Origin: Polyangium sp. 15x6
GTDB lineage: Bacteria; Myxococcota_A; Polyangia; Polyangiales; Polyangiaceae
Length of the DNA stretch: 64,000 nucleotides
Assembly: GCF_029960785.1 (NCBI RefSeq)
Contig: NZ_JASBQE010000002.1
Location: forward strand, 186,001 to 250,000
Direction of reading: 5' to 3'
Shown here: positions 1-64,000 of the stretch, piece by piece
Layout of the letters: each line of letters starts with the position of its first letter
How positions within the stretch are numbered: the stretch's first letter is position 1
Notes under the pieces: model-generated
Databases searched by the model: none
What the model was told of the DNA's origin: nothing
The model's input: the letters and a program-made list of their open reading frames with translations, nothing else
Translations under genes and position numbers: made by a program

Positions 1-282
1 GGGGGCCGTCAGGGCGTTCGTGGAATCGGCAGCCATGTGCGCCCCCACTCCCGACGTCGCGGAGCAGGCAGAGGCGATGTGCGCCGTGTAGGCCGCCTGA
101 AGTGCCGTGATCAGAGCGATCGACGTTGCGAGGTTGGTCGCGTTCGCCGTCGAGACGGCCGTGGACGCCGAAGCGTGGAAGACGAGCCCGGCCCGAAGGC
201 GGAGCATGTCGAGGCGCAGCTTGTTGAGCTGCGAGACGACCGCGTCCGCCTTGAGCCCCGTCAGTTTTCGGACAGTGGCCAT
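1..282 (-). CDS. Phage structural-region protein, C-terminal part outside the window
   Basis: The reading frame starts at an ATG (280-282) with an AGGAAG ribosome site just upstream and stays open to the window edge, giving at least 94 residues. The visible N-terminus begins MATVRKLTGLKAD and continues with an Ala/Ser/Thr-rich, probably helical stretch. It lies 15 bp downstream of the major capsid gene, the place where tailed phages usually encode a capsid decoration, head-completion or small virion protein. I do not recognise the family; the structural role is inferred from position only. Confidence 0.65.
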   Translation of the reverse strand, partial: MATVRKLTGLKADAVVSQLNKLRLDMLRLRAGLVFHASASTAVSTANATNLATSIALITALQAAYTAHIASACSATSGVGAHMAADSTNALTAP

Positions 283-297
283 GGCTCTTCCTCGCTA

Positions 298-1329
298 TCA
301 GGCGATGTCGACGTTCTTGCGGACGCCACACGCGTTCGGACGACGAACGGCGAGCTGCACGTACGTCTTCATCTGCGCCTTGTCGGAGTCGCCGGTCTTG
401 GCCAGCATCTCCATGCGGAGGCCGAGCGGGATGTCCTCGAACCCGTCGCTCATCCCCATGTCCATGACCTCGTCGTTCATGCCGAGGACGGGCGCCGCGA
501 GGGGCAGGTATTCGATCTCGACGAACTCGGAGTTCACGTAGAAGATCGTCGACTCCGTCGCGTCCTTGTCCTCGATGAAGACGCACCCGTCGAACTTGAT
601 GGCGCCGACGCCGCCTTCGAGCTGGACTTGCCCCTTCGCCGTGACGACGCGGTCCGTCGAGTACATGTAGAACTTCTGCGGGTCGAAGAGCGACCCGAGC
701 TTGTTCAGCACGAAGGGCGAGCAGAATGCCACGTCGGGACGCGAGCCGCTGTTCGTGTAGATGGTCGCGAGGTCCGTGCGAATCTGGTCGAACGTGAGCG
801 CCGTGGCGGAGCCGGGGTCGGCCACGTAGGGCTGCCAGTATTCGTTGCCGGAGACCGTGCGGTCGATGGTCGCGTACGTGTTGTTCGTGAGGCCGATGGC
901 CTGACCGAGCCCGACGAACTTGTTCGCCGCGTTGCCCGAGTAAAGCTCCTGGTTCATGAGGTCGGCGAGGGCCATCACGCCGTTCATCATGTTCCGGCGC
1001 CACAGGTCGATGTTGCCCGCGGGCGTGCGGCTCGTACGAGAGGCCGCCTGGGCAAGGCCCGAGACGTGGAAGTTCGAGCGGTACTGACCCCACGTGAGGA
1101 TGGCCTGGTCCTGCCCGTCGGAGCCGAAGTTCGAAGCGTCCGCGCCCTCGGCGAAGGACTCGGCCAGAGCGCCGGACTTCTCCGCTGCCCACGCCACGTT
1201 CTTCCCCTCGCCCGGGACGGCGCGAAGGGTCGAAAGCAGGACAGACCGGCGGTTGATCTGTCGAACGATGTCGCCCTTGAAGTTCTGCGCGAGAATCAGC
1301 AGGGCAAGGGTCTGCGTCACGTCTGCCAT
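298..1329 (-). CDS. Phage major capsid protein
   Basis: This 343-residue protein should form the icosahedral head. The size, the position directly after a scaffold-like gene, and motifs such as WAAEKSGALAESFAEGAD near residue 50, DLWRRNMMNGVMALADLMNQ near 110 and a late SRPDVAFCSPFVLNKLG fit an HK97-fold major capsid protein of a tailed phage. The start is an ATG with AAAGGA eight bases upstream. The gene follows the scaffold gene by 43 bp and is probably on the same late transcript. A different virion protein is unlikely given the terminase-portal-scaffold-capsid order. Confidence 0.85.
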   Translation of the reverse strand: MADVTQTLALLILAQNFKGDIVRQINRRSVLLSTLRAVPGEGKNVAWAAEKSGALAESFAEGADASNFGSDGQDQAILTWGQYRSNFHVSGLAQAASRTSRTPAGNIDLWRRNMMNGVMALADLMNQELYSGNAANKFVGLGQAIGLTNNTYATIDRTVSGNEYWQPYVADPGSATALTFDQIRTDLATIYTNSGSRPDVAFCSPFVLNKLGSLFDPQKFYMYSTDRVVTAKGQVQLEGGVGAIKFDGCVFIEDKDATESTIFYVNSEFVEIEYLPLAAPVLGMNDEVMDMGMSDGFEDIPLGLRMEMLAKTGDSDKAQMKTYVQLAVRRPNACGVRKNVDIA

Positions 1330-1372
1330 TGCGACGTCCTTTCAGTCGAAAGCTAAGAAAGCGTTGGGAGGC

Positions 1373-2020
1373 TCAGAGACGGAGGCCGAGCTTCGTCAGC
1401 ATCATCTCCGTCTTGGCCAGGGGGTCGATTTCGCCGGATTCGCTCGACGTGCGAGCCGGGGCCTTTACCCCGTAGTTCGGCTTCTTGGCCGCATTGCTGC
1501 GGGGGTTCGGAGGCGGGGCGAACATCGACCCCTCTCGCGACTTGAGCCACTCGGACAGACCCTCATCGAGGTCCATTTCCCCGTCCTCGTGGAGGAACGC
1601 GACGGAGCCGTCCCGCTTGAGCGAGATGCGGCCGTCGTGCTTCAGAACCTTGAGGACCGTATCGAGAGCCTCGGGCCGGACCTTGTCGGCGAGCTTGGCC
1701 TTGAGTTCGGCGTACGCTTCCTTCTCCCGCGCCTTCTGCTTCTCGCTCTTGAGCTGGTCCTTGAGGGCGGACAGCTCCTTGCGGAGATCGTCGTCGGGCT
1801 TGGGGTCGGATTCGTCGGCCTTCTTGGGCGCGCTCTGCTGGAGTCCTGCGAGCTTCTCGGCGAGGGACGTCTCGATGGTCTCGGAGAGCTTGCCGAGGTG
1901 GCGCTTCAGATGGGCGCTCACCGCGGAGTTCACGAGGTTCGCGAGCTTCTTGTCGTCCGCCGAGGGCTCGTTGCCCTGGGTGCTATCCGCCGAGGTATCG
2001 GTCTCGGGTCCGTTCGCCAT
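1373..2020 (-). CDS. Phage capsid scaffolding protein
   Basis: This 215-residue, very charged protein is Lys/Glu/Asp-rich, with a long predicted coiled coil at about residues 60-130 (many EKLA, KDQLKSEKQK-like heptads) and a short basic C-terminus. That is the usual make-up of a scaffold that templates the prohead and then leaves or is degraded. I place the start at the ATG at 2018-2020, seven bases after GGAGG; a TTG two codons earlier overlaps the portal stop and is less likely. The gene sits between portal and major capsid, the normal place for a scaffold. Confidence 0.75.
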   Translation of the reverse strand: MANGPETDTSADSTQGNEPSADDKKLANLVNSAVSAHLKRHLGKLSETIETSLAEKLAGLQQSAPKKADESDPKPDDDLRKELSALKDQLKSEKQKAREKEAYAELKAKLADKVRPEALDTVLKVLKHDGRISLKRDGSVAFLHEDGEMDLDEGLSEWLKSREGSMFAPPPNPRSNAAKKPNYGVKAPARTSSESGEIDPLAKTEMMLTKLGLRL

Positions 2021-2022
2021 GG

Positions 2023-3543
2023 TCAAACCTCCGCATCATCGAACGGCGTGTTCGATGGGGATGTGCGGCTCTTCGAGCCGTTGTCCTGCTCGTCCTCCGG
2101 CCCTTGATTGGGCTCGGGCGCAGCAGGGGAGTTTTTCTCGTCGGGCGCTGACTCGATTTCCCGCCGGATGTCGTCCTTGGTCTTCTGCTGGACGTCCATC
2201 GGGAGAAGGGCCTCGGCGACCCGGTAATTGAGTTCCTTGTGGAACGTCGGGGAGGGAATCCCAAGGGCCTTCGCCGCCTGGGCATTGGCCACCAAGGTCG
2301 TCGCGTCGACGACGTTGAATTGGGACATGCCCTCGATGCTGAACTTGGTATCGACGTCCCCGCGGGCGTCGGAGAGAAGCTCGAACGTCCTCTCGATGGC
2401 CTCTTTCACGAGGGTCGCGTACCCACGCAGGCAAATCTCTTGAGCCGAGCTGTCGGCCATCTTCGATAGGCCCGAGCGACCAAGCGCCGACGCGTTGTTG
2501 TCGACGCTCATCGCCATCTGCTGCGAGACCCGATAAATCTCGTCCTTCTGCGAGGAGATTTCGTCGCGGAGGACGGTCATCGAGGAGCCGGCAGGTTCGG
2601 CGAACTCGAACGAGTCGTCCTGCCCAAGCAGGATGCCGAAGCCCGCGCCAAGCTGGGGCGGGTGCTGGGCGTCCTTCAGCTTGAAGACGCCCATCGCGTA
2701 CGCGCTTCGCCGCAACGACCACCCAAGGGCCGCGGACAAGCGAAAGTGCTCGACCTGTGCATCGGCCGCCCTGTCGAGGAGCCACAAGCCCTCCGGCATT
2801 CGCAGAGAGAGAATCGGCACCCTCGGGAAGCCGTGAGGGTACGACGCGACGAGAGGGACCTCCGTGTCCCCCTTGGGGCGCTTCTTGGGGTCGTAGCGCA
2901 GCTCGTAGACCTCGACGCCCTCCGCGTCGTAGATGGTCCACGTGTCGATGCAGAGCGTCTCCGCGGCCGGCGACGGGCGGAAGAACCGATGGGAGAACGT
3001 CTTGACCCACGCGTAGTCGCCCGTCGTGGGGTCGCACTCCCAATCGTGGACCGCATCGGCATCGACGGGACACAGGCGAGCCCGGTCGAGCCCGCGAGCG
3101 ACCCACTCGTCACGCGTGACGGGCTCGGGGCCTCCGTCCATCGGGAACTCCGCGACCCAGTACGAGACGCCCTTCACGAGCGCCTGCGTGAACCGGCTCT
3201 TGAAGAACGTCGTGAGGTCGGTCCCCTGGGTGTCGATATCCTCCTTGAGGAGCGCGTAGTAGTCGTCGAGTTCGACTTGCTCTTCGCCTCGCGTCGCCCG
3301 GATGGCGTAGGGAGCGGAAAAGAGCTGGCTCGCGTAGAAATCGATGATGGGCCCGACGTAGCTCCGGTAGCTCGCGTCCCGCTGCCGAATCGCGTAGACC
3401 TGGGGAGTCTCGTATTCGTTCTTGGGGAGGAACACCCCAATCAGGTCGCGAAATAGACGTCCCCCCTGGTAGAGCGCCTGGTACTTCCGGAACAGCTCCA
3501 CATCGCAGAGGGGATGCCTCTGCTGTAGGATTTTCAGCAGCAC
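2023..3543 (-). CDS. Phage portal protein
   Basis: This 506-residue protein has the length and sequence style of tailed-phage portals, which form the dodecameric ring at one capsid vertex for DNA entry and exit. The N-terminus contains LFRDLIGVFLPKNEYETPQ and a region around IIDFYASQLFSAPYAIRA typical of portal wing and stem regions, and the C-terminal 60 residues are charged and disordered. The start is a GTG at 3541-3543 with no strong ribosome site; no better start was seen. It lies 49 bp after the terminase large subunit and overlaps or abuts the scaffold start, as expected for a packaging/head operon. Confidence 0.85.
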   Translation of the reverse strand: MLLKILQQRHPLCDVELFRKYQALYQGGRLFRDLIGVFLPKNEYETPQVYAIRQRDASYRSYVGPIIDFYASQLFSAPYAIRATRGEEQVELDDYYALLKEDIDTQGTDLTTFFKSRFTQALVKGVSYWVAEFPMDGGPEPVTRDEWVARGLDRARLCPVDADAVHDWECDPTTGDYAWVKTFSHRFFRPSPAAETLCIDTWTIYDAEGVEVYELRYDPKKRPKGDTEVPLVASYPHGFPRVPILSLRMPEGLWLLDRAADAQVEHFRLSAALGWSLRRSAYAMGVFKLKDAQHPPQLGAGFGILLGQDDSFEFAEPAGSSMTVLRDEISSQKDEIYRVSQQMAMSVDNNASALGRSGLSKMADSSAQEICLRGYATLVKEAIERTFELLSDARGDVDTKFSIEGMSQFNVVDATTLVANAQAAKALGIPSPTFHKELNYRVAEALLPMDVQQKTKDDIRREIESAPDEKNSPAAPEPNQGPEDEQDNGSKSRTSPSNTPFDDAEV

Positions 3544-3592
3544 GTCTATAGGGGTTGCTGTAGGTCAGTCGCGAAACGCCGCGGAATGACGC

Positions 3593-5014
3593 TTAGAAAT
3601 TGATGACGCCGCGGGCCGACTGGCCCATCAAGAGGTCGTGGCAGGCCCAGACGAACGCGTCGAGACGGTCGGGAGACACAGGGTCATCGGGGGTCCACGT
3701 CGTGAGCTGCTTTTCGAGCTTCGCGAACTCGCCGACGAACTTCACGCGCCCCTTCTGCGTCATGGCCGAGATGGGCATCGCGCGCTGGGCCTTGTCCTTC
3801 TGCGCGTGCAGGTCCTTGAGCTTCGGGTTCTTGCCCGTGTCTTGAGCGACCCTGCGAATGATCGTTCGGACGAGTTCCCCGCCGAAGTTGGCCTCGTACA
3901 CGAGCGTCGCCCCGTACTTGGCGGATGCATCGATGGCAATACGAGCCCACTCATCGGGAGACGCTCGCTTGGAGAGGTCCTCCAGGATGTAGACGTTCGA
4001 GTCGAGCCCGAGGCCGGCGACGATGATGCCGCACTCGCAAGCCGAGTCCCTGGCCGAGCCGCTGGGGTCGACCGCAACCACGACCTTGGCGAGAGGTATG
4101 TTCGCCGTGGCGGTAGCGACGACCGTCTGGCTGGGGTTCGCCTTGACCAGTCCTTTGATTCGGTTGTCGGCGACCCATCGGAACTTGAAGAGCGCGCCGG
4201 AGTCGTCGAGCCGAAGCTTGCCATTTAGCTCCTGCTCGCCAAGGTCCGTGTCCTCGTAGATGCTCGCGAGCGTGTCGAGCGTCCCGGGGGCGAGGTTCGC
4301 GGCGTTCTCCCGCGAGGTGCCGAACGTGACGACGGTCCGCTCGTTCTCCAGGAGGTTGATCTTCAGAAGGCTCGTCTTGGGGGTCGTCGTGAATATGGCT
4401 TGGGGGTTCGACCCGAGACGATGACCGGGGACGAAGAGGAGCCAGACGTCTTCGAGATACTTGAACGCGGCGACCTCATCGAGCCACGCAAAGTCGTGCT
4501 GCGGGCCGCGGAGCCGCTCGGGCTCCTCCCCCGTGTACAGGTGGGCCTCGGCCACAACCTTGCTGCCCTTCTCGAAGTAGACGACGCTGTCGTTCCGCAC
4601 GAAGCGTGGCTGAATGGCGCTTTGAGGAGGGAAGATCGACAGGAGGCCGCTCTCCCCTCGGAGCATCGTCTGAATGACGTCCCGGTACGTCGGCGCTATC
4701 AGGGCGATGCGCTTCGAGAGGCCGCTCTCGACGCGGAAGCGAACGTACTCCGCCGCCGTGCGGGTCTTCCCGAACCCACGGCCGGCGAGGAGGGCCCAGT
4801 ATTTCCAGCCCAGGGCATGGGGGATGATGCGGTTCGGGGGCGGGAGCTGGTTCGGGCGGGCCCAGAGGCGCCACAGGTACGGGAGGGCGAGCTTCTCGTC
4901 GGGGGAGAGGCTTGCGTAGAAGCGGCGTAGCTTCGTCCTGTCCTTCTTGAGCGTGTCGATTTTGGAGACGCCCGGCGGCTGCCAGACGTGGTCAGGGACG
5001 AAGTAGTCGCTCAA
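3593..5014 (-). CDS. Phage terminase large subunit
   Basis: This 473-residue ATPase-nuclease packages phage DNA through the portal. Walker A is GRGFGKT at residues 78-84, the Walker B region is FAWLDE at 175-180, and a C-terminal RNase H-like nuclease domain starts at about residue 310 with VVVAVDPSGSARDS, whose Asp is the expected first metal ligand. The start codon is TTG (5012-5014) overlapping the TGA of the small subunit, so the two are translationally coupled. Length and motif order match Terminase_6-type enzymes. All key residues I can judge are present. Confidence 0.93.
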   Translation of the reverse strand: MSDYFVPDHVWQPPGVSKIDTLKKDRTKLRRFYASLSPDEKLALPYLWRLWARPNQLPPPNRIIPHALGWKYWALLAGRGFGKTRTAAEYVRFRVESGLSKRIALIAPTYRDVIQTMLRGESGLLSIFPPQSAIQPRFVRNDSVVYFEKGSKVVAEAHLYTGEEPERLRGPQHDFAWLDEVAAFKYLEDVWLLFVPGHRLGSNPQAIFTTTPKTSLLKINLLENERTVVTFGTSRENAANLAPGTLDTLASIYEDTDLGEQELNGKLRLDDSGALFKFRWVADNRIKGLVKANPSQTVVATATANIPLAKVVVAVDPSGSARDSACECGIIVAGLGLDSNVYILEDLSKRASPDEWARIAIDASAKYGATLVYEANFGGELVRTIIRRVAQDTGKNPKLKDLHAQKDKAQRAMPISAMTQKGRVKFVGEFAKLEKQLTTWTPDDPVSPDRLDAFVWACHDLLMGQSARGVINF

Positions 5015-5511
5015 GCCGTGGGGTCGGGGGACGAATCCTTGTCCTTCTCGTCGGGCGTATCGAGTTCGAGCTTTGCTTCGAGGTCCGTCATCAACTGGGC
5101 GAACTTCTCACCGTCCGGAGACGCTGCGATGGCAGCCGCCTTGACGAGGATCTTGGTCGCCTCGCTCTGGAGCATGGAGAGCCACCGCCACGTGCGGAGC
5201 TTGTCGCGCTCGAAGTCGGGGATCTTGTTCCACACCTTCGCCCGCTCAGACCGATACCAGTCGATGTCTCGGGCGAGCTTGCGGAGTTCACGCGCGTAGA
5301 TCGAGCCGAGTTCTTCTTCCCTCTCGACGGGCGCACCTTGAAGACGCTCGATGTGCTGTTCGAGCGTCCCACGCTCGATGTAACAGCCGGCGTCCACGAG
5401 GTATTGTCGGACCTCCTCGAACGGGAGGTTCTTTTCGAGGACCATGTCCGACACGACAGGGAGGAGACTGTCGGGGATGCGCGTGTCTTTTCGGGGTCTA
5501 CCGCGGGGCAT
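5011..5511 (-). CDS. Probable phage terminase small subunit
   Basis: This 166-residue protein lies directly upstream of, and overlaps, the large terminase gene. It begins MPRGRPRKDTRIPDS, a basic AT-hook-like start often seen in DNA-binding proteins. A helical region follows that could form a helix-turn-helix and oligomerisation core (about residues 15-110), then an acidic tail. Small terminase subunits bind the packaging site and feed DNA to the large subunit. The family match is weak by eye; the call rests mainly on gene order, size and the N-terminal DNA-binding look. Confidence 0.7.
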   Translation of the reverse strand: MPRGRPRKDTRIPDSLLPVVSDMVLEKNLPFEEVRQYLVDAGCYIERGTLEQHIERLQGAPVEREEELGSIYARELRKLARDIDWYRSERAKVWNKIPDFERDKLRTWRWLSMLQSEATKILVKAAAIAASPDGEKFAQLMTDLEAKLELDTPDEKDKDSSPDPTA

Positions 5512-5523
5512 GGGGGTCGTCTT

Positions 5524-5823
5524 TCAGACGGGCGGGATTGCCGGTGGGGAGTTGGGGGATTTGCGGTCCTCGTAGTAGGCGAGGAACAGGGCCGTCCCAG
5601 CCGGGACCTCATCGTCGGCGGGGATGGCGCGGATCATGAGGGTTTCGATCTGCCCCGCTGCGATGAGCTTGTAGACGCCCGCGAAGCATCCGAGGATTGC
5701 CCCGACGCCCGGGCGCCACTTGGTCTCATCGAAGCTCACCGACGCGGTTTCGCCGACGTCCGGTTGCGTGAAACCACCCGTCGTGATGGCGATCTGCGTC
5801 GAACCAGGCGGGATGCGGATCAT
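5524..5823 (-). CDS. Small phage protein of unknown function
   Basis: This 99-residue protein begins MIRIPPGSTQIAITTGG and has alternating hydrophobic and polar stretches suggesting a compact beta-rich domain and a Pro-rich C-terminus. Its ATG overlaps the TGA of the upstream gene by four bases (ATGA), so it is translationally coupled to it, and both precede the terminase genes. No family is recognised. It could be a small virion or head protein, but nothing in the sequence proves that. Confidence 0.6.
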   Translation of the reverse strand: MIRIPPGSTQIAITTGGFTQPDVGETASVSFDETKWRPGVGAILGCFAGVYKLIAAGQIETLMIRAIPADDEVPAGTALFLAYYEDRKSPNSPPAIPPV

Positions 5824-6266
5824 CGCCAGAGCAGGTAGAAGTCGCTCAAATTCGACGTTTCGAGCACCGTGGTGATCGCGCAGTCAGGCCAGTAGTAGCC
5901 GGGGGATACGTCGTACGTGACGGTCGTCCCGAGAGGCTGAACGATGGCGATGCTCGTTCCGGCATTGATGAAGAATCCGCATGCCGGATAGCCGTAGCCG
6001 GGGATCTCCGCGAGGCAGTCGATGCCGCCCGATGGCACCTCGAAGTAGCGCTTGCTGCCCCGAATAGGAGCCGTGATGACGGGTGAGTTCGGCGTGGTGG
6101 ACACGCTGACGGGCCAGGCAAGCTCCCCCGGCTCTCCCTGGTCGACGGTACCGCCGCCCCCGCCTCCCTCGACGGCGACCTTGAGGACGCCCTCCTCCGT
6201 GCATTGCGGACTCCGCCACTGCCCATCGATCATGGCGGGGTAGGACGACTTGTACTGAACCTGCAT
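5820..6266 (-). CDS. Glycine-rich phage protein of unknown function
   Basis: This 148-residue protein has an unusual six-glycine run (VEGGGGGGTVDQGE) near residue 35. It is followed by a beta-rich part with many Tyr/Pro/Gly residues, a look common in virion-associated or fibre-like phage proteins. The ATG has a GGGAG ribosome site, but that site is buried in the 3' arm of a perfect 9-bp hairpin at 6268-6299, so expression may be structurally controlled. It overlaps the next gene by four bases. No family is recognised. Confidence 0.6.
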   Translation of the reverse strand: MQVQYKSSYPAMIDGQWRSPQCTEEGVLKVAVEGGGGGGTVDQGEPGELAWPVSVSTTPNSPVITAPIRGSKRYFEVPSGGIDCLAEIPGYGYPACGFFINAGTSIAIVQPLGTTVTYDVSPGYYWPDCAITTVLETSNLSDFYLLWR

Positions 6267-6267
6267 G

Positions 6268-6299
6268 TCGGGCTCCCTATGAAGGATTGGGGAGCCCGA
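6268..6299 (-). promoter_or_regulatory. Hairpin covering a ribosome binding site
   Basis: Read on the minus strand, TCGGGCTCC (6299-6291) pairs perfectly with GGAGCCCGA (6276-6268) across a 14-base loop. The GGAG used by the gene starting at 6266 is inside the 3' arm and the start codon follows two bases later. The structure could hold translation low until it is opened, or act as a weak terminator, although no U-run follows. Seen in sequence; the regulatory role is inferred. Confidence 0.5.
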
Positions 6300-6318
6300 A
6301 TCGCGAAAACCGCCGAAA

Positions 6319-6630
6319 TCAGGCGACGGCTCTCTCCAGGCGAGCGAGCCGGGACTCTAGCTGGTGAATCCTGGCCTTGAGGGCGCGAATCTCCTCACTG
6401 TAAGGCTCCGCGGCGATGTCCGGTAGGACGAGCGCGAGCGCATGGGGGTCGTAGTACCACTTCTTGCGCCCGACCTTGTGCAGGATTTGCACCCCATGCT
6501 CGTCCTGCAACCGCTTCAAGAAGATGCGGATGCGATCACGTGCCTTGTGGTTGTACTTGCCGTCCTCGTCCTGCTTCTCCGTCCCCGCAGGGGCAAGCTC
6601 CCACAGCTCAGCCAACCGAAGCTGATTCAC
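6319..6630 (-). CDS. Phage winged-helix-like protein with C-terminal coiled coil
   Basis: This 103-residue protein starts at a GTG preceded by GGAGGGG. The first 60 residues look like a winged-helix or helix-turn-helix fold (ARDRIRIFLKRLQDEHG, then VGRKKWYYDPHALALV as a wing-like segment). The last 30 form a short amphipathic helix with Leu/Arg heptads (EEIRALKARIHQLESRLARL), probably for dimerisation. It overlaps the upstream gene by 23 bp. A DNA-binding or small-terminase-like role is possible, but no family is recognised with certainty. Confidence 0.6.
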   Translation of the reverse strand: MNQLRLAELWELAPAGTEKQDEDGKYNHKARDRIRIFLKRLQDEHGVQILHKVGRKKWYYDPHALALVLPDIAAEPYSEEIRALKARIHQLESRLARLERAVA

Positions 6631-7198
6631 CGGACCCCTCCTGCTCGATGTACCTGCAGAGCGTGGCGGCGTATCTCTCGTGCACCTCTCCGCGGACGCG
6701 CTCGATGACCTTGTGATGCGTTCCGATGTATCTGTGGAGCTGGTCGAGGTTCTGCGTCGGAAGCAGGGGCGCGCTCTTCGCGAAGGGGATGGCCCCGATG
6801 CCCGACCCGAAGAGCCCTTCGAGGCTCTTGTCGTACTGCCTCTCCCGGAAGAACGCGTCGAGGAAGAGCCTGTCCTGGGGCGGGAGCCGGACGAACCTCG
6901 CGTGAATCTTCCGGGCCTTGCTCGTGGCCCGGAAGATTTGGTCCTGCGTGCGCTTGCGGTCGAGAGCCGCGACGAGCTGGTCCTCCGCGGACCACCACTC
7001 GTCGATGGGGGCCTTCCGGTTCTTGGGCGTCTCGGGGCCTCCAGCGCCCATCATGTGCCCGATGAAGGCGCCGAAGTTCGAGGAGATGCCCATCTCGCTC
7101 TCGGCCTGCCCATACAGCCAGACCAGATCCTCATGGGCGGCGCGCAGCTCCTTCGGGACGTCGGGCGTCAGAGGTCGTGTCTGGTACGGTAGGCTCAC
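6608..7198 (-). CDS. Phage protein of unknown function
   Basis: This 196-residue protein starts at GTG (7196-7198), which overlaps the stop of the upstream gene in the pattern GTGA. The frame stays open further upstream, but that part antiparallels the previous gene in another frame and is not believed. The protein contains PIDEWWSAEDQLVAALDRKR and ARKIHARFVRLPPQDRLFLD, a helical, charged sequence resembling phage regulators or small DNA-binding proteins. No known motif is visible. It is coupled to both neighbours and likely belongs to the early or middle part of the operon. Confidence 0.6.
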   Translation of the reverse strand: MSLPYQTRPLTPDVPKELRAAHEDLVWLYGQAESEMGISSNFGAFIGHMMGAGGPETPKNRKAPIDEWWSAEDQLVAALDRKRTQDQIFRATSKARKIHARFVRLPPQDRLFLDAFFRERQYDKSLEGLFGSGIGAIPFAKSAPLLPTQNLDQLHRYIGTHHKVIERVRGEVHERYAATLCRYIEQEGSGESASVG

Positions 7199-7674
7199 TT
7201 CACCCTCCCCTCTTCCCTTGCCTGTGCCGCGAGATACCGGATGTACGCCATCCCCTTTGGCGTCGGTGCCTTCTGGCCGCCGACCCACAGCCGCACGGTG
7301 CATTCGTCGGGCGTCAGCTCCTCCCCGTCGTGCTCCAGGAGATGGGCACGGAGCATCATGCCGTCGATCTGATGCTCCCTCGCGAGGTTGTACGCTTCGA
7401 CGGACGCGTCCTCCCCCGTGACGAAGGGGAGCGCGAACGGGAGCAGGAACCAGTTGTGTTCGAGGATTCGACGCCGGATCGACGGGTGCATCCGCTTCGT
7501 GGCGCCCGTGACTCGCCACATGGTCGGCGGGAACCCTGGCGCGAACTTGGCGAGGAACACCGCCTCGGGACGCCTCGCCTTGGCGACGGCGAATTTCCTG
7601 ACCTGGTAATCCCCCTCCATCGTCTGGGGGAACGGGTCGTCGATATGAGCGGGGGCCTTGCTGGCAGACTTCAT
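7195..7674 (-). CDS. Phage protein of unknown function
   Basis: I place the start at the ATG at 7672-7674 (MKSASKAPAHIDDPF, 159 residues). It lies at the edge of a perfect 8-bp hairpin whose 3' arm contains a weak GAG ribosome site and the first two bases of the start codon. The middle, HPSIRRRILEHNWFLLPFALPFVTGED, is hydrophobic but too short and polar to be a certain membrane segment. It is followed by the next gene with a four-base overlap. No family is recognised. Confidence 0.55.
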   Translation of the reverse strand: MKSASKAPAHIDDPFPQTMEGDYQVRKFAVAKARRPEAVFLAKFAPGFPPTMWRVTGATKRMHPSIRRRILEHNWFLLPFALPFVTGEDASVEAYNLAREHQIDGMMLRAHLLEHDGEELTPDECTVRLWVGGQKAPTPKGMAYIRYLAAQAREEGRVK

Positions 7675-7696
7675 GTGCTCTTTACGTAGAGCACAT
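7673..7696 (-). promoter_or_regulatory. Perfect inverted repeat over a phage start codon
   Basis: ATGTGCTC and GAGCACAT are exact inverted arms separated by eight bases that themselves contain the palindrome TACGTA. On the minus strand the 3' arm includes the weak ribosome site and the AT of the start codon at 7674. It could be an RNA hairpin blocking translation initiation or a repressor operator on DNA. Both readings are inferred from symmetry alone. Confidence 0.5.
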
Positions 7697-7706
7697 AATA
7701 GCAACG

Positions 7707-8228
7707 TTATCGCAGCTTTGCGGCGATTGAGCGGGCCTTTTTGCGGCTGGCGTGCAGTTTTTGGCGTACCCGGTTCGCATTCGAGTCCATCTCTCGCGGT
7801 TCTTCCCCTGCCGCACGCTGGAGGAGCATGTCGAAATGCGTGGGACGCATCCGCCTATCGAGTCGTCGAAGGTAGTCCCGGGCTTCCAGCCAGGGAGAAG
7901 GGTCGACCCCAGCAAGCTCCTCGACGTCACGATGCACGAAGAGGGCAGCGTCCCGTTTGGCCTCGCGGGCGAACCAGTAGGCCCGTCTAGCAGCGACGAG
8001 CTTCACCCATGCTCGAAGATGCCCGCGACCCTCCTGGCCGGGAGGGGCACGGATGCGCCCCTCGGCAAACGCTCGCAAGAGGGCGAGGATGACTTCCTGT
8101 CCGAGATCGTCCGCGAAATCACGGGGTACCCCAAGAAGACAAAGCACGACCTTGGCCGCACGCAGGAGCGCCGGCAATTGCCGCTCTATCTCTTTGGGGA
8201 GCCCGGCCTTATCGCCGGGCGGGCTCAC
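7707..8228 (-). CDS. Phage-encoded sigma-70/ECF-like protein
   Basis: The 173-residue product contains DFADDLGQEVILALLRAF, closely resembling sigma-70 region 2 helices that bind RNA polymerase and open the -10 element. Basic segments follow (ARRAYWFAREAKRDA), and the Lys/Arg-rich C-terminus (NRVRQKLHASRKKARSI) could be a region-4-like helix-turn-helix. It is the most upstream gene of the minus-strand phage run and might redirect transcription to phage promoters. I chose the GTG at 8226-8228 (AAGGCGG upstream). A longer frame reaches 8441, but it would run through the strong hairpin at 8318-8349. Start certainty is low; family certainty is moderate. Confidence 0.6.
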   Translation of the reverse strand: MSPPGDKAGLPKEIERQLPALLRAAKVVLCLLGVPRDFADDLGQEVILALLRAFAEGRIRAPPGQEGRGHLRAWVKLVAARRAYWFAREAKRDAALFVHRDVEELAGVDPSPWLEARDYLRRLDRRMRPTHFDMLLQRAAGEEPREMDSNANRVRQKLHASRKKARSIAAKLR

Positions 8229-8317
8229 GTCATCCGCCTTTGGGTGTGGATGTTCGAGAGCGTTCGGGGTAGATCGTTCATCGGCTGATGCTCCGGTTCC
8301 AAGGGGTTGTCGGCCTT

Positions 8318-8354
8318 CCGCCCGGAGAGGGCCTAAGCTCTCCGGGCGGTTTTC
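8318..8354 (+). terminator. Strong intrinsic terminator, plus-strand orientation
   Basis: A perfect 12-bp stem (CCGCCCGGAGAG at 8318-8329 with CTCTCCGGGCGG at 8338-8349) and an eight-base loop are followed by TTTTCGTTT. This is the best intrinsic terminator in the window. No plus-strand protein gene is seen upstream, since the genes there are on the minus strand. It may end an antisense or small RNA, or insulate the integrase from transcription entering from the left. Confidence 0.6.
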
Positions 8355-8417
8355 GTTTGTCCCCGCGTGTGACGAGGACGAACCGGCCAGACTGGATGGG
8401 ATCACCGTCCGATCGTC

Positions 8418-8461
8418 AAGAGTCTTGTTTCCGACCCTCAAAAGTCTTGTCTCCGACCCCC
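8418..8461. repeat. Tandem pair of 22-bp repeats upstream of the integrase
   Basis: Two adjacent copies of AAnAGTCTTGTnTCCGACCC (8418-8439 and 8440-8461) differ at three positions. The first contains the inverted pair CAAGA/TCTTG. They lie in the gap between the divergent sigma-like gene and the integrase, where a phage repressor or excision factor would be expected to bind. Twenty-two bases is about two helical turns, so both copies would face the same side of DNA. The operator role is inferred. Confidence 0.45.
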
Positions 8462-8515
8462 AAGAACGGCAGGATTCACCTCGGAGCGGTCGAGATGGCC
8501 AGGGAGTAGCTGGTC

Positions 8516-9598
8516 ATGACGATTCGCAAGGCAAACCGACGGGGACAACCCGTCCTGATCGTTGACATTCACTACCGGCGCAAAGACGGCTCCCAAGGCC
8601 GCTACCGAAAGGACGCTCATGTCCAGACGATGGCGGGCGCGAGAGCCGAAGAAAGACGTCTCCTCGCGCTCATAGCGACCTATGGCGAGCCCACCGAGCC
8701 CCGTGTCGAGGTCGTCGTGGCACCAGCCCCAGCCATCACCTTCGAGGAGGCCGTGGGCCTGTTCCGCAGCGGCAAGGCCGTCACAAGGCTCAAGCCGAGT
8801 ACGAGGAAGGGCTACGAGGAGATCCTGGAGACGCGCCTCCTCCCACGGTTCGGCGAGACGCCCATCGACAAGCTGACAGGGTCGGACGTCGAAGGGCTCG
8901 ACGCCGTGCTCGTGGACGAGGGGTGCTCCCCCTCGCGACGGCGGAACGTGCTCATCGTCATCCGCTCGGTCCTACGGGCCGCTGTGGAGGCCAAGAAGCT
9001 CTCCGCCCTGCCCGACCTTCCCCCGCTCCCCAAGACGGGCAAGAAGGTTCTCCGCTGCCTCACGGCGGAGCAGGTCGAGGCCATCCTCGGCAAGGCCAAG
9101 GGCGGGGGCCGCGTGGCTCTTGCCCTGGCAGCCTACGCGGGGCTCCGAGCCGGCGAGGTTCGCGCCCTCCGATGGGAGGACGTCGACCTCGACGGCGGCT
9201 TCCTCGTCGTCCGCTTCTCGCACTCGAAGGGTGAAGTCTCGACCCCGAAGTCGGGACACCAGAGAGAGGTCCCACTGGCCGCGAGGCTGGCGGAGCTGCT
9301 GCGAGAGGTCAGAGGCGAGGGCCTGGGGCTCGTGACCGTCTCCTCCCGCAAGGAGGCGTGGGGCGAGTGGGGCCTCACGCAGCTCTTCAAGAGGGCCGCC
9401 AAGAAGGTCGGCATCGTGGGCTTCCGCTTCCACGACCTCCGGCACTTCTTCGTCACCGAGTTGTTCCGGCGAGGCGGGTCGGCTCCGGCCGTCCAAGCCC
9501 TCGCGGGACACGAGCACTTGTCAACGACCTCGCGGTACGCCCACGTCGCGCGGGCCGACCTCCGGGCAACCGTCGGTCTCCTCGCTCGGTCACGGTAA
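8516..9598 (+). CDS. int: Tyrosine-recombinase phage integrase
   Basis: This 360-residue enzyme integrates and excises the prophage at the tRNA-Lys site. An N-terminal AP2-like/arm-binding part (residues 1-60) and a SAM-like core-binding domain (about 72-165) precede the catalytic domain. All catalytic residues are visible: R211 in AGLRAGEVRALRW, H306 and R309 in HDLRH, H332 in AGHEHLS, and nucleophile Y341 in SRYAH, so it should be active. The ATG follows AGGGAG. It is transcribed toward the attachment site, which begins 69 bp after the stop codon, the usual int-att arrangement. Confidence 0.96.
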   Translation: MTIRKANRRGQPVLIVDIHYRRKDGSQGRYRKDAHVQTMAGARAEERRLLALIATYGEPTEPRVEVVVAPAPAITFEEAVGLFRSGKAVTRLKPSTRKGYEEILETRLLPRFGETPIDKLTGSDVEGLDAVLVDEGCSPSRRRNVLIVIRSVLRAAVEAKKLSALPDLPPLPKTGKKVLRCLTAEQVEAILGKAKGGGRVALALAAYAGLRAGEVRALRWEDVDLDGGFLVVRFSHSKGEVSTPKSGHQREVPLAARLAELLREVRGEGLGLVTVSSRKEAWGEWGLTQLFKRAAKKVGIVGFRFHDLRHFFVTELFRRGGSAPAVQALAGHEHLSTTSRYAHVARADLRATVGLLARSR

Positions 9599-9611
9599 CA
9601 GTTCGGTAACA
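9593..9611. repeat. Direct repeats between integrase and attachment site
   Basis: CGGTAACA occurs twice, 11 bp apart (9593-9600 and 9604-9611), overlapping the integrase stop codon and lying about 60 bp from the tRNA fragment. Integrase arm-type sites commonly look like this: short direct repeats about one helical turn apart near the core. The role is inferred. Confidence 0.35.
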
Positions 9612-9667
9612 AGCTCTTGACAAGCGCAAAAAACCCGCAAATTCAGCCGAAAACGCCTCGTACCTCC

Positions 9668-9717
9668 ACGGGCTTTTAACCCGTAGGTCCAGGGTTCGAG
9701 TCCCTGTCGACCCACCA
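9668..9717 (+). other. 3' fragment of tRNA-Lys(TTT): prophage attachment site
   Basis: The anticodon stem-loop (ACGGG, loop CTTTTAA with anticodon TTT at 9675-9677, CCCGT), a variable loop, an intact T-arm (CAGGG/CCCTG around TTCGAGT), the acceptor 3' strand TCGACCC, discriminator A and an encoded CCA are all present. The 5' acceptor strand (GGGTCGA expected) and the D-arm are absent upstream, where integrase-flanking phage DNA lies instead. This is therefore not a working tRNA gene but the 3' duplicate left by integration, that is, the att junction. Host DNA resumes to the right. Confidence 0.85.
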
Positions 9718-9743
9718 CCAATTCCTCAACGATCCCGCTTCGT

Positions 9744-9767
9744 AAGGGCCCTCCTAGGAGGGCCCTT
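9744..9767. terminator. 24-bp perfect palindrome after the tRNA fragment
   Basis: AAGGGCCCTCCT is followed directly by its reverse complement. In the uninterrupted chromosome this would have followed the complete tRNA-Lys gene, so it is probably the tRNA's terminator. It lacks a clear T-run on either side. Confidence 0.45.
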
Positions 9768-9889
9768 CGTCCATCTCCCCCATGCCGTCGCCAGGGCCCT
9801 CGCGGGCCTCGCGTAGGCAACAGGTGACAAACGGACGACGGCCGTCATCACGAAGCCTGACGAGCCTGAGCGCTCCCCTTTCCCCCTGA

Positions 9890-10060
9890 CCATCGGTCCT
9901 GCACAGCGTCGCGCTCGTCGAGGAGAGCGAGCTCGATGCCGTCGTCGAGCGGATGGCCCACATGAGCGCCGACAAACCCGCGCGAATGTACGAGCGGGTG
10001 TCCGCCTCCAGGAACCTGCCCATGGAGAAGCCTCGTCCGCGCAGGAGCCACTGTCCGTAG
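9890..10060 (+). pseudogene. Possible gene remnant in the 0.5-kb gap after the att site
   Basis: The stretch from 9718 to 10226 has no convincing intact gene. Within it, one plus-strand frame of 56 codons (about 9890-10060) has coding-like G/C third positions and reads LVEESELDAVVERMAHMSAD, then a basic tail to a TAG. It has no usable start codon; a TGA lies just before it. This looks like the 3' end of a host gene whose front is lost. The parent family is not recognised. Confidence 0.3.
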
Positions 10061-10226
10061 CCAACGGTTTGTCCGCTCTTGCGGTTTGGCGCGGAACATG
10101 CGACCACGGTCGCGATGTCCTCCGTGCGTCCGCCTCCCCCGCGGACGAACGACGCCGCGAAGGGCATCCGGCATCGCTCTTGGTTCCCGCACCGCGCTGG
10201 GCCGAAGCTTCGCGAGAAGGACTGCA

Positions 10227-11186
10227 ATGAGTGAGTATCAGTATTATGAATTTCAAGCCATCGACAGGTCTCTCACCGAAAAGGAGATGGCCGAGCTCCG
10301 TTCGTACTCGACGCGCGCCAGCATCACGCCGACGAGCTTCGTCAACCATTACGAGTGGGGCAACTTCAAGGGCGACGAGGACGCGTGGATGTTCCGCTAT
10401 TTCGACGCGTTCCTGTATCTCGCGAACTGGGGCACGCACGTGTTCAAAGTACGCCTGCCTTCGCAGTTCCTCGACCTCGCCGATGTGCGTCCGTATTGCT
10501 CGAGAAACAGCCTGACGGCGCGCAAGAGCAAAGACCAGATCGTCCTCACCTTCACCTCGCAGGACGACGAGGGAGAAGATTGGGACAGCGGCGAGGGTAT
10601 TCTATCTTCTCTCATCACGATTCGCGCGGAGCTCGCCCGCGGCGATCGGAGGGCGCTCTACCTCGGCTGGCTGCTCGCCGTGCAAGCCGACGAGCTCGAC
10701 GACGACGAGCCGGAGCCGCCCGCGCCGCCAGGGCTTGGGCAGCTCAGCGCTTCGCTCGAGGCGTTGGTCGAGTTCCTGCGTATCGACCCGGATCTGCTTC
10801 GTGCTGCCGCGGAACCGAGCCTGACGGCCCCGCAACGGCGAACCATCGGCGAGATTCGCCGCATCGCCGAGAGGCACGCCGCGGAGCGAAGGCAGAACGC
10901 CGAACGAAAAGCGGCTGCCGAGGCGCTCCGAAAGCAGCGACAAGCGGCACGCAGGCGGGCGAAGCATCTGGATGCGCTCGTCGGCAAGGAAAAGAAGCTC
11001 TGGTTGGAGGTCGAGACGCTCGTCGCTGGCAAGAACTACGTTGCAGCGGTGGAGGTCCTCGTGGACCTGCGTGATCTTGCCGCAAGATCGGGAGCGGGCA
11101 ACTTCGAAACGTTGCTGCAGTCTTTTCGGAACCGGCATGCGCGCAAGGCAATACTCATGGCTCGGATCTCCAAGGCCGGCCTGTAG
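10227..11186 (+). CDS. Conserved hypothetical protein with basic coiled coil
   Basis: This 319-residue protein begins MSEYQYYEFQAIDRSL with AGAAGGA upstream; an in-frame start 47 codons earlier has no support. Residues 1-150 contain ITPTSFVNHYEWGNFKGD and FDAFLYLANWGTH, a conserved-looking globular domain that I have seen in unannotated bacterial proteins but cannot name. Residues about 200-245 are a strongly basic Ala/Arg/Glu-rich coiled coil (AERRQNAERKAAAEALRKQR), and the C-terminus is helical. It stands alone between the phage scar and the helicase fusion. It might be a cargo or neighbourhood gene, but no function should be assigned. Confidence 0.75.
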   Translation: MSEYQYYEFQAIDRSLTEKEMAELRSYSTRASITPTSFVNHYEWGNFKGDEDAWMFRYFDAFLYLANWGTHVFKVRLPSQFLDLADVRPYCSRNSLTARKSKDQIVLTFTSQDDEGEDWDSGEGILSSLITIRAELARGDRRALYLGWLLAVQADELDDDEPEPPAPPGLGQLSASLEALVEFLRIDPDLLRAAAEPSLTAPQRRTIGEIRRIAERHAAERRQNAERKAAAEALRKQRQAARRRAKHLDALVGKEKKLWLEVETLVAGKNYVAAVEVLVDLRDLAARSGAGNFETLLQSFRNRHARKAILMARISKAGL

Positions 11187-11437
11187 AGCGTGGTTCTTCG
11201 GCTCCCTGCCTGCGTGCGACGAGGGTTCCTCGGTTCGCCCGTTGTGGCAGCATCATTCGCTACGCAGCGTCCTGGTGGTCTTGTATTTCTGGCTTCCCAG
11301 GACGGAGCGGTACGCTGCATGCATGAACCCAAACGAACTCCTACTTTGGCAGGTACGAGTATCCGACGCGTGAGCCACGAGGCTCGGAAGCCAGAACTTC
11401 TCTCCCGCCGTATGTTCGGGTATCCTCCCTCGGCCCC

Positions 11438-14400
11438 GTGTCCTCCTCTCCCTTCCTCCGAATCCCCTCCTCGTCCTGGCTCGCGAGCAACCCCCTCGCC
11501 TTCGCGGTCCCCGACCTCTACCCGGTGAGCCGCGGCCATACCCTCGTCATCCCGCGCCGGCTCATTGCAACCTGGTTCGAGGCGACCGCCGAGGAACGCG
11601 TGGCCATCTTCGACCTCGTCGACGACGTCAAGCGCAAGCTCGACGCGGAGCTACATCCGGATGGTTACAACATCGGCATCAATGCGGGCGAGGCCGCAGG
11701 CCAGACCGTCATGCACCTGCACGTGCACGTCATTCCGCGGTATCGCGGCGACATCGACGATCCACGTGGCGGTGTGCGGCACGTCATCCCGGGCAAAGGC
11801 AACTATCTCGAAAACCGGCCACCTCCCCTCGCCGAGGGCGGCAAGGTCGATCCTTTTCTGTTGCACCTCGACCCCCTCTTTCGCCGCGCGACCGACATCG
11901 CCATTCTCGCTGCCTTCGTCCAGCAAAGCGGCGTCAGCCTGCTTCAGGCCCACGTCGCTGGCGCACTCTCTCGCGGCGCACGCGTCCGCGTCGTCACGGG
12001 CGATTACCTCAACATCACCCAGAGCGAGGCCCTGGCGAAGCTCCGCGACTGGATGGATGCCTGGGAGGCGCGCATCGCTCCCGATGGCTCGTCCCCCGGG
12101 GCCTTCGAGGCTCGTGTCGTCGAGACGGCACGCCTCCCCGAGGGGGTCCGGTCCTTCCACCCCAAGTCCTGGCGATTCGAGGGACCCGATTTCGGAACGG
12201 CGTTCGTCGGCTCGAGCAATCTCTCGCACGCCGCGCTGCACACCGGTGTCGAGTGGAACCTTCGCGTGGACCGCCATCGCGATCGAGCGGCATATCAAGC
12301 GATCCTCGATGCCTACGAGCGATGGTGGACAGCGGCCGTTCCGCTCACGGCCGATTGGATTGCGGACTATACGCGGCGCGCCCGAGAGGCGCCCGTCGTC
12401 GCATTACCTCCCGGCGAGGAAGACGACGAGTCGAAGGCGCCGCCGCTCGAGCCGCATCCCGTCCAGCGGGAAGCCCTGGCGGCCCTCGCGCAATCGCGTG
12501 CCGAGGGGCGCAATCGTGCGCTTTGTGTCCTCGCCACGGGCCTCGGCAAGACGTGGCTCGCGGCGTTCGATGTCACGGCTTTTGCCGAAAAACACGGCAA
12601 CCGCCCCCGCGTCCTTCTTCTCGCCCATCGAGAAGAGCTGCTCCTGCAAGCCGCTGCCACATTTCGTCGGCAGCTGCGGGACGCGCGGGTGCGTTTCGGG
12701 TGGTTCGTCGGTGACCGGAGCGACCTCGGAGGCGACATCCTCTTCGCCTCGGTGCAGAAGCTCTCTCGCCCCGAGCATCTCGCGCGCCTCACGCCCGACG
12801 CTTTCGACTACGTGATCGTCGACGAGGTCCACCACGGCACGGCCCCCAGCTACCGCAGCATCATCGACCGGCTGAACCCCCGCTTTCTCCTCGGACTCAC
12901 GGCCACCCCGGAGCGAGCCGACGGCGCCGACGTGGCGGGGCTCTTCGACGACCACGTCGCCTACCAGGCGGATCTCGGTATCGGTATCCAGAGAAAGCTC
13001 CTCGTGCCCTTCACCTACTTCGGGTTGAAGGACGACACGGATTACGAAAACGTTCCCTTCCGCAATCGCCGCTTCGCTCCCGAAGCTCTGGAGCAGGCCA
13101 TCGACACGGATGCTCGACTCCAGCGGATGTTCCGCGCCTGGCAGGAGCATCCGGGCCAGCGCACGCTCGTCTTCTGCGGATCCATTCGCCACGCCGATCA
13201 TGCCAGCGGGTTCCTCACGAAGCAGGGCATTCGCGCGGCAGCTGTGCATTCGGGCCCGACCTCGGCTGCGCGCGACAGCGCCATTGCAGCGCTGGTCGAC
13301 GGGACGCTCGATGCGCTCTGCACCGTGGATCTCTTCAACGAAGGTATCGACATTCCGACCATCGATCGCGTCGTGATGCTCCGCCCGACGGAGTCACCCG
13401 TCGTGTTCCTCCAGCAGCTCGGTCGCGGGCTCCGGTTCGCAGACGGGAAAACGCGCCTCGTCGTCCTGGATTTCGTGGGCAATCACCGCGTCTTCCTGGA
13501 GCGCGTGCGTACGCTGCTCTCCCTCGGCCCCGAGCCCACGAGCCTGCGTGACTTCCTGGAGAGCAACCAGGCCGCGAGAATGGCGCCCGGGTGTACCATC
13601 GACCTCGAGCTCGAGGCCAAGGATCTGCTTGCGAAACTGCTCCCGCCGCAGGGTGGGAGCCCCGCGGAGCAGGCGTACCGCGATCTTCGCGAGGTCCGCG
13701 GAGAAAGGCCGCTCGCGGGCGAGCTCTACCGCATGGGCTACAGCCTCAAGAGGCTGCGCGACGCCCACGGGGGCTTTTTTGATTTCGTGGCCGCCATGGG
13801 CGACCTCGACGAGATGGAGAAACGTGTCCTCGACGTGGCTGGCGAGTTTCTCCGCGAGCTCGAGATCACCGCCATGAGCAAGTGTTACAAGATGGTGACC
13901 CTGGAGGCATTGCTCGAAGCCGACGCGCTTCGAGACGGCCTCCCCGTCTTCGACCTCGCGCAAAGAAGCCACGCCATCATGGCACGGTCCCCGGAGCTTC
14001 TGCGTGACCTTTCGGGCGTGGCGGATTTTCCCGACGTGCATGCTCCGGACGTGCACCGGTTCGCCACGTACTGGCGGATCAACCCGATCGCCGCATGGAC
14101 GAGCGGGCCAGGGAAGCGATTCTTCGCGCAGGAAGGTGATCGCTTCGTCTCGCGCATCCCCTGCCCTCCCGGCGGCGAAAAGTCGCTTTCGTCGATGGTG
14201 CGTGAGCTCGTCGACTACCGGCTCGCGATGTACCGCGCGAGGCAAACCGAAAACGTCGCCGGCGTGTCGTTCTCGGCGAAGGTCCTCTGGAACAAGCGGG
14301 ACCCCATTCTGAAATTGCCGACGCACAAAGATCGAGAGGAGCTCCCTCGTGGCGAAACGACCGTGCGCCTCCCGGACGGCACCCTGTGGCTCTTCCGCTT

Positions 14401-15697
14401 CATGAAGGAGTATTGCAACGTCGCCCGTCCCGTGGGTTCGCACGGCAACGAGCTGCCCGATCTCCTGCGGCGCTGGTTCGGCCTCGCGGCGGGGCGACCC
14501 GGCACGAACTTCCGCGTTCGTTTCTCTCGTTCTCCCAGTGGACTCTGGGTCGAGCCGGACGAGCCACGCGCCGAAACCGATACCGTTCGGGGCCTCCTCC
14601 TCACGTTCCCGACCCTCCGCGCAGCCGCAGGATCGACGCGGGATCCAATCGCGCTCGCGCCGGAAGGAGAGCAGGTCCGGCTGCCGACGAAGGCGCGTGG
14701 GGAAGGATTGTTCGCCGTGCGCGCAACCGGTGATTCCATGAATGGCGGCAAGGAGCCCATCCGAGACGGGGATTGGCTCGTGATGCGATTCGCACGGAGC
14801 GCGTCCCGCAACGCCATCGAGGGCAAAATCGCACTGGTCGAGGTGCCGGATTCTCATCTCGGCGCGAGTTATCTGGTCAAGCGCATCGTCCGGGATGGCA
14901 AGCGGTGGATCTTGCGCTCGGAGAACCCGGCACACGCTTCGATCGAAGCGGCGGCGGAGATCGTGCCCATTGCCACGCTCGTGGAGGTGGTGAAGCCCGA
15001 GGCGATCGGACCCGAGGTCGGCGCGAACATCGAGGCCCCAAAGCTCGCGGAAGCGTTCGGCCTCCCGGAGCCCCCGCGAACCGGTCGGGTCGACGGGCAT
15101 CTCTTCCTGCTCGTCGAAGAGAAAGGCAGGCTCGTGGCGCCCGACCGGATCCGATTCCCCGGCATCGAGCCGCGGCCCGGCGAAACGGCGTTCGTGCTGA
15201 CGCGAGCGGACGGCACCCAGCCATGGCGTCATGCAGGCGTGGCACGGTTCGTCGAAGACGATGGGGCATGGGCGTGTGGGGGAATCGATCATCCGACGTT
15301 TCGCGCGCTCGGGGAAGGTCGTGAGGCTTCTCGTACGCTACCTCGATCCATCGAGGATCGGGCCCGTCGTCTCGTCGAAGCTCTGCTCCGCGAGAAGGGA
15401 TCCGGATCCATCGTCGAGCGGGACGGGAAGCGACTCCGGCTCGTGGGGCCTGCAAAACGCGGCGGCGTGCGTATCGACGGCGGGCCCGGTGGATTCGAGG
15501 AGCGAACCGTCTCGCTCACGGATATCGGCTGGGTGCTCGTCGCGCTCTCCGAGGTGAACGAGGATCCGCGCCTGCTACAGGAGGAGCTCGTTCACCACGT
15601 ACGATATCTGGAAGGCACACCGAAGGGCTCAACGCGTTACATCGATACGGGCTGGGCCATGCTGCTCGTGAAAGAAGCGTTCGCCGCGAAAGCGTAA
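11438..15697 (+). CDS. HIT-PLD-SF2 helicase fusion with C-terminal LexA/S24-like peptidase
   Basis: This is a 1419-residue multidomain protein. A HIT nucleotide-hydrolase domain (residues about 5-110) carries the triad H93-H95-H97. A phospholipase-D-like nuclease domain (about 140-310) has H241-P-K243 and GSSNLS. A superfamily-2 helicase core (about 335-680) has ATGLGKT at 366-372, DEVHH at 462-466 and LGRGLRF at 661-667. A DUF3427-like region follows. Last is an S24/LexA-type fold with Ser1100 in GDSMNGG and Lys1148 in YLVKRI, the expected Ser-Lys dyad. The start is a GTG. HIT-PLD-helicase-DUF3427 proteins are a known architecture of mostly unproven function; the peptidase-like tail is notable. 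DNA-targeting defence or repair is likely but inferred. Confidence 0.88.
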   Translation: MSSSPFLRIPSSSWLASNPLAFAVPDLYPVSRGHTLVIPRRLIATWFEATAEERVAIFDLVDDVKRKLDAELHPDGYNIGINAGEAAGQTVMHLHVHVIPRYRGDIDDPRGGVRHVIPGKGNYLENRPPPLAEGGKVDPFLLHLDPLFRRATDIAILAAFVQQSGVSLLQAHVAGALSRGARVRVVTGDYLNITQSEALAKLRDWMDAWEARIAPDGSSPGAFEARVVETARLPEGVRSFHPKSWRFEGPDFGTAFVGSSNLSHAALHTGVEWNLRVDRHRDRAAYQAILDAYERWWTAAVPLTADWIADYTRRAREAPVVALPPGEEDDESKAPPLEPHPVQREALAALAQSRAEGRNRALCVLATGLGKTWLAAFDVTAFAEKHGNRPRVLLLAHREELLLQAAATFRRQLRDARVRFGWFVGDRSDLGGDILFASVQKLSRPEHLARLTPDAFDYVIVDEVHHGTAPSYRSIIDRLNPRFLLGLTATPERADGADVAGLFDDHVAYQADLGIGIQRKLLVPFTYFGLKDDTDYENVPFRNRRFAPEALEQAIDTDARLQRMFRAWQEHPGQRTLVFCGSIRHADHASGFLTKQGIRAAAVHSGPTSAARDSAIAALVDGTLDALCTVDLFNEGIDIPTIDRVVMLRPTESPVVFLQQLGRGLRFADGKTRLVVLDFVGNHRVFLERVRTLLSLGPEPTSLRDFLESNQAARMAPGCTIDLELEAKDLLAKLLPPQGGSPAEQAYRDLREVRGERPLAGELYRMGYSLKRLRDAHGGFFDFVAAMGDLDEMEKRVLDVAGEFLRELEITAMSKCYKMVTLEALLEADALRDGLPVFDLAQRSHAIMARSPELLRDLSGVADFPDVHAPDVHRFATYWRINPIAAWTSGPGKRFFAQEGDRFVSRIPCPPGGEKSLSSMVRELVDYRLAMYRARQTENVAGVSFSAKVLWNKRDPILKLPTHKDREELPRGETTVRLPDGTLWLFRFMKEYCNVARPVGSHGNELPDLLRRWFGLAAGRPGTNFRVRFSRSPSGLWVEPDEPRAETDTVRGLLLTFPTLRAAAGSTRDPIALAPEGEQVRLPTKARGEGLFAVRATGDSMNGGKEPIRDGDWLVMRFARSASRNAIEGKIALVEVPDSHLGASYLVKRIVRDGKRWILRSENPAHASIEAAAEIVPIATLVEVVKPEAIGPEVGANIEAPKLAEAFGLPEPPRTGRVDGHLFLLVEEKGRLVAPDRIRFPGIEPRPGETAFVLTRADGTQPWRHAGVARFVEDDGAWACGGIDHPTFRALGEGREASRTLPRSIEDRARRLVEALLREKGSGSIVERDGKRLRLVGPAKRGGVRIDGGPGGFEERTVSLTDIGWVLVALSEVNEDPRLLQEELVHHVRYLEGTPKGSTRYIDTGWAMLLVKEAFAAKA

Positions 15698-15869
15698 TCT
15701 CTCGAGCGTCTCGGGCCAACAAGCACATGATGCTGCCACGCTGGCACTCACCATGACCGGCCCTGACAACATGGCGCCCGCCTCCTCCCTCGGCTCCCTT
15801 CCTCCTTGCTGAAATACGCCGCCTTGGCATCCCATCCCCCGCGGCACGGCGGTTGCAACCACCGAGCGC

Positions 15870-16958
15870 ATGATTGCCAAGGCCCCCGATCGTGTCGATC
15901 AGCTCCAGGGCGTCCTCCTCGGCGCCGCCGTGGGTGATTCGCTCGGTTTGCCGCGGGAGGGCCTATCGCCCCAGCGGGCAGCACGAATGTATGGCTCTCG
16001 CCCGCTCGAGCACCGATTCCTGCTCGGCCGCGGCATGGCCAGCGACGACACGGAGCATGCATGTTTGACCGCGCAGGCGCTCCTCGCGGCGCCCGGGGAA
16101 GAGGACCGCTTCGCGCGAGCGCTCGCGTGGCGCCTGCGGGGCTGGCTCGCCGCAATGCCAGCCGCCGTCGGGTGGGCGACGCTCCGCTCCATCGTCAAAT
16201 TGTGGCTCGGCTTCTCGCCTCACGCGAGCGGAGTCTTTTCGGCGGGTAATGGCCCCGCGATGCGCGCGCCCGTGATCGGAGCATGCCTCGCGGATGACCA
16301 CGAGCGAATCGAAAGAATGATACGTGCATCGACGCGAATGACCCATACGGATCCGCGAGCCGAAGAGGGGGCGCTTGCCATCGCCCTGGCAGCGGCTCAC
16401 GGCGTGCGAGGTGGACCCCTCGGCGTCTCGCCCGGCGCCCTCCTCGACGAAATCGGGCAGCGTACGCGAGGCGAAGAGCTCCGGCGAGCGCTCGATCAAG
16501 TCGGCGAGCACCTCGCGCGCGGCACGACGGCTGCCGAATTCGCGCGAGCTCTCGGTTTTACGCGAGGCGTGAGCGGCTACATGCTCCACACGGTCCCCGC
16601 GGCGCTCTTCTGCTGGCTCTCGAGCCCCGGTGACGTCGAGCGCTCCGTGGAGGAGGTGATTCTGCTCGGCGGCGACGCGGATAGCACGGGCGCCATCGTG
16701 GGAGCGCTCTCCGGGGCCACGGCCGGAGCGAGCGCGATTCCGATCGCGTGGCTCGAGGGGCTCACGGATTTTCCTCGCTCGACGGCGTGGATGATGCAGC
16801 TCGGCGCGCGGCTCGCAGAGAGCTTCGGCGCGACGCGAACCGAAGGAGCGGGCCCCGGTCCGCTACCGCTGTTCTGGCCGGCAATCCCGATCCGGAACAT
16901 GCTTTTTCTAGCCGTGGCGCTCGCGCACGGATTCCGGCGGATGCTGCCGCCTTATTGA
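15870..16958 (+). CDS. ADP-ribosylglycohydrolase family protein
   Basis: This 362-residue protein of the DraG/ARH family removes ADP-ribose from proteins or small targets using two Mg ions. The N-terminal signature is LLGAAVGDSLG, with the first metal-binding motif ASDDTEHA near residue 63. TRMTHTDPRAEEGALA occurs near 153, and the second metal motif LGGDADSTGAIVGALSGA near 268 is complete. The hydrophobic C-terminus (NMLFLAVALAHGF) may be only a buried helix. It lies 172 bp after the helicase fusion on the same strand and may be co-expressed with it. The metal ligands look intact; the substrate is unknown. Confidence 0.9.
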   Translation: MIAKAPDRVDQLQGVLLGAAVGDSLGLPREGLSPQRAARMYGSRPLEHRFLLGRGMASDDTEHACLTAQALLAAPGEEDRFARALAWRLRGWLAAMPAAVGWATLRSIVKLWLGFSPHASGVFSAGNGPAMRAPVIGACLADDHERIERMIRASTRMTHTDPRAEEGALAIALAAAHGVRGGPLGVSPGALLDEIGQRTRGEELRRALDQVGEHLARGTTAAEFARALGFTRGVSGYMLHTVPAALFCWLSSPGDVERSVEEVILLGGDADSTGAIVGALSGATAGASAIPIAWLEGLTDFPRSTAWMMQLGARLAESFGATRTEGAGPGPLPLFWPAIPIRNMLFLAVALAHGFRRMLPPY

Positions 16959-17109
16959 ACCCGCGCCCTGGCAGGGATACGCGCGTAGCCCTGAGCCTCT
17001 GATGGTCCTGAGCATGGGGTACAGACCGGCTACCTGGGTAACAGGGTAGACCGGGAGCCTGGGTGACAGTTAGTTGCCCCACGGTCGACAGGTCTGACGA
17101 GACCTGGGC

Positions 17110-17298
17110 ATGCCCTGGAGGGAGAGCCGTGTCGTGGATGAGCGCATGCGCTTCATCGTGGCCGTCGCCGATGGTGACGAGTCGTTTACAGAGCTTTGTC
17201 GACGCTTCGAGATCAGCCGAAAGACTGGGTACAAGTGGGTCGAGCGATATGAGCAGTTCGGGCCCGCAGGGCTTGAGGACAAACTGTGCAACCGGGGC
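17110..17298 (+). pseudogene. Truncated IS481-type transposase
   Basis: The first 59 codons encode MPWRESRVVDERMRFIVAVA and then the helix-turn-helix ELCRRFEISRKTGYKWVERY, a typical IS481-family N-terminus. The rest of the transposase, including the DDE catalytic domain, is missing. After LEDKL the frame runs straight into the 21-bp repeat array. Upstream, at about 17016-17069, short GGGTNACAG and AGACCGG motifs recur and could be the old element end. No second IS end was found, so this is a dead fragment. Confidence 0.8.
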
Positions 17299-17743
17299 TT
17301 CGATCACGGACTCCACGCGTTCGATCTCGAACTCCACGCCTTCGATCTCGAACTCCACGCCTTCGATCACGGACTCCACGCCTTCGATCTCGAACTCCAC
17401 GCCTTCGATCTCGAACTCCACGCCTTCGATCTCGAACTCCACGCCTTCGATCTCGAACTCCACGCCTTCGATCTCGAACTCCACGCATTCGATCACGGAC
17501 ACCCGCGCCTTCGATCTCGGACTCCACGCGTTCGATCTCGAACTCCACGCCTTCGATCACGGACTCCACGCCTTCGATCACGGACTCCGCGCCTTCGATC
17601 ACGGACTCCACGCGTTCGATCTCGAACTCCGCGCGTTCGATCTCGAACTCCGCGCCTTCGATCACGGACACCTGCGCCTTCGATCACGGACACCCGCGCC
17701 TTCGATCACGGACACCCGCGCCTTCGATCTCGAGGAGCGCGCC
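17299..17743. repeat. Tandem array of twenty-one 21/22-bp units
   Basis: Twenty-one head-to-tail units start TTCGAT and follow two main types, TTCGATCTCGAACTCCACGCC (type 1, here quoted as its parts TTCGATCTCG + AACTCCACGCC) and TTCGATCACG + GACTCCACGCC. Seventeen units are 21 bp. Four (starting at 17488, 17657, 17679, 17701) are 22 bp and change the reading frame. The array is free of stops in several frames of both strands: the plus strand reads as HAFDLEL heptads and the minus strand as FEIEGVE heptads. It lies between the dead transposase and the SIR2 gene. There are no spacers, so it is not CRISPR. Confidence 0.9.
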
Positions 17744-17831
17744 CTGCGTGCTCCCGGCGTGGGGCCACATGGTTGTTCTCTCCGAGCGCCAGATCCTCTA
17801 GGCTGAAATCTTACACACTTTGGGAGGCGCC

Positions 17832-19682
17832 ATGGTCATCCCGCTCGATCTGGTCCGCGCTGTACGTGAACATCGCCTCGTCCCCTTCGTGGGCGCGGGC
17901 GTGAGCTCAGGTGTCAAGCGAGGCCTCTTCCCCACGTGGGGCAAGCTCCTCGAGATGATGGCCGCCGAGCTCGAAGCGCAGGCGAACCACGCCGAGGGCC
18001 AGGAAGTCCGCCGCCTCATGAAAGCCGAGGACTACCTCGGCGCGGCGGAGCGCGGGCTGCGGCATCTCAAAGCCTATCGCTTCAACCGCTTCTTGCGCGG
18101 CGTCTTTCGCAAGCGGCGGCCTGCCGACCTCGATCTCTCCGTCGTCGAGGCGCTCTGGAGCCTGCGTCCGCCCCTCGTGATCACCACGAACTACGACGAC
18201 GTCCTGCGCTGGGCCGGTCCCGCGGACGCGGAGATGCTGGGGAACGACCAGGAAGACGAGCTCGCGCTGCTCCCGGAGGCGAGCGCCGAGTGGCCTTTCG
18301 TCTGGCATCTGCACGGGACCATCCAGCGCCTCTCGACGCTGATCCTCGCGGGATCGGATTACAAGTCCCTCTATGGCGGCGACGGGGAGCGCGCCCGGAG
18401 GTACGAGGCCGCGCTCTTCCAGCTCAACGCGCAGCTCGCCAATCGCCCCTTCCTGTACGTGGGCTTCAGCCTGAGCGACCCTTACGTGCTCCAGCAGATC
18501 GCCGACGTCCTCAAGATCTCGAAAGGCAAGGGAGCGCCGAGCTTCGCGCTCATGAAGAAGGGCCAAGGCGACGCGTCCGCGCTCTGGTTCAACTACAACA
18601 TCCAGCTCATCGAATACGAGGATCATGGCCCGCCGCTCGCGGCGATGCTCCGGGAGATCAGCCGCCTTTCGTTCGACGCGCAGGCCACTTCGGCGTCGCT
18701 CGTCGCCGAGGGCACGACGAAGCTCGCTCGGGAATCGGCGCCGTTCGTCCCACGTCCTCAGCTCGAGGCCGAGATCACCCGCGCGCTCCGCGGCAGTCGC
18801 AGGCTCCTTTTGCTCGCGCCTCGCAAGGGAGGGGCACGGACGCTCGCGCGCACGATTGCCGAAAAGGAGTTCGGGGAACGCGTGACGTGGCTCCTGCCGC
18901 CCAACGTCCCGAGCTGCACCGAAGCCGAGTATTTCGCGAGCTTGTCGGGTGATCCCTCGGTGAACGGCTTCCTCAAGCTCGAGCAATGGCTCTCGGAGCG
19001 CGCGCGGGCGCTCGGCGGGGAGCACCTCGTCGTGGTGCGGCACGACGGGGGGCCGATCGAGCATTTGATGACCCTCGGCAATGCGCTGCGTCGACTCGTG
19101 GAGAACCCGGGGCGCGGCGTGGGGGCCGCGCGATTCTACGTCCTCGTCGCGGGAGAATCCGCCTGCGCATCGCTACGGCTGGACACGGCGACGCTCTCGC
19201 TCTTTTCGGGCGCGCCCTCGCGGCACGTGCCGCCGCTCTCCGTGGACGAGGTGCGCGCGCTGCTCGGACAACGTGGCGTGGACGTGGGGTTCGCGGAGGG
19301 CGTGCACGCGGCGACGGGGGGTTTGCCCGGGCTCGTGCAGGAGGCGCTCGGGGGGGAAGGGTCGCTCGAGCGCGAGGCGCTGACGCAGAGGCTCGCGCGG
19401 AGCCCGTCGGTGCGCGGCATTTTGCGTACGCGGCTCGCGGAGGATGACCGGGCGAACCGGAGCCCGGCGCGGCATGCGCGCACGGTCCTGCAAAACCTGC
19501 TCGCGGACAAGGGGGCGCGCAGGCTCGACGATACGGACGACGATTTGAAGTATCCGGAGGTGCGCCTCTATTACGACGGGCTCGTGGTGAGCGCGGAGGG
19601 CAGCGGAGAGACGGTCTTCCGGTGCGAGGCGGTGCGGATCGCGGCGGAGCGGACATTCACGCTGGAGCAGGGGGCCGTGTGA
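17832..19682 (+). CDS. SIR2-domain protein with degenerate P-loop ATPase C-terminus
   Basis: This 616-residue protein starts at the ATG with GGGAGG six bases upstream; a TTG four codons earlier is less likely. Residues 10-260 form a SIR2-like NAD-binding domain: FVGAGVSSG (19-27), TTNYDDVL (118-125), WHLHG (158-162, with the likely catalytic His) and GFSLSDP (211-217). Many bacterial proteins of this kind are NAD-degrading antiphage effectors. From about residue 305 an ATPase-like region starts (FVPRPQLEAEITRAL) with LAPRKGGARTLA where Walker A should be; the Gly-Lys-Thr core is altered, so nucleotide hydrolysis is doubtful. Its stop overlaps the start of the WD40 membrane protein, so the two are translated as a pair. 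Confidence 0.9.
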   Translation: MVIPLDLVRAVREHRLVPFVGAGVSSGVKRGLFPTWGKLLEMMAAELEAQANHAEGQEVRRLMKAEDYLGAAERGLRHLKAYRFNRFLRGVFRKRRPADLDLSVVEALWSLRPPLVITTNYDDVLRWAGPADAEMLGNDQEDELALLPEASAEWPFVWHLHGTIQRLSTLILAGSDYKSLYGGDGERARRYEAALFQLNAQLANRPFLYVGFSLSDPYVLQQIADVLKISKGKGAPSFALMKKGQGDASALWFNYNIQLIEYEDHGPPLAAMLREISRLSFDAQATSASLVAEGTTKLARESAPFVPRPQLEAEITRALRGSRRLLLLAPRKGGARTLARTIAEKEFGERVTWLLPPNVPSCTEAEYFASLSGDPSVNGFLKLEQWLSERARALGGEHLVVVRHDGGPIEHLMTLGNALRRLVENPGRGVGAARFYVLVAGESACASLRLDTATLSLFSGAPSRHVPPLSVDEVRALLGQRGVDVGFAEGVHAATGGLPGLVQEALGGEGSLEREALTQRLARSPSVRGILRTRLAEDDRANRSPARHARTVLQNLLADKGARRLDDTDDDLKYPEVRLYYDGLVVSAEGSGETVFRCEAVRIAAERTFTLEQGAV

Positions 19683-22600
19683 GGCGGTGGGGGGCAGCGC
19701 TCGCGATGTGCGCGGCCACGACATGGGGCCACGCGGCGCGGGCGGAGAAGGCGGCCGACGACGCACAGGAGCTCGTGCCCGGCGGCGAGCCGGCGTCGGT
19801 GCTCGAGGGGGTGGATTGGCTGCCCTTCTGGAGCAACAGTGTCGTCGCTTGGAGCCCGGACGGGCGCATGCTGGCGACGGCGCAGGGATTCGACGTCCAC
19901 ACGATCCGTCTGTGGGACCTCGCGACCGGACGAGAAGTGAGGCGCTGGAGCGTGCAGGGCAGCGGCGCCGTCGAGCGGCTGGAATGGAGGCCCGACGGTC
20001 ACACCCTCGTCCTGACGTCGGCCAAGGGGAATGCGATCGCCTGGGACAAGGACACGGGCATGAGCTCGGAAATCGAGGTCCCGGCCCCCAACGTCGCGGC
20101 CGCCGAACGCTTGAAAGACGTCCGCGTCGACGTATCCCTCGATGGGAAGAAGACGACGACCCTCCAGGTGATCGCGTTCGACGGAGGCAACCTGTACGCG
20201 ACGGAGGCTCTGGAGGACAAGACCCTCATCGTCGGCCATGACGACAACGTCGTCCTTCGTTCGATTCCCTCGGTGGGCCAACCCGTTCAGTTCGATCCGA
20301 CGGGCCGTACGATCCTCATTGGCACCACGATCTGGGACATCCCTTCGGGTTCGGTCCAGACCCGGCTGCGCACGAGGCCGCTCGGCGCGGAGCTCGCGTT
20401 CCTCGGAAATGGCGATCGCCTCGCCGTGGGTCAATCCGATGGGACGGTATGGCTCTGGGACATGGACCGGGGCATTCCGACCCGCATCCTCCCCGGGGAT
20501 GGGTATCAGGTCTTCGACATCGAGGATCTCACGCGGTTCGCCAAATGCTCCACGTGCATCGCCGTGAGTTATTACAACGGGGTCATCCGCGTCCTCGACA
20601 CCACGACGGGCCGTGATGTCTTCGAGCCGGTTCGCGGGGATGGGACGTCGCGGCTGCACTTCGAGCCGCGCTCCATGGAGCTCGTGGCGGAGAATGGGTA
20701 CCAGGTGAATGTATGGGCCCCTGGCGCAGCTCCCTCCACGATCGACATGGGCCAGGGTTTCCCGGTGTTCCTCGCCTCTGCGTTGTCCCCACGCGCGCCG
20801 GTCCTCGCGGTCAGGCAGGCGGAATCGGGACACATCACGCTCTGGGGTATCTCCTCGCGCCAGAAAAAGACGACGCTCCTCACGGAAAACTCCGGCTCGG
20901 CGCTGGCCTGGAGCCCTGACGGCCGTACGCTCGAGGTCGGCTACGCCGGGATCTCCCGCATCGAGCGGTGGGACGCGGAGGCGGGCCAGAAGCTCTCGAC
21001 GCTCGAAACGGACGCGCCCGTCGTGGCGCTTGCATTCCACGCAGATGGCCGGCTCCTCGCGGGAGGTTGCCAGAACGGAGCCATCGAAGTCTGGTCCGCC
21101 GCTCCGGGCCCCACGGTATGGAAGGAGCAAGTCCATCGGGCCGCCATCCATTCGATGGCATTCCACCCGACCAAGCACCTCCTTGCGTCGTCCGGGGATG
21201 GCCTTGTCGCCGCACACGACGTGAGCACCGCTCGGTCCGAGAAGCGTATTTTCCTTGGCGGCCCGACCGGGTGGGTCGGCGTGGACGAACGGGGCCTGGT
21301 GCATCGCCGCGATCCCGGCGGATTCGTTCAGCGGCTGGACAAGGACGGCACCTTGCACCCCGTCTTGCCTCCCATGACGGCCCCTTCTTCCCTGAGCATC
21401 AGCCAATGGCAGGTCAAAGGCGAGCCCGGGGACGGCCCCGATGCGATCGGAGAGAAGAGCAGCGCGACCAGCGTCCTCGAGGTCGTCGTCGAGAACAACG
21501 GCGCAGGCCCTGCGTACTGGGTGACACTCGAAATGGTGGACACGCGCAAGGGCCTCATGCTGCTCGATCCGCCGACGATCCCGCGCCTCGAGCCGAGGAC
21601 GTCGGCGACGCTGCACGCGAGAATGTCCTGGAGCGCCCCGAATGCAGGCGAGACGCCATCGGCGCCGATTCGCTTCCACATCAAGGACGCCCTCGGCACG
21701 TCCCTGCCCTTCTCGACGAACGTCAATGTTCGCGCACCGCGCCTCGTGTACGAGGCCCTCGACGTTTCCGGCGACACGGTCCGATTCACCTTGTCGAACG
21801 AGGGGAACCAGATAAGCGGTCCGCTCACCATCGAAGCGTCCTTCATCGACGGCCAAAGAAAGGAATCCGCGCAGCGCCCGGGGGTCCCGAGCATCCCTGG
21901 TGGAGACTCGGTCGAGATCAGCTTCGCCATTCCCACGGGCATGGGGCGAGACCAGCCTTTCACCCTCGAGCTCTCGGCGAAAACCGACGTGGCGAGCCAC
22001 TGGCCCCGTCATCCCCGGCGCACATGGTCGAGCCGATTCGACAATCTCCGCCCTTCCCTCCCCATCGCCCTTTACGGCGCCATCGGCCTCGGCGCCCTCC
22101 TCCTCGCCGCCGCGGTCATGTACGCCCGCATCTACAAGAATCCGCTCGTCGTCCGGGCGACCCTGGAGCCCATGTCTCTCCAGCGGTATCCCCTTGGCGA
22201 GATCGCGAACGTCGACCGCGCGCTCTTGCGCGCCAAGCGCCGCGACCCCGCGCTGACCGCCGCGGGCATCTCCAAGGAGCGCTGGAGAAACGCGATGTTG
22301 GCCGCCCAATCCGGGGACGGCGCGCTCGCGGGCTTCTCCGACGCCGTGGGCGCGGTCCTCGGTGATTGCCTCGACGATCTTCCCGAAAACGTCTCCGCGC
22401 GGACCCTCAAGCTCCCGCCGCTCGTCCTACGTTTCGCCCAGGAGACGGCGCTCGTCGCGATCACGGGCGGCGATCTCGAAGAAGGCGCCACACGCAAGCT
22501 CGCGGCGGCCGTACATCAGGGCGGTCGCGGCCCACGGCAAGCGCTCGCGCTCGATTTCACGAAATCGCAACGCATGGCCGACGCCCTGCGCGAGCTGCCC

Positions 22601-23767
22601 GGCGTGCGGTTCGTCGTGCTCTCCGCGGATCGATTGCGCGACCTCCTCCTCGCCGAGCGCCCGAGCGCCGTCCTCGAACAATCGCTCCGCGAGCAGCTCG
22701 AGGTCGCCGACCTCTCGCCCTACCAGACCGCGTCCGGCGTCGAGCAAGACGCGCTCTTCTTCGGGCGCGAGCGCGAGATCCGCACCATCGCCGATCGGTC
22801 GCTCCGGAACTTCATCCTCGTCGGCGCGCGGCAGATGGGCAAATCCGCCCTCCTCCAGGCGCTGAACCGCCGCCTCAAGGCGCGCGAGGACGTCGACGTC
22901 CATTACATCACGCTCGCGGGCAGTGATCTCGTCCATCACATTCGCGACCACTTCGATCCAGGCGTCGAGCCCATCGAGGCGACTCCCAGCGCCTTCGCCA
23001 AGGTCGCAGCGGGCACGAAGGACAGGCCGCGCCTCTTCCTGCTCGACGAGGCCGACCAGTTCGTCGCAGAGGACACGCGACGTGATCACGCCATCACGCA
23101 GGTCATGCGCAAACTCGCGCAGGACGGCCTCGCCCATTTCGTCCTCGCGGGCTTCTGGGATCTCTACGCGGCCACCTGGCTCGACGCCAAGCACCCGCTG
23201 CTCAACTTCGCCGAGCTCATCCGCCTCGGCCCGCTCGACGACACCGCGGCGACCGATCTCGCGACGAAGCCCATGGCCTCGCTGGGCCTCCGCTGGGACA
23301 GCCCCGAGACGGTCGCCTCGCTCGTGCGTGGCGCGGGCTATCGAGCGAACCTCATCGTGCTCGCGTGCAAGGCGCTGATCGAGTCCCTCGACGTATCGAC
23401 ACGCGTGCTCACGGCCGAGCGGCTCGCGGGCGTCGTGCGGAGCAACAAGGATTTACGCGAGCAGCTCCGGGTCCTGCGCAAGAACATCTACGCGCCGCTG
23501 CATCGAGCCATCGTGTACCAGGCACTCCTCCTCGAGGAGCCGACGCGCGACGGGCTCCTCGCGGCGCTGCGGGAGCGTGGCTTCGAGGTATCACGCGTCT
23601 CCTTCGATCAGGCCCTCGAACTCCTGGAGCTCGCTTACGTCATCGTGGTGGATCCGGAAGGGAGGGTTGATTTTCCCGTGCCCTGGGTCCGCGCGCAGCT
23701 CGTACGCGACGGGCGCCCCGAGGACCTGCTCGAGGAGGAGATGGAGGAGCATCGGAAGCTCGGGTAG
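19679..23767 (+). CDS. Secreted WD40 propeller - membrane helix - cytosolic ATPase protein
   Basis: The 1362-residue protein starts at GTG (19679-19681), overlapping the SIR2 stop as GTGA. It begins with a signal peptide, MRRWGAALAMCAATTWGHAA. A WD40 beta-propeller follows (about residues 30-560; VVAWSPDGRMLATAQ, IRLWDLATGR, LAWSPDGRTLEVGY), then an Ig/CARDB-like beta region (570-785) and a membrane helix (about 792-815; ALYGAIGLGALLLAAAVMYA). The C-terminal half is predicted to be cytosolic, with an AAA/STAND-like ATPase: GARQMGKSALLQ near 1048, LFLLDEAD near 1117. The propeller should therefore face the periplasm and the ATPase the SIR2 partner. A transmembrane sensor/switch is a reasonable inference. 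Confidence 0.9.
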   Translation: MRRWGAALAMCAATTWGHAARAEKAADDAQELVPGGEPASVLEGVDWLPFWSNSVVAWSPDGRMLATAQGFDVHTIRLWDLATGREVRRWSVQGSGAVERLEWRPDGHTLVLTSAKGNAIAWDKDTGMSSEIEVPAPNVAAAERLKDVRVDVSLDGKKTTTLQVIAFDGGNLYATEALEDKTLIVGHDDNVVLRSIPSVGQPVQFDPTGRTILIGTTIWDIPSGSVQTRLRTRPLGAELAFLGNGDRLAVGQSDGTVWLWDMDRGIPTRILPGDGYQVFDIEDLTRFAKCSTCIAVSYYNGVIRVLDTTTGRDVFEPVRGDGTSRLHFEPRSMELVAENGYQVNVWAPGAAPSTIDMGQGFPVFLASALSPRAPVLAVRQAESGHITLWGISSRQKKTTLLTENSGSALAWSPDGRTLEVGYAGISRIERWDAEAGQKLSTLETDAPVVALAFHADGRLLAGGCQNGAIEVWSAAPGPTVWKEQVHRAAIHSMAFHPTKHLLASSGDGLVAAHDVSTARSEKRIFLGGPTGWVGVDERGLVHRRDPGGFVQRLDKDGTLHPVLPPMTAPSSLSISQWQVKGEPGDGPDAIGEKSSATSVLEVVVENNGAGPAYWVTLEMVDTRKGLMLLDPPTIPRLEPRTSATLHARMSWSAPNAGETPSAPIRFHIKDALGTSLPFSTNVNVRAPRLVYEALDVSGDTVRFTLSNEGNQISGPLTIEASFIDGQRKESAQRPGVPSIPGGDSVEISFAIPTGMGRDQPFTLELSAKTDVASHWPRHPRRTWSSRFDNLRPSLPIALYGAIGLGALLLAAAVMYARIYKNPLVVRATLEPMSLQRYPLGEIANVDRALLRAKRRDPALTAAGISKERWRNAMLAAQSGDGALAGFSDAVGAVLGDCLDDLPENVSARTLKLPPLVLRFAQETALVAITGGDLEEGATRKLAAAVHQGGRGPRQALALDFTKSQRMADALRELPGVRFVVLSADRLRDLLLAERPSAVLEQSLREQLEVADLSPYQTASGVEQDALFFGREREIRTIADRSLRNFILVGARQMGKSALLQALNRRLKAREDVDVHYITLAGSDLVHHIRDHFDPGVEPIEATPSAFAKVAAGTKDRPRLFLLDEADQFVAEDTRRDHAITQVMRKLAQDGLAHFVLAGFWDLYAATWLDAKHPLLNFAELIRLGPLDDTAATDLATKPMASLGLRWDSPETVASLVRGAGYRANLIVLACKALIESLDVSTRVLTAERLAGVVRSNKDLREQLRVLRKNIYAPLHRAIVYQALLLEEPTRDGLLAALRERGFEVSRVSFDQALELLELAYVIVVDPEGRVDFPVPWVRAQLVRDGRPEDLLEEEMEEHRKLG

Positions 23768-24012
23768 CGCGCCGCTCCCGAAGGACCTGCGGGCGAATCA
23801 CACGCCGCGGAGCAGGCGTCGCGCGGCCCGGGGCCGAGCTCTCCCCTGTTCGCGTTCTGCTTTCTCGTCTCGATGGGCAGAAGAAGGCGCCATCCGCGAC
23901 GACGGCGAACACCTCTGTTCGCATTTTTCCGTCTCGGTTGACCGGCCGAACGGGTTCCGCTCATCCTCTGCGCGCCGAGAGAAGACCACCGTAACGTAAG
24001 GAGATGCCGAGC

Positions 24013-24429
24013 ATGGAATCGAAGAGCCGGATGATCGCTTTTTTCCCCGCAGCCCTGGCGCTTGCACTGACTGGTTTCGTGGTTGGCTGTAGCAAGTCGG
24101 AGCCGGCTTCGGGTTCGGGGGCGCCCACCGCGTCCGCGGCCGGCGCGTCGGCTCCGGCGAGCAACGCCTGCGACGTCGCTGCCTTCGAGAAGGAGCAAGA
24201 CGAGAAGGGCCGCCAGAGCCACACGCCGAGGAAGCTCTCCGGCTGCAAGTTCGAGTCGTATACCCCGGGCACCAAGACGGCGAGGTTCGCGGGCAATGGC
24301 AAGATGAAGCTGTCCTGCGTGAACATCCCCAAGCCGGAGATGGAGGTCGGCGACCTCGCGGACATCGAAGGCAAAGAGGACAGCGCCGGTTTCGTCACCC
24401 TCTACAACTGTGTCGTGACGAAGAAGTGA
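24013..24429 (+). CDS. Small lipoprotein of unknown function
   Basis: This 138-residue lipoprotein has the N-terminus MESKSRMIAFFPAAL followed by the lipobox FVVGC. An Ala/Ser/Pro/Gly linker and a compact C-terminal domain with four more cysteines (NACDV, SGCKF, LSCVN, YNCVV) follow, which could form two disulfides. I chose the second ATG because AAGGAG lies nine bases before it but touches the first ATG at 24004. The 245 bp upstream hold nothing else that I can support. The product should be anchored in the cell envelope; its role is unknown. Confidence 0.75.
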   Translation: MESKSRMIAFFPAALALALTGFVVGCSKSEPASGSGAPTASAAGASAPASNACDVAAFEKEQDEKGRQSHTPRKLSGCKFESYTPGTKTARFAGNGKMKLSCVNIPKPEMEVGDLADIEGKEDSAGFVTLYNCVVTKK

Positions 24430-24559
24430 CGTACCGCCGAAGGCCGCGCAGCGCCCGGAGGACCGAGGCGCCACGCGGCCTTCTCGATGGGGGGATGCGC
24501 AGGGGCGGGTCGGCGGATCCCCGGCAAGCACGCCGCTCGGCGCGTGGTAATGTCGCGGC

Positions 24560-25411
24560 ATGAAGATCGCCGTCCTCGGGCCTGGTGGAATCGGCAGCAC
24601 GTTCGCATTCGAGCTCGCGCGGGCGGGGCACGAGGTGACCGTGGTCGCGCGTGGCAAGCGCCTCGAACAGCTGCAACGGGACCAGGCCATCGTGACCGTG
24701 TCGGGGGAGCGCGCCGCGGTTCGCGTCAGCGCGGCGCTCGACACGACGACGGAATGGGATCTGGTGCTCGTGACGGTCCTCGTCTCGCAGGTGGACGCGG
24801 TGCTGCCCGCGCTCGCGGCAAGCGCGGCGAAAACCGTGATGTTCATGTTCAATACCTTCGAGCCGCTCGGCCGTCTCCGCGATGCCGTCGGCTCGTCACG
24901 TTTCGCATTTGGCTTCCCGGCGATCCTGGCGACCCTCGACGAGGGCAAGCTCAGTTCCGAGATCGTCACGCGAGGCCTCCTGACCACGGTGACGGATGCG
25001 GCCTGGGCCAAGGTATTCACGGACGCCGGCATTCCCGCCGTCGTCCACGCGGACATGGAGAGCTGGCTGCGGACCCACGCGGCCCTGGTCGTGCCCGTGA
25101 TGATCGCCAGCGTCACGGCGCACGCGCGCGGCGCAGGCGTGTCGTGGAGCGAAGCGACGCGCCTGGCGCGCGCCATGGACGAGGGGTTTCACCTGGTACG
25201 CCTGCTCGGGAACACGCTCACGCCAGCCCCCGTGGCCATGGTGAGCCGCTTGCCGATCCCCGTGCTCGCCTCGTTGTTATGGACGATCAGCAGGCTCGAC
25301 CCGGTCCGCAAAACGGGCGCCGCAGGCTACGGCGAGCCACGCACGCTGATCGACGCGATGGCCGCCGCAGCCCCCGGTGAGATACCCGCGCTGCTCGCGA
25401 TCCGGCCCTGA
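24560..25411 (+). CDS. Ketopantoate reductase-like (ApbA/PanE family) protein
   Basis: This 283-residue protein opens with the Rossmann dinucleotide motif MKIAVLGPGGIGSTFAFELA, followed by VTVVARGKRLEQL, as in NADPH-dependent 2-dehydropantoate reductases. The C-terminal helical domain is shorter and less conserved than in PanE, and the usual catalytic Lys and Glu positions cannot be assigned by eye. It may therefore be a paralogue acting on another 2-keto acid, not the pantothenate enzyme. It stands alone, 66 bp before a DoxX-like gene on the same strand. Confidence 0.85.
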   Translation: MKIAVLGPGGIGSTFAFELARAGHEVTVVARGKRLEQLQRDQAIVTVSGERAAVRVSAALDTTTEWDLVLVTVLVSQVDAVLPALAASAAKTVMFMFNTFEPLGRLRDAVGSSRFAFGFPAILATLDEGKLSSEIVTRGLLTTVTDAAWAKVFTDAGIPAVVHADMESWLRTHAALVVPVMIASVTAHARGAGVSWSEATRLARAMDEGFHLVRLLGNTLTPAPVAMVSRLPIPVLASLLWTISRLDPVRKTGAAGYGEPRTLIDAMAAAAPGEIPALLAIRP

Positions 25412-25476
25412 GCACGCCGGCCGACATCCGTGCTTCCCGCTTGACGCGGCCGCGACTCCGATCCTTCCATCCCGCG

Positions 25477-25884
25477 ATGGAACGACCTGCAGGTTCACGC
25501 AAACTCGCGATCGCTGGATGGGTGCTCTCGGGGCTCGTCGCGCTCTTCATGGGCGGCGTCAGCGCGGCTGGCAAATTCATCCAGCCACCGCCGCCGGCCG
25601 TCCTCGAAGGGGCGCAGCATCTCGGGCTCCCCATCGAAAAGTACCCGGCCATCGGCATCGTCGAGGTCGCCTGCGTGATCCTGTTCCTGATCCCGCGCAC
25701 GGCGTTCGTCGGGGCCATCCTCGTCGCGGCCTACCTCGGCGGGGCCACCGCGATCCACGTCCGCGTCAGCGATCCGTGGGTCCTCCCGCCCCTCTTCGGC
25801 GTGCTCGCGTGGGTGGGCTACGGCCTGCGTCGGCCCGACGTCATTCGCACCGCATTCGCGGCGCCTGCGAAAACATCCAATTGA
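25477..25884 (+). CDS. DoxX-like small membrane protein
   Basis: This 135-residue protein has four predicted membrane helices at about residues 10-30, 52-70, 75-95 and 100-118. It shows the DoxX-family features GKFIQPPPP after helix one and GIVEVACVILFLIPRTAFVGAILVAAYLGGA in helices two and three, here noted in pieces: GIVEVACVILFLIP and AILVAAYLGGATAIHV. The start is the ATG at 25477; an in-frame TTG at 25441 lacks support. DoxX-like proteins are inner-membrane proteins of mostly unclear function, sometimes linked to redox balance. Confidence 0.8.
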   Translation: MERPAGSRKLAIAGWVLSGLVALFMGGVSAAGKFIQPPPPAVLEGAQHLGLPIEKYPAIGIVEVACVILFLIPRTAFVGAILVAAYLGGATAIHVRVSDPWVLPPLFGVLAWVGYGLRRPDVIRTAFAAPAKTSN

Positions 25885-25892
25885 AGGAGCGT

Positions 25893-25923
25893 GCGAGGCG
25901 GCACGGGGAATGCGCCGCCTCGC
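25893..25923. terminator. Bidirectional hairpin between convergent genes
   Basis: GCGAGGCGGC (25893-25902) and GCCGCCTCGC (25914-25923) form a perfect 10-bp stem with an 11-base loop. It lies in the 54 bp between the convergent ends of the DoxX-like gene and the beta-propeller lipoprotein. No T-run follows on either strand, so termination efficiency is uncertain. Confidence 0.45.
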
Positions 25924-25938
25924 GCCGTGGGGGGAGCG

Positions 25939-28900
25939 CTACTGGCTTCCGGGCAGATTCACGTCGTCTTCGTCCGCCTGCAAGAGGCCACGACGTCCGC
26001 CGGCGAAGAGGACGTCGTCGCCGTCGACGAGCAGGTTGGGCTGCGGCTCCGGCCAGTATTCGGAGAACGTGCCTTGCGGGATGTAGAAGAAGCTCAGCGC
26101 CTTCAGGTGATTGGGCTTGGCGGCCACGGTGAGCACGCCGCCGGGGACGTTGAAGAAGAGATTGTCCCCTTGGGCTCCGTCGAGCTCCATCCATGATTGA
26201 ATGAGGGATTGCGCGCGCACGTTGTACCCGCGCACGCCGGAGCCCGGAGCCGGCTTCAAGAGCGCGACCTTGATCCTCGCGTCCCACGGCTGCCCCAGGG
26301 GCATCGGCCAATAAGGCTTCCAGACGAGGCCGTGCGTCACGGTGGGCCGGCCGTCCTCGTCCGCGACGACGGAATGCACCGCGCGGCCGGGGAATCGCTG
26401 ATAATTCTTCAGCTCGGCGAGGCCGTCGTCGAGCTCCACCCGGGCCACGGCCGACTCCAGGAACGCGTCGCCCCAGACCGGATCGCGCGTGATGAGTTCG
26501 TCATCGTCGACCCCGACGACCTGCCCGGGCACGTTGATCTTCGATACGACCGGCTGCCCCGGCTGCCCGAGGTCGATCTTCTCGACGAAATATCTCGCGT
26601 GCGGCCGGGGATCGCCCGGCTTCGTGGCCGGCGTCTTCGTCGTGATGTAGAGGTTCTCGCCGTCCGAGAACCTGCCGACGTATTCTTCGTCGGCTCCGAA
26701 CGTGATGGTCGGACGCACCGCGGGATGCGCCGGATCCGAGAGATCGAGCACACCGACGCGGGCATTCCGCAACTCGCGATACGCGGTCCCCTGCTCGCAG
26801 TAGCCGTTGATGTACGGCTGCGCCGTCTCGAAATCGGCGAGCACGCAGGTGGGGTCGGCGCCGACGTGGTCGGTGCATTGCGCGAAGCCACCGTCGCAGG
26901 CGAATTGACCCGTGCCGAGGGGCGCCTGGCAATGCATGCGGCCCGTCAAGTAAGTGCAGCCCTCCTCGCCGTAACAATCCGTGTACTGGTCGATCGGGTA
27001 ATACCAGCAACTATCGACGTCGCCGACGGTCGTGTACGTCGCGTCAGGGGGGATGGCCACGAAGCTGAGCGACGCGTGCGTCGCGTAAATGCCCGGCTCC
27101 CAGTTCCCGGGGAAAGGCAGCCCGGTGGCCACGAAATCGCCCAGCGACTTCGGGTGCAGCGGATTGGAAAGGTCGATGGTGGTGATCGTGTACTCTTGCC
27201 AGTTCGAGATCCGCACCGCGGTCAAGAGATGGCCGACCTTGTAATAATACGCGTTCGGCGGCACCTCGATACTCGCGAGCGTCTTCGCGTATTGCGCGTC
27301 TCCCGATCGGGAGATGACCTCGACACGCGCCTTCACGGTGGGCTTCGACCAGTAGGTCGTGTCCTCCGGGTTCTGCACGCGCACCCGGTAATTGCCATAG
27401 CGGTAGATGCCGACGTAATTCGGCGCGAGGAAGAGATGCCCACGCGTCGTGGGGTTGTCGACGTCGCTGCGGTCGTACAGGCCGAACTCGGTCGCGGTCA
27501 GGCCCGCGGCGCCGGTGCCCGAGGTCGGGAACCCGCGGAGCATGCGGCTGTTCAGCGGGAGGAGCCCGCGTCGCGTGACCGTGCTGCCCGAGAACGTGAA
27601 GAGCTGCACGCCGGCGGTATAGGGGACGTTGCCCCAGTCGCCGCTGTTATACGCCACGAGCGCGAGCCCCGTCTCGGTCTCGCCGCTCGGCGCCTGCACG
27701 TTCACCGCGTTCTCGAGCACGGCGAACGCGCGCGTATTGGCTGCGAGCTCCGCTTCCCCCTGCCAGTTGGTGGTGGCCGGCTCCACGGCGGCGCGCGCGA
27801 GCAGCGGATTGGAGCTATTCGTGTCGTAGAGGCTGACCGCGACATGGTAATACCAATTGCCGGTCCGACCGGCGCTGACCAGGCGGCTGCCCCCGAAGAC
27901 CGAGCGGAAATGGTCCTCCAGGCCTGGCTGGGACGACGCCCCGAGCGCCGCCACGTGCCCCGCCGCGTCGACGGAGAACGCGTGAAGGGTGCCATTCTCC
28001 CCGAGCGTGGTCGAGATGTACGCCTTGTCGTCGGTGAAGAACGCGCCGTGAATGGCCTGGCCGGGCGCGAAGTCCGTCTGCTCGATCAGCGTGGGGTTTC
28101 CCGGCCCCGAAGCGTTCCACGTCTGCAGGTGCACGCCCTGCGTCTCGCTGTCGAATTGCGGCCCTGAAAACACGCGGAGCATCGAGCCGCGCAGATCCAC
28201 CTGGGCCTCGTTGAGAAGCATATCCGGCGTGACGACCTTGCCGCGCAAACTCAGCGTGCCGCCCGACCCGATGTCGATGATGCTGACGTGATTCGTCGGA
28301 TCGTGGAAGACCCTCGCGTTGTGCACCGCGACGAGCGCGCCGCTCTGGAGCGCGAGGCCCCGCAGGTAACCGGGGAAGCCGACGGTGCTCGTGAGGGAGA
28401 GCCCGTTGCTCGTCAGAGCGAATCGCTTGATGTAGGTCTGGTGTCGCCCCTCGGAGTACCCGGTCCCCGGAACGGGGAACCAGCCGTACTCGGTGGTGCC
28501 CACGTAGAGCACGCCCCCATTCGCGCCGCTCTCGAAGCGGCTGGCCCTGACGTTGCCCGAGAGCGTGGTCCGCGAGAGGACCTCGGGGTGCTCCCGATCG
28601 CTGATGTCGACCTCCAGAATGGCCGCGTTCGTGCTGCCCTGCATGGCGATTCGCGCCGGATCGGGTCGATAATCGTGCCCGCCGTCCAGGAGCACGAGCG
28701 CGCGATCGCCGCTCACGTGCATCTCGACCACGCTCCCCGCAATCGGCAGGCGACCCACGATGCGCGGGTCGTCCGGGTCGTGCACGTCGATGACTTGCAG
28801 GCCGCGCCAGCGGTTCAGGGCGAGCACGTACCCGTCGCCGAGCACCTCGTAGATGTCGCCCTGCGCGTTCGTCGTGCTCGGCGCATCGAGCGCACCCGCG

Positions 28901-29157
28901 CCCTTTGCCGCGAAGTCCTGCTCCTCTTCCTCTTCTTCCTCCTCTTCTTCCTCTTCGCCCCACGGCCAGACGTATGGAAGCGGCTCGCCGGAAAGGAAGG
29001 ACGTCGGCCCCTGGATCGCCTCCGTGGCCTCGGCCGTCTCCGTTTCTTCCGAAGGTTTCTGCGTGCTGGTCGTGCATCCCTGCCCGACCAGAAGAAGCAG
29101 CGCGGCCGAATACCGCGCAACGCGCGCGACTCGGCCGTCTTGCGTGAAGGTCCTCAT
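25939..29157 (-). CDS. Large beta-propeller lipoprotein with polyglutamate tract
   Basis: This 1072-residue protein starts at the ATG preceded by GGAGA. The N-terminus has a basic region, a hydrophobic core and the lipobox VGQGC. A run of twelve Glu follows WPWG near residue 70. Most of the protein resembles C-terminal beta-propeller-domain proteins (repeats of the type LQVIDVHDPDDPRIVGRLP, VLYVGTTEYGW, VGVLDLSDPAHP). A Cys-rich insert near residue 725 (DSCWYYPIDQYTDCYGEEGC) may be disulfide-bonded. It should sit on the outer envelope. The ligand or partner is unknown. It is divergently transcribed from the MYXO-CTERM gene. Confidence 0.85.
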   Translation of the reverse strand: MRTFTQDGRVARVARYSAALLLLVGQGCTTSTQKPSEETETAEATEAIQGPTSFLSGEPLPYVWPWGEEEEEEEEEEEEQDFAAKGAGALDAPSTTNAQGDIYEVLGDGYVLALNRWRGLQVIDVHDPDDPRIVGRLPIAGSVVEMHVSGDRALVLLDGGHDYRPDPARIAMQGSTNAAILEVDISDREHPEVLSRTTLSGNVRASRFESGANGGVLYVGTTEYGWFPVPGTGYSEGRHQTYIKRFALTSNGLSLTSTVGFPGYLRGLALQSGALVAVHNARVFHDPTNHVSIIDIGSGGTLSLRGKVVTPDMLLNEAQVDLRGSMLRVFSGPQFDSETQGVHLQTWNASGPGNPTLIEQTDFAPGQAIHGAFFTDDKAYISTTLGENGTLHAFSVDAAGHVAALGASSQPGLEDHFRSVFGGSRLVSAGRTGNWYYHVAVSLYDTNSSNPLLARAAVEPATTNWQGEAELAANTRAFAVLENAVNVQAPSGETETGLALVAYNSGDWGNVPYTAGVQLFTFSGSTVTRRGLLPLNSRMLRGFPTSGTGAAGLTATEFGLYDRSDVDNPTTRGHLFLAPNYVGIYRYGNYRVRVQNPEDTTYWSKPTVKARVEVISRSGDAQYAKTLASIEVPPNAYYYKVGHLLTAVRISNWQEYTITTIDLSNPLHPKSLGDFVATGLPFPGNWEPGIYATHASLSFVAIPPDATYTTVGDVDSCWYYPIDQYTDCYGEEGCTYLTGRMHCQAPLGTGQFACDGGFAQCTDHVGADPTCVLADFETAQPYINGYCEQGTAYRELRNARVGVLDLSDPAHPAVRPTITFGADEEYVGRFSDGENLYITTKTPATKPGDPRPHARYFVEKIDLGQPGQPVVSKINVPGQVVGVDDDELITRDPVWGDAFLESAVARVELDDGLAELKNYQRFPGRAVHSVVADEDGRPTVTHGLVWKPYWPMPLGQPWDARIKVALLKPAPGSGVRGYNVRAQSLIQSWMELDGAQGDNLFFNVPGGVLTVAAKPNHLKALSFFYIPQGTFSEYWPEPQPNLLVDGDDVLFAGGRRGLLQADEDDVNLPGSQ

Positions 29158-29352
29158 GTTCGTGGTCTCCTGTCTCCGCCCATCCCATGGAATGAAGGGG
29201 CGATGGACCCACCATGACATCGACATCACGGAGAGCTGTCAACACGCACCACTCGGAGAGCAAGTCTCCGCCACCTCCGCCGGCGAGGTCGGCAATCGGA
29301 GCCGTTCCGACCATCCGGTGTCCCTGAAAAAGCATTACCTCGAACGGACCCG

Positions 29353-29382
29353 TTGACCCATTTCCGCCCTTCGTACTAGGAT
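29353..29382 (+). promoter_or_regulatory. Candidate promoter for the MYXO-CTERM surface gene
   Basis: TTGACC (29353-29358) and TAGGAT (29377-29382), 18 bp apart, lie 140 bp before the ATG at 29523 in the 365-bp divergent gap (29158-29522). The rest of that gap holds no gene I can support. The hexamers fit a sigma-70-type promoter loosely. Confidence 0.35.
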
Positions 29383-29522
29383 TTCGTTCCGCGTGCCAAC
29401 CACACCCGCGGGATCCATTGCGGTTCAAACGAAAAGCCGCGTCGATCCCGGCGAGAATCCGCCCGATTCCACAGCAGCGCTGCCGCTCGCACGCGCGCCC
29501 GAGCGCAGCCCCAAGGAACACG

Positions 29523-31091
29523 ATGCGACGCAACAGGATCTTTTCCTTGTCGTTCGCCCTCGTCCTCGCCACCTCCACCGCCGCCGCTGCGGTGAAGGAA
29601 CCGGACGGGAGCACGGTGCCCAAGGCCTCCGCCGACCCGATACAGCTCAGCACCTTCTTCGCGAACCAGGGCGAGCCGATCGACTGGCAAGTGGATGCCG
29701 CCGCCACGCCCAACACCTTCTCGCCGCTGTGTGGCTTCACGGCCACCTTCATGCTGCACGGGGCCGATTGCCCCCTGGATTTCGCCTGGTACAACGAGAC
29801 CGGTCTGCCGCCCACCGCGGCCGACCTCCACGTCATCATTCCGGGCGGCGCCCCCGTGGGGACGTCGTTCAGCGGCACGGACATCAAGAACGATCCGGGC
29901 TACAAGGGCGGCCTCGTCGGGTTCGCCCTGGTGGGCAATCCGAACCAGTTCTGCACCCAGACCCATTATTCCAATCCAGCCTGGAACCAGGTCTGCACCG
30001 GCTGCAATCCGGCGGCGCCCTGGATCACGGCGCTGATCTACCCCTCGAAGAAGGCGGCCAACGCCTTCTACATCGGCTTCGAGGACGGCTCGACCAGCGC
30101 GTTCTCCTTCAACAACGACGGCGATTTCAATGACGCCGTCTACTTCGTCACCGGCGTCACCTGCGCGGGCGGTGGGCAACCCTGCGACACCGGCAAGCCC
30201 GGTATCTGCGCCTCGGGCATCACCCAGTGCACGGCGGCGGGCACGACTTGCCAGGAGCTCTCGCCGGCCGTGCCGGAGAAGTGCAACGGGTTCGATGACG
30301 ATTGCAACGGCACGGCGGACGAGGGCGACCTCTGCCAGGATGGCTACGTCTGCGACAAGGGCACCTGCGTGGAGGCATGCTCCGGCGGCGAGTTCGATTG
30401 TACGACCGGCCTCGTGTGCAACAGCGGCGGGTTTTGCGTCGAGCCGGCCTGCAAGGAGGTGACCTGTCCGGCAGGCAAGGTATGCGTCGGCGGCATCTGC
30501 AAGGGGCCCTGCGACGGCGTCGTTTGCCCGTACGCCCAGGTCTGCCGCGTGGGCACGTGCGTCGATCCGTGCGCGGGGGTGACCTGTGGCGACAATCAGG
30601 TCTGCGACGCCGGTGTTTGCGTGGCCAAATGCGAGTGCCTGCCCTGCGTCGCGGGGAAGGCGTGCGACATCGATAGCGGCCTCTGCCTCGATCCGACGTG
30701 CCTCGGCGTGATCTGCGCCGAGGGCGCGCATTGCGAGGCCGGCGCCTGCGTCGATAGCTGCATGGGCACGAACTGCCCCGCTGGCCAGGCGTGCCAGCTT
30801 GGTCAATGCAAGGAGGTGCAGGGAGGCGTCGGGGGTGCGGGGGGCTCGACCGGCGCGAGCTTCGAGGTCGGCGGCGGCCCAGGCCACGGCGGCAGCGGGG
30901 GCACCAGCGCGACGGGAGGCGGCACGGGCGCCACGGGCCAGGGCGGCAGCGGCGACAGCGGCAGCAAGAGCAACTGCGGCTGCCGCATGGTGGGGGACGT
31001 CGGCGGCCGTGAGATCGCATTCGCGGGTATCGCCCTGGTCCTCGCGGCGGCGAGGCGGCGGACGGCGAGGAAAGGAGACCGGTCATGCTGA
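29523..31091 (+). CDS. Cys-rich surface protein with MYXO-CTERM-like sorting tail
   Basis: This 522-residue protein starts at an ATG with AAGGA six bases upstream and has a signal peptide (MRRNRIFSLSFALVLATSTA). Residues about 30-215 form a DUF4114-like or beta-sandwich domain (IGFEDGSTSAFSFNNDGDFND). A MopE-like segment with EKCNGFDDDCNGTADEG and about ten short Cys-rich repeats (CPAGKVCVGGICKGPC, CGDNQVCDAGVC) come next, followed by a Gly/Ser/Thr linker. The tail, NCGCRMVGDVGGREIAFAG, a hydrophobic helix and ARRRTARK, fits a MYXO-CTERM signal for surface anchoring. It overlaps the EGF gene by seven bases. Confidence 0.88.
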   Translation: MRRNRIFSLSFALVLATSTAAAAVKEPDGSTVPKASADPIQLSTFFANQGEPIDWQVDAAATPNTFSPLCGFTATFMLHGADCPLDFAWYNETGLPPTAADLHVIIPGGAPVGTSFSGTDIKNDPGYKGGLVGFALVGNPNQFCTQTHYSNPAWNQVCTGCNPAAPWITALIYPSKKAANAFYIGFEDGSTSAFSFNNDGDFNDAVYFVTGVTCAGGGQPCDTGKPGICASGITQCTAAGTTCQELSPAVPEKCNGFDDDCNGTADEGDLCQDGYVCDKGTCVEACSGGEFDCTTGLVCNSGGFCVEPACKEVTCPAGKVCVGGICKGPCDGVVCPYAQVCRVGTCVDPCAGVTCGDNQVCDAGVCVAKCECLPCVAGKACDIDSGLCLDPTCLGVICAEGAHCEAGACVDSCMGTNCPAGQACQLGQCKEVQGGVGGAGGSTGASFEVGGGPGHGGSGGTSATGGGTGATGQGGSGDSGSKSNCGCRMVGDVGGREIAFAGIALVLAAARRRTARKGDRSC

Positions 31092-32677
31092 CGCAATGGA
31101 AGATGGCCTCGGGTTTGGTGATGGCGGCGGCGCTCGGCGGCTGCGCGGCAGGCGTGGCGCGTGATGGCGGAGAGGGCGGCGCAGGTGATGAGCTGCCGAG
31201 CTGCCTCACGGTCACATGCGACGAGCACGCGACCTGCGCCGACGCGGATGCCGGGCCGGTCTGCACCTGCAACGAGGGATTCACGGGCGACGGCGAGACG
31301 TGCACCGACATCGACGAGTGCACGAACGGCAGCGCCACGTGCGATTCCCATGCGGCGTGCGAGAACACGCCTGGCGCGTACACGTGCACGTGCAAAACCG
31401 GCTATTTCGGTGACGGCAAGACGTGCATCGAGCTCGATGAGTGCCAGCAGGCCGCGTCATGTGATCCCAACGCCAACTGCCAGAACACGAACGGGTCGTA
31501 TACCTGCACCTGCAAGCCCGGGTTTTCAGGCGACGGCAAGACGTGCACCGACATCGACGAGTGCCAGCTCGGAATGACGGCGTGCGACCCGCACGCCACG
31601 TGCACGAACATCCCAGGCGGGTATGCATGCAAGTGCGACCCGGGCTATGTCGGCAATGGCAAGACGTGCACGCACGCCGACGAGTGCGTGGATGGCGGGG
31701 GGTGCGACCCGAACGCCACGTGCGAGAACACGCCTGACGCGCATACGTGCACGTGCAACGAGGGCTACACGGGGGATGGCGTCACCTGCGACGACATCGA
31801 CGAGTGCCAGCTCGGCATGACGGACTGCGACGTGAACGCGGACTGCCAGAACACGCCCGGCGCGTACAGCTGCGCGTGCAAGAGCGGCTATGTCGGCAAT
31901 GGCCTCACGTGCACGCCCGTCGGCATGGGCGCCCCGGGAGAGGTGGCGATCGAGGCCGGCGCCGGGCTGACCGCGTCGACCGCGGTCACCTTGTATCTCC
32001 TGCCGCCTGGCAATCATCTCGACAACCCCGGCGCCGAGGCCGGGGACCTCTCGGAATGGCAGATCCTGGCGGACGGAGGCAGCGGCTGGGCGAGCACCAC
32101 GAGCGCGTACCTGTTCGGTCAGAGCGCATTCATCACGTCGTACTCGCTTTGCAAGCGCAGCCAGGTCCTGGATCTGACGATGCTCGGCTTCTCGCAGGCG
32201 GATCTCGACGCGGCGCCTCCCATCACCGTCGGGGAATGGTTCCAGGGCTTTGGGCCGAACTACGGTGACTCCTACTATTTCAAGGTGGAGCTCCGGGCGG
32301 CCGATGACACGGTCCTCGCCTCCTTCAATCCGGGCGGGACGATGTCCACCGCGAGTAACGCCTGGCAGAGCGTGGCGCAGACGTTCACCGGCTACGGGCC
32401 GGGGCTCCGCTACGTGTACGTGGAAGACGGAGGGCACGACACGGAGTTCTGGCTCGGCCAGTACGGCGCGGTGATGGACGGCGCCAGCGTGGTGGTGGGC
32501 GACGTGCAGGTGCGCTTCTCGAATGACAACATGAACTGGAGCGCGTGGCAGGCATTCACCCCCACCGCGACCTGGATGCTCGAACCCGGCAGCGGCACGA
32601 AGACCGTTTACGTCGAATTCGCGGACGCGAAAGGCACGGTCTGGCCCCCGGTGAGCGACACGATCATGCTGCAGTAG
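31085..32677 (+). CDS. EGF-repeat lipoprotein
   Basis: This 530-residue protein has a lipobox (AAALGGC) near residue 20. Six EGF-like modules of about 40 residues follow between residues 38 and 280. Five of them begin with DIDEC, ELDEC or HADEC, the calcium-binding EGF pattern, and all have six cysteines (for example CDPNANCQNTNGSYTCTC). The C-terminal 250 residues form beta-rich domains without cysteines, resembling carbohydrate-binding folds (HLDNPGAEAGDLSEWQI). The ATG has AGGAGA six bases upstream and lies inside the end of the MYXO-CTERM gene, so both are likely co-translated for the cell surface. Confidence 0.88.
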   Translation: MLTQWKMASGLVMAAALGGCAAGVARDGGEGGAGDELPSCLTVTCDEHATCADADAGPVCTCNEGFTGDGETCTDIDECTNGSATCDSHAACENTPGAYTCTCKTGYFGDGKTCIELDECQQAASCDPNANCQNTNGSYTCTCKPGFSGDGKTCTDIDECQLGMTACDPHATCTNIPGGYACKCDPGYVGNGKTCTHADECVDGGGCDPNATCENTPDAHTCTCNEGYTGDGVTCDDIDECQLGMTDCDVNADCQNTPGAYSCACKSGYVGNGLTCTPVGMGAPGEVAIEAGAGLTASTAVTLYLLPPGNHLDNPGAEAGDLSEWQILADGGSGWASTTSAYLFGQSAFITSYSLCKRSQVLDLTMLGFSQADLDAAPPITVGEWFQGFGPNYGDSYYFKVELRAADDTVLASFNPGGTMSTASNAWQSVAQTFTGYGPGLRYVYVEDGGHDTEFWLGQYGAVMDGASVVVGDVQVRFSNDNMNWSAWQAFTPTATWMLEPGSGTKTVYVEFADAKGTVWPPVSDTIMLQ

Positions 32678-32686
32678 GGCTCGTCT

Positions 32687-32995
32687 CGCTTCGCTGGGGC
32701 TTTGCCCCAGACCCCACCAGGGGCTGTCCGCCCCTGGACCCGGACCAGCGCAAGCGCTGGACTCGGGGTCGATGAACTACGCTCCGCGCAGTTCATCGAA
32801 CGAGCCGAATCAAGACCGGCGATCGATAGTAGCGCTGCTGGTTCAGTGTGAAACGCTCCTCCACGGTCTTGCCACCGGCCTGCTGGAAAAACTGCGCGAA
32901 GCGCAGTTTTTCCACCTGAGGTCCAGGGCTTGCCCTGGTTCGGGTCGAGGGGCGAACAGCCCCCGCGGGGCCCGGGGCAGCGCCCCGGCGAAGCG
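32687..32995. repeat. Long palindromic intergenic element, copy A
   Basis: About 309 bp with imperfect terminal inverted repeats of roughly 115 bp; the ends CGCTTCGCTGGGGC and GCCCCGGCGAAGCG pair. Within each arm smaller hairpins occur (GGGGCTTTGCCCC, CAGGGGCTG...CGCCCCTG, CCAGCGCAAGCGCTGG, GATGAACT...AGTTCATC). The centre of about 75 bp is less symmetrical. It shares its layout with copies at 36391 and 63325. It fills most of the 493-bp gap between the EGF gene and the next lipoprotein; no gene is seen there. Confidence 0.85.
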
Positions 32996-33170
32996 GTCCC
33001 AGATGACAGTGTGGAGACGCGGGAATTCGAGCCTGGTCGTCCTCGCTCGACGAGATCGAGATGATCACATGGGGGACGTCGTGCGGCGCAACCCGCTCGA
33101 CAGCGCCGCGGCTGTAGACGAAGATCTCCACGTGGAACGTGATATCCCGCCGCCCCGCCGGAAACCAGCC

Positions 33171-33587
33171 ATGAAAACGTCGCGGCTGTCCCTCCTCGTC
33201 GTCCTGGGACTCGCGAGTTGCGCGGCCCCGCCCGTGGATCCGCCCGTCGACGCGCCCTCGAACCTGGCCTCTTCATGCCCGACGAACGAGATCACGTTCA
33301 CGCAGGAGACGGGATGCATGAACGACGGCTCGGTCGAATTTTGCTTGCCGGCGGGCCATGAGGCGCTCGTCGCGCGGGTCCGGGAGATCGCGCCGACGAT
33401 CGAGGCGGGTTCGTCGCGCGGCCGCGCGGGGTGCAATGTGCCGGCCGAGACGCTGTATTTCTTCCCGACGGGCGAGGCCGAGTGCGCGGCGCGCCATGGG
33501 GCGCTCGTGGATGCAGCGTGGGACAAGATCTGCCGGATCGCGGCGCTGCCGGAGGTCCGGAAGATCGTGCCGACGTGGTACGAGTGA
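33171..33587 (+). CDS. Small lipoprotein of unknown function
   Basis: This 138-residue protein begins MKTSRLSLLVVLGLASC, a clean lipoprotein signal with lipobox GLASC. The mature part has five further cysteines and the segments NEITFTQETGC, EFCLPAGHEALVARVREI and ETLYFFPTGEAECAARHGALV. A much longer in-frame extension upstream runs through the palindromic repeat and is not believed. The ribosome site is weak (CGGAAA). The family is not recognised; it should be tethered in the envelope. Confidence 0.7.
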   Translation: MKTSRLSLLVVLGLASCAAPPVDPPVDAPSNLASSCPTNEITFTQETGCMNDGSVEFCLPAGHEALVARVREIAPTIEAGSSRGRAGCNVPAETLYFFPTGEAECAARHGALVDAAWDKICRIAALPEVRKIVPTWYE

Positions 33588-33891
33588 GGCGGCGGCGCGG
33601 ACGTGCCACCCGAGGCCCACCTGGTTGCGGTTCTCCGGTTGGTTCCCCGGTTTCCACTCAGGCGCGCTCACGCTCGCTCGACAGCCGCTTCACGTCATTG
33701 AGGTCGGCCAGCAGGGCCCAGGCGTGGAATCGTGGCAGCGAGCACCGCGGAACGTTCGGCAACCACGGCGAAGGTCTGCGCTCATTTCGACGAACGTACG
33801 CGCGATCGGGGCGGACGAGCCTAGCCGATAGTTCGGTCCCTCCACGCGGCGTTCTGATAGGCTCCCCGGACGCTTGCTTCGGAGGGAGATC
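33588..33891. other. Intergenic stretch without recognised features
   Basis: These 304 bp lie between two plus-strand lipoprotein genes. Open frames here have no coding-like composition, and no strong hairpin, repeat or promoter is visible apart from the ribosome site of the following gene. Confidence 0.5.
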
Positions 33892-36354
33892 GTGAGGAGA
33901 GCCTCTGCCGTTCCTATGGCGTTGGTCTGGTTGTGCGCCGGCGCGTACGCGTGCTCCGAGGTCGACGTGGAGCCTCCCACGTCGTCCTCCACCAGCTCGA
34001 ACTCGTCCGCCAGTGGAAGCAGCAGCAGCGGCGCCGGTGGCAGCGGCGGCAGTGGCGGCGCGCCATGCATCCCCGTCGACGATCACGACCCGTGCACCGA
34101 TGACCTCTGCGATATGGGCGGCCCCGTGCACCAGCCGAAGGCCGACGGCACCGCGTGCGTCATCGCCGGCGGCTGTATCGTCGGCGGCACCTGCCAGGCG
34201 GGTACCTGCATCGGAGGCAGCCCGATCACCTGCGACATGGGCCAAACGTGCGTCGCCGGCGCCTGCGTCGGTCCCCTGTGCGCCGGGACGATCGGGCTCC
34301 CAGGCATACCCTACATCCCGGTGGGCGACATGCCATCGGCCATTGCATCGGCAGATCTCGATGGCGACGGGCGATTGGACCTCATCGTCGCGAACGAGCT
34401 CGACGGTACCGTGAGCGTGCTCGAAAACATCGGGAACGGCAAATTCGCCCCTCCCGTCGACCTCCCGAGCGGCCCGAGCCCCTCCGCGGTCGTCGCGGCC
34501 GATCTGGACGGCGACGGCAAACTCGACCTCGCCGTCGCGAACCGCGACGGCAACACCGTGAGCGTGCTCGAAAACCTCGGGGGCGGCGCCTTCGCCCCGC
34601 CGCTCACGCACGCCGCGGGCCTGAGTCCGAGCGGGGTCGCCGTGGCGGACCTCGACGACGACGGCATGCCCGATCTCGCCGTCTCGAACAGCGACAGCAG
34701 CAGCGTGGGTGTCCTCTTGAATCTGGGCGGCGGCGCCTTCGCGCCCATGATGGCGTACAGCGTGATGGGGTACCCGAGCTCGGTCGCGGTCGCAGATCTC
34801 GACAGCGACGGCAAACCCGATCTCGCCGTCGCGTCGCGCTACGTCCTCGCGGGCGGCAACGTGAGCGTGCTCCGCAACCAGGGCGGCGGCTCTTTCGGCG
34901 CGGCGGTCGAGCAATACACGGGCGTCGGGCCTACGTCGGTCGTCGCCGCGGACCTCGACGACGACGGCCGGCTCGACCTCGCCATCGGCAATGCCGACAC
35001 CGGCTGGAGCAGCAACCTGAGCGTGCTCGAGAACGAGGGCAACGGCACCTTCGCCTCGCCGACCGTGTACCCCACGCTCGATTTTGTCCACGAGGTGGCA
35101 GCGGCAGACCTCGACGGCGACGGGAAGATCGATCTCGCCGCTGCGATCGGAGACGCCAGCGCGGGCGTGTTCATGAACCAGGGCAACGGCACCTTCGCCG
35201 CACCCGTCCGCTACGGCACGGGCAGGGTCCCGGAAGCGGTCGCGGTCGGGGACCTCGACGGCGACGGCAAGCCTGATCTCGCCGTCGCGAGCGCCCTGAG
35301 CGACAGCGTGAGCGTGCTGCGGAACCAGGGAGGCGGTGTGTTCGGCCGGCGGTACCCCGTGGGCAACCTCCCCACCGCGATCGCGGTGGCGGATCTGAAC
35401 GGCGATGCCCTGCCCGATCTCGCCGTCACGCGCGACACCGGCAGCGGCGTCGGCGTCCTGTTTCATCAGGCCGACGGGAGTTACGCCGAGCCCGTCGATT
35501 ACGCCACGATCGAAAAGCCCCACGCCATCGTCGCCGCGGACCTGAACGACGACGGCGCGCCCGATCTCGCTGTCGGGAGCTACGGCGCCGGCGGCGTCGA
35601 CGTGCTGCTGAACGACGGGAATGGCGCCCTTGTGCCCCCGATCAACCACCCGGTGGGCGAGGGTGTGAGGTCAATCGTCGCCGCGGACCTCGACGGCGAC
35701 GGCAAACGCGATCTCGTCGTCGCCACCCAGTTCAGCAAGAAGGTGAGCGTGCTCCTCAACCAGGGGAACGGCGCCTTCGCCGCTGCCGTCGACCACGACA
35801 CGGGCATGGTCCCGGTCTCGGTCGCGGCGGCGGACGTGAGCGGCGACGGCAAACCCGATCTCGCGGTCGCGAATGCGGTCGGCGACGTGAGCGTGTTCTT
35901 CAACCGGGGCGACGGCACGTTCCACCCCCCTGTCCACCACGCCGCGGGAGGGGACCCGGTCTCGGTGGTCCTCGCGGATCTGAATGGCGACGGCAAGCTC
36001 GATCTCGCGGTCTTGAACTACAGCGTGGCCATCGCGAGCGTGCACTTCAACGAGGGGAACGGATCCTTCGCACCCGCCGCCGAATACGCGACGGACGTGA
36101 CCGCGCACTCGCTCGCCGCAGCCGACCTGAATGGCGACGGCATGCCCGAGCTGCTCTATACCCACGGCGAAGGCGTCGGCGTGCTCGTCAACGATGGCAG
36201 CGGTGGCTTCGCCCCTCCCGTCACGTACGGCGCAGGCATCACGCCCGGCGCTCTCGAGGTCGCGGACATGAACGACGATGGTAAGCCGGACGTCGTCGTT
36301 CTCAATGCCCACAGCGACGACGTGAGCGTGCTTCTCGGCGCCTGCATCCCGTGA
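33892..36354 (+). CDS. FG-GAP/VCBS-repeat lipoprotein
   Basis: This 820-residue protein starts at GTG, six bases after GGAGG. The signal ends in the lipobox AGAYAC and is followed by a Ser/Gly linker. A Cys-rich module (DDHDPCTDDLCDMGGPVHQP, then TACVIAGG, TCDMGQTCVAGACV) precedes fourteen FG-GAP/VCBS units of about 48 residues. Each carries a calcium-binding motif like ADLDGDGKLDLAVAN followed by VSVLLNQGNGAFAPP. Such repeats build integrin-like beta-propellers on the outer surface. It is the last of a run of plus-strand surface genes, and a palindromic repeat follows. Ligand unknown. Confidence 0.9.
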   Translation: MRRASAVPMALVWLCAGAYACSEVDVEPPTSSSTSSNSSASGSSSSGAGGSGGSGGAPCIPVDDHDPCTDDLCDMGGPVHQPKADGTACVIAGGCIVGGTCQAGTCIGGSPITCDMGQTCVAGACVGPLCAGTIGLPGIPYIPVGDMPSAIASADLDGDGRLDLIVANELDGTVSVLENIGNGKFAPPVDLPSGPSPSAVVAADLDGDGKLDLAVANRDGNTVSVLENLGGGAFAPPLTHAAGLSPSGVAVADLDDDGMPDLAVSNSDSSSVGVLLNLGGGAFAPMMAYSVMGYPSSVAVADLDSDGKPDLAVASRYVLAGGNVSVLRNQGGGSFGAAVEQYTGVGPTSVVAADLDDDGRLDLAIGNADTGWSSNLSVLENEGNGTFASPTVYPTLDFVHEVAAADLDGDGKIDLAAAIGDASAGVFMNQGNGTFAAPVRYGTGRVPEAVAVGDLDGDGKPDLAVASALSDSVSVLRNQGGGVFGRRYPVGNLPTAIAVADLNGDALPDLAVTRDTGSGVGVLFHQADGSYAEPVDYATIEKPHAIVAADLNDDGAPDLAVGSYGAGGVDVLLNDGNGALVPPINHPVGEGVRSIVAADLDGDGKRDLVVATQFSKKVSVLLNQGNGAFAAAVDHDTGMVPVSVAAADVSGDGKPDLAVANAVGDVSVFFNRGDGTFHPPVHHAAGGDPVSVVLADLNGDGKLDLAVLNYSVAIASVHFNEGNGSFAPAAEYATDVTAHSLAAADLNGDGMPELLYTHGEGVGVLVNDGSGGFAPPVTYGAGITPGALEVADMNDDGKPDVVVLNAHSDDVSVLLGACIP

Positions 36355-36390
36355 ACGATCCTCAGCTGAGCACGGGTCTCATGTCGAAGC

Positions 36391-36702
36391 CGCTGCGCTG
36401 GGGCGTTGCCCCAGGCCCCACCAGGGGTTGTCCACCCCTGGACCCGGACCAGCGCAAGCGCTGGACCCGGGGTCGATGAACTGCGCGATGCGCAGTTCAT
36501 CGAACGGGACGAGGTGAGACCGGCGAGCGCCCCTGCCCATCAAGACAGCCGCACTGACCTTTCGATAGGCAACGCGGTCCCACCGGTCCGTTGGAAGAAC
36601 TGCGCGGAGCGCAGTTCTTCCACCCTCGGTCCAGGCCGTGCCTGGTCCGGGTCGAGGGGCGGATAGCCCCCGCGGGGTCCGGGGCAGAGCCCCGGCGAGC
36701 GC
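36391..36702. repeat. Long palindromic intergenic element, copy B
   Basis: About 312 bp with the same organisation as copy A: outer hairpin GGGGCGTTGCCCC on the left and GGGGCAGAGCCCC on the right, then CCAGCGCAAGCGCTGG and GATGAACTGCGC...GCGCAGTTCATC. A right arm, GAAGAACTGCGC...GCGCAGTTCTTC, is followed by CTGGTCCGGGTCGAGGGG, the near-complement of the left arm. It sits between the convergent FG-GAP and HEAT genes and fills the 352-bp gap. Confidence 0.85.
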
Positions 36703-36706
36703 GCGG

Positions 36707-38008
36707 TCAGCGGTATGGCCCCCGCTGCTTGATTTCCATCGCGGCCACTGCCTCGGCCATGCACTCGCGGACGTGGGCGTCACGCGCGCCGTGGGCGAGG
36801 CGTCTCAGTGCAGGCAGCGCCGCCGCCGCCCCGTGCTGCTGGAGCGCCAGTGCGGCTGCGCATTGCACGTTGGGATCTGCGTCGTCGAGTGCGGCGATCA
36901 GCGCGTCGAGGGTCGCCTGGCCGAGAGGGGTGAGCTTGCCCAGCGCTTCCGCGGCCTGCCAGCGGGCGCGACCATTTCGGCGATCGCCGAGTTCGTCGAG
37001 CAGCACCGCGACCACCTCGCGCGAGCCGATGCCGAGATCGCCGAGCGCCAGAATGGCCATCGGGAAGACGAAATCGTACGGGGCGCGTCGCTTCTGGCGC
37101 TGGCGGATCGTCTTCATGAGCACCGGCAAGGCCGCTGGATCGCCGATCTTGCCCAGCGCCCAAATGGCGGCCTCGGTGCGCTTCTCCGCCTCCGTGAAAG
37201 CGTCGGCTTCGGTCACGGCTTCGATCAGCGCCGGCACCGCCGCCTCGGCGCCCTGACCGACGCGGCCCAGCGCGCGAGCAACGGAGCTGAACGGGTACGC
37301 TTCGGCGGCCTCGCAACGTTGCAGCAATGCGAGCAACACCGGCACGGCGGGCGCGGCATCGGGGCCGAACGGCTCGAGCGCGTGGAGGACGGCATAGATC
37401 CTATCGCTGCGGACATCGTGCCGTGCGAGGTGCGTGGCGAGCACCGGCACGACGCGGTCTGGCCATGCGCCGAGTATCCCGAGGGCGTTGACAGCCGCGA
37501 GCTGCGACGCCGTGTCGTGCGGGGGCCGATCCTTGGCGCGTCGGATGAGGAGGCGCACGTAACGCACTGCGCGCGCGGTATCGATCGCGTGCAGGGCCCA
37601 AAGCGCGCGGGCCGCGAGCATCCCGTCGGGAGCGACGGCCGCCCGGCGGAGCGCTGGCACGGCGGCCGACGCCGCGGGGCCGATCTTTCCCAGTGCATCG
37701 GCGGCGTAGACGCGCACTGCGGTGTGGTCCAGCAAATCGACCAGCACGGGGACGATCCGGTCGGCGTCCGAACCCCAGTCGCGCAGCGCTTCGACCACGG
37801 TCGCCAGCCGCTCGTCGTTTGCGTGAGGCCCGCGCGCATATTGGGCTGCCGCCCCCAGCAGCACGGAGAGCCCGTCCGGGCACGCACGCAACCCGTTCAC
37901 CAGCGTGACCACCGGCGAAATCAGGATGTCGTCATCGGGTCTGATATCCTCGAGGAACGCGAGCCATTTCTGTGCGCACGGAGAGGGCGGCGGTTCGAGC
38001 GTGAGCAC
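36707..38008 (-). CDS. HEAT-repeat protein
   Basis: This 433-residue protein is built almost entirely of HEAT-type helical pairs (VRVYAADALGKIGPAASAA, VPALIEAVTEADAFTEAEKR, RARWQAAEALGKLTPLG), at least eight repeats, forming a curved scaffold for protein-protein contact. It has no signal peptide or membrane segment, so it should be cytosolic. The start is taken as the GTG at 38006-38008, with little ribosome-site support; a later start is possible. Its C-terminus nearly touches palindromic element B. Function unknown. Confidence 0.8.
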   Translation of the reverse strand: MLTLEPPPSPCAQKWLAFLEDIRPDDDILISPVVTLVNGLRACPDGLSVLLGAAAQYARGPHANDERLATVVEALRDWGSDADRIVPVLVDLLDHTAVRVYAADALGKIGPAASAAVPALRRAAVAPDGMLAARALWALHAIDTARAVRYVRLLIRRAKDRPPHDTASQLAAVNALGILGAWPDRVVPVLATHLARHDVRSDRIYAVLHALEPFGPDAAPAVPVLLALLQRCEAAEAYPFSSVARALGRVGQGAEAAVPALIEAVTEADAFTEAEKRTEAAIWALGKIGDPAALPVLMKTIRQRQKRRAPYDFVFPMAILALGDLGIGSREVVAVLLDELGDRRNGRARWQAAEALGKLTPLGQATLDALIAALDDADPNVQCAAALALQQHGAAAALPALRRLAHGARDAHVRECMAEAVAAMEIKQRGPYR

Positions 38009-38106
38009 CGGGGTGATCGTACGACGGTTCTATCTTCGTGACCACGAGTACCGCACACCGCGACGATGGCTTCGAGTAGGTCGAGGGCCGTTGCACAGGG
38101 TCGTGA

Positions 38107-38404
38107 CCCGCGTGGACGCGACCGGAAGGCGCGCTAACACGACCTCGGAGGCGCGCCCACGCGATTCGGAGAGGCATCGACACGACAAAAAGTCGCGTGC
38201 ACACGACCTCGGAGGCGCCTGCACGCGACCTGGAGACCTGTCCACACGACAAAAGGTCGCCTGCACACGCTCCAAAGGCGTGAGCTAACAAACGGGAGGC
38301 CCGTGGACGCGACCCGAAGGCGTGTCGACGCGACAAAAAGTCGTGTGCACACGACCCCGAAGGTGTGCGCGAGCAACCCAAAGGCGCGTGCGCACAACCC
38401 GGAG
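38107..38404. repeat. Degenerate ~21-bp tandem repeat upstream of the Roco gene
   Basis: About fourteen imperfect units of 20-22 bp, of the form GAC(A/C)... followed by a GGCGCGT-like part and CACAC (for example GACAAAAAGTCGCGTGCACAC, here given in parts GACAAAAAGTCG + CGTGCACAC). GACAAAA(A/G)GTCG recurs three times and is itself a palindrome. The array fills most of the 451-bp gap between the HEAT gene and the Roco gene. Open frames crossing it are by-products of the repeat. It may be a regulatory region or a neutral minisatellite. Confidence 0.7.
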
Positions 38405-38459
38405 CTTCCTTGATGGGACGTGTTCCGGTACGGTCGGGCTGGATCGGGAGAGGGTGACG

Positions 38460-41381
38460 ATGGGGAGCAAGGGGTTCGAGATGGCGCGGATACTATGCCG
38501 CCGGGCAGCGGAGAGCGGGCGGGACAGCCTCGAGCTGCGTCACCTGGAGCTGACCGAACTGCCCTCGGAGATCCTCGGGTGCTCGTCTCTTCGCTTCCTG
38601 GCCCTGTCCGACAACAGACTGACCACGTTTCCCCCAGAGATCTATTCCCTCGTCGGACTGGAACGCCTCGATCTGAGCAACAACCCCCTCCGCGAGCTCC
38701 CCGATGCGATCACGGCGTTGCAGAACCTGCTGCGGCTCAACATCGAGTACACGTGCATCTCGACCCTCCCCCAATCCCTGCGAGACCTTCGCCGGCTCAC
38801 GACTCTCCGGGTCGGCAGTGGTATGCTGCAAGATCTGTCAGTCGTGCAGAAGCTGGAACAGTTGCGGGTGTTCGGGTGCCTGGGACTCGCGACGGGCGCC
38901 ACGTTGCCCGATCTGCAAGCCTTGGAATCCCTCGAAGATCTATCTCTGAATGACGTCGAATTGGCAAGGATTCCGCCGTGGGTGTTCCGGCTCCAGCGTC
39001 TCATCGCCCTCCGGCTCACTCGCAACGACTTGCGCGTGGTGCCCCCGGCCATCGCGGCCCTCGTAAACCTGAGGGAACTGGAGCTACAACGTAACGATCT
39101 CGACGATCTCCCCGTGGAAATCGGATCACTTCCGAGCTTGGCGGAGATGCGCGTCGACGGCTGCCCCCTCTCCCGCCTCCCCCCGGAGATCGTGACGCAG
39201 GGCTCGAACGCCATCCTTGCCTACCTGCGCGATCAGGCTCGAAGCGGCACCCGCCAATGGATCTCCAAGCTCCTCGTCGTCGGCCAGGGCGGCGTCGGAA
39301 AGACCTCCCTCCTGCGCGCCCTCCGTGACGAGATCTTCGACCCGAACGAATTGACGACCCACGGCATCGCCGTACGCCCGCTGAAGATCGTGCACCCGAC
39401 CGAGGACGGCGTGACCATGGATCTTTCCGCGTGGGATTTCGGCGGCCAGGAGATCTACCACGCCACGCACCAGTTCTTTCTCACCAATCGCTCCCTCTTC
39501 CTCCTCGTCTGGAACGCCCGCCACGGCCACGAGCAGGGCCGGCTCTATTACTGGCTCGATACGATTCACGCCCGCGCCCCCGAGTCTCCCATTCTCATCA
39601 TCGCCACCCACATCGACGAGCGCTCCGCCGATCTGCCCCTCGCCGACATCCGCAAGCGATACCCGCAGATCGTCAGCCATCACGTCGTCAGCAACAAGAC
39701 AGCCGATGGCATCGAAGACCTGCGTGAAGCCATCCGCGCCGAGGCGGCCAAGCTCCCCTTGATGGGCGAACGCTGGCCGAAGACGTGGCTCGACGCGGCG
39801 AACGCCATCCGCGCCCGCGCAAAGACGGAGACCCACATCACCCCGCAAAAACTCTGGGCGACGATGAAGCAGAGCGGCGTGGCCGACGACCGCCACAAAA
39901 TCCTCGCCACCTGGCTGCACGAGCTCGGCGACATCCTTTTCTTTCAGGACAAGCGCGAGCTCGACGACATCGTCCTGCTCGATCCCCAGTGGGCCACGAA
40001 GGCCATCAGCCGCGTCCTCGAATGCGAAGAGGTCATCGAGCATCGCGGCGTCTTCACCCGCGCGCAGATGAACGAGATCTGGTCCGACGTCGATTCGTAT
40101 CTGCGGACTCATCTCCTTCGCCTGATGGAGGAGTTCGACCTCTCCTACCGGACGATGGACGACAACGACGTCAGCATCGTCGTCGAGCGCCTCTCCCACG
40201 ACGCGCCGGCCGACTTGCTGCCCCGCTTCGACGCCCTCCGCGAGCAGCGCGAGATCAGGATGCTCTTCCAGCTCGACGGGAGCTTGCCGGCTGGGATCCC
40301 AACCTGGTTCATCGCGCGGGAGCACCGGTTCACCACGCGCACCCATTATCGCCACGGCGCGCTCTTCACGGACGACACGAAGCAGCACCTCGCCTTGATC
40401 CAGGCGTTCCCCGAGCAACGTAATCTCCTGCTCACCGTCCGGGGGCCGCGCCCGGACGCGTTTTTCACGTTGCTGCGCGACGGCCTGGAGTTCACGCTGG
40501 CGCGTTTCCGGGGCCTTAAGATCGAGCGATTCATCCCCTGCCCCGGGCACGATGGATTGCCCTGCACCCACGAGTTCAAGTTCGAGCAACTCCAGAAAGC
40601 CCTCGAAAAGAAACGCTCGCACATTCAATGCCCCGTGGCCTTTGGGGGCGACGTCGAAAGCCCGGACGTGGACATCCGCGAGATGCTCTTCGGCCTGACC
40701 GCCTCGACGGTCGACGACGTACAACGCAAGCTGGAGGTGATCAGCGCAAAGCAGGACGAGCACCTGATACACATCCGCGCCCTGACCGAGATCGTCCAAC
40801 GCGAATTCCTTCGGGTATTCCAGGCCATGCAGCGCCACGAGGAGACGCATTGCCCCTCGCTCTTCGTGCTCCGGCCCGATCAGGGCGAGGCCTGGAAGCA
40901 AAGACTCCTCGGGCAGACCGTGGAGTTGCACCTCGTCTGCGAGGCGCCCGGGGAAGCGCACCTGACGGATGATACCGGGCGATACAAGACGCAGTTCTCG
41001 CCGACGTGGCTCGGGACCATCGCGCCTCACGTCGAGAAGGTGAGCTCGGTCCTGAAATACGCGGCACCGCTCATCGGTGCAGCCGCTGGATTCGCCCCTG
41101 AGCCCTACCAGAAGATGTTCGCGAACGACATCAAGCTCATGCAGGAGCTCGTGAAGAAGCTCCCGGAGATCGAGGGCGAGGAAGACGACTCCCTCTCGCT
41201 CCGCGATCGCCACGGGGAAGAGAGCCTGGAGCGGGCCTCTGGCGCGACCCTCCGGATCGTGCGCAGCCTGCTCGACGAGCTGGATCCACGGAAAGCCTGG
41301 GGCGGCCTGCGCAAGATCCTCACCCCCGAGGGCCATTACCTCTGGCTTTGCGACAAGCACGCGGCCGCGTATCGGGTCTGA
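38460..41381 (+). CDS. Roco protein: leucine-rich repeats, Roc GTPase, COR domain
   Basis: This 973-residue protein starts at an ATG after GGGAGAGGG; a longer in-frame start would lie in the tandem repeat. Residues 25-245 hold about nine leucine-rich repeats (LERLDLSNNPLRELPDAI). The Roc GTPase (about 265-430) has P-loop GQGGVGKT at 275-282, switch-II DFGGQE at 326-331 and THID at 383-386. The COR dimerisation domain follows (about 440-650), then a variable C-terminus of some 300 residues that may be an effector or regulatory part. Bacterial Roco proteins are GTP-driven dimer switches, and some act as sensors. It lies 128 bp before the kinase gene, same strand. Confidence 0.92.
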   Translation: MGSKGFEMARILCRRAAESGRDSLELRHLELTELPSEILGCSSLRFLALSDNRLTTFPPEIYSLVGLERLDLSNNPLRELPDAITALQNLLRLNIEYTCISTLPQSLRDLRRLTTLRVGSGMLQDLSVVQKLEQLRVFGCLGLATGATLPDLQALESLEDLSLNDVELARIPPWVFRLQRLIALRLTRNDLRVVPPAIAALVNLRELELQRNDLDDLPVEIGSLPSLAEMRVDGCPLSRLPPEIVTQGSNAILAYLRDQARSGTRQWISKLLVVGQGGVGKTSLLRALRDEIFDPNELTTHGIAVRPLKIVHPTEDGVTMDLSAWDFGGQEIYHATHQFFLTNRSLFLLVWNARHGHEQGRLYYWLDTIHARAPESPILIIATHIDERSADLPLADIRKRYPQIVSHHVVSNKTADGIEDLREAIRAEAAKLPLMGERWPKTWLDAANAIRARAKTETHITPQKLWATMKQSGVADDRHKILATWLHELGDILFFQDKRELDDIVLLDPQWATKAISRVLECEEVIEHRGVFTRAQMNEIWSDVDSYLRTHLLRLMEEFDLSYRTMDDNDVSIVVERLSHDAPADLLPRFDALREQREIRMLFQLDGSLPAGIPTWFIAREHRFTTRTHYRHGALFTDDTKQHLALIQAFPEQRNLLLTVRGPRPDAFFTLLRDGLEFTLARFRGLKIERFIPCPGHDGLPCTHEFKFEQLQKALEKKRSHIQCPVAFGGDVESPDVDIREMLFGLTASTVDDVQRKLEVISAKQDEHLIHIRALTEIVQREFLRVFQAMQRHEETHCPSLFVLRPDQGEAWKQRLLGQTVELHLVCEAPGEAHLTDDTGRYKTQFSPTWLGTIAPHVEKVSSVLKYAAPLIGAAAGFAPEPYQKMFANDIKLMQELVKKLPEIEGEEDDSLSLRDRHGEESLERASGATLRIVRSLLDELDPRKAWGGLRKILTPEGHYLWLCDKHAAAYRV

Positions 41382-41509
41382 TACCGTCGCCCAAATCGAC
41401 GCGTGGGGACGGACGAACGCCGCGGAAGACCGCGGCTCGGACCATCGACACGTCCTCTGCGCGTCCAGTACGCTGCATCGCGCGTAGGTACGGTGGGAGG
41501 GGTCCCAGG

Positions 41510-44500
41510 ATGCGTATCCTGTCGGCGGGGGAGCTTGTCGCCGGACGGTTCGAGGTCGAGCGCCTCGTCGCGCGGGGCGGAATGGGCACCGTCTACCGGG
41601 CGATCGACCGCTCGGAGGGCGCGGAGGTGGCGCTCAAGCTGATTGCGCTGCCGACGGACGACAAGGACACGCTGTCGCGCTTCGAGCGCGAAGCGGCGAT
41701 GCTCGCGCGGGTGAAACACCCTCGCGTCGTGCGTTACGTGGCGCGCGGACGCTTCGACGCCGGGCACGCGTATCTCGTGATGCAATGGCTCGACGGCGAG
41801 GACCTGCACAGCGTCCTCCAGCGAGGTCCGCTCGCGACGGAGGACACGCTCGCCGTGCTCGCGTGCGCGGCGGAGGCGCTCGCGGCCGTGCACGCCGAGG
41901 GGATCGTGCACCGCGACGTGAAGCCCGCGAATCTGCTCCTGCGCGGCGGGGCGAGCGCGGACGTGGTGCTGCTCGATTTCGGCATCGCGCGGCCGCTCCG
42001 AGCGACGAAGCCGATCACGGTCACGGGCACGCTCGTGGGAACGCCGCAATACATGGCCCCCGAGCAGCTCGCCGACGGCGGGAGAATCGTGCCGGCGACG
42101 GACGTGTTTTCCCTCGGGTGCATCTTCTACGAATGCCTCACGGGGCGGCCCGCCTTCGACGCCGAGCACGTCGCGGGCGTGCTCGCGCGCATTCTTTACG
42201 ACGATCCCGCCCCGGTGCGCGCCGTGCGCCCCGCCATCCCGCAAGAATGGGAGGACCTTCTCCTTCGAATGCTGAGCCGGAACGCCGAGCGGCGTCCGCG
42301 AGATGGCGCGGCCCTGCGAACCCTCGTCTCCGCGTTGCCCGCGGTCACGGCGGAGGAACACCTGCCCGTATCGCTGCGCGGCCCCGCGGCGCCCTTGGAG
42401 GCGGGCGAGCAGACGCTCGTGACGCTCGTGCTCGTGACGTTCGGCCCTCCGGAGCGCGGCGATCCGGGCGAGGCTCCGGCGACGGAGGCGGGCCGCGTGG
42501 AGGCGGCGCGGCGGGCGCTGCCGCTCCTCCGGTTCGACCTGGAGGAGCTCGCGGAGGGCTCGATCCTCGCGTCCATCGCGTCACGCGGAATGGTCACGGA
42601 CCAGGCGCGCATCGCCGCGCGTGGCGCGCTCTCGCTGCGCGAGCTCTGGCCCGACGCGCGGATCGGCGTGGTGACGGGCCGCGCCTCGACGAGGCGGACG
42701 AGACGCATGGGCGAGGCCGTCGATCGAGCCATGAAGCTGCTCGAAGACCCGAGCCACGCGGCGGAGGAGGGCGTCTGGCTCGACACGGTCACGGCCGCGC
42801 TGCTCGATACACGATTCGTCACCCGGAACAAGGACCATGGGACGCTCTTGCTCGCGGAGCGCCGGGAAGAGGGCGCCGGGCGATTGCTGCTCGGCAAACC
42901 GACGCCGTGCGTGGGGCGCGAGGTCGAGCTGATGGAGCTCGAAGGTCTGCTCGGGCGGGCGATCGAGGACGGTGAGCCGCAGGGAATGCTCTTGCTCGGG
43001 CCGCCGGGGACGGGCAAATCGCGGCTCTTCGGCGAGCTCGCGCGCCGGATTCGCGCGGCGCACCCCGAGGTGTTGCTCCTCGTGGGCCATGGGGATCCGC
43101 TGACGGCGGGCTCGCCGTACGGGCTCTTGCGGGACGCATTGCGAAGATATGCGGGGCTCGACGCGATCGAGGATCCCGAGCGCGCGCGAGAGGTGGTGAT
43201 CGATCGGCTCTGCGCGCACGTGGAGGCGGGGCATCGGCGGCGCGTGGGCGAGTTCCTCGGCGAGCTCTGCGGCGTCCCCTTCCCTGCCGAGACGAGCGCG
43301 CCGCTGCTCGCCGCGCGAAACGACGCGCAGGTGATGGAGGAGCAGATCGGACGAGCCTTCCTCGCGTGGATGGCGTCCGCGTGCGCGGCGCGGCCCGTGA
43401 CGCTGGTCCTCGAGGATCTGCACTGGGGCGACGCGCTGACGGTGAAGCTCGTGCGGAGCATGCTGCGCAGTGACGGCGAGATGCCCCTGTTCGTGTTTTG
43501 CCTCGGCCGGCCCGAGACGCGCGAGCTCTTGCCGACGATGGCCACCTCGCGGATGCACCAGATGTCGCTGCGCCCGCTCGGACGGCGGGCGATCGAGCGG
43601 CTCGTCAAGAGCGTGCTCGGCGATGCCATCCGCCCCGAGACGGTCGAGCACATCGAAAAACTCTCCGAGGGCAATGCGTTGTTCCTGGAGGAGCTCATCC
43701 GGGCCGCGGCGGAAGGCAAGATGAGCGAGGCGCCGGAGACGGTCGTGGCCATGCTCCAGGCGCGTTTGTCGAAGCTGTCGTCGCCGGAGCGGCGGCTCCT
43801 GCGCGCGGCGAGCGTCGTGGGGGAGACGTTCTGGGTGGGCGCGGTACGTCGAATCGTCGCGGCGTGGGGGGCGCGCGACGACGTGGACGGGTGGCTCGCG
43901 CGGCTCGTGGAGGAGGAGCTCGTCGAGCGGCACAAGGAGAGCCGATTTCCACGGGAAATCCAGATGGGCTTCCGGCACGCGCTCGTGAAGGACGCGGCGT
44001 ACGGGCTCTTGACGGAGGCGGATCGGAAAGCCGCGCATCTCGCGGCGGGGGCGTGGCTCGAAGGCGCCGGCGAGGCCGATGCAATGGCGCTCGCGGGGCA
44101 CGCGGAGGAAGGCGGAGACCTCGCGCGGGCGGCGCGGTTTTACGCGAACGCGGCCGCGGAGTCGCTCGCGCGGAACGATCTCCGGGAGGCGGCACAACGC
44201 GCGGCGAAGGGGCTCGGATGCGGGGCGGAAGGCATTCTCCGCGGGGAGCTCCTCGCGGTCCTCGCCGTGGCGAGATTCGGCCTGGGGGTGTGGCCCGAAT
44301 CGACTTCACCCGGGCTCGAAGCGCTCTCGATCCTGCCGAAAGGGAGCACCTGGTGGTGCCGGACGGCGGAGCGGATGATCCACGCCTTGCCGCAGATGGG
44401 CGCCACCGAGCCTTTTTTCGAGCTCGCGGAGGACGTTTGTCGGGTCGAGCCTCTTCCCGACGCGCTCCCCGCATTCGTCTGCGCGACTGGCAATTTGCTC

Positions 44501-45406
44501 TACATCGCCACGGCGCTTTTTCCGGTCACGCTCGTCGAGGTACGTCGCAAGACCCTCGCGCGCCTCAGGCAGCTCCCGGCGCTCGACGAACCCCGGGCGC
44601 GCGGCCTCGCGCTCATGTGGCAGGCGTGCGCCGCGATGTACGTGGAGCCTTGCCTGGAGCAGAACCGAGCGCTCGCCGCCCAGGGCGTGGAGGTGCTCGC
44701 GGAGGGGAACGTTTTCCACGACCTCTGCATGGCGCACGTCCTCCACGGCATCGCGGCGCGGGAGATGGGCGACAAGGACGCCGCCGAGGCGTCCACGCGC
44801 CGGGCGCTTTCGATCGCCGAGCGGATCCAGGACGGGTATCAGATCGCGAACGCGGTGTTTTACCTGAGCGAGACCTTGCTCGAATGGAGCGGACCGTCGC
44901 GCCTGGACGAGAGCGAGGCGTTCGCGCGGAGGGCGCTCGATGCTCACGTGGGGGCGTTCTACGAAGCTGCCAGCTTTCGTGTCCTCGCGGAAATCGCGCT
45001 CTCTCGGGGCGAGGCGTCGCTCGCCGAGGCGCACGCGCGGCGGGCCGTCACGGCCGTGGGCGACACGGGAGGCTTGCTCGTGTACTGGCACGAAGGCACG
45101 CACCTGCGCACGCTCCTCGCCTGCGGCCGCGTGGACGAGGCCCTCGCGACCGTGGAAAAGCGCCTGCCATCGTTTCTCGCGCTCGACGGGTCCGGCTATT
45201 TCGACGTGCCGTTCCGCCTCGCCGTCGCCGAGACATTCTTCGCCGCCGGAGACCCCGCGGCCGGCAGGGACGCCCTCCGCGAGACGCGGAGGCAGATCGA
45301 GCTTCGCGCCGAGAACATCCACGACGTCACGAGCCGCTCGCGTTACCTCGAAAAGAAGGATAACCTTCGCGCCTTCGCGCTCGCCCGCGAGTGGAGTCGA
45401 AAATGA
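41510..45406 (+). CDS. PknK-like Ser/Thr kinase - cyclase-like - AAA/STAND - TPR protein
   Basis: This 1298-residue regulator has an N-terminal Ser/Thr kinase domain (residues 10-275) with GGMGTVY, Lys43 in VALKLI, HRDVKPAN (134-141), DFG (156-158) and GTPQYMAPE (177-185), all intact. A degenerate class-III cyclase-like segment (about 290-460) links to an AAA/STAND ATPase with GPPGTGKSRLF near 498. Helical TPR-like repeats fill the C-terminal half. Similar kinase-ATPase-TPR proteins are common in myxobacteria. The ATG has GGGAGG upstream. Its stop overlaps the SIR2 start as ATGA, so kinase and SIR2 protein are translated together. Confidence 0.93.
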   Translation: MRILSAGELVAGRFEVERLVARGGMGTVYRAIDRSEGAEVALKLIALPTDDKDTLSRFEREAAMLARVKHPRVVRYVARGRFDAGHAYLVMQWLDGEDLHSVLQRGPLATEDTLAVLACAAEALAAVHAEGIVHRDVKPANLLLRGGASADVVLLDFGIARPLRATKPITVTGTLVGTPQYMAPEQLADGGRIVPATDVFSLGCIFYECLTGRPAFDAEHVAGVLARILYDDPAPVRAVRPAIPQEWEDLLLRMLSRNAERRPRDGAALRTLVSALPAVTAEEHLPVSLRGPAAPLEAGEQTLVTLVLVTFGPPERGDPGEAPATEAGRVEAARRALPLLRFDLEELAEGSILASIASRGMVTDQARIAARGALSLRELWPDARIGVVTGRASTRRTRRMGEAVDRAMKLLEDPSHAAEEGVWLDTVTAALLDTRFVTRNKDHGTLLLAERREEGAGRLLLGKPTPCVGREVELMELEGLLGRAIEDGEPQGMLLLGPPGTGKSRLFGELARRIRAAHPEVLLLVGHGDPLTAGSPYGLLRDALRRYAGLDAIEDPERAREVVIDRLCAHVEAGHRRRVGEFLGELCGVPFPAETSAPLLAARNDAQVMEEQIGRAFLAWMASACAARPVTLVLEDLHWGDALTVKLVRSMLRSDGEMPLFVFCLGRPETRELLPTMATSRMHQMSLRPLGRRAIERLVKSVLGDAIRPETVEHIEKLSEGNALFLEELIRAAAEGKMSEAPETVVAMLQARLSKLSSPERRLLRAASVVGETFWVGAVRRIVAAWGARDDVDGWLARLVEEELVERHKESRFPREIQMGFRHALVKDAAYGLLTEADRKAAHLAAGAWLEGAGEADAMALAGHAEEGGDLARAARFYANAAAESLARNDLREAAQRAAKGLGCGAEGILRGELLAVLAVARFGLGVWPESTSPGLEALSILPKGSTWWCRTAERMIHALPQMGATEPFFELAEDVCRVEPLPDALPAFVCATGNLLYIATALFPVTLVEVRRKTLARLRQLPALDEPRARGLALMWQACAAMYVEPCLEQNRALAAQGVEVLAEGNVFHDLCMAHVLHGIAAREMGDKDAAEASTRRALSIAERIQDGYQIANAVFYLSETLLEWSGPSRLDESEAFARRALDAHVGAFYEAASFRVLAEIALSRGEASLAEAHARRAVTAVGDTGGLLVYWHEGTHLRTLLACGRVDEALATVEKRLPSFLALDGSGYFDVPFRLAVAETFFAAGDPAAGRDALRETRRQIELRAENIHDVTSRSRYLEKKDNLRAFALAREWSRK

Positions 45407-47022
45407 GCGGTCACCTCTTCATCTTGCACGGCGATCTCACGCTGCTCTCCTGTGACGCGTGGCTCGTGCCCTGCGACATCGACGCGATGCCCTCGCGGAG
45501 CTGGACACGTTCGTTCAGCCATCTCCAGGGTCGATCCTTGCGCTGGGCCACGCCGACGGAGGAATGGCGGCGCGGAAAGCAGCGCGTGCTCAAGGTGGTC
45601 GAATGGGAAGACCACCTGCCGCGCCCGTGGGTCGGCAACGTCGGGGCCGTCCCGAGCACGGACGTCTCCTGGTTCGTCGCGGGCGCCGAGGAGTTCATCG
45701 AGCGCGTGACGGACGACCTCCGCGCGCACGGGACGCCTCCACGCAATGGGCGGGCCAAGCATCTGCTCGCGCTGCCGGTCATCGGCACGAGGTACGGCGG
45801 CAAGCGGCACTGGACCGGGGACGTCGTGCGCGCGCTCGTCCCGGTCCTGCAGCGGCTTGCCATTGCGAAGGACGTGGACATCGCGCTCGTGAGCAACGAC
45901 GAGCTCACGTACGCATCCGCGCAGGCGCAACGCGGGGCGGATCCCTCGTCCTGGCCCGATCTCGACGAGCACTTGTGGCGCACGGGGGAGAGCCTCGCGC
46001 ACGTCGCCGCGAACGGCGATCTCGTGCTCTTCATCGGCGCGGGCGTGAGCAAGAATGCCGGCCTGCCGGATTGGGGCGGCTTGCTGCGGGATCTCGCCCG
46101 GGACGCCGGGATGAACGAGGCGGAGCTCGGCGCCTTGAAGGAGCTCGGCGCGCTCGATCAGGCCCGCGCGATCGAGCTGCGCATGGAGACGAGCATGCAG
46201 CCGCAGGCGAGCAAGCGCATCCTGGGGGAGCGAATCGCGGATGCATTCGCCCGTGTCCACGGGTATGCCCTGTCGCATGCGCTGCTCGCCGCGCTCCCCG
46301 CGCGCGAGGTCATCACGACGAACTACGATACGCTGTTCGAACGCGCCTCGCAGGCGGCCGGGATGACGGTCTCGGTGCTGCCCCACGAGCCCCAATCCGG
46401 GGCATCACGGTGGGTGCTCAAGATGCACGGGTGCGTCACGGATCCCGACAACATCGTCCTGACGCGCGAGGATTACATGCGATACGACCTCCGCCGGCAG
46501 GCGCTCGCGGGGATCGTGCAGGCGCTGCTCCTGATGCGCCACATGCTGTTCATTGGTTTCTCCTTGCGTGACGACAATTTTCACCGGATCGCGGACGCCG
46601 TCCGGCGCGCGCGTGTGCCCGCGAAGGCGGACGCGCCTTCGCCCGTCGGTCGATTCGGCACGGCGCTCTCGCTGTTCTGGTCGCCGCTCGAGCAAAGCCT
46701 CTGGGGCAACGATCTCGACTGGGTGAACATGCAATCGACGCCGCCCCCGGCCGGACGAAATGAGGAGAGCGACAAGGCCTGGGCCGAGGCGGCGCGGCGG
46801 CTGGAGCTCTTCCTCGACAGCTTGCTCGCGCGGACGGGGACCACGGCGTATCTCCTGCACCCGCGCTTCGAGGGCGCGTTGAGTGACACCGAGCGCGGGC
46901 TCGCCGACAAGCTGCAGCGATTCCTCGACGAGGTCGATCGGGACCCGAGCGTGAAATCGGCACCGGCGTGGAAACACCTGGAGGCGCTCTTGCACCGGCT
47001 CGGATGGCCGCGGACGCCCTGA
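45403..47022 (+). CDS. Macro-like - SIR2 fusion protein
   Basis: This 539-residue protein starts at the ATG overlapping the kinase stop. Residues 1-175 look like a diverged macro (ADP-ribose-binding) fold: GDLTLLSCDAWLVPCD at 10-25 recalls the macro GDIT...DAIVN motif, and LLALPVIGTRYGG at 121-133 the phosphate-binding loop. Residues 200-400 form a SIR2-like domain with complete motifs: IGAGVSKNAGLPDW (211-224), TTNYDTLFE (305-313), KMHG with catalytic His342, and GFSLRDDNFH (385-394). NADase or deacylase activity is plausible. The C-terminal 140 residues are helical. It lies between kinase and patatin, suggesting an effector role. Confidence 0.9.
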   Translation: MSGHLFILHGDLTLLSCDAWLVPCDIDAMPSRSWTRSFSHLQGRSLRWATPTEEWRRGKQRVLKVVEWEDHLPRPWVGNVGAVPSTDVSWFVAGAEEFIERVTDDLRAHGTPPRNGRAKHLLALPVIGTRYGGKRHWTGDVVRALVPVLQRLAIAKDVDIALVSNDELTYASAQAQRGADPSSWPDLDEHLWRTGESLAHVAANGDLVLFIGAGVSKNAGLPDWGGLLRDLARDAGMNEAELGALKELGALDQARAIELRMETSMQPQASKRILGERIADAFARVHGYALSHALLAALPAREVITTNYDTLFERASQAAGMTVSVLPHEPQSGASRWVLKMHGCVTDPDNIVLTREDYMRYDLRRQALAGIVQALLLMRHMLFIGFSLRDDNFHRIADAVRRARVPAKADAPSPVGRFGTALSLFWSPLEQSLWGNDLDWVNMQSTPPPAGRNEESDKAWAEAARRLELFLDSLLARTGTTAYLLHPRFEGALSDTERGLADKLQRFLDEVDRDPSVKSAPAWKHLEALLHRLGWPRTP

Positions 47023-47033
47023 CGAAACGATCC

Positions 47034-49307
47034 ATGACGGAAGCTTTCTGCAAGCTCATCGCCGCGCCGCCGTGGGTGATCCGGGTCGTCTTCGACTTTT
47101 CGAGGCACCTGCTCCTGCTCGGGGCCCTGGTCGTGGTCCTCGGGATGCTCTTTTACGATCTCGGGCGAGCCTTTGGCCTGCCGTACCTGTTCCGCGGACA
47201 ATCCCGCAAGGCCCAGTTCGCCATCGGGCTCGCCATGGCGCTGCTCACGAGCGAGCTCTTTTACGTGAGTTATCTGGTCTCGCCGGACGAGCTGCATCGT
47301 TGTCGCGGGCACGGCATTCCCCTCGACGTCCTGAATTACCTCGGCGCGCTCTGGGGCGTCGTGGCGATGATCGTCGTCGCGTCCGTCGTTTCTCGCGTCC
47401 TGTACAAAAGAAACGGGGTCCCCTGGAGGGACCCCAAGCGGATCCTCGAACGTCTCGGGACGTCCGTGTACACGCTGCTGGGAACGGAGATCGGCATCGT
47501 CCTCACGCTGGCATTCGTCTTCGGCGGGACGAACGGCGCGCTCCTTTCGCGTGTTCAGAGCTTCGGCGAGCGCATCCGGCCGTGCATCCACGGCATCGGC
47601 CATTGTCTATCGGAGGACTTTCGAGCGGACGCGCCCCGGGAGATGCTGCACGAGCACGTGTACGCGGCGGCGTTCTTCGCGCTCCTCGGCGTGATGTACG
47701 CCGTGGCGAGTTGCTTCCGGGCGAGGAAGATTCCCGCGGCCGCGGGGCTCTGCGTCCTGCTCGCGCTGCTCGGCGCGATCGATGGCTTTTTCGTGTACTG
47801 GCTCGAAAAGTGGCACTCCGTGCTGCTCGTCGGCGGGGCCGTCCTGGCCCTTTACGTGCTCGGCCGGAAACGATATCGGGCGAGGTTCGCCGATTTGAAG
47901 GATGCCTATTCGGCCATCGAACAGGAGCCTTGTCAGCGCGGGTGCAAGGCGGCCGGCCATACGCACCTCGCGGACTACGAGGCGACCGGCGCGAACGGCT
48001 CGGGCCTTTTGCCGCGATCCATGGTCGAGTTCCGATGGACGGACGAGAACGGCCGGAAACGGCCGCTCGTGCTGGTCTGCACGAGCGGCGGCGGGATCCG
48101 CGCGGCGGTCTGGACCGCGGCCGTCCTGCGCGAGCTCGAAAGACAGCTCGATCAGTCGGAGCGTCGAGAATTCCCTTATCACGTCCGCATGATCAGCGGC
48201 GCCTCCGGTGGGATGGTGGGCGCGTCGTACTGGGTGGCGACTCTCGAGGGCCCGGCGGTCACGGCTGGTTCGTCCGAGTATCACAAAGAATCGACGCCGG
48301 GAGAAGCCGCCCCGGAGGCCGAGGGCTCGGACTGGCTCGTCGCCAACGTGGCCAAGGAGTGCCTGTCACGCGTGGCCGCGGCGCTCGTGTTCAGCGAGTT
48401 GCCCGCGCGTATCTGGGCGTGGACGAAGCCGTCGTCGAGCCGGGAGCTCTACGACCGGGGCACGGCGCTCGAAAACGCGTTCGTGGAGAACATGCCGTCC
48501 CTCGGCACGAAGCTCTCCCTGCTCGGGCCCGGCGAAGTGGCCGGGTGGCGTCCCTCGCTCGTCTGGAGCCCGATGCTCGTCGAGGATGGGAAACGGCTGC
48601 TGATCTCGAATCTCTGCCTCGACGCGCTCCTCGTGCAGCACGGGCCGGCGATCGGAGAGGAGGGCCAGCATGTCGTGTACGCGCGCTCCGGGTACGAGCT
48701 CGGGCGGCTTTTTCCGGTGCAATCGAGGGACACCTTGCGCCTCGCGACGGCGGCCCGCATGAGCGCCTCCTTCCCGTTCGTGTCCCCCGCGGCCGCCCTG
48801 CCGACCGTGCCCCGCAGGCGCGTCGTGGACGCGGGCTACTGGGACAACTATGGCGTGAACCTCGCGTGTGGTTGGCTGGACGAACTGCTCCGAACGGACT
48901 GGATCGAGCAGAACGTGAGCGGCATCCTGCTCGTGCAGATCCGCGACGGCATCGAGCGGCCGGAGCCCGCCGGCGATGATTTCGGCGACCGGATCGCGCG
49001 GGCCCTCGAAGGCATGACGTCGCCCGTTTCGGCGGTGCTCTCGGCGCGGGAGAGCGTGATGCGCTTCCGCAACGACGAGCAGGTGGAGGCCGTGGCCCGG
49101 CGTTTCCACCTCGACAAAAGGTTCGGGGGGAGTTTTTTCCAGCAGGTGACGTTCGAGTTTTCGGGCGACGCGGCCCTGAGCTGGTACCTGACGCCCGAGG
49201 AGCGAAAGGGTCTCGAGGACGCGGCGAAAACGACCGTCGGCGCGGAGGCCTCCGCGATCCGGGCGTGGTGGGACGAGCGAGCGAACGCCGCGTCGCAGGC
49301 CTCGTGA
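47034..49307 (+). CDS. Membrane-anchored patatin-like phospholipase
   Basis: This protein of about 757 residues has an N-terminal membrane part of roughly six to seven helices (for example 26-48, 62-82, 100-122, 147-168, 208-228, 237-277). A cytosolic patatin domain follows from about residue 345: the oxyanion loop SGGGIRAA (351-358), nucleophile Ser391 in GASGGMVG, and Asp599 of the dyad in VVDAGYWDN. The catalytic pair looks intact, so lipid hydrolysis is likely. I use the ATG at 47034, 11 bp after the SIR2 stop. An in-frame ATG at 47004 overlapping the SIR2 gene is also possible, and neither has a strong ribosome site. Patatins are recurrent killing effectors in antiphage systems. Confidence 0.9.
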   Translation: MTEAFCKLIAAPPWVIRVVFDFSRHLLLLGALVVVLGMLFYDLGRAFGLPYLFRGQSRKAQFAIGLAMALLTSELFYVSYLVSPDELHRCRGHGIPLDVLNYLGALWGVVAMIVVASVVSRVLYKRNGVPWRDPKRILERLGTSVYTLLGTEIGIVLTLAFVFGGTNGALLSRVQSFGERIRPCIHGIGHCLSEDFRADAPREMLHEHVYAAAFFALLGVMYAVASCFRARKIPAAAGLCVLLALLGAIDGFFVYWLEKWHSVLLVGGAVLALYVLGRKRYRARFADLKDAYSAIEQEPCQRGCKAAGHTHLADYEATGANGSGLLPRSMVEFRWTDENGRKRPLVLVCTSGGGIRAAVWTAAVLRELERQLDQSERREFPYHVRMISGASGGMVGASYWVATLEGPAVTAGSSEYHKESTPGEAAPEAEGSDWLVANVAKECLSRVAAALVFSELPARIWAWTKPSSSRELYDRGTALENAFVENMPSLGTKLSLLGPGEVAGWRPSLVWSPMLVEDGKRLLISNLCLDALLVQHGPAIGEEGQHVVYARSGYELGRLFPVQSRDTLRLATAARMSASFPFVSPAAALPTVPRRRVVDAGYWDNYGVNLACGWLDELLRTDWIEQNVSGILLVQIRDGIERPEPAGDDFGDRIARALEGMTSPVSAVLSARESVMRFRNDEQVEAVARRFHLDKRFGGSFFQQVTFEFSGDAALSWYLTPEERKGLEDAAKTTVGAEASAIRAWWDERANAASQAS

Positions 49308-49314
49308 CGGAGCT

Positions 49315-51135
49315 TCATTGCGTGCGCGTTCGTAGCCGATGGACGATCAGCCTGAATGGATTCATTTTCGCGATCTGATTCGGGTCCTTCGTCGCCGCGG
49401 CCTCGTCGATCCTCCGCTGGAGCTCTGCAGCAATGGCGAGGTCTCCCTTGGGGGAATGCCGATCGATCACCTGCCCTGCGATGAAACTCGCGGCGGCATT
49501 CTTGATCAGCGGCAGGAGCTCGACGAGCTTCGCCCGCACCTCCGGCCCGCCCAGGACGCCGACCATGTACGCGCTCTTCATGCCGATCATCTGGCGGTCA
49601 CCGGTGTGCGAGCCTGGATCCCGCAGCTTGCCGAAATAACAGTCGAGCGCGTCGCCGCACTCCTTCAGGAGGTCCTTGGTCATCGTGTATTCCCTCTCGT
49701 AGGCCGCGCCGAACCTGGCTGGCTTGCCGTCGAGGCCTCGGACCCTCAGGTTGTAGAGCTTGTCGACCTCGGGGATCTGCGAGGCTTTCATGAGTTTCAT
49801 GACCGTGACCAGCGTGGCGGCGCGTACCGATTCGAGGTCGGCTTCGTCGCCCCTCGCGGCGAGCGCGGTCTTCACCATCCAGGGCACGAGCTCCGCGTCG
49901 AAGAGATACTCCATCGTCGCGAGGAGCTCGTCACGCGCGCCCACGCCAGGCGGGATCGTCATCGTGATCGGGGTCTTCTCGAAGACGCGCTGCACCGCTT
50001 CGCGGCTCGCATTCGAGATGGGCAACTTGAGCAGCTCGCGGGCGATCACGACTTTGGCGACGTCGTCGGCCTTGGCGATCGTCTCGATCATCGGCTGAAT
50101 GGCCTCCTCGCGGCCGATGCTACCGAGGATCAGCGCGACCGGCGCGACGTGCGCCGTGTTCGCCTCCTTCTTGACGACGCTCGATACCACACCGTCCTCG
50201 CCCGTGTTCGCCTTCAACAATTCTACCTTCGCGTACTCCACGAGGCCGGCGTTTTCGCTCCGGAGAACCTTCACGGTCGGCTCGATCGCGGGTTTGCCGA
50301 TCTTGATGAGCGCGTAGATCGCCGTCACCTGCACGTCTGCCTTCACCGGCGAGAGCACGATCTTGATGAGCGGCTCGATCGCGTTCACGCTCCCGAGCCT
50401 GCCAAGGATCTCGGCGCAGGTGATCTGCCAATAGAGCTCGTCCTTCAGGACCGTGATGTCTCTCCGATCGGCGATCGGTCTGCCGATCATCGAGATGCAC
50501 GGAGACTCCCACGAGGGATGCGAGAAACCGAGCAACGCGTCGTGGACGTCACGCGTGATGAGCGACGCCCTGGGCTTCGAATGGCGGAGCTTCGTGAACG
50601 CCTCGAAGAGTGGGCCCGCCGCGCCCTGCACCTTCATCTCCGCGACGGCGCGCGCCGCGACGCGCACGTCTTCCTCGCTGGTATCGGGCTCGTAGTCCTT
50701 CAGCACCTCGACGAGGCAGGGCGCGCCACGAGGATCGCGGACCTCCGCGAGGAGCCGGACGACCTTCGAACGCATCTTCTCGTCGAGATCACCGTTCACG
50801 CAGATACGCGACATCGGCGAGGCGATCAGGTCGAGCAGCGGCTTGACGTTCGGACCGTTCCTGTCCTTGCCGTCCTTCGTCATCGCGTCTTCGAAGAACT
50901 GGGCGAGGCGGTGCACGGCGAGGTCACGCGCGGCCGGGTCCGCGAGCTTCTCGACCTGGACCCGCGGGTCATTGGCGTCGCTGTCGGGCGCGGACGCCAC
51001 GGAAGGCGCGACGACGAGCAGAGATGGGGCCGGAGGGGCCGGAGGGGCCGGAGATGCGCAGCCCGCCGCCGCGACGAGCGCGCCGAGCAGCACGGGAAAG
51101 AAGGTCGACGCGAGGTTCGTGGCTTGGCTCGGCAT
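49315..51135 (-). CDS. HEAT-repeat lipoprotein
   Basis: This 606-residue protein has a lipoprotein signal ending in VAAAGC (Cys26), then an Ala/Pro linker and a helical solenoid of HEAT-like repeats (EILGRLGSVNAIEPLIKIVL, VTAIYALIKIGKPAIEPTV, ALILGSIGREEAIQPMIETI). It probably acts as an envelope scaffold. It converges with the patatin gene, the two stops being seven bases apart, so it is not part of that cluster. No catalytic motif is seen. Confidence 0.85.
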   Translation of the reverse strand: MPSQATNLASTFFPVLLGALVAAAGCASPAPPAPPAPSLLVVAPSVASAPDSDANDPRVQVEKLADPAARDLAVHRLAQFFEDAMTKDGKDRNGPNVKPLLDLIASPMSRICVNGDLDEKMRSKVVRLLAEVRDPRGAPCLVEVLKDYEPDTSEEDVRVAARAVAEMKVQGAAGPLFEAFTKLRHSKPRASLITRDVHDALLGFSHPSWESPCISMIGRPIADRRDITVLKDELYWQITCAEILGRLGSVNAIEPLIKIVLSPVKADVQVTAIYALIKIGKPAIEPTVKVLRSENAGLVEYAKVELLKANTGEDGVVSSVVKKEANTAHVAPVALILGSIGREEAIQPMIETIAKADDVAKVVIARELLKLPISNASREAVQRVFEKTPITMTIPPGVGARDELLATMEYLFDAELVPWMVKTALAARGDEADLESVRAATLVTVMKLMKASQIPEVDKLYNLRVRGLDGKPARFGAAYEREYTMTKDLLKECGDALDCYFGKLRDPGSHTGDRQMIGMKSAYMVGVLGGPEVRAKLVELLPLIKNAAASFIAGQVIDRHSPKGDLAIAAELQRRIDEAAATKDPNQIAKMNPFRLIVHRLRTRTQ

Positions 51136-51200
51136 ATGCCGGGCAGACTAACGTGGGGGGCTCGCGATGACAATCGTGCCTGTCACCGCGAGCCCGCCTC

Positions 51201-52643
51201 TCATGCAGATATCGTCCATCGCGCCCCATCGGGACCATCCTCGATCTCGATACCCGCCGCCGCGAGGCCCGCGCGGAGCGCGTCGGCCCGTGCATACTCG
51301 CGCCCGGCGCGGTGGCGCGCCCGCTCCGCGAGGAGCAATGCAATCACCCGGTCGAAGCGCTCTGCATCCGGCGCGTCGCGCTCCTCCGGCAGGAGCCCGA
51401 GCACGCCCTCGCCGAGCGACGATACGAGTTCGAGCGCGTGGAGGATCGTGCCCTGCGGCACGGGCCCCGCGAGCGCGGCCTGGAGATCGCGGGCCAGCAC
51501 GAAGAGGGTCGCGAGGGCGGCGGGCGTGTCGAAATCGTCGTCCATGGCTGCCTCGAAGGCGGCGCGCGCCGCGGCGAGGCGCGCTTCGAGCGCCTCGGCA
51601 TGGCCAGGAGGCCCTCCTCCCGCGCGCCGCGCGAGCTCGCGCCGGAGGTCCCGCAGACGACGAAGGCCCGAGGTCGCCGCGTGCAACGTCTCCGCCGACA
51701 CCTCGGCCGTGGCCCGGTAATGGCTCTGCACGAAGAGAAACCGCAGGAGGAGCGGATCATGCTTCGCGTAAAAGTCCTCGAGCGTGGTGAAATTGCCCTT
51801 CGAGCGGGACATCTTCTCCCCGTTCACGGTGAGCATGTTCCCGTGCATCCAGAGCCGCGCGAAGCGCCGGCCCGCGCCCTCGGCCTGGGCGATCTCGGCC
51901 TCGTGGTGCGGGAACTGCAAATCGAGCCCGCCCGCGTGGATGTCGAAGCCCTCGCCGAGGTATTGCAAGCCCATCGCCGAGCATTCGAGGTGCCAGCCTG
52001 GAAACCCCTCTCCCCAGGGCGATTTCCAGCGCTGCACGTGGGAGGGTTCGGCCTTCTTCCACATCGCGAAATCACGCGGATCGGACTTGTTCCCGCGCAC
52101 GAGATCCCGCGTCCCGATGGCGAGCTCGTCGATCACCCGTCGCGAGAGCTTTCCATAACCGGGAAACGCCGCGACACGGAAATACACCGACCCGTCCGCC
52201 ACATACGCGAGGCCGCGCGCAAGGAGCTCCTCGATGAGCTCGATCTGCTGCGGGATGTGGCCGCTCGCGCGCGGCGTGACGTCCGGCCTCCGCACGTTGA
52301 GCCGGCCCATCTCGTCGAAGTACTTCCAGAAATACCGATCCGCGATCTCCATCGGCTCGACGCGCTCGAGCGCCGCGCGTTCGGCGATTCGATCGCGGCC
52401 CTCGTCGAGCGCATCCTCGGTGATATGACCGACGTCGGTGACGTTCGACACGAAGCGCACGCGGTGGCCGCGGTATTCGATCCACCGCCGGACGACGTCG
52501 AATGCAACGGCGGTCTTCGCATTGCCGAGGTGCGCATCGCCGTACACGGTGGGGCCGCACAGGTACATGCCGACGCGCTGCTGCGCGTCCGGAAAAGCCG
52601 CTTGTTTCTGTCGCGAGAGCGTATCGAAAATCTGGATCGCCAT
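51201..52643 (-). CDS. cysS: Cysteinyl-tRNA synthetase
   Basis: This 480-residue class-I enzyme charges tRNA-Cys. Visible signatures are the zinc-ligand Cys29 in [15 protein letters not shown] (HIGH-type motif HLGN), WHLECSAMG in the middle with zinc/active-site residues, [10 protein letters not shown] and KMSRSKGNF (the KMSKS loop). The C-terminal DALR-like domain is present. The start is the ATG with AGGAGG eight bases upstream; an in-frame start seven codons earlier would place the ribosome site inside the gene. Length is usual for the family. A housekeeping gene in the middle of the minus-strand run. Confidence 0.96.
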
Positions 52644-52963
52644 GGGACATCCTCCTCTGGTCATCGACGTACGAAACCAAAGCGGCAGCGCCCCGCGCGC
52701 GCATCACGCCGAAATGGCCCGCATGCATGCGCCCCTTCGGCGCGCGTGCCTCGGCGGTTTGCCCTCGTGCGGCGCTCCCGCGGCCACGAGGGCGCAGAGG
52801 CGCGCCGGATCCACGGGCGGTCGTCCGCCAGCGCGGCGGCGCGCGCGTGCCTCTCGTAGGCCTATCTTTCAGGAACGCTCTTCAGCGACGACAACAGCAG
52901 CCATCGCAACGCAGTGCGAGGGCAGCGAGGGGGTACGTGCGCCGAGAGCTTCGCATGAGAAGC
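52644..52963. other. Gap between cysS and the P450 gene
   Basis: These 320 bp upstream of cysS contain its ribosome site, very GC-rich sequence (52700-52860) and no open frame that looks coding. The cysS promoter should lie here, but no convincing hexamers were seen. Confidence 0.5.
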
Positions 52964-54337
52964 CTACGTTACCGCGGAACCGCGGTCGAGGCAAGCCTCG
53001 CGTGCGATCGGGCGGACCCGACGCCCTTCCACGATCATCGGCACCTGGCCCCGCGGCCCCAGCGTGATGCCCCGTTGCACGTGCTCGATCGGCTCCGCGC
53101 TCGCGAGCCGCAGGTGATATTCACGCAAGAGGACGGCGAGCACGACCTTCATTTCCACCATCGCCAGCGTCGCCCCCAGGCAGCGACGGGATCCCCCGCC
53201 GAACGGGATGAACTCGAACGGGGAAAAATCACGCTCCAAAAAGCGCGTGGGGCGGAATCGCTCGGGCTCGGGATAAAGATCATCACGCCCGTGCACGAGG
53301 AGCGGAGATGGGACGAGCGGCTCGCCCGGGGGAATGGTGTAATCGAGGAGGGCAAACGGCTTTCGGGGCACGCGCCCGACGTTGGCCACGGGCGGCACGA
53401 TGCGCAGCGTCTCCAGGCAGACGGCATCCAGGTAGGGCAAGCCGAGGAGTTTTTCGGGAGGCGCCTCGGGCCCGAGGCCGTCGATCTCGGCGAGCACCCG
53501 CGCGAGCGTGTCGGGCTCGCGGTGGAGCCAATAAAAAGCCCAGGCCAGGGTGACGGCCGTGGTCTCGTGGCCCGCGAAGAGCAGGGCGCGGAGTTGATCG
53601 AGGATCTCCTGAGCGCTGAGCCCCTCGCCTCCTTCGTAGCGCGCTTTCAGCATGAGCCCGAGGACGTCGGATCGGTCTTCGCCCGAGGCGCGCAAGGCCC
53701 GAATGTCCTCGGACAAGAGCGCGTCGAGCGCCGCTGTGGCCCGGAGCATACGCGCCCAGGGGCCGAATCCGCCGAACGGGCGCCGGATCGCCGGCATGAT
53801 GAGGATGAGCGGATTCATCGCGTGAATGAGATCGAGCACGGCCGCGCGTACGTCGCGGATCCGCGCCTCGCCCTTCACGCCGAACACCACGCGGATGACC
53901 ACGTCGAGCGTGATGGATTGCATGGCCTCCAGCATCGAGAAGGGCTGGCACGGCGTCCACTGCGAGGCCGCCTCCCGCGCGACCTCGGCCACGACGGAGG
54001 CGTACGATTTCGCGGCGGCGGGCGCGAACGGAGGCGTGAGCAGCTTGCGATCCCGGCGATGGCGCGGTCCGGTCGAGACCACGACCGATGTCCGCCCGAA
54101 GATGGGCTCGGTCACGTCGACCCCGAACGGCTCGAACGTCTCGGGATCGGCCGTGTAAATGGCGCGGATCGCCGCGGGATTGCCAATGAACGTCAGGGGC
54201 CCGTTGAAGGTGCGGACGCGAAAGGGATCCCCATGCCGCGCGGCGAGGCGGCGAATGACGAGGGCCGGGGACCCGAAGGTGCACCGGAGCGTGTCGATCA
54301 GGCCGAGGTGCTCGGGTCCGGGCGGCAGCGTATTCAT
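52964..54337 (-). CDS. Cytochrome P450
   Basis: This 457-residue haem monooxygenase has the oxygen-binding I-helix AGHETT near residue 255, the ExxR motif ETLR near 315, and the haem loop FGGGSRRCLG (near 390) with the cysteine ligand. All diagnostic residues are present. The start is the ATG preceded by GGGAGGGG; a longer in-frame start is not supported. The sequence style (N-terminal LPPGPEHLGLIDTL, HRRDRKLLTPPFAP) is that of bacterial CYP110/CYP4-like enzymes often acting on fatty acids, terpenes or natural products. No biosynthetic cluster is visible beside it, so the substrate is unknown. Confidence 0.95.
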   Translation of the reverse strand: MNTLPPGPEHLGLIDTLRCTFGSPALVIRRLAARHGDPFRVRTFNGPLTFIGNPAAIRAIYTADPETFEPFGVDVTEPIFGRTSVVVSTGPRHRRDRKLLTPPFAPAAAKSYASVVAEVAREAASQWTPCQPFSMLEAMQSITLDVVIRVVFGVKGEARIRDVRAAVLDLIHAMNPLILIMPAIRRPFGGFGPWARMLRATAALDALLSEDIRALRASGEDRSDVLGLMLKARYEGGEGLSAQEILDQLRALLFAGHETTAVTLAWAFYWLHREPDTLARVLAEIDGLGPEAPPEKLLGLPYLDAVCLETLRIVPPVANVGRVPRKPFALLDYTIPPGEPLVPSPLLVHGRDDLYPEPERFRPTRFLERDFSPFEFIPFGGGSRRCLGATLAMVEMKVVLAVLLREYHLRLASAEPIEHVQRGITLGPRGQVPMIVEGRRVRPIAREACLDRGSAVT

Positions 54338-54381
54338 CCAAATCCCCTCCCGGCGAGGCATAACCGGACCGGGAGGCGGTG

Positions 54382-55215
54382 TCAATCGGAGTAAGCTTCG
54401 AAACCAGGGAGCGGATCGTAATCCTCGTCCGGCTCGTCCTCCGCGCCCTCCGGCCACGCCGCCTCGGGGGGCTCGTCGGCGAGCAGTCCGTCGAAAGGCC
54501 CCGGCAGCGGTGCTTCGTCGTCCTCTTCCTCGGCGAGAATCTCGTCGAGATCCGCGATGGTCCCGTCGGCCTCGTATTGCGCCCACGCCTCGGGGTGCTC
54601 CGCGCGGAGGAGCGCTTCGAGCGCCGGGACCTTCACCCGCTGAATGGGCTGCCCGTCGGTGCTGCTGCGGGGCCGAAACCGCAATTCACGCCTCTCGTAG
54701 ACCGTGAGCTCCACCGGAAAGACGTCCGCGACGTGATGGTGAACGTATTCGCGGATCTGGCCGAATTTGAAGATGCTCACCCGCTCCTGTTCGAAGCTCC
54801 ACCCGAGGCCCGCGAGGTGGCGCTCGAACGCGTCCTCGTCGTCGGTGAAGACCTGGATGTCGATGTCGCTGCCGCGGCGGATGTGCCCCGTGCTTACCGA
54901 TCCGATGAGGCGCGGCTCGAATGGGCCGAGGGCGCGCATCACGCGGAGGGCGACGACACGCATGGCGAAGAGCCGGCGCGTGCGCCGCTCGCCCTCGGCG
55001 AGCTCGGCCATGGCGAGCAGCGCGTCGCGAATCTCGCCGTTCGAGGGCAAGTCCTGAGGCCGATACCGCAGGTTTTTCCCGCCCGCACGGCCGAGCAGGC
55101 GCCTTCCCGCCATCCGTTTGGCCGTGAAGTATTGCTTGACGCCCTCCTCGTACATGAGGCGCGCGGCTTCCGCAGCGATCCTGCCGCGGAGCCCTCCGGT
55201 TCGTTCGCTGCTCAT
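54382..55215 (-). CDS. Pol-beta-superfamily nucleotidyltransferase
   Basis: This 277-residue protein has the nucleotidyltransferase signature GSVSTGHIRRGSDIDIQVF (G105-S106 with Asp117 and Asp119 as metal ligands) and a likely third acidic residue in VELTVYE. The N-terminal 90 residues are helical and basic. The C-terminal 60 are very acidic (EEEDDEAPLPG, GAEDEPDEDYDP) and probably disordered. The gene overlaps the sigma-region-4-like gene by four bases. It may modify RNA, protein or an antibiotic-like molecule; the target cannot be read from the sequence. Confidence 0.8.
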   Translation of the reverse strand: MSSERTGGLRGRIAAEAARLMYEEGVKQYFTAKRMAGRRLLGRAGGKNLRYRPQDLPSNGEIRDALLAMAELAEGERRTRRLFAMRVVALRVMRALGPFEPRLIGSVSTGHIRRGSDIDIQVFTDDEDAFERHLAGLGWSFEQERVSIFKFGQIREYVHHHVADVFPVELTVYERRELRFRPRSSTDGQPIQRVKVPALEALLRAEHPEAWAQYEADGTIADLDEILAEEEDDEAPLPGPFDGLLADEPPEAAWPEGAEDEPDEDYDPLPGFEAYSD

Positions 55216-55580
55216 GACGGGAAAGGACGCGCCACGAGCGGCGCGAGGGCGTCGCGGAGCTTGCGGAGCGCGCCGCCGACGGTGCGGCCGCCGCGCCCGG
55301 CGCCATAGATGCGTTTTTGCACGACCTGCTGCGTGACGCCGAGGCGGCGCGCGATCTCGCCCTGGGACAGGCCTTCGAAAAAATACGCCTCGACGACCTC
55401 GCGCTGTTTGTCCGTCAAGACCGTTGCGACGGCGTCGCGCACGGCGTCGTGGAGGCGGAGGCGCGCCTCGGTGACCTCGTCGTCGTGGTAGAGGTGACGA
55501 GACGCGTCGATGTGTTCGAGGCTCGCGACCAGGCGGGCGCGGTGCCTCTTGCCGTCAGAACAGCTCCTTTCGTGGGTCAT
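55212..55580 (-). CDS. Sigma-70 region-4-like DNA-binding protein
   Basis: This 122-residue protein's C-terminal half, LTDKQREVVEAYFFEGLSQG followed by EIARRLGVTQQVVQKRIYGA, is a clear sigma region-4/LuxR-like helix-turn-helix. The region-2 part of a complete sigma factor is missing, so it is more likely a transcription regulator or a split sigma. It overlaps the HD gene by 26 bp and the nucleotidyltransferase by four, so all three are co-translated. The start at 55580 has a poor ribosome site and is uncertain. Confidence 0.75.
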   Translation of the reverse strand: MTHERSCSDGKRHRARLVASLEHIDASRHLYHDDEVTEARLRLHDAVRDAVATVLTDKQREVVEAYFFEGLSQGEIARRLGVTQQVVQKRIYGAGRGGRTVGGALRKLRDALAPLVARPFPS

Positions 55581-56049
55581 GGATGGGGGCGGGCTCGCCG
55601 CCGGGGTCGAGGAGGGAGAGATCTGCGCCGTCGAGGAGAATCGACAGCGCGTCTTCGGGTGACATCACGGTGGCGTGTGGGGAGCGACCGAGGACGTCCC
55701 AGCGGCGCAGGCGCTGGAGGTCGGCGAGCGCGGCGGTCCCGCGCAGGCGGCGTTTGGTGGGCCCAGGGTCGTGCAAAAGGTCGAGGTGGTGGCGCACGAG
55801 CCAGACGATGCGGGGCGAGACGAGGCCGTCGAGCAGATCGGCGCCCAGCGCGTCGTGGTCAGGCGAGGATATCGCCTTTCCCACGTCGTGCAAGAGCGCC
55901 GCGGCCCAGAGCGCGCGGTCGGGACACGCTGCGCGCGCGAGATCGAAGACCTGGAGGGAATGGTAGAGGGCGCAGCCCTCGGGGTGATACGCAGGGTTCT
56001 GGCGTATTCCGTCGAGGGCGAGCAGCAGAGGGAGGAGCTCGTCGTACAT
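55555..56049 (-). CDS. HD-domain phosphohydrolase
   Basis: This 164-residue protein starts at MYDELLPLLLALDGIRQNP. It contains the HD motif HSLQVFD (His30), LLHDVGK (His54-Asp55), DHDALG and RHHLDLLHD, plus a late Asp (DGADLSLLD), as in metal-dependent phosphohydrolases such as the HD parts of tRNA nucleotidyltransferases. It is the first gene of an overlapping trio with the sigma-like and nucleotidyltransferase genes. A split-off functional link with the nucleotidyltransferase is possible. Substrate unknown. Confidence 0.85.
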   Translation of the reverse strand: MYDELLPLLLALDGIRQNPAYHPEGCALYHSLQVFDLARAACPDRALWAAALLHDVGKAISSPDHDALGADLLDGLVSPRIVWLVRHHLDLLHDPGPTKRRLRGTAALADLQRLRRWDVLGRSPHATVMSPEDALSILLDGADLSLLDPGGEPAPIHDPRKELF

Positions 56050-56097
56050 CACCGGGGCGCGGCGCTGGTGATCACGCCGCTCACCCACGGGGCACGT

Positions 56098-56853
56098 TCA
56101 CACCCACCGGCGATGATTTTCGTAGACCGCGTCACGCCACTTGACGAGACGAGCATACCGCTCCGCGAGGTCCGGGTTGCTCCAGCCCGCGCGACCGCCG
56201 GGGCCCGTGGGCATGAACCGCTTGTCGACCGGGCTCACGACCTGGAGCACGAGCGCCATCGCGATGTCCGCATACGAAAATGTGTCGCCGAGCAGATACT
56301 TCTGCCCCTCGGCGAGCGCCTTGTCGAGCGTCTCGAGCCCCTCCTCGGCCACCGCGCGGTGAGTCGACGCGCCCTCGCGCATTCGATACTTCGCGACGAA
56401 GAGCTGCATGGCGCCGCGGCCGATCGGCATGAGCAGCGGCACGATCGCCTTCGGGGTCCCGCGCGGCAGGGCGGCCTGTCCGAACGTCGGATCGTCGACG
56501 AACTTGAGCATCATCATGGCCCGGAGCGCCGCGAGCGTCGTCTCGCTGCGGCGGTTCCAGGTCTCGATCTCGGCCTCCCGGCCCGCCGGGAAGAGCTTCG
56601 GCCCCGCGCCGACGGCGTCGGCATGGCGGGCGATGTCGAACGAATCGGTGAGAAGGACGCCGCGATCGTCGAGGATCGGGACGGTGACGCGCCCCGTCGG
56701 TTTGCGAAGAAGGATGCGGAGCCGGAGCTCGCCCGCGAAGGGGTAGTGCTCGACTTCCTCGTACGAGATGCGGTGATGGTCGAGCGCCCAGCGGGCCTTC
56801 TCGGACCAGGGGGAGAAGGAGATGCTGTAGAGCCGGGTCTTTTGTTTTTGCAT
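56098..56853 (-). CDS. Glutathione S-transferase family protein
   Basis: This 251-residue protein has an N-terminal thioredoxin-like fold with LYSISFSPWSEKARWALD, where SPWS replaces the CPxC pair, as in Ser-type GSTs, and VPILDDRG with TDSFDIARHAD at the glutathione site. The C-terminal half is all-helical with YLLGDTFSYADIAMALVLQ, a typical GST signature. The start is the ATG with GGAG upstream. It lies 48 bp from the HD gene and 16 bp from the ICMT-like gene. Likely a detoxifying or redox enzyme. Confidence 0.88.
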   Translation of the reverse strand: MQKQKTRLYSISFSPWSEKARWALDHHRISYEEVEHYPFAGELRLRILLRKPTGRVTVPILDDRGVLLTDSFDIARHADAVGAGPKLFPAGREAEIETWNRRSETTLAALRAMMMLKFVDDPTFGQAALPRGTPKAIVPLLMPIGRGAMQLFVAKYRMREGASTHRAVAEEGLETLDKALAEGQKYLLGDTFSYADIAMALVLQVVSPVDKRFMPTGPGGRAGWSNPDLAERYARLVKWRDAVYENHRRWV

Positions 56854-56869
56854 TGGGACTCCGAGGATC

Positions 56870-57523
56870 CTACAAGTTGGGCGAGTCGTCGAGCGAACGA
56901 ATTGCGCTTGCGGCAAAACGACGCAGCCCGAGGCCCGGTACGAACCGACCCACGCGGAGACAGTATTCGGCGTATCGCTCGCCGTGTGTCCGGTGGAGGT
57001 AAGGTTCCTCGACGACACGCACCTGGAGCTCCACGGCCACGAAGAGGCAGATCAAGGAGACGAGCGAGAGCACGTTCGGCAGGATCAACGCGAGCCCCGT
57101 CCCCGTGACGAGCATGCACGAGAAGATGGGGTTTCGAACGATCCGGAAGGGCCCGTCGCTCACGAGCTCCGTACGCTCCGCTTCCCGGACGCCGATGCGC
57201 CACGACTTCCCCATCGCGACCTGCGAGGCATACGTGGCCAGCGTCCCGGCGACGGCCAGCGCGACGGCGCACGCAAACGCCCACGGCGGGAGCGCCACGA
57301 GGCTCCGCACGACGCCCGCGAGCTCGAGCACCGGCGCGAGCGCCCCGAGGACGAGGGCCAGCACGAAGAGCACGCCTCCGAACCACGAGGCCGAGCCGAT
57401 CCTGCCGGAAATGCCCTGGAAGCCGGTCGATCCGGTCGCGCGGATGTGCTGCACGGTCCGGAGCCCGAAGGCGACGGTCATATAAACGACGAATAGAACC
57501 AGAGCGACGAACGCGGGCTGCAT
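56870..57523 (-). CDS. Isoprenylcysteine methyltransferase-like membrane protein
   Basis: This 217-residue integral membrane protein has four to five helices (about residues 4-24, 45-68, 80-100, 140-165) and the C-terminal catalytic-type motif of the ICMT/PEMT superfamily: DGPFRIVRNPIFSCML near 126 and VEEPYLHRTHGERYAEYCLR near 175. Bacterial members methylate small lipids or unknown acceptors with S-adenosylmethionine. It is the first gene of the minus-strand run toward cysS and is divergent from the plus-strand gene at 57610. Confidence 0.85.
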   Translation of the reverse strand: MQPAFVALVLFVVYMTVAFGLRTVQHIRATGSTGFQGISGRIGSASWFGGVLFVLALVLGALAPVLELAGVVRSLVALPPWAFACAVALAVAGTLATYASQVAMGKSWRIGVREAERTELVSDGPFRIVRNPIFSCMLVTGTGLALILPNVLSLVSLICLFVAVELQVRVVEEPYLHRTHGERYAEYCLRVGRFVPGLGLRRFAASAIRSLDDSPNL

Positions 57524-57609
57524 GGGCGGACCTAGGCTTGGGGCTCCATCGCCGGAACGTCAAGCCAAATGACATTGACAGTCCCCTCCCCTTCTTGTTT
57601 CTTTTCCTC

Positions 57610-58125
57610 ATGCACCCCACCCCTGCGCCCGCGAGCGAAGGCTCCTTCGTCCTCACAGGCCTCACGTCCCGCGGGGGACTATCGAACTGGGTCTTTTTCT
57701 TTTTCCCCGCGGAGATCGTGCAGTGTGACCTCGGCATCATGCCCGCCGTGAAGGCGGGCGCCGTGGCGGGGATTCGCGCGAATCTCGAGATCGTCGGCGA
57801 GATCGGCGAGACGGCGTATGGTCCAGGGCAGCCGAAGGGCGGGTCGGTCGAGGCGTGGTGCGACGAGCTCGTGGGCAAAGCCAAACGTGTCGAGCGGCTG
57901 CCTTGCGAGCGCGTCCGGGGCATACGCCTGCATCTCACGGCCATGGCGCACGAGCTGTATGTCACCGCGGACGAGGACAAACCACGGACGTTCGGCCTCA
58001 TGAACCGGAGCGAGGCCGAGGCGGTCCGCGGCTTGCTCGAGGCCCGGTTCGGGCCGCGGTTCGTCGTGACGAAGTCTGCCGTGTTTGCCTTCTTCGAGCG
58101 GCACGCGCCGTTCCTGATGCGGTGA
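57610..58125 (+). CDS. Conserved hypothetical protein
   Basis: This 171-residue protein is taken from the ATG at 57610 (MHPTPAPASEGSF). A perfect TTGACA hexamer lies at 57575-57580, and the ATG is only 30 bp downstream without a ribosome site, so transcription may begin at or near the start codon. Alternating hydrophobic residues (NWVFFFFPAEIVQCDLGIMP) and a C-terminal VVTKSAVFAFFERH suggest a small mixed alpha/beta domain, possibly lipid- or nucleotide-related. The family is not recognised. Confidence 0.65.
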   Translation: MHPTPAPASEGSFVLTGLTSRGGLSNWVFFFFPAEIVQCDLGIMPAVKAGAVAGIRANLEIVGEIGETAYGPGQPKGGSVEAWCDELVGKAKRVERLPCERVRGIRLHLTAMAHELYVTADEDKPRTFGLMNRSEAEAVRGLLEARFGPRFVVTKSAVFAFFERHAPFLMR

Positions 58126-58196
58126 GCACATTTTCCGCATTGACGTCGGGTGCGGGTCATGGTTTGACCACGAACCATTCTCCAAGGGAGGTAGGG

Positions 58197-58676
58197 ATGA
58201 AGGTCGAACCGAACAAAGAGCATCTCTGGCTGCAAAAGCTCGTGGGCGAGTGGACGTACGAGCACGACGCGGAGATGGAGCCGGGCAAGATCCAGAAGTT
58301 CACCGGGACCGAGGTCGTGCGTCCGATGGGCGATCTCTGGGTGCTCTGCGAGGCGCGCGGCGCGATGCCCGGCGGAGCCAACCACTACATGATGTGGACG
58401 TTTGGCTACGATCCGAGCCAGAAGGCATTCGTGGGGACGTTCATCGGCTCGATGGCGCCATATATGTGGGTCTATCACGGCTCGCTGGACGCGGCGGAGA
58501 AGGTGCTGACGCTCGACACCGAGGGCCCGGATTTCTCGGCGGAGGGCAGGATGGCCAAGTACAAGGACATCATCGAGATCAAGAGCGCCGACGAGCGCGT
58601 GCTCAGATCGGAGATGCAGGGCCAGGACGGGAAGTGGACCGAGATCATGCAGCAGAACTATCGGCGGAAGAAGTGA
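58197..58676 (+). CDS. DUF1579-like protein
   Basis: This 159-residue protein starts after AAGGGAGG. It opens with NKEHLWLQKLVGEWTYEHD and contains KFTGTEVVRPMGDLWVLCEA, WTFGYDPSQKAFVGTFIGSM and YKDIIEIKSADERVLRSEMQ, matching the lipocalin-like DUF1579 family, whose members are small cytosolic proteins of unknown role. The length is normal for the family. It stands between two unrelated plus-strand genes. Confidence 0.9.
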   Translation: MKVEPNKEHLWLQKLVGEWTYEHDAEMEPGKIQKFTGTEVVRPMGDLWVLCEARGAMPGGANHYMMWTFGYDPSQKAFVGTFIGSMAPYMWVYHGSLDAAEKVLTLDTEGPDFSAEGRMAKYKDIIEIKSADERVLRSEMQGQDGKWTEIMQQNYRRKK

Positions 58677-58746
58677 GCCGAGGGGACGATTGCGCGATCG
58701 TCCCTTACCTGCCCCTGCGCGCTCTGGTATCGTCCGACGCGCCGTG

Positions 58747-60120
58747 ATGTTTCGTTCTTCGCATGTCGGATTTGTCGGACTGATCTGGCTGCCCCTCGCC
58801 GCGTGCAAGCCCCAAGCCACGAGCCACGACGAGCAGGCCGTCACGACGAGCTCCGCGGCCTCGACGGCCAGCGCGGTCGCGCCTTCGCCGAGCGCCGCGT
58901 CTTCCGCGCCGTCCGCGGCCGCGACCGCGGAGGGCACGGCGGCCCCGTACTTGCCGCCGCCCGAGGCTTCCGCCGCCGAAGCGCCGCCCGAGGCGCCACG
59001 CAAGGCGATTGGCACGTTCGACGACTGGGTGAAGGGGTATCAGGGGATCGGCGCGCCCGAGGCCGACAAGAAGCCGCCGCGGCTCGGGCTCGTCAAGGAT
59101 CTCGGCCTTTCGTCGGGTCGCCTCGCGTTCACGCGCTCGGGTGATGTGTTCACGTATGATTTCGCCAAGGGCGCGGAAGCGCAGCTCACGCGGGAGGCGC
59201 AGCGCAACGTGTATCCCGTGTTCCTCGGGGACGGTCGTCGGATTGCATTTCTCAGCAACCGAGACGGGATGGCCTGGCGCGTGTTCCTGATGAACGCGGA
59301 CGGCGCGGAGCAGCGGCCGATCACCCGCAAATTCGCGACCTGGTACAACGCCGGGTCGTGGTTCGCGATCACGCGGGACGGCAGCCACGTCGCGTACATC
59401 GCGGCGTCGAGCGGGCCTCCGGAGGGACCGCCGGAGGAGCTCCACCTCGTCGACGTGGCGAGCGGCGAGGATCATCGCGTGGGCGAGCCGGATTTCATCA
59501 ATTATCCCGCGTTCTCGCCGAAAGGCGACACGCTCTGCGTCGTCGCGGGAGGACATGACGCGGAGCACCTCGTCTCGGTAGACGTCGCCACGCGGCGGGC
59601 CCAGCGCTTGCCGGACGCCGGCAATCACATGTTCAGCGGCGCCCGGTGGCTCGGCGAGCGATTGCTGTTCTCGGCGAGCCCGACGAGCTCGTACTGCTGC
59701 CGGCAATCCGCGCTCTACACGACGACGCCCGACGGCACCAGCATTCGCGGGTTCGGCTCGTTCTGGTTCGGAGGCTCGCTGTACCCGGAGGTTTCTCCGA
59801 AAGGAACGAAGCTCGCCGTCGCGTGGTCCGTGCGCCAGGGTGCGAACGGTGCCGATTATCGAAACGAGATCTCCCTGGTCGACGCGAGCGGCAATCTCGG
59901 GCGCGCGCTCACCGACGCCTTCCCGCGGCCATTTTACAGCGCGTTCAATCCTGCGTGGGCGCCCGACGATCACCACCTCGCGTTCACGCTGTCGTTATGC
60001 CCGTACGTGGGCTGCGAGCCGACGATCCGGAGCGTCGTCGTGGTCGACACCCGGGACACGAAGGCCGTCCCCGCGTTCGTCGCGTACGGCGGGAACGCCT
60101 CCTGGAGCCCCGTTCCCTGA
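58747..60120 (+). CDS. TolB-like beta-propeller lipoprotein
   Basis: This 457-residue protein has the lipoprotein signal MFRSSHVGFVGLIWLPLAAC (lipobox LAAC), then about 70 residues of Ala/Ser/Thr/Pro-rich linker. A TolB-type WD40-like propeller follows, whose blades read like GDVFTYDFAKGAEAQLTREA, RIAFLSNRDGMAWRVFLMNA, PAFSPKGDTLCVVAGG and NPAWAPDDHHLAFTLS. Pairs of Cys (SSYCCRQ, SLCPYVGCEP) may be disulfide-bonded. It should be an envelope lipoprotein; whether it serves a Tol-Pal-type or another function is not shown. Confidence 0.85.
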   Translation: MFRSSHVGFVGLIWLPLAACKPQATSHDEQAVTTSSAASTASAVAPSPSAASSAPSAAATAEGTAAPYLPPPEASAAEAPPEAPRKAIGTFDDWVKGYQGIGAPEADKKPPRLGLVKDLGLSSGRLAFTRSGDVFTYDFAKGAEAQLTREAQRNVYPVFLGDGRRIAFLSNRDGMAWRVFLMNADGAEQRPITRKFATWYNAGSWFAITRDGSHVAYIAASSGPPEGPPEELHLVDVASGEDHRVGEPDFINYPAFSPKGDTLCVVAGGHDAEHLVSVDVATRRAQRLPDAGNHMFSGARWLGERLLFSASPTSSYCCRQSALYTTTPDGTSIRGFGSFWFGGSLYPEVSPKGTKLAVAWSVRQGANGADYRNEISLVDASGNLGRALTDAFPRPFYSAFNPAWAPDDHHLAFTLSLCPYVGCEPTIRSVVVVDTRDTKAVPAFVAYGGNASWSPVP

Positions 60121-60130
60121 GGTATGGCGC

Positions 60131-60988
60131 ATGGCCGGCGAGACGCTCTCGTTTCCGCGCATTTACATCCTCCGCGCCTCGGAAGCACCACGCGCGCTCG
60201 TCTTCGTCACGCATCGCCAGAAGTGCTGGTCGCTCCACCTCTGGGACCTCGACACCCACCACGTCGAGCCCGGGGCCGTGTTCTTCGGGACGCTCTACCC
60301 GCGGCGATGCGCGCTCTCGCCGGACGGACGATATCTGCTTTATTTCGCGATGAAAGCGCCGGGCGATCCCGATTGGCCCTGGCAATTCAGCGGCCTTTCA
60401 CGCGCCCCATGGCTCACCTGCCTGCTCGCCTGGCGCGAGGCGGGGACCTGGACGCGGGGCATGTGGTTCTCCTCCCCCGCCTCGGGTCGCCCGGACATCC
60501 CCGCGCGCCATGACTTGCATCACGGTGCCGACGTGGCGGATCGGTGCCCGTGGAACATCGAGAATATCCATGCGGCCCAGCTCGCGGCCGAACGGCGGAT
60601 CGGGTTTGTCGAAGCCGATGATTCACCACCGCGGGATCCACGCGACATCTGGGACCAGCATCGCCAGGCGGTGCTCCAGAAGCGGCGCCCGGGCGGCGGC
60701 GGGCGCGAGGTGCTGCGTGTCGTGCAGGGTGGCTTCGACCAGGACGAGGGGCGGGTCGAGCGATATCGCAACCATTATGGTCTCGTCGGGAACGACGGGC
60801 GGGAGATCCCGCTTTCGAACCACGTATGGCTCGATTGGCTCGATCGAGATCACCTCTACGGCGCGAACCTGGACGGGCGGCTCGTGGTGTGTGCGCTGCG
60901 CGGAGGTGAGCTCGTCGAGACGTGGTCGCACGAATTCGAGCGACTGCCCCGGCGGAAGCCCGCGCCGGAATGGGCGCGGCACTTCTGA
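60131..60988 (+). CDS. Conserved hypothetical protein downstream of the TolB-like gene
   Basis: This 285-residue protein is chosen from the ATG at 60131 with GAGG about nine bases upstream. The sequence (LYPRRCALSPDGRYLLYFAM, LVGNDGREIPLSNHVWLDWL, HLYGANLDGRLVVCALRGGE) has propeller-like repeats resembling its upstream neighbour's, but no signal peptide, so it should be cytosolic. It follows the TolB-like gene by 10 bp, probably in one transcript, and converges with the next gene three bases away. Function unknown. Confidence 0.75.
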   Translation: MAGETLSFPRIYILRASEAPRALVFVTHRQKCWSLHLWDLDTHHVEPGAVFFGTLYPRRCALSPDGRYLLYFAMKAPGDPDWPWQFSGLSRAPWLTCLLAWREAGTWTRGMWFSSPASGRPDIPARHDLHHGADVADRCPWNIENIHAAQLAAERRIGFVEADDSPPRDPRDIWDQHRQAVLQKRRPGGGGREVLRVVQGGFDQDEGRVERYRNHYGLVGNDGREIPLSNHVWLDWLDRDHLYGANLDGRLVVCALRGGELVETWSHEFERLPRRKPAPEWARHF

Positions 60989-60991
60989 CCG

Positions 60992-62608
60992 TCAATCCCA
61001 GCGGTCGAGCTTGTACACGACGCGCATGCCGCCCTTCGAGGTCACGCGGAAGTCGAGGTTCCAGGTCGATCCCTTCACCAGGCTGAGCCCGCAGGCCTCG
61101 GCCGTGTCTTTGCCCTCGACGACCGCGCTCTGCGCGTACGCCTCCATCGTGGCGCGAATCTCGTGGTATTCGCTCCGCAGATAGCTCGGGAAAAACCCGG
61201 CGCCCTGCTTGTAGTCGCGATCCCGCGCGTCCTCGAGGATGAAGATCACGCCCGCGCCGTGATGCGTGAGGACCTTCGTCGGGTTCCACATCCACGGCTG
61301 CAAGGCGATCGCCGTCACCGGGTGGTAGACGTTGGGCTTCAGGTTCCAGCGCGCGGGCGGCGAGCCATTCGCGTACACGTACGAGCTGACCCGGTTTCGG
61401 CGGTCCTCGAAGTCCCATTGCAGGATCGGCGGCGCGTCCGCGCGCTTGGCCGTGACCATCGCGATGTACGACTGGTTCGCCGCCGGGACGAAAAACTCGA
61501 TGCGCTCCGCCTCGGGGAGGACCGTCCGCGCGAATTTCTCCCAGGTCATCGTGACGGGCGGGACGTCGACGTCGACCGCGACTTTCGAGGCAGGCTTCAG
61601 GTGATCGAAAACGCCGGGCTTTTGCCCCTGCGGCTTGGCGTGTTTCGGGATCCACAAGGTCTCGATGTCGTCGAGCCGGGCGAAGCGCCGCTCCAGCGCG
61701 CCGGCGCTCTTCAGCGCTTCCACGATCTTCTCGGCGCGCGCGAGGTTACCGACCGTCGGCGCCGCCTGCGGGCGCTGGTACTGGAGCGGGTGCATCTTCG
61801 CGGCGAACCGGCTCTTGACCTCCGCGAACGGCATGCCGGCCGCGAGGTCTTCGAGCAAGGTGCCGATCATGCTGCTGCGCACGTGGCAGAAGCCGGCCGG
61901 CGCGCGGGCGACCGCGAGCCAGGTGAGGTTTTCCCGCGCGCGGGCGTTTTTCGTGGCGGCGCGCGTCTCGTGCAGATCGAGCAGCCATTTCGCCACGCCG
62001 AGGACGGCCTCCGAGCGATACAGCGACTCGGTAGAGAGCAGCTTGCGCGCCTGCTTGACGATGTCGATCGGGAACGCTTCGAGCGCTCGAAGGAGCGTCT
62101 CGTGATCGTGGCGCTTCTCCGCCATGATCTGCGCGTTCGTCTTGATCAAGGTGGGCTTGTGGAGGAGGTCCTTCGAAGGCGTGATCGCGATGTGCTCCCA
62201 CGCGCCCGTCCGAGGCGTGCCCCACACTTTCTCGCCCGACAGGAAAACGCCGTCGATGGGCGCCTCGGCCACGGCCTTCGCGAGCGCACGGATCGCGCTC
62301 GTGTAGGGCTCGGGCGTGGTCTCCGGGTCCCAGAGCGCAGGCCGCGCCTTGCCAGCAGAATCGACGACCACGAGGCCGCCGTACCGCTCGACGAAGCGCC
62401 GGCAAGCAGAACATGTGTTGACCTGTCGTAGCTCGGTCGGGACCGCGTCGAGGAAGACCTGGTAAAGCGAAGGCGTACGCGTCGTGAACAAGCTCGGTTT
62501 GTCTTTGGTGAGTTTTCCGAAGCGCGCGCGGATCGAGGCGAGCAGCTCGTCGTAGTGGTCCTCGATCGGAAGGGCCTGAGCCGTCGGGGGCGAAGGAAGA
62601 TCGGGCAT
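60992..62608 (-). CDS. Large conserved hypothetical protein
   Basis: This 538-residue protein starts at the ATG with AGGAA upstream. The N-terminal 100 residues contain IRARFGKLTKDKPSLF, LRQVNTCSACRRFVERYGGL (a CxxC pair that may bind metal) and LVVVDSAGKARPALWD. The middle is helical (LLRALEAFPIDIVKQARKLL) and the C-terminus is beta-rich with DFRVTSKGGMRVVYKLDRWD. I recognise no named family. It has no signal or membrane segment. It stands alone, divergent from the C2-like lipoprotein gene. Confidence 0.75.
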   Translation of the reverse strand: MPDLPSPPTAQALPIEDHYDELLASIRARFGKLTKDKPSLFTTRTPSLYQVFLDAVPTELRQVNTCSACRRFVERYGGLVVVDSAGKARPALWDPETTPEPYTSAIRALAKAVAEAPIDGVFLSGEKVWGTPRTGAWEHIAITPSKDLLHKPTLIKTNAQIMAEKRHDHETLLRALEAFPIDIVKQARKLLSTESLYRSEAVLGVAKWLLDLHETRAATKNARARENLTWLAVARAPAGFCHVRSSMIGTLLEDLAAGMPFAEVKSRFAAKMHPLQYQRPQAAPTVGNLARAEKIVEALKSAGALERRFARLDDIETLWIPKHAKPQGQKPGVFDHLKPASKVAVDVDVPPVTMTWEKFARTVLPEAERIEFFVPAANQSYIAMVTAKRADAPPILQWDFEDRRNRVSSYVYANGSPPARWNLKPNVYHPVTAIALQPWMWNPTKVLTHHGAGVIFILEDARDRDYKQGAGFFPSYLRSEYHEIRATMEAYAQSAVVEGKDTAEACGLSLVKGSTWNLDFRVTSKGGMRVVYKLDRWD

Positions 62609-62688
62609 GGTCGCGTTCCTGATGACACCGCGGCGCTCCGCCGATTGCAAGAGGAGAGCACCCAGGCCGCTCGAAAGCGGCCGGCCGG

Positions 62689-62717
62689 TTGACGCTGCCC
62701 CGAAGGCCGCCTACCGT
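62689..62717 (+). promoter_or_regulatory. Candidate promoter of a leaderless gene
   Basis: TTGACG (62689-62694) and TACCGT (62712-62717) are exactly 17 bp apart, and the ATG of the next gene is at 62726, eight bases after the -10. No ribosome site lies between them, so the mRNA would begin at or next to the start codon. Confidence 0.4.
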
Positions 62718-62725
62718 CGCGGTTC

Positions 62726-63325
62726 ATGCGGTGGCCGCTCCTTTTTGCGCTCTTCCTCGTCGGCTGCGGGCCCTCCCCCGCCGTCTCCGGGGCCGAATCG
62801 TACGCAGGGTCGATGCCCGCCTCGGGGCGCGTGATGCTGCACGGCGTGACCGTGGCCCCCTGCAAACTCGGCGGCGAAGTCTGGGACGGCGTGGGGCAAA
62901 TCGAGCCGAGCCAGATCGACCTCCTCGGCAATCTCCTGCGCGGGCGCGTGCCCTACGTGGAAATCGCCAAGGCCCTCGCCGCCCCCGCGAACGAGGCACT
63001 CGACAAACCCGACGTGAAAGGGCGCGCAAAGATCGTCGGGCCCCTGGAAAGCGCACCCGTGCGGCTCAACGGTCAAGCCGATACCTTCACCCCACAATTC
63101 CAGGGGCCGCCGACGTTCGAGAACGTGGCCTTCGACGGGAGCACACGGCTCGCCATCGAGCTGCTCGACGACGACATGGTCGACGACGACCCCATTGGCT
63201 CGTTCCAGCTCGGCCCCGACGAAATGCTAGAGGCATTCCGCGCCGGAAACGTGCACCAAATCCGCGTCGATTCGCAAACGAACGGGCAAGTGCTCTTCGC
63301 CGCGATTTCCGTTCTGGCTGACTGA
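62726..63325 (+). CDS. Lipoprotein with C2-like domain
   Basis: This 199-residue protein has the signal MRWPLLFALFLVGC with the lipobox FLVGC. The mature part begins with Ala/Ser-rich sequence and has one Cys pair candidate. The C-terminal 110 residues resemble a C2 fold ending in TRLAIELLDDDMVDDDPIG, an acidic loop like the calcium site of C2 domains (compare the usual D-x-D-x-x-x-x-D pattern). It would be an envelope protein with possible calcium or lipid contact; that role is inferred. Confidence 0.75.
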   Translation: MRWPLLFALFLVGCGPSPAVSGAESYAGSMPASGRVMLHGVTVAPCKLGGEVWDGVGQIEPSQIDLLGNLLRGRVPYVEIAKALAAPANEALDKPDVKGRAKIVGPLESAPVRLNGQADTFTPQFQGPPTFENVAFDGSTRLAIELLDDDMVDDDPIGSFQLGPDEMLEAFRAGNVHQIRVDSQTNGQVLFAAISVLAD

Positions 63326-63658
63326 ACGCGGGGCTTTGCCCCGCACCCCAGCAGGGGGCTGTCCGCCCCCTGCACCCCGGACCAGGCACGGCCTGGACCG
63401 AGGGCCGAGAAACCGCGCGATGCGCGGTTTCTCGGACGGGACAGGGGCAAGACCACGAGCGGCGTTGCCAAACATCAGCCTCGGGCAGACACGTCGGCGC
63501 TGCGGTTTTGCCTGGCAACGTCGTCGCCGGTCTTGCCTCGGCCTGTTCGATGAACTGCGCATCGCGCAGTTCATCGACCCCGGGTCCAGCGCTTGCGCTG
63601 GTCCGGGTCCAGGGGCGGACAGCCCCTGGTCGGGGTCCGGGGTGAAACCCCGGCGCGA
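63325..63658. repeat. Long palindromic intergenic element, copy C
   Basis: About 334 bp with the same design as copies A and B: GGGGCTTTGCCCC and CAGGGGGCTGTCCGCCCCCTG on the left, CCAGGCACGGCCTGG, GAGAAACCGCGC...GCGCGGTTTCTC, then GATGAACTGCGC...GCGCAGTTCATC, CCAGCGCTTGCGCTGG and CAGGGGCGGACAGCCCCTG on the right. Its right arm matches the left arm of copies A and B inverted, so it lies in the opposite orientation. It separates two convergent genes, and no gene is seen in the gap 63326-63668. Confidence 0.85.
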
Positions 63659-63668
63659 CGCCGTGGAA

Positions 63669-64000
63669 TCAAAGCGCCGCCGCGAACTCGCGGCCGAACT
63701 CCAGGGGGGATGGGCGTTCGGCTGGATCCCGCGTGGTGGCGGCCCGCAGGAGCTTGGCGATGGACGCGGGGAAGACGCGGAGGCGCTCGGCATCGTCGAA
63801 GGGATCGAGCCTCATGTGCGCGAGGATGCGGTCGCGGCCTGTCAGCTCGTCGAAAAAGGAGCGGCCCGTGGTCACGTTGTAAATCGTCCCGGCGAGCGCG
63901 TAGACGTCCGAGCGCGGGTCGAGCTCCACGGGATCCAGCACCTGCTCCGGCGCGATGTAGCCGGGTGTGCCTGCCACGAAGCGGCCTCCGACCTCGGGCG
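63669..64000 (-). CDS. Ser/Thr protein kinase, C-terminal part, runs off the window
   Basis: The last 110 codons of a eukaryotic-type kinase are visible: GTPGYIAPEQVLDP (activation-loop end and APE motif), LDPRSDVYALAGTIYNVTTG (subdomain IX) and DPAERPSPLEFGREFAAAL (subdomain XI). The N-lobe, the catalytic HRD and DFG motifs and anything before lie right of the window. The protein ends right after the kinase domain, so any extra domains must be N-terminal. The frame is open to position 64000. Confidence 0.85.
   Translation of the reverse strand, partial: PEVGGRFVAGTPGYIAPEQVLDPVELDPRSDVYALAGTIYNVTTGRSFFDELTGRDRILAHMRLDPFDDAERLRVFPASIAKLLRAATTRDPAERPSPLEFGREFAAAL

Follow-up and report, generated by a model that had tools for sequence, protein, structure and literature searches.

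Restriction motors endanger their host when its DNA is damaged or newly copied. The S24 peptidase domains of LexA, CI and UmuD are attached to a DNA-binding domain or a polymerase subunit, and those of CI and LexA dimerise. A known safeguard for type I restriction enzymes is the ClpXP protease, which destroys HsdR in restriction alleviation (PMC4231737, PMC12707154); for HsdR of EcoKI the trigger is described as translocation, and the degron on HsdR is reported not to have been found (PMC4231737). Among type IV restriction enzymes, SauUSI (PDB 7clg) is described in PMC7913695 as working as a dimer, with a PLD nuclease, an SF2 ATPase, a coupler and an SRA-type reader in that order, the reader activating the ATPase; the domain order given there has no HIT, S24 or B3 domain. 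In LexA-like proteins, ClpXP degrons are reported to adjoin the cut site (PMC5742171, PMC10584840).

We examined a gene of Polyangium sp. 15x6 in which these two groups of proteins appear to meet. It lies in a stretch of 64,000 nucleotides (the window), and its product very probably joins a SauUSI-type motor to a catalytically intact S24 domain (Table 1).

Table 1. Features of the gene and its predicted product (window coordinates).
Feature	Coordinates	Residues	Strand	Basis
Whole gene, HIT-PLD-SF2-coupler-B3-S24-SRA-like protein	11438..15697	1419 aa	+	GTG start
HIT domain	11480..11746	15-103	+	Pfam PF01230 1.2e-21; HLHVHVIPR triad
PLD nuclease domain	11888..12304	151-289	+	FHPK 240-243; PLDc_2 match; SauUSI alignment from residue 129
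SF2 motor	12446..13498	337-687	+	Walker A K371, DEVHH at 462; ResIII, Helicase_C, PADLOC mREase_IV
Helical coupler region (presumed)	13505..14257	690-940	+	Position relative to SauUSI
Putative B3-like DNA-binding domain	14258..14572	941-1045	+	Predicted model, VIA
LexA/CI/UmuD-type S24 peptidase domain	14585..15013	1050-1192	+	Pfam, Foldseek, VIA, profile against PDB LexA
Predicted self-cleavage pair Ala1064-Gly1065	14627..14632	1064-1065	+	Register with E. coli LexA 81-180; [A/C]G conservation
Catalytic Ser1100 (predicted)	14735..14737	1100	+	47/47 rows with all columns filled
Catalytic Lys1148 (predicted)	14879..14881	1148	+	47/47 rows with all columns filled
SRA-like domain, putative diverged relative of DUF3427 / SauUSI reader	14996..15295	1187-1286	+	VIA, hhalign
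C-terminal domain, no name assigned	15335..15694	1300-1419	+	Alignment A5 and model

Results

The nuclease-motor core and its kinship

The initial annotation had described a HIT-PLD-SF2 chain carrying a LexA/S24-like Ser-Lys peptidase fold, and the reading frame and every residue it named (H93/H95/H97, H241/K243, K371, S1100, K1148) were located as claimed. The HLHVH motif beginning at residue 93 supplies the three histidines, the Pfam HIT match is above its cut-off, and from its sequence the N-terminal domain is predicted to be a HIT hydrolase; the pattern H.H.H[VIL]IPR is present in 60/74 non-redundant relatives. In the PLD domain, FHPK at 240 provides H241 and K243, and in the motor GLGKT at 368 provides K371. 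PLDc_2 stays below its Pfam cut-off of 27 in the window protein (2.9e-4, 21.1 bits); it was matched in 27/27 members of alignment A1 (best 2e-11), where H241, P242, K243, N261, E272 and K371 are invariant across the 27 rows. The motor matches ResIII (2.7e-35) and Helicase_C (7.6e-17), both above cut-off. Among solved structures the protein is closest to SauUSI 7clg, which aligns with residues 129-712 at 4.3e-75, and PADLOC mREase_IV matches residues 151-731 at 8.4e-93. The core is accordingly annotated as a predicted PLD nuclease (HxK...N) on an SF2 motor, as in SauUSI-like type IV restriction enzymes, and residues 868-940 of the coupler region are mostly helical in the predicted model. The HIT-PLD-motor core is shared with HIT-PLD-SF2-DUF3427 proteins such as L050, whose reader is DUF3427 and which, unlike the window protein, has no S24 match.

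The S24 domain

Several methods identify the peptidase domain. Pfam Peptidase_S24 matches residues 1062-1173 at 6e-12 (45.7 bits against a cut-off of 23.3), and the profile comparison with PDB LexA gives 5.2e-7. The predicted model of residues 1046-1419 (mean pLDDT 90.2, pTM 0.86) matches LexA, lambda CI and UmuD' with Foldseek probability 1.00, and the best VIA Z for S24 is 14.1 to 3k2z (rmsd 2.3, 116 residues); the SauUSI chain 7clg is absent among the VIA rows listed for the S24-tail model. As modelled, the domain has a LexA-type fold and belongs to the S24 family. Ser1100 lies in GDSMNGG at 1098 and Lys1148 in YLVKRI at 1145, and alignment with E. coli LexA 81-180 places Ala1064-Gly1065 in the LexA register, so that a predicted Ser-Lys dyad and an [A/C]-Gly cut pair are both present.

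The protein shares with LexA, lambda CI and UmuD the fold, the Ser-Lys pair and, in the rows scored, an Ala-Gly or Cys-Gly pair 33-40 residues N-terminal of the Ser. It differs from them in that S24 stands mid-chain, behind about 1050 residues of nuclease-motor. Nor does the chain end in this domain, as had been proposed, since about 230 residues lie downstream of it in alignment A5 and the model; the C-terminal domain (residues 1300-1419) is missing in some relatives. Pfam detected no HTH in the window protein.

The B3-like and SRA-like domains

The region preceding S24 was modelled with pLDDT 85.2 and pTM 0.59. Its 18 best VIA rows, for residues 941-1045, have Z from 7.2 to 4.5 (the next row 3.7) and are what we take to be B3-type domains; the model has no significant Foldseek match, and by sequence the domain has no PDB match at E 1.

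Downstream of S24, the model of the SRA-like domain matches the UHRF1 SRA with VIA Z 5.7 over 96 residues. Against the DUF3427 tails of relatives hhalign gave E 6.8e-4, but with a probability of 27%; a profile built from these five tails can be aligned with the SauUSI reader from end to end (806-950, 4.8e-10). At E 0.1 the window protein has no match to Pfam DUF3427. For the L040 branch, Pfam places S24 at 1113-1227 and, directly after it, a clear DUF3427 at 1239-1382. This order, together with the match of the DUF3427-tail profile to the SauUSI reader, would put a cut between motor and reader. In the window's branch the SRA-like domain is shortened, and no equivalent of SauUSI Trp868 was seen in it; compared with SauUSI, the window protein has a reader that appears diverged and is followed by one extra domain. 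The Ala1064-Gly1065 pair, the B3-like and SRA-like domains and the kinship with SauUSI are additions to the initial annotation.

Conservation among relatives

The starting set of 96 rows, which included the same loci from two collections, was reduced to 74 non-redundant PLD-SF2 proteins, and S24 was matched in 52 of these. The other 22 comprise 6 neighbouring PLD-SF2 genes without the HIT motif, 5 sequences that are fragmentary or have a broken frame, and 11 S24-less relatives. Contig ends cut three of the 52 within S24 (L123, L125, L126). The [A/C]G pair, Ser and Lys are kept in 47/47 rows with all columns filled, two of which have CG as the cut pair. Two copies are degenerate: L071 has no cut pair, Asp for Ser and Arg for Lys, and L144 has neither cut pair nor GxSM, with the Ser and Lys letters still in their columns. 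The initial annotation had named a non-peptidase fold or an unconserved dyad as grounds for abandoning its proposal; structure prediction gave a peptidase fold by Foldseek and VIA, and the dyad is conserved in all 47 filled rows, while the further copy L071 has lost it. The LexA profile, Foldseek, VIA and this conservation led us to reject the idea that S24 is a spurious hit or a decayed relic.

S24-bearing relatives were found in Myxococcota and in MAGs labelled Planctomycetota and Acidobacteria. The tree, made by a quick method, left out 5/74 proteins, counted degenerate copies as S24 and mislabelled L126, which a contig end truncates. Rows for alignments A2-A5 were picked because they carry S24 or have good coverage otherwise.

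Genomic context

A plasmid or phage origin of the gene is disfavoured, as tblastn with residues 880-1190 returned nothing at E 1e-5 from 72,556 plasmid and 50,697 phage records and a search of viral_contigs found 5 matches, all of them weak and to the S24 part. A conserved operon partner is likewise disfavoured, the widest recurring family in the surroundings of 53 relatives reaching only 7 loci. This family is a second PLD-SF2 gene (one row only 256 aa), and the four members checked carry DUF3427. A second neighbour family recurs in 6 loci. Others recur in 3 to 5 loci, mostly in closely related bacteria (Myxococcus, Pyxidicoccus), whose gene order is expected to be shared. The gene looks like a single-gene system. 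The pattern of a Myxococcus-type LexA box gave one match in the window, with 2 mismatches, at 45503, far from the gene, against 1.5 expected by chance. No RNA family reached the gathering score at 8000-24000.

Discussion

The initial annotation proposed a defence or repair machine whose last domain might switch it on. The defence part holds, in the form of a SauUSI-like restriction enzyme, while switching on is only one of two directions that a cut could take. We give about even chances to the reading in which a type IV-like restriction motor carries a self-cleavage switch of LexA type that turns it off, and judge this direction somewhat likelier than the opposite one. The intact enzyme would patrol and shred modified foreign DNA as SauUSI does, with the switch placed between the motor/B3-like part and the SRA-like part that would read modified DNA; ATP-dependent cleavage of 5mC/5hmC DNA is characteristic of SauUSI-like type IV enzymes. 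If RecA-ssDNA filaments formed on the DNA of the host itself, or if translocation there were long-lived, the S24 domain would cut the chain after Ala1064, separating the PLD-motor from the reader. The motor half would be left ending in -Leu-Arg-Ala-Ala-Ala, the kind of end that ClpXP reads on cleaved LexA, and since this new -Ala-Ala end could be read by ClpXP the motor half would be destroyed, restriction alleviation thus being built into the restriction enzyme itself. Like the alleviation of type I enzymes such as EcoKI, this would restrain a restriction motor by proteolysis in connection with DNA damage, but with a built-in cut site.

Selection for cleavage is suggested by the retention of [A/C]G, Ser and Lys in the 47 filled rows and by the joint loss of cut pair, Ser and Lys in L071. 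The residue before the Ala of the cut pair (P2) is Ala in 47/47 rows and, by eye, in 13/13 other motor fusions; in free-standing HTH-S24-like proteins of the same class it is Ala in 12/20, ambiguous in 1 and another residue in 7 (47/47 versus 13/20, Fisher 8.9e-5, uncorrected for kinship). Against the switch-off direction, P2-Ala is usual in LexA itself and may mark LexA descent rather than a degron, and the two CG rows would end in -Ala-Cys. The loss of the cut pair in L144 and of everything in L071 indicates that the function is dispensable in some relatives. After a cut the motor would retain the B3-like domain, which could keep it active, and the shortening of the SRA-like domain in the window's branch also counts against this direction. 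The LexA-like IrvR is reported as an exception to the RecA rule (PMC7101444).

The reverse direction, which we hold to be rather unlikely, is a zymogen: the S24-SRA-tail block would keep the PLD-motor inactive until phage-induced damage, through RecA filaments, led to self-cleavage and freed a motor-nuclease acting via the B3-like domain, perhaps in abortive defence. Conversion of UmuD to UmuD' is a precedent for activation by cleavage. The cut would leave nuclease, motor and B3-like domain joined on the same side, the S24-SRA-tail block would be lost whole, and most of the further motor fusions seen have S24 at, or close to, the chain end, so that its loss leaves a whole motor. However, in SauUSI the reader activates the ATPase (PMC7913695), and loss of the reader should therefore switch the enzyme off; the -Ala-Ala end also predicts destruction of the motor half. 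It is improbable that S24 acts purely as a fold for dimerisation or for binding DNA or protein, cleavage not being its function: the dimerisation of the CI and LexA domains, the dimeric state described for SauUSI and the Ser and Lys letters kept without a cut pair in L144 would fit, but invariance of Ser, Lys and [A/C]G in the filled rows argues otherwise. We give very little credence to the enzyme being a sensor whose repressor-like S24-SRA block, once released, alters transcription or modified-DNA binding, since the XRE-type HTH-S24 protein L170, whose tail aligns with window residues 1043-1278, is a single example and the window protein lacks an HTH by Pfam.

S24 domains were also found behind type I (HsdR), type III-like, Druantia-E-like and other defence-type motors, which fits a common need and which we offer as support for switching off. 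Tentatively, and with some doubt, S24 may be a portable switch refitted repeatedly to restriction and defence motors (SauUSI-like, HsdR, type III-like Res, Druantia-E-like, DUF2075-like), RecA filaments inducing a self-cut that would expose a ClpXP degron and make the motor vanish, a form of restriction alleviation in cis. Searches of plasmids by tblastn with the S24-bearing ends of two HsdR fusions, L145 and L180, gave 15 and 5 records, none covering 80% of the query; each match lies in one of the two parts, HsdR-type or S24. No restriction enzyme or defence motor with S24 was named in the literature searched, subscription papers and most preprints being outside its scope, and the words LexA and S24 are absent from the main text of PMC7159879, PMC12458937, PMC10853773, PMC12839542 and PMC12707154.

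Should a LexA-type cut site prove to be part of some restriction enzymes, one could test directly how SOS and restriction are linked by changing a single residue, Ser1100. In that case the protease module of the SOS response, familiar from repressors and UmuD, would also regulate defence enzymes themselves.

Domain organization

The 1419-residue protein was initially annotated as a HIT domain, PLD nuclease, SF2 helicase and LexA/S24 peptidase joined in one chain, and this fusion is confirmed by the continuous reading frame and by Pfam, which matched HIT (1.2e-21), ResIII (2.7e-35), Helicase_C (7.6e-17) and Peptidase_S24 (6e-12, residues 1062-1173); all previously assigned motif residue numbers are correct. 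PLDc_2 is sub-threshold in this protein and firm among its relatives, with matches in 27/27 members of the alignment (best 2e-11), of which 24 matched HIT, 17 Peptidase_S24 and 3 DUF3427, the Pfam name for the SRA-type modified-DNA reader. A predicted model of residues 1046-1419 (42 sequences, pLDDT 90.2, pTM 0.86) upheld the peptidase fold, with Foldseek probability 1.00 to lambda CI, LexA and UmuD' and VIA Z of 14.1 to 11.1 over the 25 best rows.

The best solved relative is the type IV restriction enzyme SauUSI (7clg; residues 129-712 aligned, 4.3e-75), and the top PADLOC model is mREase_IV (8.4e-93). SauUSI comprises a PLD nuclease (1-191), ATPase (221-617), coupler (618-805) and SRA-fold reader (806-953), as laid out in PMC7913695. 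The two proteins have a common domain order, to which the window protein adds HIT in front and extra domains past the coupler. The same genome (13.4 Mb) contains a second, shorter PLD-SF2 gene (39% identity over 151-725) whose end is DUF3427-like by eye.

A B3-like domain is predicted behind the coupler and before S24. When residues 868-1050 were modelled (59 sequences, pLDDT 85.2, pTM 0.59), the best 18 VIA rows were B3-type (Z 7.2 to 4.5; next row 3.7), which we take to be plant B3-type domains, the B3 domain of the restriction enzyme UbaLAI and the LlaJI.R1 N-domain. We use only the term B3-like because Foldseek gave no significant match for this model and a Z below 8 can reflect a common arrangement.

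Contrary to the initial annotation, the chain does not end in S24: an SRA-like part (residues 1187-1286) and a further domain (Table) come after it. In the predicted model, 95-97 residues of the SRA-like part match UHRF1/UHRF2 SRA domains (VIA Z 5.7-5.0), and a profile of this part could be aligned throughout with DUF3427 tails from relatives at E 6.8e-4, with a probability of only 27%. A profile of five such tails, four from S24-bearing chains and one from a chain without S24 (L050), matched the SauUSI reader (806-950) at 4.8e-10. In another relative, L040, Pfam places S24 at 1113-1227 and DUF3427 at 1239-1382; together with the tail alignments, this indicates that S24 sits between the motor/B3-like part and an SRA-type reader. 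The reader is shortened in the window protein's branch, where the equivalent of SauUSI Asp858 is seemingly kept and that of Trp868 is not, as counted along profile alignments. On sequence grounds, the protein is probably a SauUSI-like type IV restriction enzyme with a putative, diverged SRA-type reader.

Coordinates and composition of features in the window and at related loci
Feature	Location	Strand	Description
Window protein ORF	window 11438-15697	+	1419 residues
Domain behind SRA-like part	residues 1300-1419		window protein
Phage terminase large subunit; tyrosine integrase	window 3593-9598	-; +	terminase by PHROG match; just upstream of window gene
319-aa protein	window 10227-11186		no Pfam, PADLOC or PHROG match at limits used
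ADP-ribosylglycohydrolase	window 15870-16958		Pfam 4.9e-62; directly downstream of window gene
Tandem array	window 17298-17733		20.6 copies of 21-base unit; frame starts like transposase helix-turn-helix (by eye)
SIR2-domain protein overlapping WD40-nSTAND-like 1381-aa frame	window 17820-23767		SIR2 protein PADLOC LmuA/ThsA-like; candidate second defence pair
Full-length copy	L056 7837-12279
Full-length copy	L057 8225-12508
Repressor-like cousin of S24-reader block	L170 1225-2502		HTH, S24, tail like window protein's
Type I HsdR-like	L180		HSDR_N, SWI2_SNF2, S24
ResIII-S24 fusions	L177, L181, L193		PADLOC type III match; S24 of L193 just below Pfam cut-off
ResIII-S24 fusion	L185		ResIII alone as tested motor evidence
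Druantia-E-like	L183		PADLOC DruE 4.2e-95
Druantia-E-like	L184		Helicase_C, MZB, S24
S24 fusion	L196		PDC-S41 match; motor presumably DUF2075-like
529-aa frame with S24	L195		weak REase_I match
Motor/ATPase-S24 fusions	L178, L187, L191, L194		by eye only
HsdR with T1RH-like_C, then S24	L145		uncultured bacterium RUG11196, outside phylum
ATPase-like frame, then S24 in other reading frame	L217		Halomonas sp. PA16-9, outside phylum; by eye

Conservation of the peptidase signature

The peptidase signature is intact. Profile position 16 corresponds to E. coli LexA residue 81 (7b5g, E 0.0026; 1jhh, E 0.025), and the predicted cut pair Ala1064-Gly1065 presumably falls on the LexA cut, which we take as Ala84-Gly85, if no gap intervenes. 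In a first, redundant set of ORFs, 96 rows showed S24 and 87 of these were complete in every column (AG 79, CG 8; Ser and Lys 87 each). In the non-redundant set of 74 PLD-SF2-core proteins, S24 was matched in 52 and all columns were filled in 47, which bear AG (45) or CG (2) and invariably Ser, Lys and P2 Ala, so the proposed conservation of the Ser-Lys dyad in homologues holds for 47/47 filled rows. Of the other five, three are truncated by the edge of a contig (L123, L125, L126) and two are degenerate, L071 having lost cut pair, Ser and Lys, and L144 lacking cut pair and GxSM with Ser and Lys letters still in the aligned columns. In the 49 readable rows, the Gly and the Ser are spaced 33 to 40 residues apart. 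Such conservation of site and dyad over deep divergence is expected under selection for self-cleavage.

Distribution and genomic context

Residues 690-1419 were matched, at least partly, in 42 of 377 genomes of the phylum, and 66 loci, not all with S24, were confirmed among 172 stretches (one genome per species). Polyangium, Sorangium, Minicystis, Myxococcus, Pyxidicoccus, Nannocystis and Enhygromyxa are among the genera represented, and further loci come from MAGs that carry the labels Planctomycetota, Acidobacteria, Opitutus and Actinobacteria. A tree built from 69 cores by a quick method showed strong clustering of the S24 labels, with few changes (5) between presence and absence, so the domain seems to have been retained over deep divergence. 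A small number of members without S24 (L043 and L128 among them) lie inside or beside the S24 clade.

Across 53 compared surroundings, a second PLD-SF2 gene was nearby in 7 (one row of 256 aa only), with DUF3427 in 4/4 of those checked; another neighbour family recurs at 6 loci, and the remaining recurrent neighbours come chiefly from near relatives. One Polyangium genome (G292) holds two full-length copies ~18 kb apart (L056, L057), each ~84% identical to the window protein. The 319-aa protein is kept directly upstream of L056 (89% over 209 residues) and in part at L084. In the window, the integrated element or remnant with terminase and integrase stops ~1.8 kb before the gene.

S24 domains on other motors

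A search of the class with an S24-bearing profile matched 76 of 289 genomes, in many cases through short frames resembling free-standing repressors. Twenty of the matches that fall in longer open frames (at least 529 aa) were fetched. S24 was present in 18; in 13 of these it lies behind a motor or an ATPase, and inspection by eye showed AA|G, GxSM and the Lys (Table). The other five (L186, L188, L189, L190, L192) belong to another type of large protein, in which S24 lies nearer the N-terminus and the expected cut pair is replaced by AAAAS or a similar sequence; no motor was seen in them, Pfam having covered part of L190 only (as L175, the same gene).

Discussion

A cut at 1064/1065 would part the nuclease-motor from the reader. 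According to PMC7913695, methylated-DNA recognition by the SauUSI reader activates the ATPase, so separation of motor and reader should turn the window enzyme off. The new end of the motor half, -Leu-Arg-Ala-Ala-Ala, would resemble ends read by ClpXP. LexA-like proteins are described as carrying ClpXP degrons right beside their cut sites (PMC5742171), ClpX as handling the N-parts of cleaved LexA and CI (PMC10584840), and ClpXP as the known agent of HsdR restriction alleviation (PMC4231737, PMC12707154). P2 is Ala in 47/47 members of the family and, by eye, in 13/13 other motor fusions, against AA|G in 12 of 20 free-standing HTH-S24-like proteins hand-picked from the class-wide matches (1 ambiguous; Pro, Asp or Gln in 7), a Fisher comparison in which the ambiguous row counted as Ala and kinship was not corrected for.

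The opposite reading, in which cleavage frees an active motor-nuclease, is in our view less likely. We place inactivation before it because of the activating role of the SauUSI reader, the ClpXP-like end, the P2-Ala pattern and the ClpXP alleviation of HsdR, and give inactivation an even chance of being the function of the cut. The trigger, judging from the S24 family, would be RecA, although PMC7101444 reports a LexA-like protein that departs from this rule.

Each component of the protein is already known, and no instance of a LexA-type self-cleaving domain joined into a restriction motor was found in the literature searched. On a bolder reading, restriction motors may have acquired S24 repeatedly as an integral switch.
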